Of a DNA stretch of 64,000 nt, positions 1 through 64,000 are shown in pieces. The stretch comes from Obelidium mucronatum. Taxonomy: Eukaryota > Chytridiomycota > Chytridiomycetes > Chytridiales > Chytriomycetaceae. The DNA is taken from contig JAIVFH010000010.1 of the NCBI GenBank assembly GCA_025765595.1, positions 372,001-436,000 on the forward strand. Direction: 5' to 3'. Position 1 is the first letter of the stretch; every line of letters starts with the position of its first letter. The translations under genes were made by a program, and so were the position numbers. The notes beneath the pieces were generated by a model that searched no databases, was not told where the DNA came from, and worked only from the letters and a program-made list of their open reading frames with translations.

Positions 1-983
1 GCAACTGTATACCTTGAGAAAGTCGTAGTGTCTAATTTGGTTGAAATTTTGGAAAAAACGATTCGAGACGCTCGCAGTGCAGCGTTTTTCAAGATTACGC
101 GTGCGATCAAAGTTGAACCCGATCACACGTACACATCAAGTGAATACGATCCTGGGCGACATGCCTCGAAAAAAAAACCCCCGTGAATTTACTTATTTAA
201 AAAAAATCAATTTGGAATCAACATGTAGAACCACCATAAAAAAAAACCATTTAAAAAAGATAAAAATCGGTTGATTGCATTCATTCAGCAAATCAGCTAC
301 ACCCCAGAACGAGAATTCGGTAGAAACTCGATAAAACACTTATTTTATCGGTATGCTGCCTTGATTCTGCAAAAGTTTGGTATAATTCCGTAAAATTCCG
401 ACAGAACGGTCGTTCGGTAGCAATTCTGTTGCATGACGGTTGTACGTTGGAATTCAATCAGAATTTCTGCATCATTTCTGCAGAACTTCCTTCGGAATCG
501 GGCAGAACCTATTCAAGCCCGAGACAAGCCTGCCTAATTCCAGATCTGGCATAAAATACGCCTTTACGTGAATTCGAACCGGCAGCCGAATCATTCCTCT
601 GCAGACGTGTTTATGCCTATGCTATGGATCGATGTTATTCACAGAAAAAGGATACAATATATTCCCTAAACTCAAATATCAACGATAGATTGTTTTACTT
701 GGAGTCAAAGACATAAATAATGTGATGGATACTATTTATTGTTATTGGCCAATGCAATTTGAATAATATTCCACATTTCCGGCCACATTCTCCAAAACCA
801 TTCATTTTGTTTTTTTCAAACTTGAAGAAACAAAAGATCCCAAAAACGATGTCATCCCTCTTTTGACGGAGCTGGTCCTTCCCTTGGGCATGAGAACAAG
901 TAAGTCCTTGGTGGCTTTGCCAATTGCTGGGGAACTTACCTTGTTTTTCTTGGTTGTCAGCTCCTCTTTTCTTGACCTACTCA
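1..983. other. 5' non-coding stretch
   Basis: No convincing gene is visible. The stretch is AT-rich with short A/T runs. Between about 300 and 520 it has a patch rich in TTCCG, CAGAA and TTCGG motifs, resembling a patch at 2300-2490. The small open frames here have no family resemblance and start on non-ATG codons. The Q-rich gene that follows may have upstream exons here, but I could not identify them. Confidence 0.4.
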
Positions 984-2162
984 ATGGCTCGGGTCATGCG
1001 TTTCAACTACAAATCTACAGCAACAGCAGTTGCTGCAGCAACAACTGCAACAGCAACAATCGCGCCAACTGCTGCAGCATCGGCAGCAGCAGCAGGAGCA
1101 GCAGTACCCATCAGAGCGTCTACCGTTCCAACCGTTGCAACCATTCCAACAACCGTTTCAAGCATCACCGTCGCAACCTCAGCACCAACAGATCGCAGCA
1201 AACAGAACGGCCATCATTGCAACCGTTGCAACCACAGTCGCAACCTCACCCGCAGACGCAGCAGCCGCAGCAGCCTCAACAGCTGCAACAGCCGCAACAG
1301 TCCGCAAGAGGTCCTGGTGGACAAAGCACGTTAGTTTTTTTTCGTTTTTATTGGTTTTCTTCCCCCTGATTGCTGCTTGTAGTGGTGTTCTCTTAACCAG
1401 AGTTTTGCAAGAAATTGGTGTGATGCAAGATACACTTCGCCAGACTCCTGCGCGGCAGCTCTGACTCCACAACCATTGCCAGCACTGGAAGATGGATGGC
1501 TTAATCAAGGCGTTATTTTCTCAACCCATTTGATGGGTACATCGCCTGTTTTCGATACTTTCAGCCTGAGTACTGTGATTGTAGGTAGTTTTTTTTGTTT
1601 GGTTTCGATTTGGTTTATTGATCTTTGTATTTGCTTTGTTTGCACAGGAGAATATGTCACCTGAATGGAAGCCACGATTCAAGAGGATTGCTTTGGGAAC
1701 GGATCTCCACACCACTGTGTTCAAAGTTTGTAGCAAGTCTTACAGTGACTCTAAGGATAATATTGCGAAGAAGGTTCGTACTTCATATTTAAGTTTGTTG
1801 TTTTTCATGGTTCTAACGTTATAATACAGCTCTTTGGGAAGTATGGGAAGGGAGCAAGGATGACAGCCAAACAGAATCTACCATTGAAACGATTTGCGGA
1901 GCATCTTTTCAGCAACTCCAGCCTTGCCGAACTGAACCGCTCTGCATTACTGGTGAGTGCATCTTCGCTTTATTTGGTGCTTTCATCTTCTAAGTGCATT
2001 GTACACAGAAAAATTCGGCATCTGGAACAGTTCTGAGAAGACCGTTTTGGTTTCTGGACGGAAGCGCACGCTGAGATCAGTAGAGTCAATGGATTGGAAC
2101 CTGATGCCAAAGCAGAGTACTTCACGCAACTTGTAGCTGAAGATTCGTTGAGGTTCTGTTGA
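984..2162 (+). CDS. Q-rich hypothetical protein, frame-broken
   Basis: Not recognised. A CAG/CAA-rich stretch (about 1018-1330) encodes a Q/P-rich region, followed by exons that read well as protein: about 1455-1584, 1650-1772 (contains MSPEWKPRFKRIALGTDLH), 1831-1951 (contains FGKYGKGARMTAKQNLPLKR) and a last exon to 2162 ending EDSLRFC. GT-AG introns separate them. Coding potential changes frame by +1 inside the Q-rich part (about 1195) and again in the last exon (about 2045). The start is uncertain; ATG 984 would need a further +1 shift into the glutamine frame. Either a decaying gene or a participant in the +1 pattern seen in the bHLH array. Confidence 0.35.
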
Positions 2163-2521
2163 AGCTGATTGTCTCTCTTCCTTTTCTTCCCCATTTCTTG
2201 TGCTGTTCATTCCCCTTAAAATAAATGTATTTTTACAAATGAATTTCACATTACAACTGCTCAAGCCAAACAGGAGATTATTACCACATGTCCATCTCCT
2301 TCATTCTGTCAAATTTCGCTCGAATTACGACCGAACTCCGACAGATTTTCAGATAATTTCCAACAGAAAGTTCGGTCGTAATTCGGTGGAGTCAATCCAA
2401 ATAAAATTCCGTCCGAACTATTATCGAACTTTCACGGAATTTTTGCGGAATTTCTGCGGCAGTTCTGCTGTAGTTCCGTGGAAGGCTGCTTGGGGTGTAG
2501 TAGTAACTCAAAAAATTGACA
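2163..2521. other. Intergenic stretch
   Basis: No gene is seen. It contains a 17-bp perfect inverted repeat (2321-2337 with 2369-2385) inside a patch of repeated TTCCG and CAGAA motifs, similar in flavour to the patch near 300-520. Confidence 0.5.
2321..2385. repeat. Inverted repeat, 17-bp arms
   Basis: Arms CGAATTACGACCGAACT (2321-2337) and its exact reverse complement (2369-2385) are separated by 31 nt. It could fold as a hairpin. There is no transposase or target duplication to mark it as a mobile element. Confidence 0.7.
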
Positions 2522-4169
2522 ATGCCATCCATCTCCATGCCGAATCTTGCCAAGATCAAAATAACACGCCGAGGACAACGTCTTCTTACATTCTTTCTAA
2601 CAGCACTCATCATGGGCGTATTGCATATCGCATCAGTAGAGATTACATCCATGATCAGGAAGCCAAGAAGCTCACTCATTAGCAAACAGACGGACCACTC
2701 CTCCAACAACCCTCCTTCTTCGAATCAAGCAATCGAGGAATATTTCTTTGCTATTGAAGTGCCTGCGGAAAAGAAACTCCACCCCACAATGCGAAAGCCA
2801 TCAAACCAAAGAATTCCACCACAACAACAACAACGACACAAATCACAACCTTCCATCCAAAATCCAAAATTTAAAGCCAAAAGGAACGTGACGCCAATTT
2901 ATTTACAACTGTACAGCAGCAAGGAATCTTTCCCCACTGCCCCACCGTATTCCCAAATCACAACCAACACACCACCCTCTAACACGTACCAAGAACGCGT
3001 CTTTTCAAAAACAATACCGAAATTCGACCAAATCATGAACCGTTTATCCTCTCATGACACGGGCCGCTCTCTTTGGATCCCGGTTTCAGAATTTTCAATG
3101 CATCAAGGAGTTCCTGTGGGGGCTGTGGGTTGGTATGATTCGAGGGATTTTGTGGGAAAGGCGACGGGGGAAAAGTACTTTCAAGGTATAAAAAAGCTTT
3201 CCTTGGGGTAAAAATCCTTTTAAGTCCTTAATTATGCAAAAAAGAGTGTGGATTAGATCGAAAGAGAGATTTGAGGTTCACGGACCCAAGTAAATGCGTT
3301 AATCAAAGTAGTATAGCACCCTCAAAGGATATCCCGAAACCTATAGGTGTGCGTCATGGTAGAGGTATTCATCGAAACTCTCTTCATGGTCAATATCCGA
3401 GACAGCAAAGAAAGGTCCCGTCTCATGACATCAATATTGTAAATTACAGCTTGATTACAATGCTGGCTGCGTGGAGTGAGTTTGCAGAGCGAGAGAGAAT
3501 CGTGTGGTGGATCAGTCATGGAGAACTCCTTGGTTGGTTTTGGAACGCGAAACTTTTGCCTTGGGACACTGATTTGGATATTCAAGTTTCTACGGCACAG
3601 TTGCTCAGATTAATTGAATTGTAAGCTAGTTAAAATATTATTTGAAGGACAATCTTTAATCTTTTTTTTTTTTTTTTTTTTAGTAATCAGACACTTATTC
3701 GCGATCGGTTCTTGATTGACATTAATCCAAACTTGATTTGCCGTACATTTCAAGAAAATAATGTTATTGATGCGAGGGTTGTCGATACGGAATCAGGATA
3801 CATGGTTGGTGGTTTTTTTGGGGGGGAGCTTGTGAACCCCCCGTAATCTCAACAGTGCCTTAGATTGATATAACTGGGCTTTCTATGGTGCTTGAAAGCA
3901 AAAATTTAACGTCGTTATATTGCAAAAGCCCGCATTCGTACCAGTATGATGATTTGATGCCGCTGAGAGAAACCACACTGGAAGGAATACATGTGTGGAG
4001 GCCAAATAGAGCACTAAAGGTTCTAATAGAAGAATATCGAGAATCTGCATTGATTGTGACGCGGCATCGTCCTTATTCGTCAAGAGAGGCCTACGAATGG
4101 GATCATAAAAGTCGGGAATGGATCCGGCTTCGAAAACAAATTCCTAGGCCGGCTAGGATACATAGTTGA
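2522..4169 (+). CDS. LicD/fukutin-like phosphotransferase
   Basis: Predicted 484-aa type II membrane protein of the LicD/fukutin/Mnn4 superfamily, whose members transfer phospho-sugar or phosphocholine groups to glycans in the Golgi. Exons are 2522-3185, 3257-3620, 3684-3804 and 3864-4169; all phases agree. A hydrophobic signal-anchor lies at about residues 18-35, then a long Q/P/K-rich stem. The catalytic core shows SHGELLGWFWNAKLLPWDTD with the DxD typical of the family. The C-terminal exon continues with the substrate-region pattern YDDLMPLRETTLEGI. ATG 2522 is the first ATG in the open frame. The exact substrate cannot be told; a role in cell-wall or glycoprotein mannosyl-phosphorylation is inferred from fungal relatives. 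Confidence 0.8.
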
Positions 4170-4274
4170 TGAAGACTTTGATTGCTGAATGATTTGGAAT
4201 ATTTTTGCATGCCACTTTTTTGGGTTCATTCTTGAACCTTGTAATAATTGGGTTCAAGCCAATTGACGCCAAAC

Positions 4275-4282
4275 TATATAAA
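4275..4282 (+). promoter_or_regulatory. TATA-like box
   Basis: TATATAAA lies 53 nt upstream of the ATG of the GC-rich secreted protein gene. The stretch between is A-rich, as expected of a short 5' leader. Confidence 0.45.
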
Positions 4283-4335
4283 AAAGAGCGACAGCATCGT
4301 CAGTAGCAGAAACACAAAAAACACCAAAAGCAAAA

Positions 4336-5046
4336 ATGATTGCTCGAACCGCTGCCGCCGTCTTCCTCGCGACGCTTGCGTCCGCCGCCGAACCGACGCC
4401 CAACACGCCCGCAGCGTGCCAGACGCTCGCGGTTGCGTTCCAGCAGACGAAGGACGTCTTTGCGAACGAGTGTCCGATCGCGTCCGCGGCGAGCGCCGAC
4501 GTGGCAAGCCTCAAGTGCGCGTGCGAGCCGTCGCGCCTCGCAGCGCTGACCAGCTTTGCGGCGCTCAACGCCACCGCGTGCGCCGCCGCAGCCGCGCCGC
4601 CCGTCGACGCGGGCGCCGTCGCCGCTGCGCAGACTTTGATTACGTCGGGCGTGGCGCCGGCGTGCGACGCGGCGTGCCAGCGCGTGTTTGCGGAGTACGC
4701 GCCGATCCAGACGACCTTCACCGCGTGCAGCAACGGCTCCGCGACGCCCGCCGCCGCCGCAACGTGTTTCTGCTCAGACGCGAATCTGCGCGCGCTCGCC
4801 TCCGCCGCCGACAGCCTCGCTAAGTGCGCCTTCCTCGCCTCGTGGCCCGGCCGCTCCGCCGCGGGCTTCGCCGACGCAGAGAGCGTGCTCAGCACGATCG
4901 CCAGCCACTGCCAGAAGGCTAACTACTCGCTGCCCGCCACAACACAGGCCGCAACGGCAACAGCCACAGCAAACGCAAAGTCAGGTGCATTCGCGGCGGC
5001 GGTCGGAAGCATCGCGTTTCTTCTAGCATTCGCGTCCGCTTTTTAA
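4336..5046 (+). CDS. Secreted Cys/Ala-rich, probable GPI protein
   Basis: Single-exon 236-aa protein. It has an N-terminal signal peptide (MIARTAAAVFLATLASA), an extracellular Ala/Thr-rich body with about a dozen cysteines (pairs such as CAC and CFC, loosely CFEM-like), NAT, NGS and NYS sequons, and a hydrophobic C-terminal tail after a small-residue stretch, the usual GPI-attachment layout. No family could be assigned. Third-position GC is extreme compared with neighbouring genes, so codon use changes abruptly here. A TATA-like box lies upstream and AATAAA follows the stop by about 20 nt. It converges on MIP1, whose stop is 45 bp away. Probably a cell-surface or wall protein. Confidence 0.75.
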   Translation: MIARTAAAVFLATLASAAEPTPNTPAACQTLAVAFQQTKDVFANECPIASAASADVASLKCACEPSRLAALTSFAALNATACAAAAAPPVDAGAVAAAQTLITSGVAPACDAACQRVFAEYAPIQTTFTACSNGSATPAAAATCFCSDANLRALASAADSLAKCAFLASWPGRSAAGFADAESVLSTIASHCQKANYSLPATTQAATATATANAKSGAFAAAVGSIAFLLAFASAF

Positions 5047-5091
5047 GTTCATTTAAGTTATCCCAATAAATTTATTGTTGCTGTTCAAACG

Positions 5092-8000
5092 TTATTCTTT
5101 GTCAAGGTCTGCCCGAGAGAGTTTCTGATAACTTTTGTAGCCGGGTTTTGTGCCAACTTTCGCGTTTTTCGTCTTTCCAACCTCTGTCTGGGAAGACGGT
5201 ACTGGTTGAGATGCAGTTTGGATTGCGATCGAATCTTCTTCCACAACCCTGTCGACTGTTGTCTGTTTTCGACTTTTTCCTTTCGTCGACCCGACTGAAG
5301 CTCCAGCCGAAGCTTCATCAACAACATTTACCGCTTTTTTGCTTGTCGAGAGTTTCTCGGGCTTCTTCCTCTCCTTAACGGCAGAATCCACCGCGTCTTC
5401 TTTTCGATATAGAACTCTTCGCGCAGCTCCCAAAGACTTGCTCATTTGAACTTCCAACCACTTCAAATCTCTGGGCCCATTTTGCCATCCCTCTACTCCA
5501 TCATCCACTCCTTCAACTACAAATGACGCATCTTTTTGTAAACGCTTGACAGTCTCCAATTCCTCGCCATAGAAACTCGAAAAATCTGCATTCCCAGTTT
5601 GTTGTTCTAATGCTTCCACAGTGTCATAGATTGACGCGCTACGTCCATTCACGAGCGGCGTTGTGTTTGTCGGTGTCACACAGGTTTGGTCCACTTCTTT
5701 TCGGAGACAGTGGTCTATATCGACGGCTGAAAAGAATGCAATGTTCTGGTGCCCAATTTTTTGTTATTTCTGGTTCACAAAATGTTTATCGCGTTACTCA
5801 CGAGTGGCAAATCTTGGATCCCAACACGACTCGAAAATATGGCGCGCGTCCAAAGATTGCTGATTTGTAATGCGAGGGCCGCGAGGTCAGCTTGTTCTGA
5901 TGACACCATGTATCGAACTTCATCGTGGATGCTGAGCATGAATCGGCCCTTGATTTTAAATCGTCGGAACAGGTAATTCATACTGACCAAAAGAAGATGG
6001 AGATAATCGACACCACTGGACTGAACGACCCAGTTGACGCGACTGGTGGCAAACTGATATTGTTTGAATTATCAGATAAAAACAAAACTCCAAAAAAATA
6101 AACACACACTCACTTCCATATCCACATATTCAGGAAGTAAAGAATTGGGAATCGTACATCCGAGTACAGGCGTCTTTGGGATTTCCGAATTGGCAATCCT
6201 TTCCAACTCGTTGAAAACAAAAGACTCGCTTCCACCAAGCCACACATTCTTGTAAACCCCATTGACATCCCTCACTTTTGTCCCTTTGGTCTGCTTGAAC
6301 AAGTTCTTGATCTTTTCCGCTGCTTCTTCCTTTTGGATTCCAGGGCAATGTTGCATCAATAATTGTGTTGAATGTTTGGCACCAGCTCCATAGAATCGAC
6401 TGTAGTTGAAAATCTTTGCCACATCTCGAGAAATATTAACGATCCCGCCAGTCACCGTGTGCAGATCCGTTCCTTTCCCTTTACTCCCTTGCAACGTCAT
6501 AAACCCAATCGGCGTGCTTCCATGAATCCCAAACTGCGCATCACCCAATAACGAACAGATCCACAACTCTTCACTGTCCACATCCGCACCCACAAAGGAA
6601 CAACCCTTCGGCGCCCGAATCAACGTCTTCAACTCACTACCAATCCTCGTTTTCTTGGCATTCGCAGCCGTCAACCACGTGCTCTCGACTGCACGACGCG
6701 TGACTGTCCCCATGACAACAATCTGTGGAAGAATCACTTTCCCAACACCATCTCCATCACTGCTCGTAAAAGACTGAGACCCAGGATGTTCCGGTTCACC
6801 CGGCGTCACCACAAGTTGACCCGCGATTCTCCCCCGAGCACTGATCCAATAACTACACATTGACTTTTTGTGTAAAATCTCATTGGCCGCTGGGTATTTG
6901 GATCCCAAAATCCCATTTTCGAACGCGGAGATATATCCCTTGCTAAGTGGATTCCCACAGTTTTCATCCTCTCCGTCTTTATGCGGGACTTTGTAAAACA
7001 CGTGGCTTTCCGATTCGGCGATCGCTTGTGGGTCGAATCCTTTGGCTGCTGGGTCGGTTGGGAGGTTTATTTGGGTTTCTTTGGTGGTTTCAATGTATTT
7101 GTCGGAGAGGGGAACCATGTACATCCAGCCGTGCGCTTTGTTGTGGTATAAGGGGTAGCCGCGCCAGGTTAGATTCAAGAGGTATGGTGCGACTCGCATG
7201 CTGCTGGTGATTTTGATGCCTTTTTGCTTGCTGTCCCAGAGGTCACGATACCCTTTTTTTTGTTTTGATGGAAAAAAAAAATACACACACACATCAGCCA
7301 AAATACAAAAATAAAAAATAAAAAATTACACAAAGGAAATTTACATACATTGCGGATAACCCGGGAATATCCTTCCACGCGCAGACGCCGGTTCCCAATC
7401 CAATCGTTTCAGCCATGGATCCTGTTTCCATTTCTCACCATCCCGCAAGAGGAGAGCGTTTTCTGCAAGCTGGATAAATGCATTTTCCACAAACGCGAGT
7501 TCCTTGACGCAGGCGGCTTCCGCGTTTTTCACATACTCATCCCACGCAGATGAAGTCGGTAAAAACCCACGCCCCATCTCAAGCATCCCAGCAAAAGAAA
7601 CCGGATGCGGACACTTTTCCAAAAACTGTGGAAACACTGCCGAAAAAACCTGATGCGTCACCAAAACATCTGTCGCGCAATACCCCATCAAACTCTTGAA
7701 ATTCTTGACAACATCCATCACATTCCCCGATTCGAAAATCGCGCGCGGGTCCTTGGAAATGTCCTGGCCAAGATACAGTTTGGCAACATGCTTGAGTGAA
7801 TTCATTGCCCCAACATCCATCCAGTTTTTCTTGATGGACATGATATTATCAACCACTTCTGGCCTCAATTCAAACTTTTCCTGTTCCGAAATCAAGTCTT
7901 CAGGCGCATTGTTGATGTCATCCATTTCTTTCCGTGCTTTCCTGTATTTCATCCATGAAGCGCGTTGCTGCGACGACAACCCACTCACAGAGCAATGCAA

Positions 8001-8904
8001 ACTCAACGTGTCTATCCAACCAACAGAATTCTCATCCAAATTATACTCTTCCAAAACCCGTATCCGATCATACGCGACGTTATGCCCTACAACGACTGTC
8101 GGCTTGTCTTTGGATAAACCCAATGGAATCAAGGATTTGAAGACGACGGATTCGGATCTCTGGTGTTGGATTTCTGGTGTTTCACCGGCGGCAAGGATGT
8201 ACGCGAGTTCAGGAGAAACCCAACCGAACCAGGCGTCCTCGGAAGCCGCGACAGCCATGATTGCGAAATGGCTCTTTTCCCACATGTTCTCGATATCAAA
8301 TACAAGTGCATCCGTGTCCGGGAAATCCACCTTCTCCAATCGAGCCGCACCGCCGCCGCCGTTCCCCGGATCACGGGAATATTTGGTCCATCCACTTGTT
8401 GTTACCCACTCTGTAGGAGTAGGCATGGGTGGGAGTTTTATACTTGCCAAGCGCTTGGCGAAACCAAGGTACGGCTCTGCTTGCTCTTTCCCAAGGATCT
8501 GAAAGTGCGATGTGATTGAATTGGCGGTGAGTTTTGGGAGGGTGAAGGTGACTGGTTTGAGCGGGGGTTCTTGTTTTCCGAGGAGGTTGAAGTCGGAGAG
8601 GAGGCGGCGGGATAGGTCTTGGCATGTTTTGGTTGTTGGTTTTGTTGGGTCAGAGTTGGTTGGTGTGTTTGTTTTTTCGGATTTGGTGGCTGGTGGTGGT
8701 GGTAGGAACACTTGAGAGTGGAGGGAGGGAGGTAACATTTGGATGGCGACGGCATTTGTGCGGTAGTCTGAGCCTAGGATTCGAGTTTTGTCAGGATCGG
8801 ATATTTAATTATTTTTGTTTTTGATCAAGGCGGTGTGTACCTGTTGTTTGTTGTTGTTTTGCGGTGGTGGTGAACCGGCGCGAGTATCGAAATGTCCGAT
8901 ACAT
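5092..8904 (-). CDS. MIP1: Mitochondrial DNA polymerase gamma
   Basis: Replicates and repairs mitochondrial DNA. Five exons (8904-8841, 8773-7349, 7252-6114, 6053-5802, 5745-5092) give 1177 aa with all phases consistent. Exon 1 encodes a basic Ser/Arg/Thr mitochondrial presequence ([16 protein letters not shown]), so the start is at 8904 rather than the ATG at 8738. The 3'-5' exonuclease motifs are present: [23 protein letters not shown] and [13 protein letters not shown]. Polymerase motifs follow: A ([10 protein letters not shown]), B ([16 protein letters not shown]) and C (IHDEVRYMV). The end [11 protein letters not shown] is typical and is followed by a Lys/Ser-rich C-terminal extension. 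All catalytic aspartates are seen. The ATG is only 28 bp from the SGF29 stop. Confidence 0.96.
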
Positions 8905-8932
8905 TCCAAAAAAAAAAAACCAGAGACTGTAT

Positions 8933-10032
8933 TTATGACTTCTTCTTTGGGAAATCCAACACTTCCAAAATCGGAACATCTTTAGGGATCCCACCATCCT
9001 CTTCAAACAAAACACTGTAATGCGTTTTAAGCAAATTCTTACTCGGTGGAACCGTCACTCGGCCTTTATAGAAGCAAGTGGCCCCAGGGTACAATGCAAG
9101 TACCAAATGACCTTCAGGGTATTCCCGCGTAGCCACTTTGGGAATCACTAGGAGTTGGCGTGGAGCGATTTTGTATGTTTTCTTGGCTGCTCGTGCTGCT
9201 GCTACGGTGGCTTGGGAGAGGACGTCTGTTGCATCGTCGCCGGTATCTGCGTCCATTACTTCGTATCTGAGAAAAATTCTTTTTAATCCGGCGTAACCAG
9301 TGATATTGAGACATTTTACCTTTGTTCAATAGTTAACCATTCCAGGACGATTCCCATTATAAAGTCCTTTTCTGGACGACATACGACTCTCGTGCCGCGG
9401 GGGAGAAGGTTATTAGGAATGCCAGTTGAACTGCTTAGTGTTGGTGTTCCAGATCCTTCGTCGTGGCTTATCCAAAAAAAAAAAAAACACTTTCTAGTTA
9501 GCTTGTGATAAGATCACAAAAAAAAAAACAAGCGATTAGAATTGGGTTTTACGTTCTGTTCTTTTTGAGTGTGGATCCTCCAGCCGCGTCAGCTTTCCGT
9601 TTCTTATTCCTGTCTGGGTTTTTTGGGTGTTTAAGAAAAAAAAATAGTCAGATTGTAGCGGCTCGGGTCAATCATGCGCTATTTGCAGAAATAGTACCAG
9701 ATTCCGCGCCTTCTAGCGCATCTTCGAGTTGCTTCAGGTTCTCAAGCAGTGAACTGATAAGCCTAACCAATACAAATACATCCGGTCAGAGGTTCCCCAA
9801 TAAAAGGTAAAAAAGGCAAGATAAAGAGAAACCGCTTCTCGAGATTCGCAGTGACTCCGATTGTGTGGTAAAAGTCTTTGACTTTGGAGCCAATCTTTAC
9901 GCTGAACTTCTCAGAGTTCACAATCCGCGAGTGGATCTTGTTTACTTTCGAAATGGGCAGTGCAGCGCTTGCGTGACATTCGTCCAAGGTGCGGAGTTCG
10001 TGGAGAATGGTGTTCCACTTTTCAGCGGCCAT
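8933..10032 (-). CDS. SGF29: SAGA-associated factor 29 (tandem Tudor)
   Basis: Subunit of the SAGA histone acetyltransferase complex that reads H3K4 methylation. Exons 10032-9833, 9762-9698, 9613-9553, 9466-9320 and 9266-8933 encode 268 aa. The N-terminal part is a coiled-coil region (contains LEKRLISSLLENLKQLEDAL). After a basic linker (NKKRKADAAGG) come the two Tudor-like halves, with VVCRPEKDFIMGIVLEW and then VLALYPGATCFYKGRVTVPP. The FYKG and FEEDGG elements match the SGF29 C-terminal domain. It sits 47 bp from VMA22 and 28 bp from MIP1 on the same strand. Exon 3 acceptor choice was fixed by phase. Confidence 0.88.
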
Positions 10033-10079
10033 TTTGATTTATCGTATTTTTTTTATTGATAATTGTTTATACTTATTAT

Positions 10080-10639
10080 TCATTTATCCATTTTCACAGC
10101 CGCCAACTCTTCTGCCTTGGCCAATACTCGTTTGAACTCAGACTGGGCATTTCTGAGCGATGTTGGTGGAAAAGCTGAAAACATTTGGATTGCGTCTTTG
10201 ATTTTCGGTTTTGGTTGAGGTTCATCTTCAATCAGCTCGGCAGTGGAATCCTTGCTTTGTTTCGGTTCTTTCCGGTTTCGCAATTCGTTCAAGTTTAAAG
10301 AGTCGAGCGCGATGGTTTCTGAAGGGGAGGCGGGTCTCTCGACTTCTGATGAACTACTGAGGTTTTGACATTAGTAATGATGCTTTGATTTGTCTCTTGA
10401 CCTACCAGAAAGCTGTGGCTTGCATCCGTCGATCGTATGAATACTGTCCAACTTTCTCTGGACCTAATACGTACTTTGCTTCTGCCAGATGCATGAAACC
10501 CTATGCCCAAGTTGGTTTGGTGAGAAAACAGACAAGACGTAACAAAATGCCTCGCTACCTTGCGAAGTAGTTCTCCGATTTCCTTTTGCAGCTGAAGATA
10601 AATGTCCACTTGGTCTAAGGCTGTTTCCAACTCTGTCAT
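10080..10639 (-). CDS. VMA22: V-ATPase assembly factor VMA22/CCDC115-like
   Basis: Endoplasmic-reticulum factor for assembly of the V0 sector of the vacuolar proton ATPase. Three exons (10639-10559, 10500-10406, 10356-10080) give 150 aa. The N-terminal helix has LETALDQVDIYLQLQKEIGE. The middle exon has the family signature GFMHLAEAKYVLGPEKVGQY. The C-terminus has the pattern AFPPTSLRNAQSEFKRVLAK, preceded by an acidic/charged linker. Length and order match fungal VMA22 and animal CCDC115. Spacing to the TAD1 stop is 28 bp. The family call rests on pattern resemblance in a short, fast-evolving protein. Confidence 0.75.
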
Positions 10640-10667
10640 TGTAAAAATTGTTTTTTTTTGAAGGTTT

Positions 10668-12172
10668 TTATTTGAATACCCATCCACGAAACGACTCGTG
10701 CGCAAAAAGAGCCTTCTTCGCGTCATTGTAATCAGTAGATAATATCTTGATTTCTGTCAGAGACATTGTAGTCAAATCAAGGTCTCTTAATACGCTGGGC
10801 GCTCTGCTGACTTCTTTGGATATACTGGATACATTTAAAAATAACTTGAGGAGTTGGTTGTTGCTGATTGCAGATTCACTTGATTCTTGCCACTCGCTTT
10901 TTCCTTTTTTCGAATGTCCATGCTTTCTGCCTGTTCGGTTCAGAATTTCGACGCCATTTCCCTTGGCAATTCCGCTTGTCCATATTAAGCCTTTTGCATT
11001 TGAAAGAAAGTTTAATATTCCCAACTGCTGTGATATTATTCACACTTACAAACATCCGATGGAGTCGGAGCGCTGTCTTTGGGCGCTTTCTCTTCCAAGA
11101 GTGACTTGCTATAAGGAAACTCCATTATTGACTTCACAATCTTCAAGTCAGTGGGCCCATTGTATCCACCCGGTAATCCTATCCTTCTATCTGGGTAAGG
11201 TACAAGATTCCCTCCAAAAAAAAATTGCGAAAAACAAGTTTCCAACCTTGAACGTCTTGAACTCGATCCACAAGTGCGCGCTTTAATCCAACGGCATCAA
11301 ACAAATCTCGCCCAACCAGAATGGTGCTCAAGTAGATTGGTTCTGCGACAAACAGCGCGACCAGTGCTCCAGATATGCCGACAACACCCCACTTGGCAAT
11401 TTTATCACTGCAACTCATTGAAATGCTCATTTCAGAATCCACCCTGCCCGGCTTTGTCCGTAGAACGCCCAACGCATTGTAATCATCGCGTCCCCTCAAC
11501 ACTTGTCCTCTCTCTCGCGCTCTTTTGAATTCAGCAGGAAGAAGTGCTTCATTTGCAGGCATCGATGGCGCATCTTTCGTTCCGTCTAGATATTTTCTTC
11601 TTTTCGCTTCGTTTTCAACGCGTTCCTCCTCGGTTTGGGTTGATTCGAGACAAGACATGGATGCGTCTCCACAAGGACTATGAGAAATATACATTTCCAC
11701 TGTTGGTGCTGGTTGTTTGAGCATCAACGGGTATCGGTCAGAGTTATTCGCGTCGTTGTGTGCAAAGAGACTTGATGATTCGCCTTTAAGAGCAAGGATG
11801 ATTTGGTTCAACAAGAATCTGGAATAGTATTAGTGCTGTGGCTCCTTATGTGGTGTGTAGCTGGCCTCTACCGAATAAAGGATCTTCGGCAAAGTACTTC
11901 GGCGTGGGCATCGGCAACGACTTTATCACGGCCTTCAAGAGCAGCAGAGCGACTCAGACATTTAACTCCCGTTCTTATTTTGAATCGATCAGCGATTGAT
12001 TGTCAATAATAATGAAGTAACTTCAAAAACGATCCAACACATACCCGATCGCAACGACTTTCCCGTCCACTGCAATGCCTGCTGCTACTGTCCATTTTCC
12101 GCTCACTTCTGGTTTCTTAAGACTTAGAAGTTTATCAATGACCAGCTTGTCAGTCTGTGAAGCAGTTGTCAT
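10668..12172 (-). CDS. TAD1: tRNA-specific adenosine deaminase 1
   Basis: Deaminates A37 to inosine in tRNA-Ala (ADAT1/TAD1 family). Exons 12172-12045, 11973-11872, 11818-11247, 11178-11050 and 10990-10668 encode 417 aa. Catalytic signatures are all present: DAHAEVLCRR (zinc His and proton-shuttling Glu), SPCGDASM and SMSCSDKIAKWGV (zinc cysteines). The downstream EPIYLSTILVG and GRKHGHSKKGK patterns are also family-typical. The last exon start at 10990 is chosen because upstream acceptors give the wrong phase. It is divergent with FEN1 (42 bp between ATGs) and upstream of VMA22 on the same strand. Confidence 0.92.
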
Positions 12173-12214
12173 TTGAAGAAAGTAAAAAAAAAAGAGTCCG
12201 GAAACCACACAGTC
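12173..12214. promoter_or_regulatory. 42-bp bidirectional promoter gap
   Basis: Only 42 bp separate the divergent start codons of TAD1 (minus) and FEN1 (plus). The gap holds an A/T run and no clear TATA box. The two genes must share or overlap their 5' control regions. Confidence 0.55.
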
Positions 12215-13731
12215 ATGGGTGAACATCTAAAAACAAAACACCTACACACATCTACTCAGATCTTGAAAACCGTCTAAATAGGTATCCACGGACTCAGCAA
12301 AGTAATCGCCGACAATGCGCCAGCCGCAATGAAAGAAATGCCAATCAAAGCATGTTTTGGACGGAAAGTGGCTGTGGATGCGTCAATGTCGATTTACCAG
12401 TTTCTGATTGCAGTTCGTCAACAAGACGGAATGCAGTTGACGAACGAGGCGGGAGAAACTACGAGGTGGGTGGCGGGGCATTGACAGAGTGCTAGTACTG
12501 ATTAACACTTGTCCAACAGTCACTTGATGGGTATGCTATACCGTACAGTGAGAATGTTTGAGAATGGAATCAAACCAGTCTATGTTTTTGATGGGAAACC
12601 GCCTGAAATGAAATCAAACGAGGTACTGTGGTTAATCAGAAACCTGTTCTTTGTAGTCCAACTCAAGGAACCGTTTTCTATTTTGGCAAAATAGCTCAAG
12701 AAACGTGGTGAAAAAAGAGAAGGCGCAGAAAAGGCGGCAGCTGCTGCAGAAGAAGCTGGAGACGCCGAGAACTTTGATAAATTCTCTCGGAGAACGGTGA
12801 AAGTGACCAAAGAGCACAATGACGACTGCAAAAGGCTTCTCAAACTTATGGGCGTTCCGTACATCGAGGTTAGATTACTAACGGCCGATCCGTTTCCTGT
12901 TTTTTGTTGGGAAACATCTAAACACATCCACAACAGGCGCCTTGTGAAGCCGAAGCCCAATGCGCCATCCTCGCCAAATCAGGGAAAGTCTACGCTGCCG
13001 GATCCGAAGACATGGACACACTCACATTCGGAACTCCCGTCCTCATGCGCCATCTCACTTTCAGCGAAGCGCGTAAAATGCCCGTCATGGAAATTGAACT
13101 TTCCAAAGTTTTGGAAGGCCTTGAAATGACTATGGATCAGTTCATTGATATGTGTATCCTTCTTGGGTGTGACTACTGCGACAGTATCAAAGGGATTGGT
13201 CCCACTCGTGCCGTTTCCTTGATCAAAGAACACAAGAACATTGAAACAATCTTGAAGCATATTGATAAGAACAAGTATACTATTCCTGAAGACTGGCCAT
13301 ACAAAGAGGCGCGACAGTTGTTTTTGACGCCCAGTGTTACTGAAGCTGTGGATCTGGATGTCAAGTGGGAGGCGCCGGATGAAGAGGAAGTTGTTAAGTA
13401 TCTTGTTGGTGAAAAAGGATTCAAGTTGAGTTTCTTGGTTGTCTCATGTGGTGTGGTGCTTACTCTTGTTCTATTATATTTCCACAGCGAAGATCGCGTG
13501 CGAAGTGCCATTCAAAAGCTTATAAAAACCAGAACTGGGACGACACAAGGACGGTTGGGTGATTACTTTAAGCCGGTCGAGAAACCTGCTGGTACGAGTT
13601 CGGCTGTGAAGCGCAAGGTAAACGGCAATTTCTCATAACGGGGTGTCTAACAAAATGCGCTTTAGCCCGACACAAAAGCAGCCAGTGGTCCAGCAAAGAA
13701 GAAGGGTGGGAGCTTCATGAAAAAGAAATAA
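12215..13731 (+). CDS. FEN1: Flap endonuclease 1
   Basis: Cuts 5' flaps in Okazaki-fragment maturation and long-patch base-excision repair. Seven exons: 12215-12218, 12282-12465, 12520-12622, 12695-12868, 12937-13424, 13488-13617 and 13666-13731, giving 382 aa, the family's usual length. The first coding exon is only ATGG; splicing it to 12282 restores the universal start [12 protein letters not shown]. Conserved blocks seen: [11 protein letters not shown], the acidic [26 protein letters not shown], and a C-terminal PCNA-binding box QGRLGDYF followed by a Lys-rich tail. Intron 5 uses a GTTGAG donor and intron 6 is only 48 nt. No missing catalytic residue was seen. Confidence 0.96.
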
Positions 13732-13822
13732 AGGAATAATATGTGTTCATAATAGGATTTTTCACCAAAATTCCAATGCAGGGTGTATTCCAGCCTTGAC
13801 AATCACAAAAGATTCCGAAAGC

Positions 13823-14420
13823 ATGAATCAGCTCCTTCAAGAAGCGCTTTTGTCAACCCATCATGTACAGCATGCCGCCATCCTTAAGAGAAAAGATGGA
13901 TCTATTAAAGCGAAATCAGCACTATTTGAGGTACCTGATAATCAACTTTCTGACCAACTCTTGGGCAAGAATAAATACAAAACTGATCGTCATCCTAAAC
14001 TCAGATAACATCAGCAGATTACAGCCGAATTTTGATCGCCTTCACGAGTCCTCGCGATGTTCGCACAGGGGAAGCAGCAATTACATTAATGGATGTAGCG
14101 TATAGGGCAGTTCGAGCTGATAACCTGTCTCTCTACGCGAAAAACGTTGAGTGGTCGTGGATGATTCTCTCTTATCAAAGCTGACTTATTCTTGACTTTG
14201 GATTATCCGGAATCGATTAACAGGACAAGTCTGGAATCATTGTCGCAAAAACTCATGGACATTTTATTATCTCAACGTATGATGGATCCATGTTCGCCAG
14301 TGTTTGCGCCGAAGCCGTGGAAAAGCTGGGTACGGATTTTTTGGAATGTCAGGAAGCTTGTTATTCAAACACAAAACACAAAAACCAACAGCGGACTATT
14401 TCAGGAAAAAGAATAAATAA
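13823..14420 (+). CDS. PFN4: Profilin-4-like protein
   Basis: Small actin/phosphoinositide-binding protein of the profilin-4 subgroup. Exons 13823-13930, 14005-14145, 14224-14329 and 14392-14420 encode 127 aa, close to the animal profilin-4 length. Matching blocks: LLSTHHVQHAAILKRKDGSI at the N-terminus, VRADNLSLYAKN in the middle, SGIIVAKTHGHFIISTYDGS and then LGADYFRKKNK at the end. Intron 2 uses a GTTGAG donor. Profilin-4 is best known from ciliated or flagellated cells of animals, so its presence fits a zoosporic fungus. Assignment to profilin-4 rather than canonical profilin rests on the VRAD...SLYAKN and DYxRKK patterns. Confidence 0.85.
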
Positions 14421-14501
14421 TAATAAAGGGATGGAAGCAACCAACAGACTATTTGCGTTTTCGTTTGAAGTAAAGGGAATATTGAAAGTGGACACAGCGG
14501 C

Positions 14502-16494
14502 TCAATCTACAAGGGCATCAAATTCAGGAGCTTTTCGGGCCCCAGCGGGTCTCATCAACGACGCAGATGAGGTCGCTGATGTGAAGGTTCTTCCTGTTAT
14601 TTCCCCAGTCCCTTGTCCACGAAATATCTTAGCTTTGACAGCAGCATCTCCACCAGCCACAACAATATCATCGTCGAGCGAGCTAAAGTCCACTTCTGAT
14701 GTCGTGTTCACTATGGTTTCTTGGCTCTGTTGCGCATTTTGAACGTATGGTTTTGCCACTGGAACTGATGGTGGTGGACGGCGCAAAACTTCCACTTTAT
14801 CAATGATCTCATGTGCAGGTGAAAACAGAGGCTCTGGGGGACCCTCTGGCAAATAGCTTCTATAAAATCGAATGCTCGGTTAGTCAGAAAATAACGCAAG
14901 TCAAACGAAAATTCACTAAACTCAATCTGTTCCTTCAGAAATGAAACCCAGTCAATCATTTCTGATTCAGTATTGGCTTTGATTTCGTAGCGCTTGCACG
15001 CGATTGGATCGCGTGGGGTTTTGAATATGTCTATAGAAAAGACGAAGAGGTTGGCCTTTGTAGGGACAACGTTGACGGTGATTCGACCAGAGTTGTTTAA
15101 ACATATGCTTGATTCCAGAATTAGTAAGCTGGAGTTTTTCACGCTTCGCGCTTACCTGAAGAAGGTTGATGGGGCGTCCAAGTCGTTGTAGGCTGGCGTT
15201 TCATGCAGTTCTACTTGAAGAGCTTCAGCACTCGGCGGAATGACTGCCACATTCTTTTTAGAGAAGTTCCATGTATTTTTTTGATCTAGTGCGCGCCTTC
15301 TTGCTTCGTCTCCTCTCGCTTTCCCATGCACTTGCTTAAAGCAATGCAAATAGCCCGATTCTGTCACAACAAACAAGGCTTGGGCCCATCCTGTTCTACT
15401 CCAAAAATATTGACGGGACATAACACTTTGTTTCACGATTTTGATTTCTTGGATTTTGTATGAAAAATCCGAGAGAGTTCTTGTGGTCGACCAGACTGAT
15501 TTATCAAACACTTGAGACTCCGCCGCAAAACTCTGAAACGGACTCTGCGACTCCAAAGAATTTAAGTGAGCTCGTGCTTGCTGCAAAAGCGCAGTTGTAG
15601 CGTCGTGTTGTTGCTCTTTAGCCAAAAGGAAGTCTACAAGAACAATCTTCAACCCATCCACAACTTTCTCGTCGAATTGTTGAATATCCTTCAATTGCTT
15701 TCAGCATTGATTCTTGGAACTCGTTTTCGGAATCAACCATTCCTTTGAGGTGTTTGTAGAGAACGCGTTCCGTCAGCCAAGGGTCAACAAAGGATTTGTC
15801 TCTCAGTGTTTGGAGTGCTAACGCGACGCGCTTTCACCTTTTCGTGGAGAGTGATCATTTCGATAGTAGACGCATGAGATTTGTTGATTATGCGAGTGAG
15901 CGTGTCTGTGTCTGATTTGAAGCTCTTTAATGATTAGGGTTAGATGTCGGTTGGTCACATGAACACAGAAGCCACCTTAATTTTCCTTATAATTTCTGAC
16001 TTAAGGTCCAAAAGCAATCGGTAGCACGTATCATTCATGGCTCGCTCAAATTTTAAATGCTGGTCAGATATCTTTGAAAGCGAGTGCTGAATCACATCAA
16101 TTGGAATCAGAGTCGAAGTTTCTGGAATAAAGCTCAGATTTAAGTACATTTTTTCATCGAGCTGTATTCTCACTAACCGAACGTTACAGTCTCATGTGTA
16201 GTTGTTCCTAGCCTCTGTAGTCTGTCGGCAAGTTTTGTGTATTCTCTGGCAGATTCTTTCTCGATAGTCTGGATCGCGGTAATAAAAACAAGCAGCTCCT
16301 ATAATGTCAATCCGTCAGCTTCGTGTGCAATTAATGCGAGTTGTATTTACCTCAACAATATTCTTCCACGCCATCATTCTGGTCAACACCAGCGGAATCT
16401 TTTCGCTTTGCAGTGCCGAATGCGGCCACAGCTGGGCGACTTCCGGCAGTGACGCCCCTCTCGGCGAACGCACACAAAGTGTTGCCGCGCTCAT
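14502..16494 (-). CDS. Slm1-like F-BAR/PH protein, two +1 breaks
   Basis: Resembles fungal Slm1/2, membrane-curving PtdIns(4,5)P2-binding proteins that act with TORC2 at the plasma membrane. Exon 1 is 16494-16351. A coiled-coil F-BAR-like region follows (EKESAREYTKLADRLQRLG; DPWLTERVLYKHLKGMVDS), then a PH domain (SVMSRQYFWSRTGWAQALFV; RYEIKANTESEMIDWVSFLK) and a low-complexity tail ending at 14502. To read through the F-BAR region two +1 shifts are needed: at about 15823 (KVKA to ALALQTLRDK) and at about 15678 (ESMLKA to LKDIQQFDEK). No intron explains them. Either a recent pseudogene, local sequence error or true frameshifting. Divergent from the first bHLH gene, 102 bp away. Confidence 0.65.
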
Positions 16495-16596
16495 TTTTTG
16501 TTTTGTTTTTTTGGCAATTTTTCTCCTCATCTCCACTTTTTTTTCCTAAGTTTCAGTTTTTTCCAAAAGGAGCCTTCTCGTTGCCCCCCAAAATCT

Positions 16597-18199
16597 ATGG
16601 ATGCCTTTGGCTATGCACTCGGATCCAACGATGCATCAGACTACAACGGGCTCTTGTTTGCAGACTCGGGGAACTCGCAGCAGCAGGAGGAGGCGTTCGC
16701 TAAGCTGCACTCGCTGGACGGGTCAACAGCCTCAAACAACCCGCCGCTGCTCACGCTCAACAATTCTCTCGGATGGGATCAACAGAACGACTACGATATG
16801 GCTCCGTTCATGAATGGCGAAGGTTTTTCGCAAATGTCGTCTGATTCAGTCAACTTCATGGACTTGCTGTCTCGCAGTAGCACGTATGATTCAGCGGAAT
16901 TGATGGAGTCAGATCATTCAACTGGCGGCAGTAAAAACCAGTCAACTATCTTATCGGCGGACAGTCTGCTGAACTCGCCAAAGAAATCTGTCAGCTTGAA
17001 ACCCCACAGTCCTCACTCCCTGCTGAAACATGTACCCAAAGCCAAACTATTATCGGAAATGAAAAAGTCACCCGACTCTTCTTTTAACGATAGTTTTCAA
17101 GGTCGAATGACTCCCTCTCAAATTATGGGTTCCCAAATAAGTTCTCTAGAAGATGAATCTGTGGAACGACCGTCATCCCATTTTACCCACCACCGCTCAG
17201 TTTCATCATGGGATATCTGCAATTCTCCTCTGTTTCCTCAGCCTTTTGCATCTCCGCTTGCTTTCAGCTCCTCGATACCTTCTATAGCACCTTCCATGAT
17301 GTCAACTCCTTCATTGGCCGCCGCCAACCATCCAACCGCATCAGGATCCTCGAGTCTTTCAGCCACCCTTGCATCAGTGCAATTGAATCCAACACTTTTC
17401 ACTCAAATGCTCGTATCACCAGCCCTTAACCCTCAACCGCAAGCCACACACTTGCCGCCATCATCCATTATATTTTCGCCAAGTCTTCCTCCTGCATCTG
17501 CATGGTCATCTGCAGGTCAAGAGCAGTATCAACAGTCTCTGAGAAAGAGTCCTATGCTGAATGGTTATTTTTCGCCGCCATCAGCGCTGGGTCCCAATCG
17601 ATTGCCAAATCTTCAATCTTTGGCGGATCATGCTGTTTCTTTATCGTCTTCATCGTCATCCTCGTTTTCTTCGCCTTCTTCCTCTTCAGCCACTCCTCTC
17701 AGTTCAGCTGCTGCGCTAGAAGAACTCAAAAGGAAGAAACTGACACCAGCCGAAGCGAAGAAAACAGAAAGTTCCTGTCGTATTGTACGTTTTAGTTGCC
17801 CGCTGGAGTTTACTTTTATTTAGCTTATTTTCTAAATTATTGTGTCATCCCATATTCTCAGAACGCCAGAGGAAACTGAAAAGATCAAGATTGAAAGAAA
17901 AGAGGCCGAAAAGCAGCGGCGGGATGCACTCAAGAATGGCCTTGGATGAATTGAAGGGGATGCTACCAAAGTCAATACTTCCAGAAAAGTCTCCCAGTCA
18001 ACAGCTTATACTCGAAAGAGGTACATTTTTTTTTCGAAGTTTCTGTTTTTTTCAGCGACAATAGTTTTGATGTTTCCCACGTTTTTTTTTCGTTTCAGTG
18101 TTTGATTACCTCACCGATCTACAACGGCAGGAGCAGGAGAAGCTTCAACTGATTCGGGATCTCGAACAAGAGATTGCTGAAGCAAAGCTGACCCAGTAG
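16597..18199 (+). CDS. bHLH protein 1 of array, +1 break in HLH
   Basis: First of twelve tandem bHLH transcription-factor genes. Exon 1 (16597-17784) encodes a Ser/Pro/Asn-rich region with the array motif GRMTPSQIM near 17104. After an intron the basic region and helix 1 appear (IKIERKEAEKQRRDALKNG), then helix 2 (RVFDYLTDLQRQEQEKL) and a short leucine-rich coil from an exon starting at 18101. Between KNG and DELKGMLPK the frame slips +1: the sequence reads CTTGGATGA where CTTGATGA would keep frame, giving a premature TGA. Exon 2 probably begins near 17869. Acts presumably in the nucleus as a dimer; targets unknown. Confidence 0.7.
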
Positions 18200-18621
18200 C
18201 TTTCTGTCCTATATATAAGTTATTCTTGTTGTTTCTTTATTCCTTTTGCAGTAGTACCACGCTTGTAATAAAAATAGATATATCAGTGTCCCACTTATCC
18301 AGAGAATAAACTGAGACACACAAATGGCTTGATTTGAGATGAGTTGCGTGCTGATAATGATGAGAGCTTGTATCTGTGAAGTAGAGTTTATCCAGGCAAT
18401 GATTAATCCTGACAATCCATGCTACTAGCAGTCCGTTGAATTTTAAAAACAGGCATATCATCTTCCGTACTACAGCCAACTACCATCCCACCTGTGCGAC
18501 AATATGGCAACAATTAAGAAAAAAAGCGTGGCACATTCAAGCCCACCGCATGCCTCGTCAAATTATTTCAATAACAACCACTAAACAACCCTTCACAGAA
18601 AAAAAACGTGAAACCTTGCCA

Positions 18622-19902
18622 ATGAGCACCTGGAACTCTACCGGAACTGGCGGCCCGATTGCAGTCGACACAACATCAACAACGTCAAACAACATGGACA
18701 TGAGCGACATCTTTCTATCTCCAACAGAAATGGAAATGATGGCGCAGTTTTCCAACTCACTGCTAGTGTCACAGCGATACCAACAGTCCCCAATGGGACT
18801 GGGTCTGAGTCTGGGGATTCAAAATGGAAACAACAGCTCTTGGATGGATAACAGCCTGTCAAGCGGTGGATCATCACAACCAGGATATGAGACACTCAAC
18901 AACCTTGCCACAACTGCAAACAATCAATTTCAATACGATGAACAATCCAATCCCTTAATCACACCCTTACCTCCCCGACGACCAAGCAGTTCTACGAGAC
19001 GTGGCAGCCTTGCTGCAGATCTACTCTCCCAAAGACGCTCTTCCATCAACTTTAAGCCTTTCCCATACAATCAACCGACGCGAATGACACCGAATCAGAT
19101 CTTGGCGGCAACCTCTGTGATTTCAACCTCGTCTCTTCAAGGGGAATACAGATTCCCTTCGTCCACCTCTTCAAACAACATGTCCGACGATCAGGATGAA
19201 TTCTCAGCAGCAGCAGCTACCAACCCACTGAATCCCCACAGACGAAGTAGCGCAATGGAGTCCCCTTATTCTACTCCGGCGCTTGGCGTTGGGCAGATCG
19301 GCCAGTATTGCATCACGAAAGAGTTTGGGGAATGTGAGTGGTTTGGGGTCTCCTTTATTGGAGCCCACCACTAGTTTTTCTTCTTCTGCTGGATCCAGAA
19401 GAGGGAGTTTGAATAATGTTGGAAGTAGAAGAAACTCGCGTGTGTATCGTCGAAAGGACTCTGTTTCAGCGTAAGTACACAACAAGCAAGGCTCCCTATT
19501 ACTCCGGCAAAAGTTTGAATGGTGTTGGTTGTTTAGGTTAACGGAAGAAGAAATTCAAGATCGTCTCATTCGAAAGGAGGCCGAAAAGCAACGCAGAGAT
19601 TCATTGAAAGTTGGGTATGATACCATTAAGGAACTGCTTCCCAGTGAAATGATTGTCGCCCCTGGGAAGAGGAAAAACGTTCCCAATCAACAACTTCTGG
19701 AGAAAGGTGCATGTTGTTTCTTTCATAGAAATTTTTTTTTCCTTTTCTGCTTTTTTTTTCTTTTGTCTGACTATAATCTTCTTTCTCAAAAGCCGCCGAA
19801 TATATCGAGGACCTTCAGTATGATGAAGAAGAAAAGTTGCGTGAAATTCAACAGTTGGAGGCGGAAATCCAAGCAATGAAGGTGTCCTTGATGACCCGTT
19901 GA
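18622..19902 (+). CDS. bHLH protein 2 of array, +1 break in linker
   Basis: ATG 18622 begins a Ser/Thr/Asn-rich regulatory part with the array motif TRMTPNQIL at about 19078. The bHLH (LIRKEAEKQRRDSLKVGYDT, then AAEYIEDLQYDEEEK) is intact and C-terminal, with the array's phase-1 intron between loop and helix 2 and a terminal coil LEAEIQAMK. Before it, coding character moves +1 at about 19281-19290, from ESPYSTPALG into RSASIASRKSLGNVSG; without that shift the frame stops at 19374. The sequence around the break (GGCGCTTGGCGTTGGGC) is an imperfect short duplication. No intron of normal size repairs it. Confidence 0.7.
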
Positions 19903-20217
19903 CTGAATTCAAGATTTTTTTATCGCATGTTTATCCTTCTTAATCCTTCCTCAGTTGTCTTTTTCATACTTTTTCTCGGATGCTCTTTTGTCTAGTTTCA
20001 ATGTTCTTTCGTTACTTGATTTCGCCATCTTCAGATCTTCAGATTCGTACATTGTGTTTCCTTATCATGATCAGCACAATTTCGCTATCTTGATTTCGAA
20101 TGAACAAACTGAATTTTACGGGTTACTAATGCGAGAAGCACCTTATGTCGTTGAAACACCAGCTAAAACAATTTTTTTTAATTTTTTTTTTCTCAACGCA
20201 AAACACATCATATCAGA

Positions 20218-21588
20218 ATGTGGACATCAACGAATTCTCTACCACTTATCGACCCAACACCTGTAGAACTTTCCAATGCTGATATCGAATTCCTGGATGC
20301 TCTTATCGATAATGGTTGCTTCAGACAAGGAAATTCTAATACAACAAGTCTCATGACAAACCATGACTTGGACCCATTTGCCTCCTTCGGTTGCTTCGAC
20401 TGCCCATGCAAATACTTCAGCCGTTAATTCAACGCATCAGCAGCAGCAACAGCAGCAACAGATAATAGCTTATCAAATGGCATGAGGTTCGATATGGCCA
20501 TGGAGATGGCATTCTCCGGATTTGTCCCGAACCAACCAACCCATGGATTCATGTTTCCCGGCGATACCAGCAACATTGATGCGCAGTGGAGTGCAATGCT
20601 TTCAACGGCAGTGGCAAGCCCATTTTACCAGTCGCCACAGCTATCTTATCCACTGGCCAACTTTTACTCAAGCCCCATGTCCGTGAACACCACGCCCAGC
20701 CTGCATTCATTCCAACAGGGATTGAGCAGCAACAGCGTCCAGCAGCCGTCGCCTGCCGGCTCTGTTTTGGCCGGTGTAACCCAACCATCACCATTAATCC
20801 GTCAAGCCCAGAGGGCACCAATAGTGCCAAGAAGGTCAGCTTCCAGCAACATGCAAGCAAAAAGTCAGTCTGCGGCAAGAAGCAGCAGAACTCAGTCTAC
20901 TCCTTCATTTGCGCCATACACGAAACCCGTCCGTGGTTCAGCAGCAGTCAATGCAGCAGTGCCAACAGCGCCAGTATCGCCTCCAGCAAGAATGACGCCT
21001 TCTCTGCTGATGGCTGAATCGAATACCGATGCAAATGCCCGAATGACTCCGTCTAGGCTCATGAACTTGGTCCCAATGATTATTACTTCGTCGCCACTTT
21101 CAGCTGGTTCGCCTTCTTCTCCTGTCATGAAGTTTGAAGCATCTGTATTGACGCCTCAGTCGATTTTTGCTGGATCTCGGCCTTCTTCCGCTTGCAGTAT
21201 GACTGCAGAAACCTCAAGCAGGAAGGGCGTAGACCACTCACAAAAACCACCCGCAGCCAATATTTCAAAAGCAAACCCTTCCTCCGCATCATCCTCCAAG
21301 GGATCCACTCGAACACTCGAAGAGCGGAGACAATATCGCAAGCAAGCTGAAAAACAACGACGAGAGCTCATCAAGACCAGTTTCGATCAAGTCAAGCAAA
21401 TTCTTCCGCGAAACTCTTTTACTGAAAAGCTTCCGTCCAAAGAGAAGGTGCTTGATGTTGCCACTGATTACATTCTTGATTTGATGAGGGAGGAGGACGA
21501 AAAGGTCAAGACGATTTCTGCACTAGAATACGAAATCAACAGTTTAAAAGCTCACTTTACTTTTTCCGCAATGATGGCCTGCGTTTGA
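20218..21588 (+). CDS. bHLH protein 3 of array
   Basis: Exon 1 (20218-20389) encodes an acidic N-terminus. A 51-nt GT-AG interval (20390-20440) removes an in-frame TAA and ends at a CAG repeat; exon 2 runs to 21588. The alternative is frame slippage in the CAG tract. The body is Ser/Pro-rich with two copies of the array motif, ARMTPSLLM (about 20985) and ARMTPSRLM (about 21037). The C-terminal bHLH (YRKQAEKQRRELIKTSFDQV, KEKVLDVATDYILDL) has no intron, unlike most array members. The protein ends in a short hydrophobic tail, FSAMMACV. Nuclear DNA-binding dimer inferred. Confidence 0.75.
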
Positions 21589-21673
21589 TTTACTCCTTCT
21601 TTTCCTTGCCGTGTTCATTCATTTTACATTTACACGTACAACAATAATTGACATTAATAAACCATTTAATCTG

Positions 21674-23842
21674 ATGCAAACCAGTGCCGCCGCCCCTGCC
21701 GAAGCGTTGGACAATCCCGGGCCGGCTGCCGATGAGTCTGTGGCTTTGGACAACGCAGGCGACGAGCCGCAGGGCCATGCGAACAGCGGCCGCAGCGAGG
21801 CCACGCGACGGCACTCAAACGAGCCAGAAGCGGCGCGGGAAACGATCGCCGGCCGAGGAGCGGCGCAAAACGATCCGCGGCGGCGCAGTCCGGCGGCGGG
21901 CGCGCAGGACCAGGGCCCGTCTCGGCCGCGGTCTTCTGGAAGGTTGCCGTACTACCCGCCAGACTACGCGGGCGAAGATGAAAACGGTTATGACGATGAT
22001 CGAGAATATGGGGGCTATCCAGGGTATCCCAGAAGCTGGACTCCTGGGAGCAGCAGCTCTCGTCGATCGGCCATGATGCACATGCCATCATCCCGCCTGC
22101 AGAGGGACTTCTATCCACCGCAATTTGGAAGACACGGGCCGCGACACGGTTATAGCGGCTATCCTGACTCGCAATCCCCACGCAACACTATGGACAGCGC
22201 AGATTGGGAAACGCCTTACTATTCAAATTACAGATACCATCAAGATGCAATCGACTATGACAATTTCTTCAGGCGAGAACGCAGGACTCCGCGTCACTTT
22301 ATGATTTTGATGAAATGGATTATCCCATGGATCTTGAATTTCGTAGAAACTCGATACGTCCAAGGAATTGCTCGGAGGAATCAACCGCAATATCCTTTTC
22401 ATTTACCATCTCGCCGTACTTCAGCAATGCCGCAGCAGCATTCCGATTCACCAGCCAGTGCTCCTCCGGCAACTCCCCGCAATACCGACGAAGGCGATTT
22501 AACCAACGCCGGTCTTGGAATATCCGGTCATCATTTACTGCTGACAAGGGAAGCTCCTACTCCTGCCAGATTGGGGTCATTGGAACCTGATGAAAGGTTC
22601 TCATCACGGCCCAGCAGCGCATCATCAAGACTCAGACCGGAGCCATTGGATTACCTCAGCAGATTTGAATCCAATTCCGTTGCACTAGAAGATCCGTATG
22701 ATGATATTAGTGGAAGGAGATATTCTTTTCTGCAACCGTCCAATTTTACCGAGATGTTGACGATGGAACCTTCAATGTTTGGTATGCAAGCTGATGGCGG
22801 TGTAATTCAAGCAGCCACGCCTTCTTGTTTGCCAAGTGAAATGCTGAGAAGGATGAACGCAGATGGTGCGAATGATGAGGCGGAAGACGCGGCCCCTAGC
22901 TTTGGAGGATTTTTGCAGCCAAGATCGCCGTTTCCCAGTAGCGACATGGGGATTTTACCAAGTCGATCTCCTCCAATGCTCCCTAGTACGTTTTTATCCA
23001 CAGAATTCATTGGTTACGAAGAAGATTCGCGCGGGGGTCGCAGTCCCCCGTTTATCAACAACGATACGCCCTCGTCACCAGCAGAAACTCGTCCCACAAC
23101 TGTGAACGCTCCACGGCAGCGCCAAACAAAACCAAAACCCAGAGCGCCAAAAAAGACTTCCAAACCCACATCTTCTCTTCGAAATGAAGTTGGGACGAGT
23201 TCAACTGCTGGCACACAACAAACTACTGCCTCGTCTAGAAACTCCCGCACAGTTCCGCAACAGCCGGTAGAGATAGGTCCACCACTTCAAAGAAGAATAC
23301 ACCGACGATCTTTGACTCCTGAAGCCAGCTGCCCGATTCTCACTTTTCAAGAATACGAGATAAAGTGGACTAATACTCCTTTCCATATCGGGATGTTGGA
23401 TGAAGAGCCGCACCATATACCTGGGTTTACCATAAGCTCAGCCGATGATCCTCCGTAAGTCCTTGTTTGTAGTTGTTTTTAAGCGCGCACGGATCATATC
23501 AACATGAAAATATAGAGCCGATCCCAAACTGCGGCGACTGCTAAGAAGGAAAAATTGCCGAGCAGAAGCGGAGGCTGAATGAAGCGAGATTTGAAAACTA
23601 TTTACGATCTATTCTACGTTCTATGGATAATATTACCCATTTGCAAACCCCTAAAGAAGTTGTTTACGACCGAGGTGACTTCTTGTTTTATTTTCTTTGG
23701 CAGGCCATGATTGATGGTATTTAATTATCTAGCATTGCAATGCATCAAGGAGTTGACTGCGAGTGCAAAAGAGAAACGAGAGATTGTGGCAGCACTTGAA
23801 AGGGAAATTAGCGAGCTAAAAGCCAGTTTGCTGAGTCAATAA
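21674..23842 (+). CDS. bHLH protein 4 of array, +1 break in basic region
   Basis: Largest array member, with a GC-rich Ala/Arg-rich N-terminus (to about 21960) switching to normal composition. Tyr/Asp/Ser-rich middle; no clear copy of the RxTPxxIM motif. Exon 1 ends at 23455. In exon 2 the basic region reads LRRLLRRK and then must slip +1 to give IAEQKRRLNEARFENYL; one fewer A in the run GGAAAAATT would restore it, otherwise a TGA follows. Helix 2 (RALQCIKEL) follows the conserved phase-1 intron, then a leucine coil to 23842. Residues encoded at 22285-22370 also look better in another frame, so further slips are possible. Confidence 0.6.
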
Positions 23843-23951
23843 AAATCAAAGAAAGTCTCGACCATTTTAATTTTGACAAAAACAAGTCAAAACGAAAGGC
23901 GCGTGGGAGATTCAGTTTTGGGCTTGATTTATTTCGATTCAACAAAGTCAA

Positions 23952-25379
23952 ATGGAAACTATCGATGCCTCCAACTTAGAACGCCAGTCACCGCATATGG
24001 CAGGTAAGTCGGAATTCTAGGAAACAGCAGAAACTATCGGATTCGATGATATCCCGTTGCAGTACGGAATGCTTCCCCACCCTGACTTGTTTTACACTCC
24101 CAATGGACTCCTCCCACAAGCGCCCGTCTTTGGCGTCCTGCAAAACCCATTGTCGAACTCCAGTGAAATGCAAGCAGAAGTCGATGTGAACCAGTGGAGC
24201 GGCCTCGGTCTCGACTTTGACCCTCCGCCTGTTTTGAGTGCAGCTTCCCAGTCCCAGACTCTGTTCAACAATGCTTCTTCAGCAGTCTCCAGCCGAATGA
24301 CTCCAGGCGCAGATCCTCAAAATGGGCGAGCAAATGCAAGCAAAGTCACGATTCTACTTTGGTCCACCCACAACCCCAACAACCACTTTCTTCATACCCC
24401 TTATTCCTGCAACATGCCAATCAATTGAATTTGCAATCGCCGACTATGCAAGCGATACCGCAGCGCCCAATACACAACTCATCCGTGCCACCCTCGCTCA
24501 ATCAACATCAACAGTTTCGACTTCCCCAACACACCACCCCAACCCGTCCGCTTTCCACTCCAAACAACCATTTCATGAATTTCCCTGATACTTTGCCATT
24601 TATTCCCTCCCCAATGTCGTTCCACGCTTTCCGATCCACCGCGCCGTTACTAGATTCTCCTGCATTTTCTGCCTATTCTCCAAGTTTGGATCCCACCAGC
24701 GGTAGCGCAGCAACACCTTTATTGACGGCTGTCGGAACAGGAAAGAGCGTGTTTGGATCGCTGGGGGCCAGACCAGCAGCATCAGACAACAAAGATAGTG
24801 GACAAGACCAGGAGGAACAGCATAACTTGCTGTGGAACTGTGGAACGCGGTTGGATGGGTTGCATGTTGCAGATGAAGGCAGCGGCTCCGACGCGGTGAA
24901 ACAAGCTGCAATGGAAGCTGTCGTTGGTGCTGTTTTTCGAGAACGGAAACCGAAGCAATCAAAGTAGAGTTTTTTTTTTTGGATTGATCAAGTGTTATTA
25001 CGTGTTTATTAATTTGGGTTTCTTTTTTCCATATTAGGCGGTCAAGAAAGAACAAGTTGAATGAAGAAGCCGTCGAGTTACGGAAAGTGAGCAGGAAAGA
25101 GGCAGAAAAGCATCGACGAGATGAAATGAAGAAATGCATTGATGAACTCAAGACACTGGTACCAAAGCGTGCAAAAAATGAAAAGTTTGCTTCAAAGGAA
25201 ATGGTTTTGGAGAAAGGTTCATTTCAAAACAGTGTGTTGGCTTTCTCTGTTCACTGATTTTTTTTCTATCAGCATTTAAATTGGTGATGGATTTGAAAGA
25301 GCAGGAGATTCAAAAGCTTGGAATTGTGGGGAAGCTCGAAGCAGAAGTCGAGGCATTGAAACGGCGACTGGGCTGCTGA
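23952..25379 (+). CDS. bHLH protein 5 of array, two +1 breaks
   Basis: A short first exon at 23952 (METIDASNLERQSPHMAG) seems to join a long exon beginning near 24060, though that joint is itself out of phase. The array motif is broken by an extra G at about 24306: SRMTP then AQILKMGEQ only in the +1 frame. A second +1 slip near 24360 leads into HPQPQQPLSSYPLF. The C-terminal bHLH is intact (VSRKEAEKHRRDEMKKCIDE; KAFKLVMDLKEQE) with the phase-1 intron and a terminal coil LEAEVEALKRRLG. Three coding frames in succession, each +1 to the last, make this either a pseudogene or a frameshifting gene. Confidence 0.6.
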
Positions 25380-25661
25380 CTTGATTCAACTTTTCGCTTG
25401 TCTATATTTGCTGTTATATTATTTGCTTACATCTGCCTATATACATTCCCTTGGATCCCTTTATTATTATGATTATTAAATAAATATTAAAATAAGCTTA
25501 ATTTGCAACTCTCTGCTCAGGCGCGTGCCAAATGTTGGGCTTTAACAGCACGCTTCCTTCCACGCACCAAAGATTTTTTTAATTTTCCGATTTTGGAATA
25601 ATATTTACGTTGTTAAAAGAGGGTGGAGATACTTCAAAAAGCAACGATTGATTTGAACCAA

Positions 25662-27041
25662 ATGGGCGATCGCGAGTACTTTGATGATGTAGATGCTGCC
25701 CGGGCTGTTGCGATGCCAGACCTTGGATGTGCAACATCTGATGATTCAGAGGCAACCGAGTCGGACTGTAACATCAGACAAGTTTATAGAAAGCGATTGC
25801 GTACTTCAGAGCCATCGCTGTCTGTTGCTGCCAAATATTCAGCTTGTGAAGGAATTGAAGGGCAAGGATGTCAGACAACCAGCGGCACAGATGGAAATCA
25901 CTTGTCGAATGAAAGCCACTCTAGCACATCATCGGTGAATTACGAACACAAGTGTACGATACCATCTGTGGTCTATTTTACTCCTCCTTCGACCAGAATG
26001 AGAGTAAATCAATCAGTCACTCTGCCACCTTTGTCGTCATTCTTGCCAGTATCCCCACCCTTCACTGAAATTCGAACTCAAGAATATCAACCAAATTATC
26101 CGAATGTTGTGATTCCTGTTTCTAGAGGATTCGGAGGCGGGTTGGAGGCATTAGTCTCTGTTTTGGAACACGACTTGGAACAACGTCAAGAAACACCTTT
26201 ATCCACTCAAGAAGGCATCAATAAGAGTCTTGAAAATGTAACCACACCAATTTCCTAATACTTTTTTGCTGAAAGTTTTTTTTTCGTGGCTTTTATTTTG
26301 TAGGACACAACGCGTCTCTCACTTTCTCAACCCGCACTACCGACAAATCATCAATCACCGCAATTAATTTATCCTATCTTAATAAGACCTCCGGCGCCAT
26401 CTCATGTGACGTTATCCACTATGAATGGACCTGCGAGTTCACTTCGGAGCGACTCTATGCAGATATACCCTCATGGCGACCAGCATGAATTGAGTGGTGT
26501 GATTTCGCGTTCCTCGACGGCTGGCCCGTCTCACACTCAAAAGCCATTGCAACCCAAAATACCAACACACGCCACGTTAGATCTTGACGAGCATGCTGCA
26601 ATCCGAAAAGGAAAGAAGCCAAGAATTAATTCAAAAAACGAAAGGTGATTTTTTGAAGTGGGAGGGTTTTTTTGTGGTGTTTGGGTTTTCACACACACAA
26701 CTCTCCTTTCGTGGTTTTAATGTGAAAAAACAATTTCGCCAGCCCTATAGATATTGACCAGAAACGCATTTATCGTCAGCAGGTTGAGCAAAAACGAAGG
26801 GATCTTTTGAAGCAGTCGTTTGATGCTCTTAAAGCCTTGGTTCCCACAAAAAGGAAGTCTCCGCCAAAAGACGAGTTGCTGAACGAAGGTATGTTCGTTT
26901 CCTGTTAGGGAGCTGCGATATTCATATAGATTCTTTTTAGCGACAAGTTATATCCTTCAACTGCAAATGGCGTGTGATGAAAAGATGAGGATGATCGAGG
27001 AGATGGAGGCGGAACTTGTAAAAATTAGAAGTGCATTGTAA
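25662..27041 (+). CDS. bHLH protein 6 of array
   Basis: Intact frame. ATG 25662 starts MGDREYFDDVDAAR; an acidic and Ser-rich N-terminus follows. Introns lie at about 26239-26303 and 26646-26742, then the basic region and helix 1 (IYRQQVEQKRRDLLKQSFDA), the phase-1 intron and helix 2 (EATSYILQLQMACDEK) with a coil ending at 27041. The basic region departs from the array consensus (RQQVEQKRR for RKEAEKQRR). A clear RxTPxxIM motif is missing; a weak STRMRVNQ occupies a comparable place. Function beyond bHLH DNA binding is not known. Confidence 0.75.
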
Positions 27042-27216
27042 ATTTAGCTCATTAAATAATATAGAGAGCGTATGTATATGTTCAACTTTTGTGGGATGTG
27101 TTTGAGAAATTTCTGCTGGGCATGCTTCTCAATTCTGGAATTTTCCGAATCCCAAGTGCCAATCTTTTTTTCCGACGATCAACCATTTCTTCAATTGAAT
27201 CGCGACCATTCATCAA

Positions 27217-28619
27217 ATGTCTAGCAGAAGCATTTCGTATGACAGCAGATCGCCGTCGCTCATAACCCACGAAGAAGTCAGTCTGATCAATGCGCTTCAG
27301 TTTGACTCAGCGACGATGGTTCACAGCCACCCAATCTCTGACTTTAGTCCAGAACAATCGAGACTTATTGGAGCATCTTCAGGACTTACACCAATGTTCA
27401 ATCACTTTGATCCGTTTATTCCAAACTCAAATGCTGGTGCATGCACGATGGATCATGATTTCGTTGCATTAGATACTACGGAAGGACCCCGAGCACCACC
27501 AGCAACTCCAATTACATTTAATCGGCACTCAATTGTTTCGTCTCCGCTTCAAAATCACGTTTTGGCACCGGAGGGGGCTGAAAGGATCTCCAGAACCCCT
27601 GATTCGAGATCTCAACAGCCAAACCTGATTACGTCTCCACTATCAAATCACGGACAATCCCCATCACAGAGCATATCTAGTATATCGTCTGGAATTTCAA
27701 ACCCTACTACTGGACCTGCACGAAAAAAATTACATCGAAAAACAAGTCCGTTAGGACACCCAGGAGATGCCACAGTTACCAGTAGTAGTCCACACAGCTC
27801 TCGCAGTGGTTCGAGCACTCATTCGAATTCCTCCGTCAGATTGACTCCCGCCCAAATTATGGAAATTGCCCCCCAACATTTCAACGCCGAACCATTATCT
27901 TCAAATTCAAGCGCCATCAACACAACGAGTTCTGCGCCTCTAACTTTCAGGATGATGTCTTTACCACTGGCCGAAGTTCCAGTAGTTTCGAATGACCCTA
28001 TGGAATACTATGAATCTCGCACTGCCCCGATATATGTTGCATCCTCTGAGAACTCAACGACTGGCTCAATGTCAAGTGGGTCATCAAAAGGAAGTGAGAC
28101 GCTGCAACCGACTATGGCGTCGGCGGTGATGGTGGATCGAGGTGATGTCACGTTAGATATTCTAGAGAGTTTGAATGAAGGCACGACACGAAGGAATCAG
28201 TTCATGTGAGTTTTGGATATCAAATAGCTTGTTTATTGGACTCTTGAACTTAAAAAACTGTACTCAGGGAGGGTGAGAATAGTCCTGGGTCACGAATACG
28301 GAGAGAAGCGGATAGGAAACGACGCGAAATGTCAAGACAGACGTTGCATGAAATCAAAAGGATTTTGCCGGGAGGTCCGTCGACTCTTGAGGGCGTTACA
28401 TCCAAAGAAAAGGTGTTAGAAAAAGGTACCAAAATACCCACATTTCTTGTCAGACAATTAACGGGTACATTGTCCTTTCCCATTTTCAAATTTGGTTCCG
28501 ATTTCAAAGCTGCTGAATATATTGCCGAGCTACAGAGAACTGAAACTGAGAAAGTTCGGCAAGTTAATAGTTTGGAAGCGGAAATTAAGGAAATGAAGCA
28601 GAGACTGATGAAAGAGTGA
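27217..28619 (+). CDS. bHLH protein 7 of array
   Basis: Intact. Exon 1 from ATG 27217 encodes a long Ser/Pro/Asn-rich region with the array motif VRLTPAQIMEIAP at about 27835. The C-terminal bHLH reads IRREADRKRREMSRQTLHEI, a loop with KEKVLEK, the phase-1 intron, then AAEYIAELQRTETEKVR and a coil LEAEIKEMKQRL. The basic region differs somewhat from its neighbours (READRKRR). Separated by 175 bp from gene 6 and 188 bp from gene 8. Likely a nuclear transcription factor; partners are probably other array members, which is inference. Confidence 0.8.
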
Positions 28620-28807
28620 ACTCTCAACTCTGAATGAGATGTTGAATATACTGTTTTGGTAATAGAATGAAACCTAGCCCTTGAATACTCTATTATACTT
28701 TTTTTCAAAAATCCTGCAAAAATCCAATCAAATTGCGAGAAAAAGGCACGCGCCGGGTTTGGTAAAAAAGAAGCCGTGATACTTCCAGAACCCACCACCA
28801 GTCAACA

Positions 28808-29837
28808 ATGGACAACATCTCTCTCTATCTGCCGCTAGTACCGAATGGGACAGTAAATTCCAGCAAAACGGATGGTGCTTTGGATTTCTGTGGAATCCAA
28901 CTGTCAAAGTCAGATCTAGACTTTTTTAACTCTTTTGCGGATTCGCTCGCTGATCCTAGGGATAATTTATCTATTGGAAACTTACCGGATGACGTGTCCG
29001 ACGAGTCTTTCAAGGTGGTGACAACTGTTAGTGGGTACAGTCCCATCGCCAGAGAAAACTACCAAATTTGCAATCGAGCGACGCCAGCGCAGCTGATGAA
29101 TCTCAGAGTAACTTTAAGGAATAAGGACAACTCGTCGTCGAGTTTTGGATCAATACCTGAGAATTTGTCAAACTCAATGTCACTGGACGCGTTTGACAAT
29201 GTCTTCCAACAAACCAATTTTCCTAAACATGAGGCAATCTACTCGAATTATACATTAGCATCTGAAGCCACATTATTTGATTCGCCGGGTGGAGCACAAA
29301 CGGATGCACTTATAGCTGCATCTTTGCAAGAAACCTTGTTCTTATTAAGCCCCCCAAGCAAACCGCAGCCACAAAACTTCAGCATACTCAACCCTTCAGA
29401 GATAAATTCATCTTGTCTGCCGCTTCCTCCACTACCGTCAAAAAAGACGTGAGTCTTCCGAATCAAACTACGGTCCTCAGATCGTCCCTTAACCCGGCAC
29501 TTCTTTCAAACAGAGTTTCAAAAAGGCCAGACCTTATAGAAAGACGTAAGTTACACAGGAAGGAGGCAGAGAGTCAGCGCAGGCGATTAATTGCCAAGTA
29601 TGCCGAAGAATTGAAACAGTTGACCCCAAAAGCGATGGTGAGGAATATCTCTCAGGAGAAAGTGATAAATTCAGGTGAATATTCTTGACGATGGGATTTG
29701 TTTCGTATTGACGTTGAATCCTTGACTCAGCTGTGGAATTTATACTTCACCTCCAGAATCAAGCCATCGAGAAAAAGAAAGAAATTAAGCAGCTCGAGCT
29801 TCACATTTCTCTCTTAAAAGCTGGAATTAAGTGTTAA
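28808..29837 (+). CDS. bHLH protein 8 of array
   Basis: Intact short member. Exon 1 runs 28808 to about 29449 and carries the motif NRATPAQLMNL at about 29072. A GTGAGT donor and CAG acceptor remove 65 nt and join KKT to VSKRPDLIERR in phase. The bHLH follows (LHRKEAESQRRRLIAKYAEE), then the phase-1 intron and helix 2 (SAVEFILHLQNQAIEKKKE) with a coil ending at 29837. The basic region keeps the EAExQRR core. Acidic and Ser-rich N-terminus; transcriptional role inferred. Confidence 0.8.
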
Positions 29838-29951
29838 AGTTAAGATCCTCAAGGATGACAACACGTGTTTTCCCTTTTTTTTGATCTCCAAAAACAATTT
29901 TTGCATTCGTTGCCAATAATCGCTACCAACCCAGCCGACTTGTTGATACTG

Positions 29952-31539
29952 ATGGCAGACGGAGCAGGACAGCAGCGACCAGTTGGACACCAAATACCTC
30001 CGGGGAATGATCTCGATCTAGAAAGCTTTCTCTTCGAGAACACATCCCAGGCTCCGCAAATACCACCAGTTTCAAACGGTTCACTTCCGTATCAAACTCA
30101 TCCTGATGTCAATAACCTGGCGCATGGCATTCATAACTCCTTTTGGATGAGTCCCATGCCCACTCACTTGGCTGAAGAACAGAGCGACCCCTGGTCTGCA
30201 AACTATGACACTACACAATCGAACAACTCTCAAACGCAAGATTTTCCGCAGATACACCAGCATAACCCATATTCATATGCATTCAACAATATCTTTCAGA
30301 TGCCTCCTCGACCGTCCACCCCGCAGTTCCAACACATCATTGAGGAACAGTCTATGCCATTCACACCAGCATTTGCAACTCCCACACTGCCGTTTTTATC
30401 ATCGAGCTCGTCTCAACAAATGCCTCCTCACCCAGCGTCAACGCAATCAGCAACACCCATCCGGAAAAGCCCGCCAAAATCTGGCAGTCTTCGAAGTATC
30501 AAGAATCCAATGATTGCAAAAGAATCCAATTCCTCCAATCGAGCAACACCGGCTCAAATTATGAGTATGAATAGTCAAGCGGCTTTGCCCGAAGCGGTTG
30601 GCACCAGGTCTATTTCAAACCCGGCACTGCAAACTTCTATTAATTCTTCAATACCACGAAATAATTCTCTTCAGAGTGAGATAAGCTCTCCTTTTATGAA
30701 CTTTTCGCCACCTGGATTCCTCCAAACTCCATCGTCACTTGTGCCTACTTCTGCATCTGGGACTGGAGACAGTGTTTTTGGTCAAGCTGCCACTTTGTAT
30801 GAAAATACAGGCAATACCTTCTCATCCATGCTGGAACAAACATTATTCAGTCCCATGAACGTCATGCCGGACAGCAACATACATAATAATCAGGGAGCTA
30901 TTCACGACCAGTTTTCTGGTCTCAACTTTTCTCCCATGCCGTTTGGGATGGGCGCCTCTATCACAACGTCGAATCAGCTGTCATCTTCCGCAACGCCGAT
31001 TATCTCTTCACAGCCCTCGAACACTAGCAGTGGTGCAAAGCGATTAACGCCGATGGAAGTAATGAATCACACTTCTTCACCTCTGCATCCGTCACCGCTC
31101 CAACCAGTTGCCATCAAACGAAAGCTCACCACATCGAACCCAGCAAGTCCAGTGTATGAGTTTTTTTATTTTTTATTTTTTCTGCTAACTTACAAAACAA
31201 CCGACACGTTTTTCAGGGAGTCGCATTTAGCAGACAACGCGGAACGACGAAAAGCATACCGCAAAGAAGCGGAAAAGCAAAGACGTAATCAGTTGAAATC
31301 CGGGTTTGATGCAATCAAGGATTTGATACCAACGGCCGATAAATCCGCTTCCAAAGAGAAACTACTCGAACTGGGTAACATTTATTCCATGTCAACAAGC
31401 TTGATCAACTCTGAATCTATGTTTTTTAGCCTATGACCATATTTCGGAACTAAAGGAATCAGAGAAGGCGAAAACCTCGGCCATTCGGGCGATTGAATAT
31501 GAGATTCATGAGTTGAAGGAGAGGCTTGGACAGCAGTAA
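29952..31539 (+). CDS. bHLH protein 9 of array
   Basis: Intact. ATG 29952 starts MADGAGQQRPVGHQIPPG. The long exon is Pro/Ser/Gln/Asn-rich with two array motifs, NRATPAQIM (about 30537) and KRLTPMEVM (about 31038). An intron near 31155-31217 precedes the basic region and helix 1 (YRKEAEKQRRNQLKSGFDAI), then the phase-1 intron and helix 2 (AYDHISELKESEKAK) with a terminal coil to 31539. This is the closest of the set to a consensus array protein and a good reference for judging damage in the others. Confidence 0.82.
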
Positions 31540-31685
31540 AACACTAATAGGGATGTTTTTGTAATGTGATAATATATTTAGATATTGCAAATGTGTGTTG
31601 TTGCTTAGAAATGGAGATGAAGAGGGGGCACGCTTTGTTTTGGAATTGCCTTTTTTTCCTCAACAAATCCCAACCAACGTTTACC

Positions 31686-33156
31686 ATGAGCGAAGCCGCT
31701 GTTGAAGGAATCTTTAGCAGTCTACTTGGAGACATTCCTCCAATAGAGCATCAGATTGGAGCTGGCAGCACTGGCAGCATCCCTCTTGCCTGGCTTTCAA
31801 GCCCCCAACCACAATTTAAAGAGCAGTTACCGCAAAGCCCGCTGCAGACTAACAATCAGCAACAGTTCTTTATACCAAGTCACTTAGGGACATCAGATTT
31901 GTGCAATCCATTGGTGCCATCATCAACTTCACTTCGAACTGTTGATCACCACAAACTGCGGCGTATCATCAACCCGACCCTTGTAAAACCAACACAGAAA
32001 GCTATCAAAAGAATAACTCCGTCTCAGTTGATGACATCTTCGCCCCTTCAGAATGCGAAATCTGAAGTTGACTTCACTCAACTTTTTAGCCCCATTGCAA
32101 CACAGATTGAACAGCAAACTCCGCAAACATTTGCCTTGTCGAATTTTGTACCAAGCCCAATGATGTCTCAAAATCTGGAAGCTGAAATCATGGGATTTTC
32201 TCCGCAACAGTTTGGATTCTCAACGCCTTTCATCGGACCCTTTAAAGTTCCAGAGTTCACGGCATCAGGCAGCAACATTCTTGCAAGTCCGATGATGCAT
32301 CGCTCAATGAGATCGTCCAGTACCTCATCGGCTGGTTTTGGTTCTTCTAATCCCAGCCCTTTCTTTAATCGAGCGACTCCCTTCGAAATGATGAATGCCG
32401 TTGCTGCGATGGGGCCTCCGACTTCTCAAACACCTGTCAATCGGGCATTCGAATCGCCCTCTATGTTTATGAACTTCGCTCCCGGTCAACGTTCTCTGTT
32501 GCCATCAAATTCTTTGAATGTGGTATCAGATAATACAATACGAAACAACTCGGAGCCGATTGTGTTTGGATCTCCTCGGCCGTCGACATCTGTTTCAGCT
32601 GGTCCTGCCTCTTTTATGACGACAGGATCTTTCACATATTCAAAGGAAGCAATCCCGTCCAGCTTGAGACAGTTACAGTACCCCGTCAACATTGGATGAT
32701 ATCCATGATATTGAAGGCGAAGAAGTTATCAACTCTTTCATGCCTCCTAACTCGAATCCATCGACGGTTGATTCAGGAGTTGCAAACGCGAAGTCTCAAA
32801 AGGCAACAGCAACAAAGTGATGTTACCTTTTTTCATTGCATTACATGTTGAACTTAAAATTGTTTTATTCTTGATGTTATTATAGAAAGCGAAGAGCCAA
32901 GAAGGGAGATGGGCCAAGTGATCGAAGAGAGTACCGAAAAGAAGCTGAGAAGCAAAGGCGTGACATGATGCGCGAAGGATTCGAAACGATAAAAGTACTG
33001 GTGCATGTCGAAGACAAGACTGCTTCGAAAGAACAGGTACTGAGTGCTGCGTTGGATTGTATCACGGAATTGCAACGGTTGGAGTTAGAGAAGGAAGCGC
33101 AAGTATTCTTCTTGGAGCAAGAAGTGACTCTTCTTAGGAGTGGGTTAGGGATTTAA
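31686..33156 (+). CDS. bHLH protein 10 of array, one +1 break
   Basis: ATG 31686; Ser/Pro/Phe-rich exon with motifs KRITPSQLM (about 32006) and NRATPFEMM (about 32367). Near 32670 the frame moves +1 from AIPSSLR into SYSTPSTLDDIHDIEGEE; without it a TGA ends the frame at 32699. The downstream frame splices in phase to an uninterrupted bHLH (REYRKEAEKQRRDMMREGFE; KEQVLSAALDCITELQ) that lacks the usual HLH intron and ends in a coil FFLEQEVTLLRSGLG. The intact splice phase and bHLH show the downstream frame was under selection recently or still is. Confidence 0.68.
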
Positions 33157-33255
33157 ATGTTATATTACATAGACGTGGGGTAAAATATAATCTAATTTCA
33201 TGATCTTTGGTGACCCTAATTCCTCATGGTTTTTTTCTGGAGTTTTTTTCTTATC

Positions 33256-34251
33256 ATGGCGGCAGAAACACCAATGCTGAGCCCCGCCGCCCTGGATGAA
33301 ATGTTCAATATTATCATGGCGCGCCAATTGAAGTCAAGCGTCTCCGGAATCATCTTCTGAGTATCCTAGTGCCCCCTCTTCGGACCTGAGTGCCCCGCAA
33401 CCAAGCCTAGGATCGATCGGCCTATCAATACCATTCTAGCCATCAACGTCATTACTCCGTCTCTGGTTATGCAAAATGAATCGGCGGCTGCTTATTGGAT
33501 CCAACATAAGCCAACCGTTTCTCCAATACTTCGGACTTTCTCGTCAATTTGAACAAGATCAATCAAACTTCTTATGCCCTTGCATAGTACCCAGCCGTAG
33601 ATTCAATGAAACTGCCTTCGATCTAACATCTGCGATTTCACAAAATCGGCCGACAAGCTGCTTGGCTTGCCATGCGTTTTCAACTACAAATTACCAACCT
33701 TTCTTGGACCCAATGGCAAGAGCAACTCCATCGGCCTTTATGAATATTTCATCTCCCTGAATCGGTGCTTTCTTCGAAGCACCACAGCCACGGCTCTGAG
33801 TCACAAAAAACAGGGGTTGCAACATCACTGCCAAAACCAACAAAGCCAGACTGTCGAATCCAGTCAGCACAATCTATAGTGTATCCAAATAGACATCCAG
33901 TTCCTCGAAAAGAACCGTTGAGTGATTTTTTTGCCTAACATTCTTAACACTTGTAAAAACTTAACTGATGGCTCGTCATTAATACATATTAGGAGGTCCA
34001 AGAGTGGTCGTGTCGATCGCAGAGAATATCGAAAAGAAGCGGAGCGAAGCAGAAGGGACTTGATGAAGTGCAACTTCGACATGCTCAAGGAACTTATGAA
34101 CATGCCCAAAAGGCTAGTTTCTCGAGACTACATTTTGGACTGTGCAATGGGGCATATTCTGGATTTGCAAGCACAGGAGAAGGAGAAGGAAGAACAGGTT
34201 TTGTTCTTGGAGAGAGAGTTGGTCACGATCAAGAATCAACTTGGACTTTGA
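33256..34251 (+). CDS. bHLH protein 11 of array, five +1 breaks
   Basis: From ATG 33256 coding character runs through six segments, each in the frame +1 to the one before. Breaks lie at or shortly before 33360, 33438, 33479, 33551 and 33760, where the outgoing frame meets a stop. The fifth segment carries the array motif ARATPSAFMN (about 33716). The sixth segment splices in phase, through a GTTGAG donor, to an intact intronless bHLH (REYRKEAERSRRDLMKCNFD; RDYILDCAMGHILDLQ) and coil ending at 34251. If mutational, it is a pseudogene with a strangely preserved 3' end. If programmed, it is extreme. Confidence 0.55.
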
Positions 34252-34377
34252 AACCCGGACAATCCGTTGTACATACCTTTTTGATGATGTAAAATATGCG
34301 AAAATACATAGTATGTCCTGCTGAACTCGATTCTAACTGCCTTTTTTTGATCAATCAATCAGTCAATCACCAAAACC

Positions 34378-35400
34378 ATGTCAACGTCGATGGGAACTCA
34401 ATGTGACGATAGCCGAGCAAAATTAGCAGCGACCTACAACAGCCAATACAATCTGTTGTATTCTCAGACACATCAACAGGGCTATTTAATGGCGATGGAC
34501 CCATACAACACCGTCTTTCAAGCAGACCAATACCAACAACTACTCCCCATGGCTCTCAACTCCAGTACTATAAGCTCGATAAGTCCTCAGAGAGATGTAG
34601 AAGCAGTGTTTCCGATTTGGCCGCTGTTTGATGCGAGTTACGTGTTTGGGACGAAGTCAAACCTAGCTCTTCAGTCTGATTCTTCCGCATATCATGGCTA
34701 TTACGATGAATATTCACACGCACGTCCCTTACTGCAGCCACAGTTTTTTGCTTCAAACTGCGCTTTGCCTTGTTCAACAACCTCAGCAGTGCCCCCTTCT
34801 CAGCATCCAACAAAATCAAACCCTCGACAATATCGAACTCGCCTCAACTCCACCTGCAGTTCAAATTCCAAAACTCCCGGGATCTCAAAACAAAGATCTG
34901 CACTAGTTCTAAAGAATACGAGAGCGACATCACTGCGTCGACTCACACCGGCCCTTGTTCTTCAGATCCCACAATCACGTGAAGAATTTTCATCCTGCTC
35001 ACAAACAGATAGATTGACTCCATCGCAAATTATGAATATACCAGGGGATTTTATTGACACGAATTTAACACAAGAATCGCAGTTGGGCCTTGGTTCTGTT
35101 GGAGTTAATGCCAAGCAATCTACACGAATAACTCCGACTGATGTATTCAAAAAGATTTCGACGAAATTATCGCTGACCTCGAACTCTTCGACCCCAAAGA
35201 AGCTCTCTCAAGAAGAAATCCTGACTATAGGTATTTAATACTTCCTCGTTTAGTGATGGTGATTCGCTGATATGTATTTCAAAGTGTACAACCAAATTGC
35301 AAAACTTGGAACCATTTCAAGAGAAAAGGCCCAGAAAATCAGTAGCTTAGTGCATCGAATCAACGCTCTGAAGGTGAAACTTGGCGGTGGTGGACTTTAG
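34378..35400 (+). CDS. Array protein 12, HLH-like without basic region
   Basis: Last array member, frame intact. Exon 1 (34378 to about 35230) has three motif copies: RRLTPALVLQIP, DRLTPSQIMNIP and TRITPTDVF. The expected basic region (RKEAEKQRR) and a clear helix 1 are missing; only a weakly similar stretch (FKKISTKLSLTSNSSTPKKL) precedes LSQEEILTI, the phase-1 intron and a helix-2/coil-like exon (VYNQIAKLGTISREKAQ, then LVHRINALKVKLGG). Such a protein could dimerise without binding DNA, like Id proteins in animals; that is inference from the missing basic segment. Confidence 0.65.
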
Positions 35401-35499
35401 ATTATTTATTTCAGTGAATGAGAATTAAAACTCACTGTTATTTATGTGTTGATTTGTTTTTTATTATTTTTAATTCCTCTTTTTTTTTATTTCTCCAAA

Positions 35500-36775
35500 A
35501 TGCCAGTCGACACCAAACAGTTGCGCCCTCCTTTTGTGCCTTTCTCCGATCGACTATACTAACCATTGGCAAATTTTTTAAAGACAATGGGGCGATGACG
35601 TTGAAGACGGTCCGTGCCAGTTGCTGGAGCGCCGTTCAGTAGACTAACATTCACTTTCACGAAGATGACCAAGTGTTCCCAAAGGTCATTGAACATGAAG
35701 ACGGAACCAAAACTGTGATTGATATTCGAATCAACGATGATGGACGGAAAGTGAAGGTGTGTGTGGCTACAGCTCCTAGTCGCTGACCAGTGACCAAAAA
35801 GCATTGACTGACTGTATTTGAAGGTCACATCAAAAATCCGCACAAAGACGATCACTTCGCAAGTGAATCCTGCGATTGCAAGAAGAAGAAACATTAGGAA
35901 GTTTGGAGATTGCACTGGATTGAAAGCAGGGTACAGAAAACAACAAATCATTTGGGACGAGTCAACTCATTCATATACTCCCTGATTTAAATAGACCTGA
36001 CACGGATTCCACATCTTTTGGAGAAATTGTTCACTTAAAGCTCGCTGTGTCTGCCAAGTCATCCGAACTTGATGCCCCCAACCCAGATGAACTTAAAAAG
36101 AAGACTCTATTGGCCAGTGCCAAAATCTTGTGCAGAATCTGTAAAGGAGAGCATCTTACAGCGAAATGTCCATTCAAGGACACTCATCAGCCGTTGTTGA
36201 CGTCTGCTGGATACAAAGGTACTTTTGTGGTCGTCACCATAGCTACCTACCTTTCAAGAAGGGCGTTTTACTCATCAGGTTTTTTCTCATTTAAGGAACT
36301 GGAGAGACTCTGGCAGACCTTTCGAGGGCCGATAAGCCTGGAGGTGCTGCATCAGGCGGACCTGCAAAGTACGTTCCGCCTGGTATGCGTGGTGGAGCCG
36401 GTGGAGCAGAAAGAGGTGGTGACAGGATGGGTGGAGACCGTGACAGAGATGATCTTCCAACAGTTCGCATCTCCAATCTTTCTGAAGAAACAACTGAATC
36501 CGATGTGAGGGATTTGATTGCTCGCTTTGGAGCTACTGCCCGTGTGGTAAGACTATTTCCTGCCTGTCATTGGTTTTCTGCTCACTCATTTGCATTTAAA
36601 AACGGTTCCCTAGTTTGTGGCTCGTGATAGAGATACAAATATGTGCAAAGGTTTTGGATACGTTACTTTCTACAACACACATGATGCTGAAAAATGTATT
36701 GGTGCTCTGAATGGATATGGTTACGACAATTTGATTTTGAGTGCAGAGTTGGCAAAGAACAAGCCACGAACGTGA
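35500..36775 (+). CDS. TIF35: Translation initiation factor eIF3 subunit g
   Basis: Subunit of eIF3 that acts in scanning on the 40S ribosome. A short first exon (MPVDTKQ) is spliced through introns with TACTAAC/GACTAAC branch sites and GTTGCG and GTCCGT donors to QWGDDVEDD and QVFPKVIEHEDGTKTVIDIR. The N-terminal eIF3g domain has INDDGRKVKVTSKIR, then GEIVHLKLAV and the zinc knuckle CRICKGEHLTAKC. A Gly-rich linker leads to a C-terminal RRM with VRISNLSEETTESDVRDLI and GFGYVTFYN, ending NKPRT. Two exons of the linker were placed by frame only. It follows array gene 12 by 99 bp. Confidence 0.88.
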
Positions 36776-36874
36776 TTGTCTTTTTTGTTATCAAAGGTGT
36801 TGATACCTTGAGGGAATAGATATATTCTTTGACCCAGACGTTTTACCCAATTTTGAATGTATTCCCGAGCAACT

Positions 36875-36879
36875 CTGAA
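36875..36879. repeat. Copia target-site duplication, left
   Basis: CTGAA immediately outside the left LTR, matched by CTGAA at 42012-42016 outside the right LTR. Perfect 5-bp duplications mark an integrase-mediated insertion. Confidence 0.8.
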
Positions 36880-37113
36880 CGTGTGTTCTCGAGTACTGAT
36901 GATTTGGAACACAAAGTGTTTTTATTTAATAAACTGATATCGATAAACATGAAGTGAATTGTTGCGAAGTACACACCTGATGATTTGGAACACAAAGTGT
37001 TATCTGTCCCAAATCACCAAGATTTCCGATTTGTACCATTTTTCCGATAAGTTCCGAATCGCGCCGAGAAGGCGTTTTCACTATGGCGCTTCCAGAACTC
37101 ATGGAAGTCCACG
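36880..37113 (-). repeat. Copia 3' LTR (left copy)
   Basis: 234 bp, bounded by CGTG and CACG. Identical to 41778-42011 except for one G/A difference near the left end. It contains an internal direct repeat (GATGATTTGGAACACAAAGT twice, about 80 bp apart) and encodes the last 32 residues of the polyprotein. Confidence 0.92.
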
Positions 37114-40100
37114 CTCCCCTTGAACAGGCCCATCTCGCGCGTGAAATCTCCATGCTTACTTTTACCCAAACCTTTCGTCATCACATCCCCCACATTTCTC
37201 GACGTGTGAATCTTCCTTACTTCGATGACTCCCCTCTTTACCATACACCTCAGCATCATGTACTTTGTATCCATGTGTTTCGTCTTGTGTCTGTCCGCCC
37301 CTTCCTGCGTATTTCTCACAGCTCCAGCATTGTCGCAGTGAAGCACCGTTGGCCTCGGTTGTGGGAATCCAAGCCATTCCATGACGTTCCTCCCCCATTC
37401 CGCAATCTTCCCACCGCTTGCGAGTGCCAACGTCTCTGACGCTACTGTTGAGTCTGTTACAATTTCTTGACTTTTCGACACCGGAGCTATGGCTGCGCCG
37501 GCCAGCATCATGACAATTCCTGTTGTTGATTTTCTCGTGACCTTGTTTCCGGCTAAGTTCGCGTCACTGAATACTTCCAGTATCATGTCCGTGTCAGCCT
37601 TGAAGTACAGTTTTGTCGTGTTGGAGCCGTTCAAGTACTGTAGTAGATGTTGTGCCGCCGCCCAGTGGGTCCTGTTGGGGTTATTGGCGTAGGAGCACAT
37701 TCTGCCTAGAGTTTCAATGATGTCCGCTCTGGTGAGGCATGCGAATCGTAGCAGTCCCAGTAGTCTCATCCATCTCCCCTCGAAGAACGCAATGTCCTCA
37801 CTTGGAGTTGGTTGGTCCGTATCGAAAGTGTCTTCCAATTTTGAGTTCCATGGAGTCGATCTTGAAATTGGCTTGTTTCCTGAAAAATATTTTTCTTCCA
37901 GAAATTCATCGATGATGCTTTGAATGTATACCGTCTGGTCCATGGTAGAGTACCCCTTGTAGTATTCGCAGTTGATTCCAGCCCACATTCCGATTCCCTC
38001 TTGCCACTTCACTTCGACTTTTGTAGCTAACCATTTCCAAAACTCTAGGGTGTCTTCCTGAAATTTGCAGCCAAGCTTTCCGTCGTCGGAGTGCCAAAGT
38101 GTGTACATGATTCCTCCGGTCTTCTTTGATGTGGCTTTGAAGAGACACGGCGAGCCGGGGCATTCTTCGAATCCATATTCAGCGAGGAACTCGTTTCTAA
38201 GACACTCCCAGAGGTAAGCACCTTGTTTGAGGCCGTAAATTCCTTTTAAGGCTAACAACACTTTTCCTTTGTCCTCTTCTCCTAGTTGCATTCCTTGAGG
38301 GATTCTGATGTGGATTACTTTGTCGATATCCGAGTTGTGGTAAGCACCTTTTACATCCCCTTTCGACATGTGGAGACCAAGGTGCGTGCAAATGGCTTGG
38401 AATATTTTTGCTGATTTGTGGTATGGAGTTGAGGCAAAGACCTTGTCGTATTCGCTGGAGAGTTGTTTTGAACCGTTGATGACTAGTCGCGCCTTCTTCT
38501 TCTTCGCCCCCGTGCTTTCATCTACCTTAATTTTTAATACCCAAATTGTATTCAACAGGTGCTGTCCTGCTTCGGCTTCGACTAGTTTCCAAGATGCCTT
38601 TTCCGTGAATTGGTCCAGTTCCTCATTGATCGCCGCTACCCACTCTTTGTCCTTCGAAGCTTCTTTGATGTTCTTTGGTCCATCGATGGTTCCGAATGCG
38701 AGGCCTCTTTTCAGGGCTATGAAGGCTAAGAAAGTTGGTTCGTGAATCATGTATCCAGTGTCGTCATCGAGTCTCGCAAGTCCAGCAAAGAGGGCTAGTC
38801 GGTTTGGTGGCTTTGATTCTCTTGGGGACCGTCTTGGTGGCGTTTGAGGAGTTGGAGGTGGAGAGTTAGCGCTGCTGGGGTCTAACGATGGCAGAGAGGT
38901 GGTGCTTGGGGATTCGCTGCAAACAGAGGATGTTTCCAGCATGTCTTCATCTTGGGGTTCATAGTTCGAGCTGGAGTTGTCCTGGTAGGTTTCCATGCTT
39001 TCGTCTTGGGTATCCTCCCCATGGTTTTGGATAATGCGTTCCAGCTCCGCTACGCTCCTCTCAATGTCCATGTCCTCGGATCTGTCTTCTTCTTTCTTCT
39101 TTTTTGATGTGGTATCCTTCACGTTGACGAAGTCTTCGTCTTCATCCCGCCCTTCGTTGTCGTGATGATTGTTGTATTGAGTTAACTGAATCTTTTCCAT
39201 AGAAGTCTTCGGGTTCTCGACGTCGAATTGGTTCTCGACAAAGAATACGTCTCTGCTAATCACCGTGCTGTTGTCTTCGAAAAGGATTCTGTATCCCCGT
39301 TGTGTGTTCGCTTGCCCATCAGGATAGGCGTAGGATATGAAGCGTCCTCTCCTTGCTCGGTCTTGGGTTTTCCCGCCTCCTGGAATGAAAGGATACGCCA
39401 AGCATCCGGGGACTCGGAGATCTGATACTGTTGGCTTGCGCTTGAATGTCATTTCGTACGGGGTGAGTGGCATTGATGAGTGTTTTGATCTGTTCCAAAC
39501 GTGACATTTGCACTCCAGTAGGTCCGGCCATAGGTCCCTTGGAATTTTTGTTTCAGATAGGGTCGCTCTGACTCCGTCCATTGCAGTTCGAAACCAGCCG
39601 TCAATTTCTCCATGTTGGTTGTGAGCGCCAGTGGAGGTTGTTATCAGCCGGATCCCGGCTTCATGGCATGCGTCTTTCAACGTTGATCCCGTGAAGTTGC
39701 TACCTTGGTCAGAGTATATTTCTTGCAGTTTTTCGCCAGTAGTTCTTTCTAACATGTCTTTTACCCATAGGATAATATTGCTGGCTTCCTCCATCTTCAT
39801 GGAGAATAGTTTGAACATCAGTCTCAGTTGAGTCCGGTGGACGTTCACTCCTAGGTAACCAATGACTCCGCCTCTTCCTATTCTTGTCATGCCATCTTCC
39901 CCTTTTCCTGGGAATCCCACGTCCATTGATATTTGTGATAGAATGTTCCCGTCTCTTGGTTTCTTTTTGTTGTATGGTTGCTGATGGCTTTTTCCTAGGA
40001 CACAGTCTTCGCAGAAAAAATCCTTGATGGTCTTCGGTCCGTCGATTTTGAGTCCATGCACTACTTTCGAAGTTTCTATTATCTGGTCCGGTGACGCGTG

Positions 40101-41723
40101 CATGAATCTGGAGTGCCACAGTTGGATACTCTTTTCGCTGGGGATTCCCTTCCCTATGAAGGCTTTTGCTAGTAGTGCTTGGTCAGCAGGTATGGTGTTG
40201 ATTTTCCACGTTCCGTCTTCTTCGTCGACACTCTTTAGTATTTTGTGTGGACCTGACAAATCCAGACGGCCGATTGCTACCTTCTTGTCGATGTGGTTGA
40301 ACCAGACGTCATAGCCCTTTTTTAAAAGGTCAATGACTGCGATGGGAGTTGCCGGTGCTTCGGGGACTAGCTGTATTTGATCAACCTCAAATTCTCCAAA
40401 ATTCATGGACCCTTGGATTCCGGCGCTCTGGATGTTGTTGCCTGAAGCAGTTTCATAGGCTATTGTTGGTCCTGTTTCTTTGTTGGACAGTTGGTTTTTG
40501 TCGCCCGTCATGGATTTACTGCATGCTGAGTCGAGGTATGCCGGAGACTTGATTTTTGAAACTGGAGCAGAGATGTAGGCGGACATCGTAGCTTTCGCCA
40601 CCTTTATTTCGGCTCCGTTCAACACCTTCCCATCCTTTTCCTTCACTAATTTTTCAACATCCAGGCTTGTGAATGGTTTCTCCAAGACGATTATGGCATA
40701 TGTTCCGCCGGATTTCTTCGACACTGCGACAAAGGAATCTTCAGCGAGTTTGGTTGGCTTGAATAATTCCGCAACTTGTTGGATTGATGTTCCGCTAGCC
40801 AGTTTTGTGATCACTAGTTGAGCTGGTTTTCTGTCTGATGGGACTGGTCGCGGCTGTCGAGGTTTGTTGCTCCCTTCAAATCTGGCTGCCATTGCTTTCA
40901 CTAATTCCATCATAACGGCCATGTTGGGGTCGGTTTGTTGAGTCGCCGCTGCCGCTATGGCTTGGACTGGTTGCGCAAGTTTTTCTTCTTCCCTGGCAGC
41001 GATAACTGATAGAACACGGGCGAATGCCTTGTAGTCGTCTGGAGGACATCCGGTGAGTTGAGTTCTCATGTTGTCCCTTTGTCCATGGTCTTCAATTCCG
41101 TAAACTAGGGTGTAACCGCATTCCTTGTTCCAATTTTCATCATCGGGCTGGCCTAGCTCTTGTGCCTTTAGCTTCAGAAGGTTGAATCTGGTGAACCATT
41201 GGTACTTGGATTCGTGAGAGTGTTTCTTGGCTGTGGAAACGTCTCTTCTCGCCTTGGAAAGAGCTTGGCCGGGGTTGAATGCTATGGTAGCTGCAAGAGC
41301 ATCAAATCTCGCTTTGATTGACCCAGTGGCAGAGTTGTAGGAAGCAAGTAGTGTGGCATCAAGGTGAGGAGTTACTATTTCGTTTATCTTTGATGACACT
41401 TCATTCCAGGTCGAGAATGCTTCAAAGTATTTGTCTTCGTTGAAGCTGTTGCCGGCATTGAAGGTTGGGTCGTCTTCCGAAGGCTCAGGGATTTCGTAGA
41501 CAATGAAATCTGAGTAAAGGCGGACTGTCTTTGTGGATTGAAATTCAGCTCCACTGTTGTCGAAAGAGATAATTGTTGGTTTGTAGTAGTACGCTTTTTC
41601 GAGCTTGTTCTTGTTGACTGCAGATCTAACACTTGCAAGCCAGGAAAATGAATGGTAGCTCTTGTTCTGAGTCGTGAGTGGTTCGAAGCTCTGTCCTCTC
41701 TTGAGGATGTAGGTCGTAGCCAT
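37014..41723 (-). CDS. Copia Gag-Pol polyprotein
   Basis: 1569 aa in one frame. Gag is N-terminal. The protease active site reads YLDSACSKSMTGD. Integrase has the HHCC finger (WHSRFMHASPDQI ... FFCEDCVLGK) and a DDE core with SMDVGFPG, IYSDQGSNFTG and HGEIDG. RT has KGDVKGAYHNSDI (motif A) and YGLKQGAYLWEC. The catalytic motif C reads LWHSDDGKLG, HSDD where copia RTs usually show Y-x-D-D. RNase H follows (VFSDANLAGN, SETLALASGGK, LHCDNAGAV, DTKYMMLR). The last residues lie inside the 3' LTR. No stop or frameshift between gag and pol is present, so Gag/Pol ratio must be set otherwise. Confidence 0.95.
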   Translation of the reverse strand: MATTYILKRGQSFEPLTTQNKSYHSFSWLASVRSAVNKNKLEKAYYYKPTIISFDNSGAEFQSTKTVRLYSDFIVYEIPEPSEDDPTFNAGNSFNEDKYFEAFSTWNEVSSKINEIVTPHLDATLLASYNSATGSIKARFDALAATIAFNPGQALSKARRDVSTAKKHSHESKYQWFTRFNLLKLKAQELGQPDDENWNKECGYTLVYGIEDHGQRDNMRTQLTGCPPDDYKAFARVLSVIAAREEEKLAQPVQAIAAAATQQTDPNMAVMMELVKAMAARFEGSNKPRQPRPVPSDRKPAQLVITKLASGTSIQQVAELFKPTKLAEDSFVAVSKKSGGTYAIIVLEKPFTSLDVEKLVKEKDGKVLNGAEIKVAKATMSAYISAPVSKIKSPAYLDSACSKSMTGDKNQLSNKETGPTIAYETASGNNIQSAGIQGSMNFGEFEVDQIQLVPEAPATPIAVIDLLKKGYDVWFNHIDKKVAIGRLDLSGPHKILKSVDEEDGTWKINTIPADQALLAKAFIGKGIPSEKSIQLWHSRFMHASPDQIIETSKVVHGLKIDGPKTIKDFFCEDCVLGKSHQQPYNKKKPRDGNILSQISMDVGFPGKGEDGMTRIGRGGVIGYLGVNVHRTQLRLMFKLFSMKMEEASNIILWVKDMLERTTGEKLQEIYSDQGSNFTGSTLKDACHEAGIRLITTSTGAHNQHGEIDGWFRTAMDGVRATLSETKIPRDLWPDLLECKCHVWNRSKHSSMPLTPYEMTFKRKPTVSDLRVPGCLAYPFIPGGGKTQDRARRGRFISYAYPDGQANTQRGYRILFEDNSTVISRDVFFVENQFDVENPKTSMEKIQLTQYNNHHDNEGRDEDEDFVNVKDTTSKKKKEEDRSEDMDIERSVAELERIIQNHGEDTQDESMETYQDNSSSNYEPQDEDMLETSSVCSESPSTTSLPSLDPSSANSPPPTPQTPPRRSPRESKPPNRLALFAGLARLDDDTGYMIHEPTFLAFIALKRGLAFGTIDGPKNIKEASKDKEWVAAINEELDQFTEKASWKLVEAEAGQHLLNTIWVLKIKVDESTGAKKKKARLVINGSKQLSSEYDKVFASTPYHKSAKIFQAICTHLGLHMSKGDVKGAYHNSDIDKVIHIRIPQGMQLGEEDKGKVLLALKGIYGLKQGAYLWECLRNEFLAEYGFEECPGSPCLFKATSKKTGGIMYTLWHSDDGKLGCKFQEDTLEFWKWLATKVEVKWQEGIGMWAGINCEYYKGYSTMDQTVYIQSIIDEFLEEKYFSGNKPISRSTPWNSKLEDTFDTDQPTPSEDIAFFEGRWMRLLGLLRFACLTRADIIETLGRMCSYANNPNRTHWAAAQHLLQYLNGSNTTKLYFKADTDMILEVFSDANLAGNKVTRKSTTGIVMMLAGAAIAPVSKSQEIVTDSTVASETLALASGGKIAEWGRNVMEWLGFPQPRPTVLHCDNAGAVRNTQEGADRHKTKHMDTKYMMLRCMVKRGVIEVRKIHTSRNVGDVMTKGLGKSKHGDFTREMGLFKGSVDFHEFWKRHSENAFSARFGTYRKNGTNRKSW
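37114..37122 (-). other. Copia polypurine tract
   Basis: CAAGGGGAG on the element's sense strand, directly abutting the 3' LTR. It is the expected primer site for plus-strand DNA synthesis. Confidence 0.7.
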
Positions 41724-41759
41724 TGTTTTCTCTTTTCGTTTTTCTTATTGCTCAATGGA

Positions 41760-41777
41760 GGGTTAAGACTCCTAATC
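41760..41777 (-). other. Copia primer-binding site, likely half-tRNA type
   Basis: The 18 nt next to the 5' LTR complement a sequence GGTTAAGACTCCTAATC whose CTCCTAA fits the anticodon loop of tRNA-Arg(CCU), not a tRNA 3' CCA end. This suggests priming by a cleaved 5' tRNA half, as known for Drosophila copia with initiator tRNA. The tRNA identity is inferred. Confidence 0.45.
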
Positions 41778-42011
41778 CGTGTGTTCTCAAGTACTGATGA
41801 TTTGGAACACAAAGTGTTTTTATTTAATAAACTGATATCGATAAACATGAAGTGAATTGTTGCGAAGTACACACCTGATGATTTGGAACACAAAGTGTTA
41901 TCTGTCCCAAATCACCAAGATTTCCGATTTGTACCATTTTTCCGATAAGTTCCGAATCGCGCCGAGAAGGCGTTTTCACTATGGCGCTTCCAGAACTCAT
42001 GGAAGTCCACG
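41778..42011 (-). repeat. Copia 5' LTR (right copy)
   Basis: 234 bp, one mismatch to the left copy. It is followed by the CTGAA target duplication at 42012-42016. It should contain the promoter for minus-strand transcription of the element. Confidence 0.92.
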
Positions 42012-42309
42012 CTGAAGTATGTTGGCAGCTCCCTCTTCTCAGCTTCTATCGCCAATTTTATCGCATTTTTGCAGTTTTTTGTCCAAGGTTGATGATCCAA
42101 AACAATCGTCTAAACTGTTTTAGACGATTTTTCATATGATTTTTCACAGCACAAATCCTTAACAAAGCTTGTACAGGTTAAGCAACTGTAGTCCCTTTCT
42201 GGTATGGATCGCTCTGACCAGATATGGACCACAGATGGGGAGAATGGACCTCTTCCACCTGCTGCGATCACAGCAAGTATATATTAATAACAATTAACAT
42301 ATATTTTAA

Positions 42310-42381
42310 TCCGATATGGTCCAATGGTTAGGATCCCGCCCTTTCACGGCGGTGGCCGGGGTTCGATTCCCCGTATCGGAG
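42310..42381 (+). tRNA. tRNA-Glu (anticodon TTC)
   Basis: 72 nt cloverleaf without intron. The acceptor arm TCCGATA pairs with TATCGGA, with G as discriminator. The D-arm contains TGGTCCAATGGTTAGGAT, the anticodon loop CTTTCAC gives TTC, and the T-arm contains GGTTCGATTCC (B box). The CCA end is not encoded, as usual in eukaryotes. A T-rich run follows at 42384. Confidence 0.95.
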
Positions 42382-42683
42382 TATTTATTTTCTCGTTTAT
42401 ATAATGGTTTTACGTAATTTTACTTCAATGTTTTATTTTGCTAGGTCGACTCCACTGATACACTGTTTTCTTCAATTTAATGCCATCAAAATTTCACTCA
42501 AATACCAAAAATGTACTATCTTGGGATTTCTGCGTGGAGCCATTGCGTGTTGGGAGTTCTTTGTAATCTCAGCCTTTGATTTTGTTTTTACAATGTTATA
42601 TATTCATGATTAAATTGTACAAAAGCAAGTAGAGACTTTTATTTTTTCGTAATTTCTCTTCTCTTTTTTTTAAAAAAGTGTAT
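42382..42683. other. Intergenic stretch
   Basis: AT-rich DNA between the tRNA and the VOC gene. It holds the tRNA's probable T-run terminator (TTTATTTTCT) and no convincing gene; the 69-codon open frame at 42404-42613 has no features suggesting it is real. Confidence 0.5.
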
Positions 42684-43551
42684 TTACTCAGTAGCAAAGA
42701 GCTTGCTGGGATCCTTGAAAGTTTTGAACTCCAACGCGTTTCTGTACAAAGATGATATTATGTATAAATAAATGTGTGTGTGTGTGTGTGTGTATGTGTG
42801 AATTTTAAGAATTGCGCACGATCGCAAAATACGTTACCCAGAAGGATCCAGGAAAAACATGGTACTCTGCTCACCAGGAAGACCAACAAATCTTACCCAC
42901 ACACACAAAACACAAAAAAACACCAATTTTAAGATAATAGACTAGTTTCATAAACTGGAATAAAACAGAAATACCTGGTGGTGGGTTCGATTTCAAATTT
43001 GAAGTTGTTTTGGCTTTTGAGATGGTCTGCCCACTTGTGGAAAGCGTTCCATTCGAGAACAACACCAAAATGTGGAATGGGGACATTATGACTGTCGACT
43101 TGAGATCGGGAGACAACGGATGGCGCGGTCTGAAATAAAAAGTTTTTGGTCAAAACATTGCACTAATACAATTCATTTTTTCGAGTTACATACGGGATCG
43201 ATCATTTGATGGCCTTTTAAAAAATAATACGACTGCGGATTAGGCTTCGAAAAATATGTCCGCTTTCGGCAACAAACAAACTTACACACAATCTGATGTC
43301 CAAACAAATCAAAGTCAATCCACTTCCCCGCAAGCTCCTGAAAAAGATTTGATAAGGGAATTCAATCAACAACTGGTCGGTCAATTGTAAGGTGCCGTTT
43401 TTGGGCTACTCACTCGGCCTTGACGACATCCCAGAACTTGTCCATAGAACTTGCGAGAGACTTCCAAATCGCGGACCGGAAACGCCAAGTGAAAAGGAGT
43501 CAATAATGGCTGTTTGACTGACGTTGAGAACATTCGCTTAGTGGTGAACAT
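42684..43551 (-). CDS. VOC-superfamily (glyoxalase-like) protein
   Basis: Member of the vicinal-oxygen-chelate fold, metal enzymes such as glyoxalases and dioxygenases. ATG 43551 starts [14 protein letters not shown], a possible mitochondrial presequence. Then [20 protein letters not shown] with metal-ligand His, [53 protein letters not shown] and [18 protein letters not shown] at the C-terminus (stop 42684). At least five exons. A (GT)n microsatellite lies in the last intron. The two bababb halves and the LDPSGN-LEFK ending are family-typical. The substrate is not known. Confidence 0.8.
42772..42800. repeat. (GT)n microsatellite
   Basis: About twelve GT units with one interruption, inside the last intron of the VOC gene. 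Likely length-polymorphic. Confidence 0.85.
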
Positions 43552-43710
43552 TTTTTGGATTTGCCTGCTGCCTTGTCTTTGGTTGTTTGGTAGATTTTTT
43601 TTTCCTTAGCGGATCAATCACGTTCCGGCTTCCGGACCATAGAATTGTAATATTTTATAGTTATTTATCGATCAAATAAATAACTTAATTTTTGAAAAAA
43701 CAATAGGTAA

Positions 43711-45003
43711 ATGAATCTTTTCGAAAAGGAAAGTCTGCGACGGTTATGTAAAATCTGCCCACCGCCGTCATCAGCTTCATGCACCTGCGAGTGGATAATA
43801 CAAAAAGCGCCATTAATACCTATCCTTCAAAAAGGGCCAACGTAAGTCCAAACGAACGTATATGTTGTTAAAACTCATCAACAAAAAAAAAAAACTGAAA
43901 CAAGAAAAGATGTGGTCTTGTTGCTTTAACGATCGCTGCCAATTACTTCAACTGCTTGAAAATGGATCCGTCTTTCAATGCTGGCGATGATGGTCATGAC
44001 GATGCGGCTTCTACTAATTTCAAGACGGGATCAATGTTATTGTCATCGAGCGACCGCGTTCGAGATCATAATCAAGATCCAAAATCAAAACTGCAACCTT
44101 GTACTTCTCCTCCTCCACCACCTCCTCCTCCGCCTCCTGCTCCTCCAACGCAATCATCGAAACCAAACGGCGCCACCACGACACCAACACTGTACTCGGA
44201 AACCCTAGAAACTCTTCTATCAACCGCGCAATCGCTCAGATACACATGGAAAGGCGAGATATTCTCAGCTGAATGGCTTGCCGAGTTGGCACGCCGACAA
44301 TACAGCTTACACGCTTCCGTAGTGGAATGGAAGCCGTCAAAGCCAATAGGGACGAATCAGCAGGAACAGGATTTGATAAAAGAGTGTCTATCAAAGGGCG
44401 GGCTTTGCCTTGTCGCGTATGACAAGGACGGGAACAATGAACCGTGTTTGAAAGGAGGCTCGAAGGCGCATTGGGCGGTTATTAATGGTTGGGGGGTTTC
44501 AATCAACTTTATCATTTCTGACAGATTGGGGTTTTTGACGGGTTCACAAAAAAAAAGGTTTCGCTTATCGAGGGAAAGCGACCATCGGTGATGGAGATGA
44601 TTCCAGTTCCAAAAGACCCGAGTTTTTGCTGTGTTTCCATGGAAAGTCTTTGCATCAAGCGGTTTGGTCGTATGAAAGCTTGCAGACGAGTTGCTGGAAC
44701 CTGGCACGAGTAAATGATGTTGTTCTTGGAATGTCAGTGTCAAATTTTTTTCGGAAACACTGGAATGACATGGGCCGTGATAATGAATCACTTGTAGATG
44801 CACCAGCGATTAATGAGGAGGATGACGACGACTATTTGGTCGACGCGATGTCGGTCACAGCAACAGCAGCAGCGGTAAAATCCACTGGAAGGGACGGGTA
44901 TATTCTTCCTAATTCGGATGGGATATTGACGGAATCGTTGGCAGGAAAACTTGTTTTGATTTATTCGATGGATCAAGCGCACTTCAGCAATGGCATTCTG
45001 TGA
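43711..45003 (+). CDS. ACTMAP: Actin maturation protease (ACTMAP/C19orf54) homologue
   Basis: Cysteine protease family that removes the acetylated N-terminal residue of actin. Exons 43711-43841, 43910-44487 and 44558-45003 encode 384 aa, all in phase. Exon 1 ends IPILQKGPT and joins CGLVALTIAANYF, giving the catalytic-Cys block TCGL. A Pro-rich insert (ten prolines at about 44109-44138) follows, then FSAEWLAELARR, CLVAYDKDGNNEPCLKGG, the catalytic His block HWAVINGF and GKSLHQAVWSYESLQTSCWN. The third exon start (AAG acceptor at 44557) is supported by VINGF. Together with profilin-4 in the same window it hints at animal-like actin handling. Confidence 0.85.
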
Positions 45004-45463
45004 AGGTGAACGCAATGGGTCGGTTCGGATTACAGCTCATTGCTTTAGAATCGGGAGGGAATAAATAATAAAATTCTTTCCCGCTGAACCAAAGAAGATG
45101 GTGCACTATATTTGTATGTTTCTGCATTCCAGCTTTTTTCTGTGTTCATATCATTATTCTTTAACTTAACTCATCGAAGGTATATATTATACTATATATT
45201 CCTTGGCGAGCCATATTTTGTTGGTTTCCGTGAATGCAATCGGAGCAGAAGTTTTCAATCCCGACGCGGGTAATGCCAACGTGAATTACTTTTTGGTTTT
45301 TTTATTGGTGGGTCGGTCATCTGTTATATGTTATGAATTGAGTCAAACGGCATAAAACTGCCAAAAATGCTACAAGTTTAAAATAAATAGAAACATACTG
45401 ACGGGTTTACGCTGTATTTATTGAGGGAATGGAACGGATTACGAAAAAAAAAAAAAATGAAAC
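45004..45463. other. Intergenic stretch between convergent genes
   Basis: AT-rich, with AATAAATAATAAA near 45060 as a likely polyadenylation region of the ACTMAP gene and an A-run near 45443. No gene seen. Confidence 0.6.
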
Positions 45464-46021
45464 TCATCTCTTCACCGACTGCTTACGCCACATGCAAACC
45501 CCACAGCCAACAATCAACACAAACACGCCCACAACAATATAAGGAACCACATCCAAAAACTTGCACGTGGATCTAGCTGCCTCGATTCCAGAGTTCAAGT
45601 CCAGCCCCGCTGGCACGCAGGCAGTCGAAAACTGCTGCAACGCAATGGGGACAGCAGGGCCACAGAAATCAAGCTTCAAAGAGCCTTGCTTCTTGGATTC
45701 AATCAGTACTTTTGAGAGGTTTGTGAAGGAGTCTGTGCATTGGTGGAGGATTAACGTGGCGGTGCTGTTGGTGTTGGTGTTGGTAGCAGCGGCGGTGGTT
45801 GTAGCAACAGGATCCCATTTACAAGACGTTTCGAGTTGATGTAAACCGATAGTGAAGTTGTATGTGGGGTAGCAGGCGGCTGTGAAGGCTTGGAAACTCT
45901 TGCGTGAGTAACAGATACTGGAAAAGGAGTCTGGGTTTTGGGTGAGCGCCATGTCGTAGACCAGGTCATGGAAACTGTTCTGGCATGCGGTGATAATAGC
46001 GGCTGTTGTTGCTGGGTCCAT
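45464..46021 (-). CDS. Single-pass membrane protein, Cys-containing
   Basis: Single-exon 185-aa protein from ATG 46021. About nine cysteines are spaced through the N-terminal region, NFT, NST and NLS sequons, a Thr/Asn linker, and one strong transmembrane segment near the C-terminus (VVPYIVVGVFVLIVGCGVCM) followed by a basic tail RKQSVKR. No N-terminal signal peptide is evident, so an upstream exon may be missing or topology is set by the TM segment alone. It resembles small fungal surface or vacuolar membrane proteins in layout only; no family was recognised. Confidence 0.6.
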   Translation of the reverse strand: MDPATTAAIITACQNSFHDLVYDMALTQNPDSFSSICYSRKSFQAFTAACYPTYNFTIGLHQLETSCKWDPVATTTAAATNTNTNSTATLILHQCTDSFTNLSKVLIESKKQGSLKLDFCGPAVPIALQQFSTACVPAGLDLNSGIEAARSTCKFLDVVPYIVVGVFVLIVGCGVCMWRKQSVKR

Positions 46022-46239
46022 AGTGGGTTTTTTTTAATGAGGTTTGGGCGTTTTGATTCTTTTTTTTTTTTTTTTTTGATGTCAAGTCCGCAATTTTTCA
46101 AAATTTGTTCATTACTCAGGATTATCGATTCCAAAAAGAAAACTACACTTTAACTAATATATAAAATTTAAATTGTATTGCATTTATCGCGTCTAACTGT
46201 AAAAAAAAAGAAACAGAAAAACACCCCTTCGCCACCGTT

Positions 46240-48102
46240 TCAGTAGTAAACGCCAAGCGACGTTTTACTTCTCCGCAGAATATTTGAAGGCCTCGAACAA
46301 GATCCAGCAGAATCGAGATTCAATCGACTGATTCTCAACATTCCTTCATCTTCAATCGTTGCAGGATAATAGTCCGCAGCTGCAGCAGAAGCAGTGGTAG
46401 CCCCAAACAAGTAATCAACATAACTCCTTCGAGGAGTCATTGACGCTGTGGTTGTGGTCGTATTCGGAATGGAACTATTTATCGAATCGTATCGCGGGAT
46501 ATTGGATTCACGAAACAATTGCGCCATGGAGGAAGTTGAAATCAGAGGGAAGCTTGAGGACGGACGTCGCGATAATCGAATTGGATCGAGTTGATAATTC
46601 TGAGGGTGTGTGGGTATCATGTTGGTGGAGGAGTTGACTAGGGATGAGCGAATCGAGCAGGATGGCGGCCGCTGTTGATGCTGTGACAGAGGTGTAACTG
46701 AAGTTACAGATCGACGTTGTTTGAGGTAGTTCCAGTGGTCAGAATCGTCAGTAGAGGCTTGTGGAGGTTTTGAAGTTGATGATCCACCGCCTCCGGTAGT
46801 ATTTGATGCATCTCGCGCTGCTTTGACACGTTCAGAGGCTGTTGCGGGTCGTAGCTCGCCGTATTCTTCCCTGCTAGTGTATTTCTTTGTGACAATCATG
46901 TTGGAGTTTGCAAGCGATTGATGTAGTAAATTATTGTGTGTTTCGTAGTCGCGATTCGAAAGGCCGCCGGGTGGTGTAGAAGATATAGGGTATGCTTTTG
47001 CAAATGTCATGGGCGTGTGTTGGACATAGGAGGCTTTGGGTGCAAGTCCCGATACAGGACGAAGAGACTTTTCGAGAGCGAGAAGAGTTTGTCGCCGTTG
47101 ACGAGGTGTCATTCTTGGAATCGATTGTTGCTGTTGTCGTGCAGAAAGAAGACGATTGGTTTGAATTTTTCTGAATTGCGCACCGACGTCTTGAGAATGG
47201 GGGTCCCAAAAACTGCACCATGTATCATCGGGAGTCGCACTCTCGGTTTCTGGTTGATCCCTTTCGTCGAATACTTCTTCTTCTTCTTCAAGTCCTTGAC
47301 TATCCCTCTTCCTCGGTTTCGAAAGATTTGATTTGACTTTGACGCGAATTGAATCTTCCAGTAGATTGTTGTTTTCATTGTCATGATCATCGATTCCAAA
47401 TTCCTGGTCAATGTCAGCCAACGTTTCACCCTTGTTTTCTTTTTGCAAGACTCTCTTCCCACGCGGTACTTGTTGAAATTGCTTCTGCACTTCCGCGTAT
47501 TCGCCTTCACCTGGTAAATCCCCCCCGCCACCTGGCTTTCCCAGCTTCACGTGCGGCATGGGAATCGGATACGGGTTTTCGGCCATCAGCTTCTGCAGCA
47601 GCAGGGTGTCTGAGTCGTCGGCGCCCCAGGCGCACACGGCAAACTGCTCGCAGGCGGCGGGTTCGAGCGCCGACTCGGCGGCGTTGTGTGCGGCCAGCGA
47701 CACGACAAACTCGACGACTTCGACGCCGTCGTCGCTGCCGCCGTCGTCGTCCGCCTTTCGCCGCACTGTCGCCGACGCGACGCGCGGCTTCGCGCTGTGC
47801 GCCTCGCGCGCCTCTTCCTGCTCCCGCTGCAGCTGGTCGACGAGCCGCGAGCGCGCCGTCGCCGACGCGGCGCCGCTGGGCGGCCGCGCGGCAAGCGACA
47901 CGCCGGCGGCGCGGACGGGCGTCGGCGGCGTCGCTGGTTGTTCGCGGTGTTTCGCGTTCAAGTTGTTCTTTGCCTTCATTGCAAACACAAGCTTCTGGCG
48001 CGTCGCCGGCGTCGGCGTCGGTGTCGGCCGCAGTTTGCCCGCGTCGCAAGTGCGGAACGCCGAGGGCGGCAGCGCCGCGAGGGGCATGTTGACCACACTC
48101 AT
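46240..48102 (-). CDS. 620-aa disordered protein, unknown
   Basis: Single exon from ATG 48102. Residues 1 to about 190 are Ala/Arg/Pro-rich and encoded by very GC-rich DNA (47520-48102) containing a short coiled coil (RSRLVDQLQREQEEAREAH). The remainder is normal in composition: acidic and Lys-rich (GLEEEEEVFDERDQPETES), a WCSFWDPH patch, a Q/R stretch RQQQQSIPRMTPRQRRQ, then Ser/Thr/Asn-rich sequence with RRSYVDYLFG near the end. No domain was recognised. The abrupt base-composition switch inside one exon is unusual. It is divergent from the VWA gene, 187 bp away. Confidence 0.6.
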   Translation of the reverse strand: MSVVNMPLAALPPSAFRTCDAGKLRPTPTPTPATRQKLVFAMKAKNNLNAKHREQPATPPTPVRAAGVSLAARPPSGAASATARSRLVDQLQREQEEAREAHSAKPRVASATVRRKADDDGGSDDGVEVVEFVVSLAAHNAAESALEPAACEQFAVCAWGADDSDTLLLQKLMAENPYPIPMPHVKLGKPGGGGDLPGEGEYAEVQKQFQQVPRGKRVLQKENKGETLADIDQEFGIDDHDNENNNLLEDSIRVKVKSNLSKPRKRDSQGLEEEEEVFDERDQPETESATPDDTWCSFWDPHSQDVGAQFRKIQTNRLLSARQQQQSIPRMTPRQRRQTLLALEKSLRPVSGLAPKASYVQHTPMTFAKAYPISSTPPGGLSNRDYETHNNLLHQSLANSNMIVTKKYTSREEYGELRPATASERVKAARDASNTTGGGGSSTSKPPQASTDDSDHWNYLKQRRSVTSVTPLSQHQQRPPSCSIRSSLVNSSTNMIPTHPQNYQLDPIRLSRRPSSSFPLISTSSMAQLFRESNIPRYDSINSSIPNTTTTTASMTPRRSYVDYLFGATTASAAAADYYPATIEDEGMLRISRLNLDSAGSCSRPSNILRRSKTSLGVYY

Positions 48103-48242
48103 TTTTAGTGCAGTGTTCTAGAAGTCTTCAACAAGAGAGTCAACGAGGAGTCAATGAAGAGTCAATGAGTCATGGAGTCACGCCTGGGCTGCCCAAGTCC
48201 ACTGAAAAATGATATCACGTTTGCTGTGCCACTTTCCAGTGT

Positions 48243-48248
48243 TATAAA
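48243..48248 (+). promoter_or_regulatory. TATA-like box
   Basis: TATAAA about 42 nt upstream of the VWA gene ATG, within the divergent gap shared with the 620-aa gene. Confidence 0.35.
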
Positions 48249-48289
48249 GTCAAACCACTTCTCCAGACAAAAAGCAAAATCGAAAAGAG

Positions 48290-49860
48290 ATGGCTCGGTC
48301 AAAAACTCTCCACTTGTATCCGTCGTACGAAGGATATATCGCAACGATAGATGTGATGACATCGGATGCACCTAGTACCCAAACAGTCTTCAACAATGTT
48401 GTGTTTCTTGATATCTCCGGATCCATGGGAAACAATGTTCAAAAAGTCGTGAATGAAATCCTTCCGATAATGTTTTACAAACTCCGGTGCAAGCCCACTG
48501 ATTCAGTGAAACTGGTAACCTTTGACTCAGTATCTGATGTTCATCATTCCACGGTGGCCAGATTAAAGGAGCTACCAATCCGCGCTAAAGGAGGTACTTA
48601 CATGGCTCCGGGTATCAGCAATCTTGAAAAGGTTTTACTTGCTTTGGCTGATGATCACAACAACACGTTACGCTTGTTGACTGTGTCCGATGGCGAAATA
48701 TTTGATACGGAGGAAACACTGAAAAAGGCATCTGTTCTCTCTGCTTGGTCCAAGAGTCGAAATATGAATGTGGATTCGCAAGCAGTTCGGTTCATGTCTT
48801 CAACTTATGCACAGCCGGATACCCGAGCTTTGTGCTCACTGCTTCAGTTAAATAATTCGATTGCTTCAGCAGTGGATGTGTCTTCAAATCTCGATGCAGA
48901 GGCTGCTGGAATGGAGTTTGCAAATCTGTTTGATTCGACTTTATGCGCGTGCACTCTAGAGATTAAGGTATTGACATTCTTAACCAAGTAATGGAAAGAG
49001 TTTACTAAACCTAATCTCATTCCAAAAACGATTAGAATCCAACAAATACCAATCATCCGAAATTCAAATTATTTCCATGGAATAAAGCCGGAACTTCCGT
49101 GATTCGACTTGTTGAGGGCCGGAATGTATTCTGGATTGACGGAATTCCATCAGAATCAGAATTGAGTGTAAACGGAGAACCAGGAAGCCTCCAAATACTT
49201 GTCCACGACGACACAGAACTGTCTTCTCAAGCCTACGAGTCACTCCTGTACCACAAACTGTCTATAATCATTAACCAAATCAAGGTCCTGAAAATCGTAA
49301 ACACGCCAGACGCCATCGCCAACATCGCTACAATCCATGACTACTTTTCCGGTCTTGAACAAGACCTCCGACAACGGGATCAAACAGCTCAAGCCAAACT
49401 CGACACCGCATCTGGATCCTCCTCACCAACCGACTCTCGCAACAGTCTAGCGAACCGTGTCACCCGCCTCAAAACATCCATCACAAAACGATCTCGCTCC
49501 ATCCTCCAAGAACTCCTCCAAATCGCCAACGACAACAAAGTGAATCAACTCAACTCTGCACAACAAGCAGCGTACCTCCGCACCGCGGACCTCTCCCGAA
49601 ACTCCAAAGGCCTCGCGAAACGCGCGTTAAACTCGTCCACCGGTCTCGACTTTGACGAAATCGCGCGCCAGGAAGTACGAGCAATGCATTCCCACTTGGA
49701 CGAATTGACGGAAATCAACGACTCCAATCACGAAAAGTCCTTTTTTTCTTGGGATACGACTTTAGGCGGGATCCGAACCGTCTGTCAACTCGTGGATGAT
49801 AACCTTCTTGACAATGCATCTGCAAATGAAATCCTTGAGTTGCTTAATATAGTGGGTGTT
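48290..49860 (+). pseudogene. VWA-domain gene, 5' part (split by element)
   Basis: Exons 48290-48967 and 49036 onward. The N-terminal von Willebrand A domain has the MIDAS motif FLDISGSMG with conserved downstream Thr (GGTYMAPG) and SDGE. The second exon adds a beta-rich region and long helices (LRQRDQTAQAKLDT; SRSILQELLQIANDNK). The frame reads ...ELLNIVG and then runs into the left LTR at 49857. Continuation is found beyond the element at 59058. Without the insertion and one TGGG copy the gene would be 1086 codons in one frame. As it stands, a truncated protein with a few LTR-encoded residues is expected. Function unknown. Confidence 0.85.
49853..49856. repeat. Gypsy target-site duplication TGGG, left
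   Basis: TGGG precedes the left LTR and recurs at 59054-59057 after the right LTR. Removing the element and one copy restores the VWA reading frame exactly. Confidence 0.85.
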
Positions 49861-50865
49861 ACAAGTACAATAAATTCTTGTTTGTTTTTATAGTTTTTGG
49901 TTCGTGTGATAGTATCCAGCAATTAAGTTCGAAGACTTGAAATTGTTGGCGTCAATGTGGCACAGTAGGATAACACCAGTTAACCTTTAACACGCGTTCA
50001 ATCAGTTCCAACGCGTCCAAAGTAATAGGCAATAGCAATAAAAGCGGATAAAAACCTTTAACACGCGTTCAATCAGTTCCAACGCGTCCAAAGTAATAGG
50101 CAATAGCAATAAAAGCGGATAAAAACCTTCGCAATAATTCAGATACGTTAACTTATGTGGTAAATCCCAATCAATCGCTCCAATGCAATATACCTTTAAC
50201 ACGCGTTCAATCAGTTCCAACGCGTCCAAAGTAATAGGCAATAGCAATAAAAGCGGATAAAAACCTTCAAAAGCGTAAAAGAAGAATACAAGAGATTAAA
50301 ACCACAAAAATCCGAACATTTATTTGTTTGTACCTTCGCAATAATTCAGATACGTTAACTTATGTGGTAAATCCCAATCAATCGCTCCAATGCAATATAC
50401 CTAGAGTTCCCCAACCATTGTTAACATATCCCTTAACACTCCTTCCTTCAAACCTTTAACACGCGTTCAATCAGTTCCAACGCGTCCAAAGTAATAGGCA
50501 ATAGCAATAAAAGCGGATAAAAACCTTGATCACAAAGAAAAATCCCTCCATCAGTAATAAAAAAGGAGGTAAAGAAAGAATAAAAACCTTCAAAAGCGTA
50601 AAAGAAGAATACAAGAGATTAAAACCACAAAAATCCGAATAAAGAATGATAAGTGGGGGAAGAACATCAAGTTTATATAGGAAAAGCAAAACAATAATAA
50701 AAAAAACAATGATAAATAAAAAGTCCGAGACGATCAGCCACAAAGAACTGGGCGATCGCTCTAGGAGAATTCCTGGTGTTGGTTTTGAAGCAGCGTCGGC
50801 CGTTCCGCGGAAATCTCGAAAATCAATGAAGAAATATTTGACGCAAAACCCGAGTGCGAGTAACA
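49857..50865 (-). repeat. Gypsy 3' LTR (left copy)
   Basis: 1009 bp from TGTTAC to GTAACA. It matches 58045-59053 at an offset of 8188; one difference (G at about 50568, A in the other copy) was seen. It encodes the last 34 residues of the pol frame at 50761-50865. Confidence 0.93.
49984..50640. repeat. Modular internal LTR repeats
   Basis: Three repeat modules, all beginning CCTT, are shuffled inside the LTR. A (about 71 bp, starting CCTTTAACACGCGTTCAATC) at 49984, 50055, 50193 and 50453. B (about 67 bp, CCTTCGCAATAATTCAGATA) at 50126 and 50333. C (about 53 bp, CCTTCAAAAGCGTAAAAGAA) at 50264 and 50588. The right LTR carries the same set. Confidence 0.85.
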
Positions 50866-53800
50866 GTCCTTTGAACCCAGCGGTAGCAATGCGTCGTCCC
50901 CTGACGCAGAGAAAACAGAGACTTGAGCCACATGGAAAGAATTCCCAACAGAGACAGCATCAGTTACTTCTTCAAGCGAGACAAGCTCAGATAATTCGTC
51001 AAGGTCTTCAAACGGATCAATGATAGTACTGGTGAGAATAGCAGAAATCAACGGGTGGACATCAGAATCAGAAACTTCAACTTCATCCCAAAACAGCGTC
51101 GTAGAACTAAAAGCCATTGGAGGATACCAGAGCTTGAGATGGTCACCAGAAACAGGACGCTTGCGTTTTCTTCCGTCTAATTCCTTCAAGACATAGGTTC
51201 CCTCGCGAACATCATGAATAATAAACGGACCATACCAGACATCCTTCAACTTGCGATGAAAATGATCGTGCATGTTTGAGTCGAAGATAAGAACTGCATC
51301 GCCAATATTCAAGCGCTCAGACCGCAGTTGTTTCTTGTGTTTTTCATTGTAGTAATCCGCGCCTTTCTTTCGATTCTCCTCAATTTGGCGTTTTACATGT
51401 TCAAGATCCGAAATGCGACGCTCCAAGACTCGCATTCTTCCAGCCAATAAGTCAACCAGAGACATTCCTTCGCGAAAATTGATGATAGAAAATGATTCTT
51501 GAACAATATCCAGATGCATAAACGGCTGCTGATAATAAACAATTTCGTATGCTGAATATCCGCGATAATTCGTGTGAATATTTGCAGCCAAACATGCGTT
51601 AGAGACGCGTTCCGCCCACTTCTTCGGATCGCTTCGACAAGACCTTGCAATCGCGCCCACTAATGGAGTATGTCGCCGTTCGCCAGGACCAAGACCTTTA
51701 TGATTGTGAGGAGCTATGAGACGGATTTCAATTTTGTACAAATCATAAATTGCCCTCGCATCCTTTGAAGACATTGAGCTCGCGTCGAAACAAAATAATG
51801 CCGCATAGCCGTAACGATGTAATACATCCTGAATGGTCCATTTCATAGCCGCTTCCCAAGTTTGACGCTTGAATGCTTTCGCTTCGTTGAGTCCAGAAAT
51901 CCCTTCAGTCAAGTGCCATAACTGCCGAAAGCCGTTCCCAGTTTCCGGAAATTCACACCAGTCGCCATACCAAACCAAGAATAATGTCGTTGGAGTCTTT
52001 GAAGGTCGCACCGCCTCTTTTTGACGTTGAAAGGCCATTCGCTGACAATCATCACACCGATCGCAGAACTCCTTGACATCCGTTCGTAAAGTTTTCCAGT
52101 AGTACCGAAGACGCAAAGTTAGATATGTTGCTTCAAACGCCGCATGACCGCCGCCAACACCCGCGTGTGCTTCTTTGATTAATTGAAACTGAATATCCCG
52201 CTTGACCACAACTCGTTTAGGAATATTATCCTTCGACCGTCTAAACAAAATCCCATCGCGCAAATAGAATCCAGTTGCTTTCCGCCGAATAAAAGACTTT
52301 TTCTTTTCTGTTATGCTTTCCGAAAATCCAAAAGTATCCAGATAGTGTGCGATATGGTTCAATTCTTCGTCCGCTGAATAATCTTCTTGAAGAACGTAGG
52401 CGCGCGATCCGGCAAAACGGCAGACAGATACAGAATTCAACATTCGATCGATAGAATCGTCAAGCTCATCTCCATCGTATAGAACTTCAGACTTGTCTTT
52501 TTCGTCATACATTCGAGTGAAAGCGTCGACTATATTGTCCTTTGAAGCCACCACCTCAAACTCAATCGGAAATGTCAGAATATAAGAAATCCAGCGGCGC
52601 ATAGCCATATCGGAATTTGATGGATCGTTGATCATTCCTTTCAAGTAGAGTGCATCGCCGACAACCTTGACACACGGCGCCAATCGAATATGACTTTCGG
52701 CTCGTTTAAGACCCAGAGACAATGAACGTAGTTCCTTCTTGACAATGTGCCAGTCGAGTTCACCAGACGAAAACAAACCGCTGAAGAAGTGTGAAACCCT
52801 TAAACGACCTTGATCGTCTTTCTGCCCCAATGCTTGCGCTTCTGCTTCTTTCGCAGCGTCAAAGTAAAGGTATGGTGGACGACTTACAAAAGCGGCATAA
52901 TCCAGAGTGCAACGGACAGGTGCGTGCAACATAGCATTTTTCAAATTTTCAAAAGCGACAAATTCGCTATCACTCCAACTCCAACCAATCCCTTTGCGAG
53001 TGAGACGAAACAGCGGAGCCGAGAGCAAAGAAAACCGATGGATCCACTGCCGAAAGAACGAACAAAGATACAAGAAGGATCGTAGCTTTTCAAGTGAGTT
53101 AGGACTTGGAAACCGCACCATAGCATCCAACTTCACTGGATTGATCTCACGACCTTCAGGACCACAAATGACGCCAGTTACAAGCGTCTTCATCAATGCT
53201 AAATCGACTTTCGCACCGCTGAAGGTAAGACCCGAATTGATTGCTTGTTGACACATCCATTCAATGACAACCGCATGTTCTCGAACAAAGTCTCTAATAC
53301 CGTCGAATTCAGGTTCATCATCGCGAACAGGACCGCTTCCAGACGCAGCAGAAAGATCATCTGCATACGCGGAGGTATTTCCAGTCCCAGGAGTTACGAA
53401 GACAGACGTAGTGACCCTCTGAGTAATAGCCATAGAATTGCAACCACCTTGAGGTAAGCCCGTATTTCTTATTTGACCAATCGGAGTATTAATAGCCGTC
53501 ATATCTCGACTTTGAACAGCAAGAGGAATCTGGTCAAACGCGGACATCATATCAAACGCCGAGACCAGTTTCTTTCCAGCAATGCGCTCGGTCATGTCTT
53601 CAATCAGGGGGAGACCGCCAGCATCGCGAATGGTAACCGAGTTCATATCTTGTCCATCCATTATAGGTCTAAATTTACCGTCTTTCTTAACCAGTGCCCA
53701 CCATCGATTAGCATATGGAGAACTGCACAACTCATGAAGACCCGCATCAATCCGCTCCTTATAAAAGGCAGTAACGGCATCGAAAATGGCAGGAGGAACC

Positions 53801-55035
53801 GGACGGACTTTGTGATTCCAAGGCTTGTGAGGAACAGTATGGATAACCGCAGGAGGACTATACTCAGGCTTCACGCGACCTAGTTCGGCCAATCTAAAAG
53901 AAAATGCCGTGGGATACTTGCGAACAGATTCTTTGAGGAATTCGTATTCAGCGTCGCGAAGGTAACCAGGATTTTCCTTTCTTGACTTAGCAAACATTTT
54001 ATCCAGTCGTTCTTCTGTTAAACGCGGAGTAGGAATCAAGTCCACTGGAACCGACGGAAGAATAAAAGACGGACTACCACCAGGAATTTCAGCCGCTATT
54101 GGACGGACTTTATCGGCAACTTTCTTAGCCTTATTGGAGATAGCGGTAACAGGCAAATCGACGACGCAGATAACAGGTACGTGGTCAGATCCCAACATAT
54201 GGTGGCCATGGACACACGATCTAATAGCTATATCTTTTGAAACTAGCACGACGTCGAAACGCATTCCAAGGTTATCCTTCCGCGAATAGTAATACCAAGT
54301 CGTAAATGCCGAATCATTGGGATGCAGGACGCGAAAACTATCCTGTAATTCCCCAGTCAATTCACGAAGCCAATTACGTTCAGAATCCTGGAATCCAGAG
54401 GTAATCCAGGGAACAACACACGGATGTATATCAGAAAGTTCTTGGGCGACGTTGACATCAGCCCCCAAAATTACTGAAAGCCCCATACTTTTCAATTGAC
54501 GTATTCGAAATAAAATGGCATTATTGAACTTTTCTTTGTATGGCAATCGATGAATATTTCCGCGACTCGCGTTTGGACAATATGCGTTCAGAATAACAAT
54601 TGCACCAAGACAGACTTCTAAATATCGTCCCTCGGATTCAGCGACAGTCATAGAAGGAGGACAACAGATAACACGCGTTGGAAAAACAAACTTGTCCTTT
54701 TTCAGCAGCGTCAAGACACCATTTCGGCATTTTCCAAAACCAAGTTCTTCATGAGGAAATTCAGAGTGGAAGACATGGAATCCGCTTAAATCAAGTGTCG
54801 AAAACTTAGACAAGATATCTTGAGAGACTTTAGATTCTTGAATCAACACGACATCGTAAGACAGCAATTCCTCTTTATTCTCCTGACTCATGATTTTGAC
54901 AGCATTTCTAACTGAATTGACGTTCCAAGAAATAATTGAAATTCTTGAACTCTGTCCATGCACCAATCCAGACTGACAGGTAGTAATATTTTCTAGCATT
55001 TTGTATTTAACGGCCGGTAGCATTCCAGCCTTCAC
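50761..55035 (-). CDS. Gypsy pol: EEP endonuclease-RT-RNase H-integrase
   Basis: 1424 codons. Residues about 32-295 form a full exonuclease-endonuclease-phosphatase fold: ISWNVNSVRN, VVLIQESKVS, NAYCPNASRG, VILGADVNVAQ, RFDVVLVSKD and GSDHVPVI, so every catalytic motif is present. RT follows: KLVSAFDMMSAFDQ, LPQGGCNSMAI, SAYADDLSAAS. RNase H starts YLYFDAAKEAEAQALG. Integrase has the HHCC finger (HAGVGGGHAAFEA to CDRCDDCQ), a DDE core (YGDWCEF, CFDASSMSS, GPGERRH) and a GPY/F-like module (WYGPFIIHDV). The frame overlaps the preceding one by 4 nt at 55032-55035. The first ATG is at 55023. The C-terminus lies in the 3' LTR. Confidence 0.92.
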   Translation of the reverse strand: MKAGMLPAVKYKMLENITTCQSGLVHGQSSRISIISWNVNSVRNAVKIMSQENKEELLSYDVVLIQESKVSQDILSKFSTLDLSGFHVFHSEFPHEELGFGKCRNGVLTLLKKDKFVFPTRVICCPPSMTVAESEGRYLEVCLGAIVILNAYCPNASRGNIHRLPYKEKFNNAILFRIRQLKSMGLSVILGADVNVAQELSDIHPCVVPWITSGFQDSERNWLRELTGELQDSFRVLHPNDSAFTTWYYYSRKDNLGMRFDVVLVSKDIAIRSCVHGHHMLGSDHVPVICVVDLPVTAISNKAKKVADKVRPIAAEIPGGSPSFILPSVPVDLIPTPRLTEERLDKMFAKSRKENPGYLRDAEYEFLKESVRKYPTAFSFRLAELGRVKPEYSPPAVIHTVPHKPWNHKVRPVPPAIFDAVTAFYKERIDAGLHELCSSPYANRWWALVKKDGKFRPIMDGQDMNSVTIRDAGGLPLIEDMTERIAGKKLVSAFDMMSAFDQIPLAVQSRDMTAINTPIGQIRNTGLPQGGCNSMAITQRVTTSVFVTPGTGNTSAYADDLSAASGSGPVRDDEPEFDGIRDFVREHAVVIEWMCQQAINSGLTFSGAKVDLALMKTLVTGVICGPEGREINPVKLDAMVRFPSPNSLEKLRSFLYLCSFFRQWIHRFSLLSAPLFRLTRKGIGWSWSDSEFVAFENLKNAMLHAPVRCTLDYAAFVSRPPYLYFDAAKEAEAQALGQKDDQGRLRVSHFFSGLFSSGELDWHIVKKELRSLSLGLKRAESHIRLAPCVKVVGDALYLKGMINDPSNSDMAMRRWISYILTFPIEFEVVASKDNIVDAFTRMYDEKDKSEVLYDGDELDDSIDRMLNSVSVCRFAGSRAYVLQEDYSADEELNHIAHYLDTFGFSESITEKKKSFIRRKATGFYLRDGILFRRSKDNIPKRVVVKRDIQFQLIKEAHAGVGGGHAAFEATYLTLRLRYYWKTLRTDVKEFCDRCDDCQRMAFQRQKEAVRPSKTPTTLFLVWYGDWCEFPETGNGFRQLWHLTEGISGLNEAKAFKRQTWEAAMKWTIQDVLHRYGYAALFCFDASSMSSKDARAIYDLYKIEIRLIAPHNHKGLGPGERRHTPLVGAIARSCRSDPKKWAERVSNACLAANIHTNYRGYSAYEIVYYQQPFMHLDIVQESFSIINFREGMSLVDLLAGRMRVLERRISDLEHVKRQIEENRKKGADYYNEKHKKQLRSERLNIGDAVLIFDSNMHDHFHRKLKDVWYGPFIIHDVREGTYVLKELDGRKRKRPVSGDHLKLWYPPMAFSSTTLFWDEVEVSDSDVHPLISAILTSTIIDPFEDLDELSELVSLEEVTDAVSVGNSFHVAQVSVFSASGDDALLPLGSKDCYSHSGFASNISSLIFEISAERPTLLQNQHQEFS

Positions 55036-56890
55036 TGAAAACCCGCAGTCTCGGAACGTTCATGCTTTCGTTGCGACGGCGATTCATAGTCAATGACAAC
55101 GCGAGGATCATTAATATTAGTGACTTGCATCTGAACTGTTTTCTTGCCATCGGGTGAGTGTAATTTAGCCCAAACATTACCATAATCATCCCAGCCAGTG
55201 ACACATCGCGTAGTCTTTTTCCAAGGCATACCAAGAAGTAATTGGAACGAAGGTTTCACATTTGGCGGCAACTTAGGTAAAATCCAGACTTGATTAAACG
55301 TTTGAATTCCACCAGCGACTATTGACGCATTTCGAATTAATCCAAAGATCTCCGTTCGAGCGCTATTTGCGGAAACCATGAATAATTTGACGTCTGTTAC
55401 TAACTCATTTACAGAATGACATTTAGACGCTAACTCCATTTGAGCAAAAACCGACTCAGCCCCCTCATCAAGTGGACAATTCGGCAACAAAACAAGATCT
55501 TGAAAGAGGACATTGCGTATAGCCGGAGCTGGATACAAGGCTAGCTGAGTATTAGGATCGGCTAGACGGGCTAAATCCGACTTAGGCACGTCAACAGACG
55601 AGAAATGACAAGACAAATAGGGATCTTTCGCATCATAGAATCGGCTAGACGACATCTTCGACAGAGCGACGTCCTTATCTTTGATGAATGACGCATACTC
55701 ACCAGTCTGTGCGATTGATTCAAAATTACGAATGAAGATGTTGAGCATTGAAGTTGGAACTTCGCTAGGATTTCTAGGATTCGACAGGTACTGTGATGTG
55801 AGGTGTCTTGAAATTTCCTCATTCAGCTTTAGATCCAACATCGGCGGCGGACTTGAAACTGGATTATCCTCCGACAGCGCCGAATTTACGAAATATTGCG
55901 CAGAAGAGTCTGTATTCCCCGAGTCGTATTGCGAAACCACAGAATGCAACTGCATTGGAGTGCCAGGACTGGAATTCTTAGCATCAGAGTACTCGCGCGT
56001 CAGACCAGTGTAAGTGTTCAGAACTTTCCTGACAGGCTCACTGACAATTAAAAGCTCCTCCAACGAAATATTTAGTTGAGTTTGAGCTACTAGTTTCTTC
56101 GCGACTTCTTCAGGATTGCCGTCGCCAACTGGACCCTTTCGAACCAACTTATAAGGACGCTTCTGAGCTGGAGGTGATTGCGCTTGAAATTCGACAGTTT
56201 TCTTTTGCGGAGTTTCAGACTTATCTTCCATAGGTTTCTTAGAAAAAATCGGCTTTAAAATCGGAGGTGGAACCGTAGGCACCGCAGGAATTGACGTCGG
56301 ATTAGGAACATCCTGGAACTTAGCCAGCGGCTTCAGAGCTTCCTCACGACCCATCGAACGAGTCTTTCGACGATCAGCGTCGCCTTCGGCTTCTTCATCG
56401 GCTCGGCGTTTGACATGACTGCGGATTTCCAACAACTCAGCGGCCACTTGATCAACAGTGTAAGGACCGCCGTTTCCAACATTGCGACTAACCATAGAAT
56501 TATGTGTCTCGTTTAACTCCTCTTCAGTAACATCAACGCCACACATGACTTTGAAGACATCAACCGCAAGGAAAGTTTGCCCCTTTGGATCGTCCAGCAA
56601 CATAGCACCACCATGAAAATCAGGAATCGACATTGGCTCATAGATTATATTTGCGGTAAGTACTGAGACATTAATCGCATGCGCCGTTCCTTTCAATTCT
56701 GACCATTTCTCATTCTTGACTTCAGATTTAGAAACAGGAGAGGGAATCCAAGGCTCATTCTTCAAAGTGCAATTTTGAGAACACTCAAGAACTGAATAAT
56801 AGTTATCGTCAAAGTCCGAATCTTCAGACTCATAGTCCGCGGTGTCCCAAATAGGTACAGCTTTGAAGGTTTTGAAGACGCCACTGCTGT
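55032..56890 (-). CDS. Gypsy second frame, retropepsin-like region
   Basis: Opens upstream of the gag stop in the -1 frame: convincing coding (VPIWDTADYESEDSDFDDNY) begins near 56855, overlapping gag by about 100 nt, so ribosomal -1 frameshifting from gag is likely. The body is about 600 aa, Lys/Pro-rich, then a retropepsin-like domain with CPLDEGAESVFAQ in the place of the D-[ST]-G site and SFQLLLGMPWKK near its end. It stops at 55032, 4 nt inside the start of the pol frame. The D-E-G active site is atypical, so proteolytic activity is inferred rather than shown. Confidence 0.7.
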
Positions 56891-58000
56891 TTTACTCTTT
56901 TCTTTTTCGATTAAAGCCCTAACTCCACCATTTCTTAGATTGCTGAGAGGGACTTTCTCTCCCTGGAACTGGAATTCATGTTTCCCAAACTTAGTCTCAA
57001 CGTAAGTAACAGGCCAACCGTTTTTCACATCTTGAATAAACTGTTCACATTTAGATGGATCGCGCGACACAGCATGTGTCTTCTCGCTGGTACCACAATA
57101 TGCGCAAAGAAAGTCCGGCCGCTGCCCACCAGTTGTACCTGCCGCTGTTGACGCTGGCTGAGTACTAATTTTTGAAATAGCCGCGAGTGCCTTCGCGTGG
57201 TTTAACTGCATTTCCGCCAATTGTTTCGCCAATTCATCCACAGAGGTATTGCCCACAACCTCTTTAGGCGGATCAGGTTTCTTCACTTTCTTTGATTTTC
57301 TTTTCTTTTTGCTGACTTTTTCACTTTCAGAACTGCTGGAGCTTGAAGATTCGCTATCCGAAGACTCCGAACTAGAATCCTCCTCGGCATCACTGGAACT
57401 TTCATCACTAGAACTATCGGACCGCTTCTTGCGACGGGATCCTTTAGACACTGCTTTCGTTGATCTTTCCAGTTTGTCCAAGGTAGTAACCACTTTGCAG
57501 AAATTTTTCCAGTCATTATTCTGAACATTATCCGCTCCAATAATTTTATCCAGAATAGCTCGAACTTTGCGTTCCGGTAATCCTCGAAGGAAAGTTTTTA
57601 CCGCAACCGCATCTCCTGGCTTCGCGTTGTCGTCCATTGCAGTTAAGACCGAATTATATTCTCCCAAGTATTCCGCGTCGCTAACAAAAATTCCACGCGA
57701 CCGTTGCTTTCTTGCCATTTTGTCCAAATCCGCAAGACTGTAGATGATATCTTGATCTTTATAATTGGTTGCAAACCAATTTGTCAATTCTTTGAAGTTG
57801 ATGGTTTTGGTTTGTCCAGCCGCCCAAACCGCGTATTCCTTATTGACTGCTTGAGAGACCATAGCCAATAAATAATTGATTTGTTTTGAGTCACTATCCA
57901 GACCCTTTTTCCCAATTTGTTGAAGAATGTAGTAAATAAATTCCGTGACTCTTGGTCCTCGAAATTGATGTGTTTTGAAATAATCCTTCCTTTTGCCCAT
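56762..58000 (-). CDS. Gypsy Gag protein
   Basis: 412 aa from ATG 58000. The N-terminal capsid-like region contains LADLDKMARKQRSRGIFVSD and VKTFLRGLPERKVRAILDK. A long Ser/Glu/Asp tract and a Lys-rich patch follow, then a probable zinc knuckle variant (LCAYCGTSEKTHAVSRDPSK) and QGEKVPLSNLRNGGV. The last 40 or so residues overlap the next frame and look non-native, consistent with many ribosomes shifting -1 before the stop. It packages element RNA into virus-like particles. Confidence 0.85.
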   Translation of the reverse strand: MGKRKDYFKTHQFRGPRVTEFIYYILQQIGKKGLDSDSKQINYLLAMVSQAVNKEYAVWAAGQTKTINFKELTNWFATNYKDQDIIYSLADLDKMARKQRSRGIFVSDAEYLGEYNSVLTAMDDNAKPGDAVAVKTFLRGLPERKVRAILDKIIGADNVQNNDWKNFCKVVTTLDKLERSTKAVSKGSRRKKRSDSSSDESSSDAEEDSSSESSDSESSSSSSSESEKVSKKKRKSKKVKKPDPPKEVVGNTSVDELAKQLAEMQLNHAKALAAISKISTQPASTAAGTTGGQRPDFLCAYCGTSEKTHAVSRDPSKCEQFIQDVKNGWPVTYVETKFGKHEFQFQGEKVPLSNLRNGGVRALIEKEKSKTAVASSKPSKLYLFGTPRTMSLKIRTLTITIIQFLSVLKIAL

Positions 58001-58030
58001 ATTGACTGACTACCACAATAGATTTAAAAT

Positions 58031-58043
58031 GGTACGCTCGCCA
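58031..58043 (-). other. Gypsy primer-binding site
   Basis: On the element sense strand TGGCGAGCGTACC begins one nt after the 5' LTR. It would pair with a tRNA 3' end GGTACGCTCG plus CCA. The tRNA species was not identified. Confidence 0.65.
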
Positions 58044-58044
58044 C

Positions 58045-59053
58045 TGTTACAAGTACAATAAATTCTTGTTTGTTTTTATAGTTTTTGGTTCGTGTGATAG
58101 TATCCAGCAATTAAGTTCGAAGACTTGAAATTGTTGGCGTCAATGTGGCACAGTAGGATAACACCAGTTAACCTTTAACACGCGTTCAATCAGTTCCAAC
58201 GCGTCCAAAGTAATAGGCAATAGCAATAAAAGCGGATAAAAACCTTTAACACGCGTTCAATCAGTTCCAACGCGTCCAAAGTAATAGGCAATAGCAATAA
58301 AAGCGGATAAAAACCTTCGCAATAATTCAGATACGTTAACTTATGTGGTAAATCCCAATCAATCGCTCCAATGCAATATACCTTTAACACGCGTTCAATC
58401 AGTTCCAACGCGTCCAAAGTAATAGGCAATAGCAATAAAAGCGGATAAAAACCTTCAAAAGCGTAAAAGAAGAATACAAGAGATTAAAACCACAAAAATC
58501 CGAACATTTATTTGTTTGTACCTTCGCAATAATTCAGATACGTTAACTTATGTGGTAAATCCCAATCAATCGCTCCAATGCAATATACCTAGAGTTCCCC
58601 AACCATTGTTAACATATCCCTTAACACTCCTTCCTTCAAACCTTTAACACGCGTTCAATCAGTTCCAACGCGTCCAAAGTAATAGGCAATAGCAATAAAA
58701 GCGGATAAAAACCTTGATCACAAAGAAAAATCCCTCCATCAGTAATAAAAAAGGAGATAAAGAAAGAATAAAAACCTTCAAAAGCGTAAAAGAAGAATAC
58801 AAGAGATTAAAACCACAAAAATCCGAATAAAGAATGATAAGTGGGGGAAGAACATCAAGTTTATATAGGAAAAGCAAAACAATAATAAAAAAAACAATGA
58901 TAAATAAAAAGTCCGAGACGATCAGCCACAAAGAACTGGGCGATCGCTCTAGGAGAATTCCTGGTGTTGGTTTTGAAGCAGCGTCGGCCGTTCCGCGGAA
59001 ATCTCGAAAATCAATGAAGAAATATTTGACGCAAAACCCGAGTGCGAGTAACA
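58045..59053 (-). repeat. Gypsy 5' LTR (right copy)
   Basis: 1009 bp, TGTTAC to GTAACA, with the same modular repeats as the left copy (offset 8188). Expected to carry the element promoter. Confidence 0.93.
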
Positions 59054-60819
59054 TGGGTGTTCCTTGCATCAGCAGTATCGGGAACTTCCCGGATTCAATG
59101 AGTTACCGGGTTGACCAAGTCCTATTTGGTTCATTTGTATCCATGAGTGATATCCTCACGTACCAGCTCCAAAGCAACGGTGAAACCATTAAAATGCCTG
59201 GAACCAACGCTGAGGTTGTAAACGCAATCCCCCTGTTTGAAGACCCCCGCCTCGCGAAATTCTACTGCCAATACGCGCCAAAACTTCTCGAATTCACGTG
59301 TAGCATTGGAATGCGGCGGTTGATTGCGGATGTACCAATGTCGTTTGGGTATTCCGTGTTGGCAGGCTTTTGGAGAATGGTGGAGTTGATTGAGACGAAT
59401 AAGACGGAGTTGTGTGCGAAAATCCTTGTTTGTTTGGGGGAGTCGTTGCAGGTTACTGTTGGTGGTTATGTGAAGCATATTTTGCCTTTTTTCGATCAGA
59501 AGGCGTTGGCGGCGAAATCGGCTGTTGTGGGGGAGGGAGGTTTTTGTTTTGATTTGGGTGGGAATGGGATCTCCAACTGCTTGTATCCCATCATGCATGC
59601 CTTGCAATCGGAGGATAAAGATGACTTCATGAAGTTGTCGCTACCAGCAGCGCTTCGTGCATTGTACTCTTTTGAAGTGTGGGTGGCGATCCGAAAGTTG
59701 TACCGCCACCAAGAGAAATCAAACGAAGCCATCCAAGAAATGTTCCAAAAGCTGTTTTGCGTGGACTTGGAGTCCTCGCGACTGGTTCCAACGCCGCTTT
59801 TCGAAGCGGATCATGAAACCCCGTTGTTCAACGACACGTTCAAAGTGAACGAGGCGTACTTTGAGGAACTCCGCCAGAAATTCTATTACGTGGATGGGAT
59901 CCACTTGATGGGCCCGGTCCTCTCCATTGTCGCTGACAAGTCCCTGAACCTTGTCGACAAGATTAAACTCTTGCAAACTACACTGCCGAAACCGACACCC
60001 GAGAGAATGAGCACCGCTCTCAACCTCAGCTACGACTTCAAAACCTTCCAAGTCTACACTGTCGCACAGGCGCTCCTGTATCCAACAAAGTCAACTCGAA
60101 TCGACGACGAAACAAAACAATCAATCCTCCCCGACGTCGGGGGAAACCCATCCACCACCGGCCCCCAAATGATCCAAAAACGAATCCGAGAGATGCATAG
60201 CGAGCGGTACACGCAAGACTTGAAACTCAAGGCATCCCAGGAACACGCGCTTCTCACAAAAGAATTAGTCGACAGGATGATTGCGACCGACAACCTGAAC
60301 GAATTCTGCAACTTATTCCGGGACGGATTAACTCGCGGCAACGGACCAACCCCCTCCAAAGCCCAGATACTAAACCCAGCGTCCCCCGGGTTCTCAGACC
60401 TAACAACCCAACTCTTGAGCCTCGAAGCAACAATCCCTTGTCAAGTCCCTAAAGCCCGGATCCTCCTACTGGGCCGCATGCCGATCCGGAAACACCGAAA
60501 CGAAGAAACAGGACGCCTAGTCTGGAACAATGGGAACGTGTTTGGGTTCGCAGACATCCCGAAATTCGAAGCACTATACAATCGGTATGGGATGGTTGAT
60601 TCTTGGATGGATGATTTGAAAGAGTTTAATGAACGTCGGAAACATGTGTATCGAGAGGGGCGGGAGAATCGACATGGTCATTCGAACGGGAAGGTGTCGT
60701 ATTGGGGGTTGGGGTACTCGAGTATGCGGGAGATGAGGGAGAAGGTGTCGGAGGAGATTTTGAGGGAGTATTTGGTGGCGCATGTTGGTTGTTGTGTTGA
60801 TGTTACTGCGAAAGAGTAG
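59054..60819 (+). pseudogene. VWA-domain gene, 3' part (split by element)
   Basis: Frame-exact continuation of the VWA gene after the insertion: VPCISSIGNFPDSMSYRVDQ onward, about 587 codons to TAG 60819. It is helical and rich in Leu/Lys, with YYVDGIHLMGPVLSIVADK and a C-terminal KILLLGR-like strand (ARILLLGRMPIRKHRNEETG) and GFADIPKFEALY. The region has no domain I can name. It stays fully open with no stops or indels, so the interruption is recent. The TGGG at 59054-59057 is the second target copy. An ATG formed at 59053-59055 by LTR end plus TGGG could in principle start a separate 3' protein. Confidence 0.85.
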
Positions 60820-60993
60820 TAAAAAAAATGTAGTAGTTTGTATTTACTATGGTTTACTTTTGAAGGTCCTTTCGCGGTTTCATACTGCATCAGGCTAAGA
60901 ATTGAGTTGTTTTATTGTTCTTATTGAACAAACGAAATAAGAAAAGAATCAGGGCTTCCTCTGATGAGTCTTTTTGGCGGTGGGTTTGGTTTT

Positions 60994-61830
60994 TTACACA
61001 CGTCCATTTCCAAACAATCCAACACCAGGTCTTTCGACAACACTGAATTTCATCTTGTATAAATCATTTGCCGCTCCAGCAGATCGCACACCACAAGTGA
61101 CAATATCGCCGGGATTAATTCTGCCGACACCAGCAGGAGTTCCAGTCAAGATGACATCACCGCGTTCCAAATTCATGATTGAAGATACATAGGAAACTAA
61201 TTCCGGGACTTTGAAGATCATATCACTTGTTGGGCCGTTCTACATCAACATAAGAACAACAAGACAGAAAAAAAAAACACAATACACACCTGCTTCACTT
61301 GCCCATTCACATTCAACCACAAAACCAAGTTATCAGGATCTTCCACCATAGTCTTTGGAATGAATTCCCCAATCGGCGTGAACGTGTCGAAACCTTTCGC
61401 CGTACTCCACGGCTTCCCTTCCTTCTTTGCCTTCTCCTGCAAATCCCGCGCTGTACAGTCAATGGCGAGCGCGTATCCGCCAATATGGTTCCACGCGGCG
61501 GAGGCGGGGATGTCTCTTCCTGGTTGGCCAATCACGAGGCCTAGTTCGATTTCGTGGTGGACGTTGCTTCCGCGTGGGATTTCGATGGCTCCGTTGGGGG
61601 TGAGGAAGGAGGATGTTGGTTTGAGGAAGAAAAAGGGCGTGGAAGGGACTGCGTTGCCGAGTTCCTTTGCGTGTTCGCTGGTTGTGTTTTTGTGTGTGCA
61701 AAAGAGGTTTGAGTCTCTTGGTTTACTATTGGGCAGTGAGAGTTGAGACGTCTTACGCGTAGTTGCGGCCGATTGCGATGATCTTGCGGCTCCAGGATGG
61801 GAACGTGGAGAGAGGCAGTTGTGACGCCAT
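60994..61830 (-). CDS. FAHD1: FAHD1-like acylpyruvase/oxaloacetate decarboxylase
   Basis: Fumarylacetoacetate-hydrolase family enzyme, usually mitochondrial, acting on acylpyruvates and oxaloacetate. Exons 61830-61757, 61677-61290 and 61239-60994 give 235 aa. N-terminus: IIAIGRNYAEHAKELG. Then FFFLKPTSSF, the metal-binding HHEIELGLVIG, GGYALAIDCTARDLQEKAKK (with KG following), MIFKVPELVSYVSSIMNLERGDVILTGTP split across the last exon, and GVGRINPGDIV. The order and length match FAHD1. The ATG is 43 bp from the divergent glycosyltransferase ATG. Confidence 0.93.
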
Positions 61831-61873
61831 CTAATTACAACAACTTTTTTTATTAGAAGCAAACGATCTATAA
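61831..61873. promoter_or_regulatory. 43-bp bidirectional promoter gap
   Basis: Only 43 bp separate the ATGs of FAHD1 (minus) and the DXD glycosyltransferase (plus). It is A/T-rich with TTTTTTTATT on one side and TATAAA just before the plus ATG. Confidence 0.5.
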
Positions 61874-63102
61874 ATGTCAGCACGGAAGTCAACAGCGCGT
61901 CAAAAAGCGTGGATGATTATTCTTTTGCTATCCGCTCTCGGTTTATTTGAGCTCTTTGTTTGGTCTGGACTGTCGAAACACTCAAACGAATTCACCCAAA
62001 CTCGGAAAATACACCCAAACGATCGAGTTTCATTGATCAAACATGGCTGCTTCCTAGAGCCAATTCAAGTCTCTCATACCTCTGCCGAAGATTTCAACGC
62101 GCCTCTGCTTCATGACAGCCAAACGGCATGGTCGATTCTCGAAAACCAGTGCTCACACGTAAAAAAACCTGCTCTCGACAGATGCCCTATCCCGAACGCC
62201 TTCCACCTCGTAATCGCAGGAACGATGACTTTTAAACTGCATCATTACATTGCCCTCAAAAGCATCCACGACATTGTCCAGCCCTTCGCCATATACATCC
62301 ACGGCTTTGAATTCCCTCTCACCGACTCTCTCTTCAAACGCGCAATCAGGGAATTCAACCTCAAACTGATCCCCAGTCGGAACGTGACACACGTCTTTCA
62401 AACACGCGTTCATAAAAAAGAGCACAAGTCAGACGTTCTTCGACTTGAGACTTTGATTCAGTATGGTGGTGTGTATGCGGATTTGGATGTCTTTTTTTTG
62501 AAGCCGTTGCATAACTGGACAAACTTTGACGCTGGATACCGGGGTGTGAAACAGCCTGAAGATTCATACCTGACTGATCATGAGGCGGTGTTGGGTGTGG
62601 AGGTGGAAGGTAAAAAGTTTGGGAATGGAATCATCTTGAGCAAGCGGTGTGGAAGATTTGTTATGGATTGGTGAGAGGAATTTGAACGGCCCCTATGATT
62701 CTAAAGTCTGTTTTGTTTTCAAGGTACCAGCATTATATTCAATTTAATAACCAAGGCTGGGGAGAGCAGAGCCTGTTCCTACCAATGAACTTGTGGCAAC
62801 AGCAGTACAAGAACTCGGCAACTCGAAATTCAGCTCTTTATTCTGATGAATTGTCTTTACAGCAGCCTGATATCAAGAACAAGCATCTGATTTATGATTC
62901 TAATCCTTCTTTGCCGTGGAAATTTTCAAGGAATCATGCTGTTCATTTGTGGTACCGTTCTTATGGAGCTGAACATACACTGCAGAGTCTTGCTGAGCTA
63001 GACAGCGCGTTTGGTCGTCTGGCTCGGTATATACTGTGTGGTGAGAAATCTGTTGGCTTCGAGGATGATAAAGAGTATCATTGTGTGACTACGCACCTTT
63101 GA
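61874..63102 (+). CDS. DXD glycosyltransferase (GT32-like)
   Basis: Type II Golgi-type membrane enzyme of 391 aa; exons 61874-62670 and 62724-63102. A signal-anchor lies at about residues 13-32 (MIILLLSALGLFELFVWSGL). The sugar-binding region has KSDVLRLETLIQYGGVYADL followed by DVFFLKP, the DXD metal/nucleotide-sugar motif of the Gly_transf_sug family (yeast Och1/Sur1-like). Then NGIILSKRCG and a C-terminal half with NHAVHLWYRSYG (His-x-W near the C-terminus as in the family). The acceptor glycan or lipid cannot be told from sequence. Confidence 0.85.
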
Positions 63103-63206
63103 AATGATAAAGAAAATGAACCGATTCACTTCAAATAGCATATCTTTTGATTGGATTGCTGTATGGATTGTTTCTGAAGTCGAATGAAAAAAAAAACATC
63201 ATAAAT

Positions 63207-64000
63207 ATGAAGATGGCTTCACCTCAGCCGCTGCCGCCTGTTCCGGTGGAAGTCTTGGAACAAGTGCTTCTGTATCTTCCACTCAAAAACTTAGCATCCA
63301 TCGCGTTTGCCTCTAAGGCCTATCTCGCCCCCTTCCTTCTTGAGAGTTACTCCTTCGCGAAAAGACACTTCCATTTCCAGCAGACGCTATCTCTTCCTGC
63401 GAGGATGCATTCTTTGGATTGGGACTCATCGTTGCCTCTCACGTATAAGGTCGCAGTGTACCATGCCTTCATAATTAGCAACAATGAGCCACTTGATAAC
63501 AGCGGAAATGCCAGTCAGGATAGTGGACGCTCAACACTTCAGATGGACGAATTCGATACCATACAAACTCTTGAAGCTTTGATAACAGAAGACCCTGCCT
63601 TCGTTCCTCTATACATCAACAGCATCCTCCGCCAGGCACTTTTGATGAAGCAAAGCCGCGTGATGGATCTACTCTTGACGGATTCACGTTTTGGGTTCGG
63701 ACGCTCTGGAAGTCTTGGTTTAGAAGACCCTTGGCACATGCATCGATGGGCTTCGTTCGAGCACCACTTGATCCATCGTGAAGAATCCAAAGAAACTCTG
63801 ATTGTAACGCTATTCGCTACAGACGTCAGTCCGGCCCTTTTGTCTTTAATCCAGGATTCTAGAGTTATTATTTCGGAAAGCAGTGTCAGCGCTGCCTGTA
63901 GGGACTCGTTTAATACCTTCATGCCTTGGGGATTTGACTTTTGGGATGCGATTTTCAAAAACGCGTGTGAATATCGTGGAAAATATAGTGTTGAAATGTT
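63207..64000 (+). CDS. F-box-like protein, 5' part (runs off window)
   Basis: Continuous open frame from ATG 63207 to the window end, 264 codons with no stop. It begins MKMASPQPLPPVPVEVLEQV followed by LLYLPLKNLASIAFASKAYL, the F-box pattern (Pro-x-Glu-x-Leu...Tyr-Leu-Pro...Leu). The rest is helical with LLMKQSRVMDLLLTDSRFGF and a WGFDFWDAIFKNA patch, suggesting ankyrin-like or helical repeats. F-box proteins link substrates to SCF ubiquitin ligases through Skp1; the substrate is not known. The end is beyond the window. Confidence 0.65.
   Translation, partial: MKMASPQPLPPVPVEVLEQVLLYLPLKNLASIAFASKAYLAPFLLESYSFAKRHFHFQQTLSLPARMHSLDWDSSLPLTYKVAVYHAFIISNNEPLDNSGNASQDSGRSTLQMDEFDTIQTLEALITEDPAFVPLYINSILRQALLMKQSRVMDLLLTDSRFGFGRSGSLGLEDPWHMHRWASFEHHLIHREESKETLIVTLFATDVSPALLSLIQDSRVIISESSVSAACRDSFNTFMPWGFDFWDAIFKNACEYRGKYSVEM

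What the first reader, a model, noticed from the sequence alone, without database searches (positions are those of the whole stretch)
50761..55035. LTR retrotransposon whose pol starts with an AP-endonuclease-like domain
The gypsy-type element has LTRs, a primer-binding site and a DDE integrase, so it needs no target-nicking endonuclease. Yet its pol frame opens with a complete EEP domain carrying all catalytic motifs (SWNVN, IQESK, GADVN, GSDHVP). EEP domains are the hallmark of non-LTR (LINE) elements, which lack LTRs and integrase. I know of no standard gypsy lineage with this fusion. Intact motifs in a very young element mean the domain is retained for a function: processing of DNA intermediates, target choice, or dealing with abasic sites.
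Basis: partly seen in the sequence, partly recalled or inferred. Interest (0 to 1): 0.9.

Follow-up and report, generated by a model that had tools for sequence, protein, structure and literature searches.

The report
DNA-repair nuclease inside LTR retrotransposon polyprotein
A family of retrovirus-like jumping genes in what looks like a chytrid fungus carries its own copy of a DNA-repair enzyme (an AP endonuclease), kept intact by natural selection and apparently picked up more than once, which suggests these elements repair or trim their own DNA copies.

Summary
Window 49857-59053 (minus strand) is a young Ty3/gypsy element: 1009-bp LTRs with 1 difference, 4-bp TSD, inserted in a host gene. 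Its pol carries a complete EEP domain before RT-RH-integrase. The domain is not LINE-type: it and the six other own-genome LTR-element EEPs tested pass the curated ExoIII cut-off (TIGR00633); both LINE-type EEPs tested fail. It is no one-off: 20 places in this genome pass; of 18 fetched, all show integrase parts, 17 RT. EEP precedes RT in groups A/B and lies between RNase H and integrase in C/D. The fusion also occurs in Chytriomyces confervae and a metagenome protein. RT trees reject one clade of EEP carriers (p 3e-6), so ABC and D probably gained it separately. Catalytic residues are kept; EEP is under purifying selection (pN/pS 0.13). A conserved slippery heptamer suggests Gag-Pol delivery. 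Most likely role: processing abasic sites or blocked 3' ends in element cDNA, like the dUTPases in such slots. Mechanism is inferred; no structure could be predicted. Ten paper searches found no description.

The parts
49857..59053 (-). whole Ty3/gypsy-type LTR element
   Evidence: LTR limits and TSD; open host frame across the empty site
58045..59053 (-). 5' LTR, 1009 bp, TGTTAC...GTAACA
49857..50865 (-). 3' LTR, 1009 bp, 1 difference from the 5' LTR
59054..59057 (-). target-site duplication CCCA (5' side)
49853..49856 (-). target-site duplication CCCA (3' side)
58031..58043 (-). primer-binding-site-like TGGCGAGCGTACC, 1 nt after the LTR (unproven)
   Evidence: read; no matching tRNA gene by exact pattern
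56762..58000 (-). gag ORF, 412 aa
   Evidence: homologous gag in sister copies. In sister copy C93 gag and the next ORF are one 991-aa frame; here they lie in two frames, and in C295 gag is also split
55032..56765 (-). ORF2, presumed protease region (no Pfam match; DEGA-like motif read by eye)
   Evidence: part of one 991-aa (C93) or 1009-aa (C493) frame in relatives
55038..55044 (-). GGGTTTT heptamer, X XXY YYZ in phase with ORF2, ending one codon before its stop; candidate -1 frameshift site into pol
   Evidence: identical in the 4 of 4 A copies examined; GGATTTT at the same place in C493
54150..54945 (-). ExoIII/APE1-type EEP (AP endonuclease-like) domain
   Evidence: PF03372; TIGR00633 132.6 bits, cut-off 99.05; PDB; catalytic residues
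52966..53850 (-). reverse transcriptase, YADD read in the translation
52486..52965 (-). RNase H
52027..52260 (-). integrase H2C2 zinc-binding domain
51301..52026 (-). integrase catalytic core, D-D-E residues kept
   Evidence: alignment; no Pfam rve match
48290..49856 (+). host gene, part before the insertion
   Evidence: open frame across the joined site
59054..60819 (+). host gene, part after the insertion

Best explanation
Shown: this is an LTR retrotransposon whose pol contains a complete AP endonuclease/exonuclease III-type domain. The same fusion occurs in several diverged element families, and the domain has stayed intact under purifying selection. Inferred: a -1 ribosomal frameshift makes a Gag-PR-EEP-RT-RH-IN polyprotein, so the nuclease enters the particle together with RT and integrase. 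There it acts on the element's own DNA copy. It cuts abasic sites left by spontaneous base loss or by uracil removal, and clears blocked 3' ends, so that reverse transcription can finish and integrase gets clean ends. It is thus a self-carried repair enzyme, comparable in logic and position to the dUTPase of some retroviruses and of fungal or rotifer elements. At least two gypsy lineages (ABC and D) probably acquired it separately. My own weights: anatomy and family of the domain 0.97; separate acquisitions 0.85; cDNA-repair role 0.45-0.5.
For: ExoIII/APE1 type: TIGR00633 cut-off (99.05 bits) passed by 7 of 7 own-genome LTR-element EEPs tested (116-146 bits) and by 0 of 2 LINE-type EEPs (90.0 and none); the second control has its RT in the next ORF. 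Outside relatives: P0129 129.5; the truncated P0128 and P0008 just under, 94.8 and 97.3. PDB matches with E<0.001 are ExoIII/APE enzymes and the ExoIII-like Crc for A, C and D (one search printed 60 of 66 rows, four of them weak esterase matches at E 0.022), whereas for the LINE control the L1 endonuclease entries rank first. The active-site positions examined are kept in every LTR-element row that covers them. Purifying selection: pooled pN/pS over 6 pairs of 4 A copies is 0.13 for EEP, 0.03 RT, 0.04 IN; each pair p<=1.2e-10 against neutrality (pairs not independent); B_C26-B_C196 0.035. Delivery: slippery heptamer before the ORF2 stop in 4 of 4 A copies. Family-wide: 20 own-genome places pass the cut-off; of 18 fetched, 18 show integrase parts and 17 an RT match. 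Other sources: P0128 (Chytriomyces confervae) and P0129. Two origins: RT tree, AU p=3.4e-6 against one clade. Slot parallel with dUTPase: PR-RT in rotifer and basidiomycete elements, RT-IN in some retroviruses (passages of PMC5408684, and PMC2864245).
Against: No enzyme activity was tested and no structure could be predicted (service busy at all 13 tries). The residue equivalent to APE1 Trp280, which helps flip an abasic nucleotide (PMC8565326 passages), is Met in A and B and Phe in C; only D keeps Trp, so abasic specificity in the window's lineage may differ. Cutting abasic sites can also harm a cDNA: PMC2427051 (passages) says that the main role of host APE1 reported in HIV-1 particles seems to be degradation of edited nascent DNA. 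EEP is less constrained than RT or integrase (0.13 versus 0.03 and 0.04); the D pair C625-C182 shows 2 nonsynonymous and 0 synonymous changes. No dUTPase or uracil-DNA glycosylase match listed in this genome coincides with an EEP element, so uracil removal would rest on the host. Frameshifting was not tested, and C493 has GGATTTT. In the EEP tree ABC plus D on one side has support 74/83, so one transfer between elements is not excluded.
Confidence: 0.5

Rival explanations
1. 3'-end or primer processing: the domain works mainly as an ExoIII-like 3'-5' exonuclease, 3'-phosphatase or RNase H-like enzyme that trims cDNA ends, removes tRNA or PPT primer remnants, or removes the single extra base between LTR and PBS before integration, independent of abasic sites.
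For: Same curated family as exodeoxyribonuclease III. Only 1 nt lies between LTR end and PBS-like TGG. In groups C and D the domain lies next to the integrase zinc finger. Trp280-equivalent replaced in A, B and C, so strict abasic specificity may be relaxed. Precedent of another 3'-end nuclease type (DEDDy) captured by rotifer LTR elements (PMC5408684 passages).
Against: Other Ty3/gypsy-type RTs, also in this genome, have no listed EEP match beside them (against 8), so end processing does not in general need it. An Arg at the APE1 Arg177 position, tied to abasic handling, is kept in A and B.
Confidence: 0.25
2. Target-site role: EEP nicks chromosomal DNA or directs the integrase complex to nicked or abasic sites, a LINE-like help to an LTR element.
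For: Related LINE endonucleases nick targets; position next to integrase in C and D. The Trp280-equivalent is replaced in A, B and C, as in L1-EN, which has Ser (PMC8565326 passages).
Against: The domain is ExoIII-type, not LINE-type. H2C2 and a D-D-E core are present, and the insertion has a 4-bp TSD and TG...CA ends as integrase gives. Only this one site was examined at base level.
Confidence: 0.12
3. Passenger or structural domain: a captured repair gene kept for folding, spacing or binding, not for catalysis.
For: EEP is less constrained than the core enzymes; its position differs between groups.
Against: Every catalytic residue examined is kept in A, B, C, D and in the outside relatives where covered, pN/pS 0.13, and probably separate acquisitions.
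Confidence: 0.1
4. Assembly chimera or one-off capture.
For: None found.
Against: Four copies with an intact pol frame on different contigs, with about 21% synonymous difference in EEP; 20 places over the ExoIII cut-off; same fusion in a named species and a metagenome protein.
Confidence: 0.01

Closest known systems
Ty3/gypsy LTR retrotransposons (Metaviridae)
   Same: LTRs, TSD, RT-RNase H-H2C2-DDE integrase order, RT and RNase H Pfam families
   Different: extra ExoIII/APE1 domain before RT (A, B) or between RNase H and integrase (C, D)
dUTPase-bearing LTR elements: rotifer Juno/Vesta/TelKA, Postia PosPlaTy3, some retroviruses (passages of PMC5408684 and PMC2864245)
   Same: an extra nucleotide- or DNA-quality enzyme in pol, in the PR-RT slot or (retroviruses) the RT-IN slot, apparently acquired more than once
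   Different: here the enzyme is an AP endonuclease acting after damage, not a dUTPase acting on the nucleotide pool
ExoIII/APE1 family AP endonucleases (TIGR00633)
   Same: passes the curated cut-off, catalytic residues kept
   Different: fused inside a retroelement polyprotein; Trp280-equivalent replaced in A, B, C
LINE (non-LTR) elements with APE-type endonuclease
   Same: EEP fold plus RT in one element
   Different: two LINE-type EEPs of this genome fail the ExoIII cut-off and the one compared matches L1 endonuclease first; LINEs lack LTRs and integrase (recalled)
Orchid gypsy elements with AlkB demethylase and rotifer elements with DEDDy exonuclease (PMC9289625 passages and section 12; PMC5408684 passages)
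   Same: LTR elements that captured a nucleic-acid-processing enzyme
   Different: those sit in an additional ORF or ORF3, not inside pol; no AP endonuclease in the text seen

Membership tests
Ty3/gypsy LTR retrotransposon | pair of LTRs in direct orientation | tested here: met
   (window). Same-orientation repeats flank B, C and D elements: about 220, 182 and 1046 bp; the D repeats are 12-17 kb apart, so nested insertions are possible there
Ty3/gypsy LTR retrotransposon | short target-site duplication made by integrase | tested here: met
   CCCA, 4 bp; empty site opens a host frame of about 860 codons; window copy only
Ty3/gypsy LTR retrotransposon | RT-RNase H-integrase order with H2C2 and D-D-E | tested here: met
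Ty3/gypsy LTR retrotransposon | RT groups with Ty3/gypsy RTs | tested here: met
   the homologues found carry gypsy-type RT, RNase H and integrase Pfam families; no named reference element was in the trees
Ty3/gypsy LTR retrotransposon | tRNA primer-binding site | tested here: inconclusive
   TGG 1 nt after LTR; no tRNA gene by exact pattern
Ty3/gypsy LTR retrotransposon | aspartic protease | tested here: inconclusive
   no Pfam match in ORF2 of the window copy; weak Asp_protease_2 match, 19.5 bits against a cut-off of 24.3, in a D element
ExoIII/APE1 AP endonuclease family | score above curated TIGR00633 cut-off | tested here: met
   132.6 against 99.05 bits
ExoIII/APE1 AP endonuclease family | catalytic Asn, Glu, Tyr, Asp-Asn, Asp, Asp-His | tested here: met
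ExoIII/APE1 AP endonuclease family | Trp280-equivalent for abasic flipping | tested here: not met
   Met in A and B, Phe in C; Trp in D
ExoIII/APE1 AP endonuclease family | enzyme activity on abasic DNA | not testable with these tools
   needs purified protein
LINE/non-LTR APE-type endonuclease | closest to LINE endonucleases by sequence | tested here: not met
   no LINE endonuclease among the PDB rows printed for A, C or D; control LINE-type EEP has the L1 endonuclease entries first
dUTPase-bearing LTR element | dUTPase domain | tested here: not met
   no PF00692 match in pol, gag or ORF2; the five genome matches lie on contigs C23, C34 and C204, where no EEP match is listed

The most novel reading that the evidence does not exclude
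Reverse-transcribing elements have evolved self-encoded abasic-site repair: gypsy lineages separately captured an ExoIII/APE1 enzyme and placed it in the two pol slots that dUTPase uses elsewhere, so that cDNA damaged by base loss or by host uracil-based defence can still be completed and integrated. The ABC lineage, having replaced the abasic-flipping Trp, may be on the way to a new nuclease specificity.
Probability: 0.4. Interest if true: 0.85.

Novelty: new variant of a known kind. Interest (0 to 1): 0.72.

Why it matters
LTR elements and retroviruses are usually said to rely on host repair (recalled). A pol-encoded AP endonuclease, kept by selection in several families and gained probably twice, would show that damage to the DNA copy is a strong enough pressure to make elements carry their own repair. 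It also breaks the rule of thumb that an EEP domain in a retroelement means a LINE, which matters for automated classification (the Chytriomyces protein is named only 'hypothetical protein'). It gives a direct test of how base-excision repair limits or helps retrotransposition, and a natural series (Trp, Met, Phe) for the evolution of APE specificity.

Tried and rejected
Considered and rejected: LINE-derived endonuclease; one-off or chimera. The host's own APN2/APE2-like gene at C51 (L049; name given by eye) looks unlike the element EEPs but was not placed in a tree, so it is not excluded as a distant source. Led nowhere: viral-contig scan with the pol alignment A3 (26 pattern matches, 0 relatives); tRNA pattern for the PBS (0 matches); structure prediction, so no fold comparison was made; Chytriomyces TE papers (0 found).

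Mistakes and dropped rows: row D_C33 was out of frame (30 stops), so that row is ignored; one search used it in frame. One search left out 21 of 41 ExoIII rows, the LINE and P0004 and added two rows, 42 in all. In one search the pair A_win-A2 was out of frame (13 stops) and is not used; four other EEP pairs there had saturated or undefined dS (two B pairs, D_C625-D_C182, D_C625-D_C601), and D_C601-D_C33 (ratio 0.14) has dS near saturation. One search used 60 of 69 homologues that passed a coverage filter; one search left out 21 of those 70 rows. Own-genome counts are lower bounds, because the search scores only its best candidates.

Papers: PMC5348765, PMC3248453, PMC6431247, PMC5408684, PMC2864245, PMC2427051, PMC8565326 and PMC9926174: passages found by term. 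PMC9289625: passages and section 12. Others: search listings only (20 of 496 shown, 20 of 52, 20 of 66; the other seven searches listed every paper found). Of the ten searches, one search was about dUTPase and about Chytriomyces. Claims that nothing is in print rest on this open-licence PMC library; Repbase and subscription papers were not searched.
Full report
Observation. Pol ORF 50761-55035 (-) holds EEP, RT, RNase H and integrase zinc-binding matches in that order. The element runs from 49857 to 59053. Its LTRs are 1009 bp with one difference, it has a CCCA duplication, and removing it with one duplication copy opens a host frame of about 860 codons across the site. The insertion is therefore recent and lies in a host coding sequence. 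The integrase core has no Pfam match in this copy, but its D-D-E residues align with those of relatives.

How pol is reached. In the window copy gag and ORF2 are separate frames; in sister C93 they are one 991-aa ORF, while C295 has gag split too. ORF2 ends in GCG GGT TTT CAG TGA, a G GGU UUU heptamer in the right phase, and the pol frame is -1 to it. The heptamer is identical in the 4 of 4 A copies examined and is GGATTTT in C493. So EEP sits between the presumed protease region and RT in a probable Gag-Pol fusion. Frameshifting itself is inferred, and the protease of group A has no Pfam match.

What the domain is. All seven own-genome LTR-element EEPs tested pass the curated exodeoxyribonuclease III cut-off of 99.05 bits (116-146 bits); both LINE-type EEPs of the same genome fail (90.0 and no match) (RT of the second in the neighbouring ORF). 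Of the outside relatives P0129 passes (129.5); the truncated domains of P0128 and P0008 fall just short (94.8 and 97.3). By sequence the solved relatives with E<0.001 are ExoIII, AP endonucleases and the ExoIII-like Crc for A, C and D; one search printed 60 of 66 rows. For the LINE control the L1 endonuclease entries come first (the first, named LTX, is an L1 endonuclease variant as I recall). Catalytic residues are kept in every LTR-element row that covers them. One feature differs: the Trp280-equivalent is Met in A and B, Phe in C, Trp in D. In APE1 this Trp helps flip out the abasic nucleotide, while L1-EN has Ser there (PMC8565326 passages). An Arg at the Arg177 position is kept in A and B.

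How widespread. The EEP query gives 57 matches in the own genome, fragments included, and 20 places pass the ExoIII cut-off. Of those 20, 18 were fetched. All 18 show integrase parts (H2C2 or core), and 17 an RT match, partial in some (C601, C649, C53); C33 shows RNase H and integrase only. Of the two not fetched, C77 has a D-type RT and C128 a D-type RNase H piece just upstream on the same strand. Four groups: A (window family and C493) and B (spacer of about 450 aa before RT, against about 100 in A) have EEP before RT; C and D have EEP between RNase H and the integrase zinc finger. B, C and D elements also lie between same-orientation repeats, for D 12-17 kb apart. Many gypsy-type RTs of this genome have no listed EEP match (against 8). 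Outside, the two best of 69 pol homologues, Chytriomyces confervae P0128 and metagenome P0129, carry EEP, and no other of the 69 lists it. P0008, an EEP piece on a 1616-base contig, is 40-42% identical to A2 and B.

Evolution. In the EEP tree ABC with the outside relatives is one clade (100/99) and D another (100/100); joining them has support 74/83, neither shown nor rejected. In the RT tree ABC is one clade (99/97), its nearest row in the quick tree being a Chara braunii element without EEP, and holding ABC and D together is rejected (p 3.4e-6). So by RT lineage the domain was probably gained at least twice, from cells or by exchange between elements, unless it was lost many times. C belongs to the ABC clade in both trees: in the RT tree it is sister to the rest, in the EEP tree it pairs with P0129 on a long branch. 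So the domain also changed place within pol.

Selection. Over six pairs of four A copies, EEP has pN/pS 0.13 at 21% synonymous difference, against 0.03 for RT and 0.04 for integrase. Every pair departs from neutrality (the pairs share history). One B pair gives 0.035; a near-identical D pair has 2 nonsynonymous and 0 synonymous changes, too few to judge. The domain is thus maintained, though less strictly than the core. The copies are mosaics: C151 and C93 agree almost fully from RNase H through integrase but not elsewhere.

Mechanism. An ExoIII/APE1 enzyme delivered with RT and integrase would most simply work on the cDNA. dUTPases occupy the PR-RT slot in rotifer and basidiomycete elements, other slots in Postia, and RT-IN in some retroviruses, with apparently independent gains (passages). 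HIV-1 is reported to use host UNG2. APE1 has been reported in its particles by one study and not found by others, and the review sees its main role there as degrading edited DNA (PMC2427051 passages). So the best reading is self-carried processing of abasic sites and blocked 3' ends. Against it stand that warning, the changed Trp in ABC, and the lack of any EEP-linked dUTPase or glycosylase. End trimming is the main rival; a target-nicking role is less likely, given the integrase-type insertion and the non-LINE family.

Novelty. Ten paper searches showed no LTR element with an AP endonuclease in pol; three of them listed only 20 of 496, 52 and 66 papers. A screen of 25,565 plant consensus elements names 15 extra domains, and the section read mentions no such nuclease (PMC9289625 section 12). 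Repbase was not searched.

Noticed in passing
P0001, P0002, P0003, P0005-P0007; L050:2001-4844, L051:2001-4819: Bacterial-type proteins of about 950 aa that start with an ExoIII domain followed by a group II intron-type RT with maturase domain; relatives lie in an Oscillospiraceae and a Selenomonadaceae genome. In PADLOC the best 25 of 58 and of 50 matching models are RT, RT-Cas1 and homing-endonuclease models.
   Followed up: partly
37014-41723 (-): A second LTR-type element in the window: a 1569-aa Ty1/copia-like polyprotein ORF, read by eye.
   Followed up: no
16498-35238 (+), also 46240-48102: Run of neighbouring serine-rich ORFs, some bHLH-like by eye, that share a recurring motif like R-x-TP-x-QIM, suggesting a local family of transcription-factor-like genes.
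   Followed up: no
L021, L022, L023 against window 50761-55059: A-family copies are mosaics: C151 and C93 nearly identical over RNase H-integrase but about 8% different over EEP, a sign of recombination between elements.
   Followed up: partly
49982-50527 and 58170-58715: LTRs contain repeated 71-83-bp units; the C151 LTR seen lacks part of the unit array.
   Followed up: no
G000:C167:12526-31077: Three copies, spaced 8.9 kb, of a decayed A-family EEP/RT stretch on one contig, perhaps a local tandem duplication.
   Followed up: no
L026:4187-4571: 124-nt repeat (81% alike) inside the long spacer between EEP and RT of group B.
   Followed up: no
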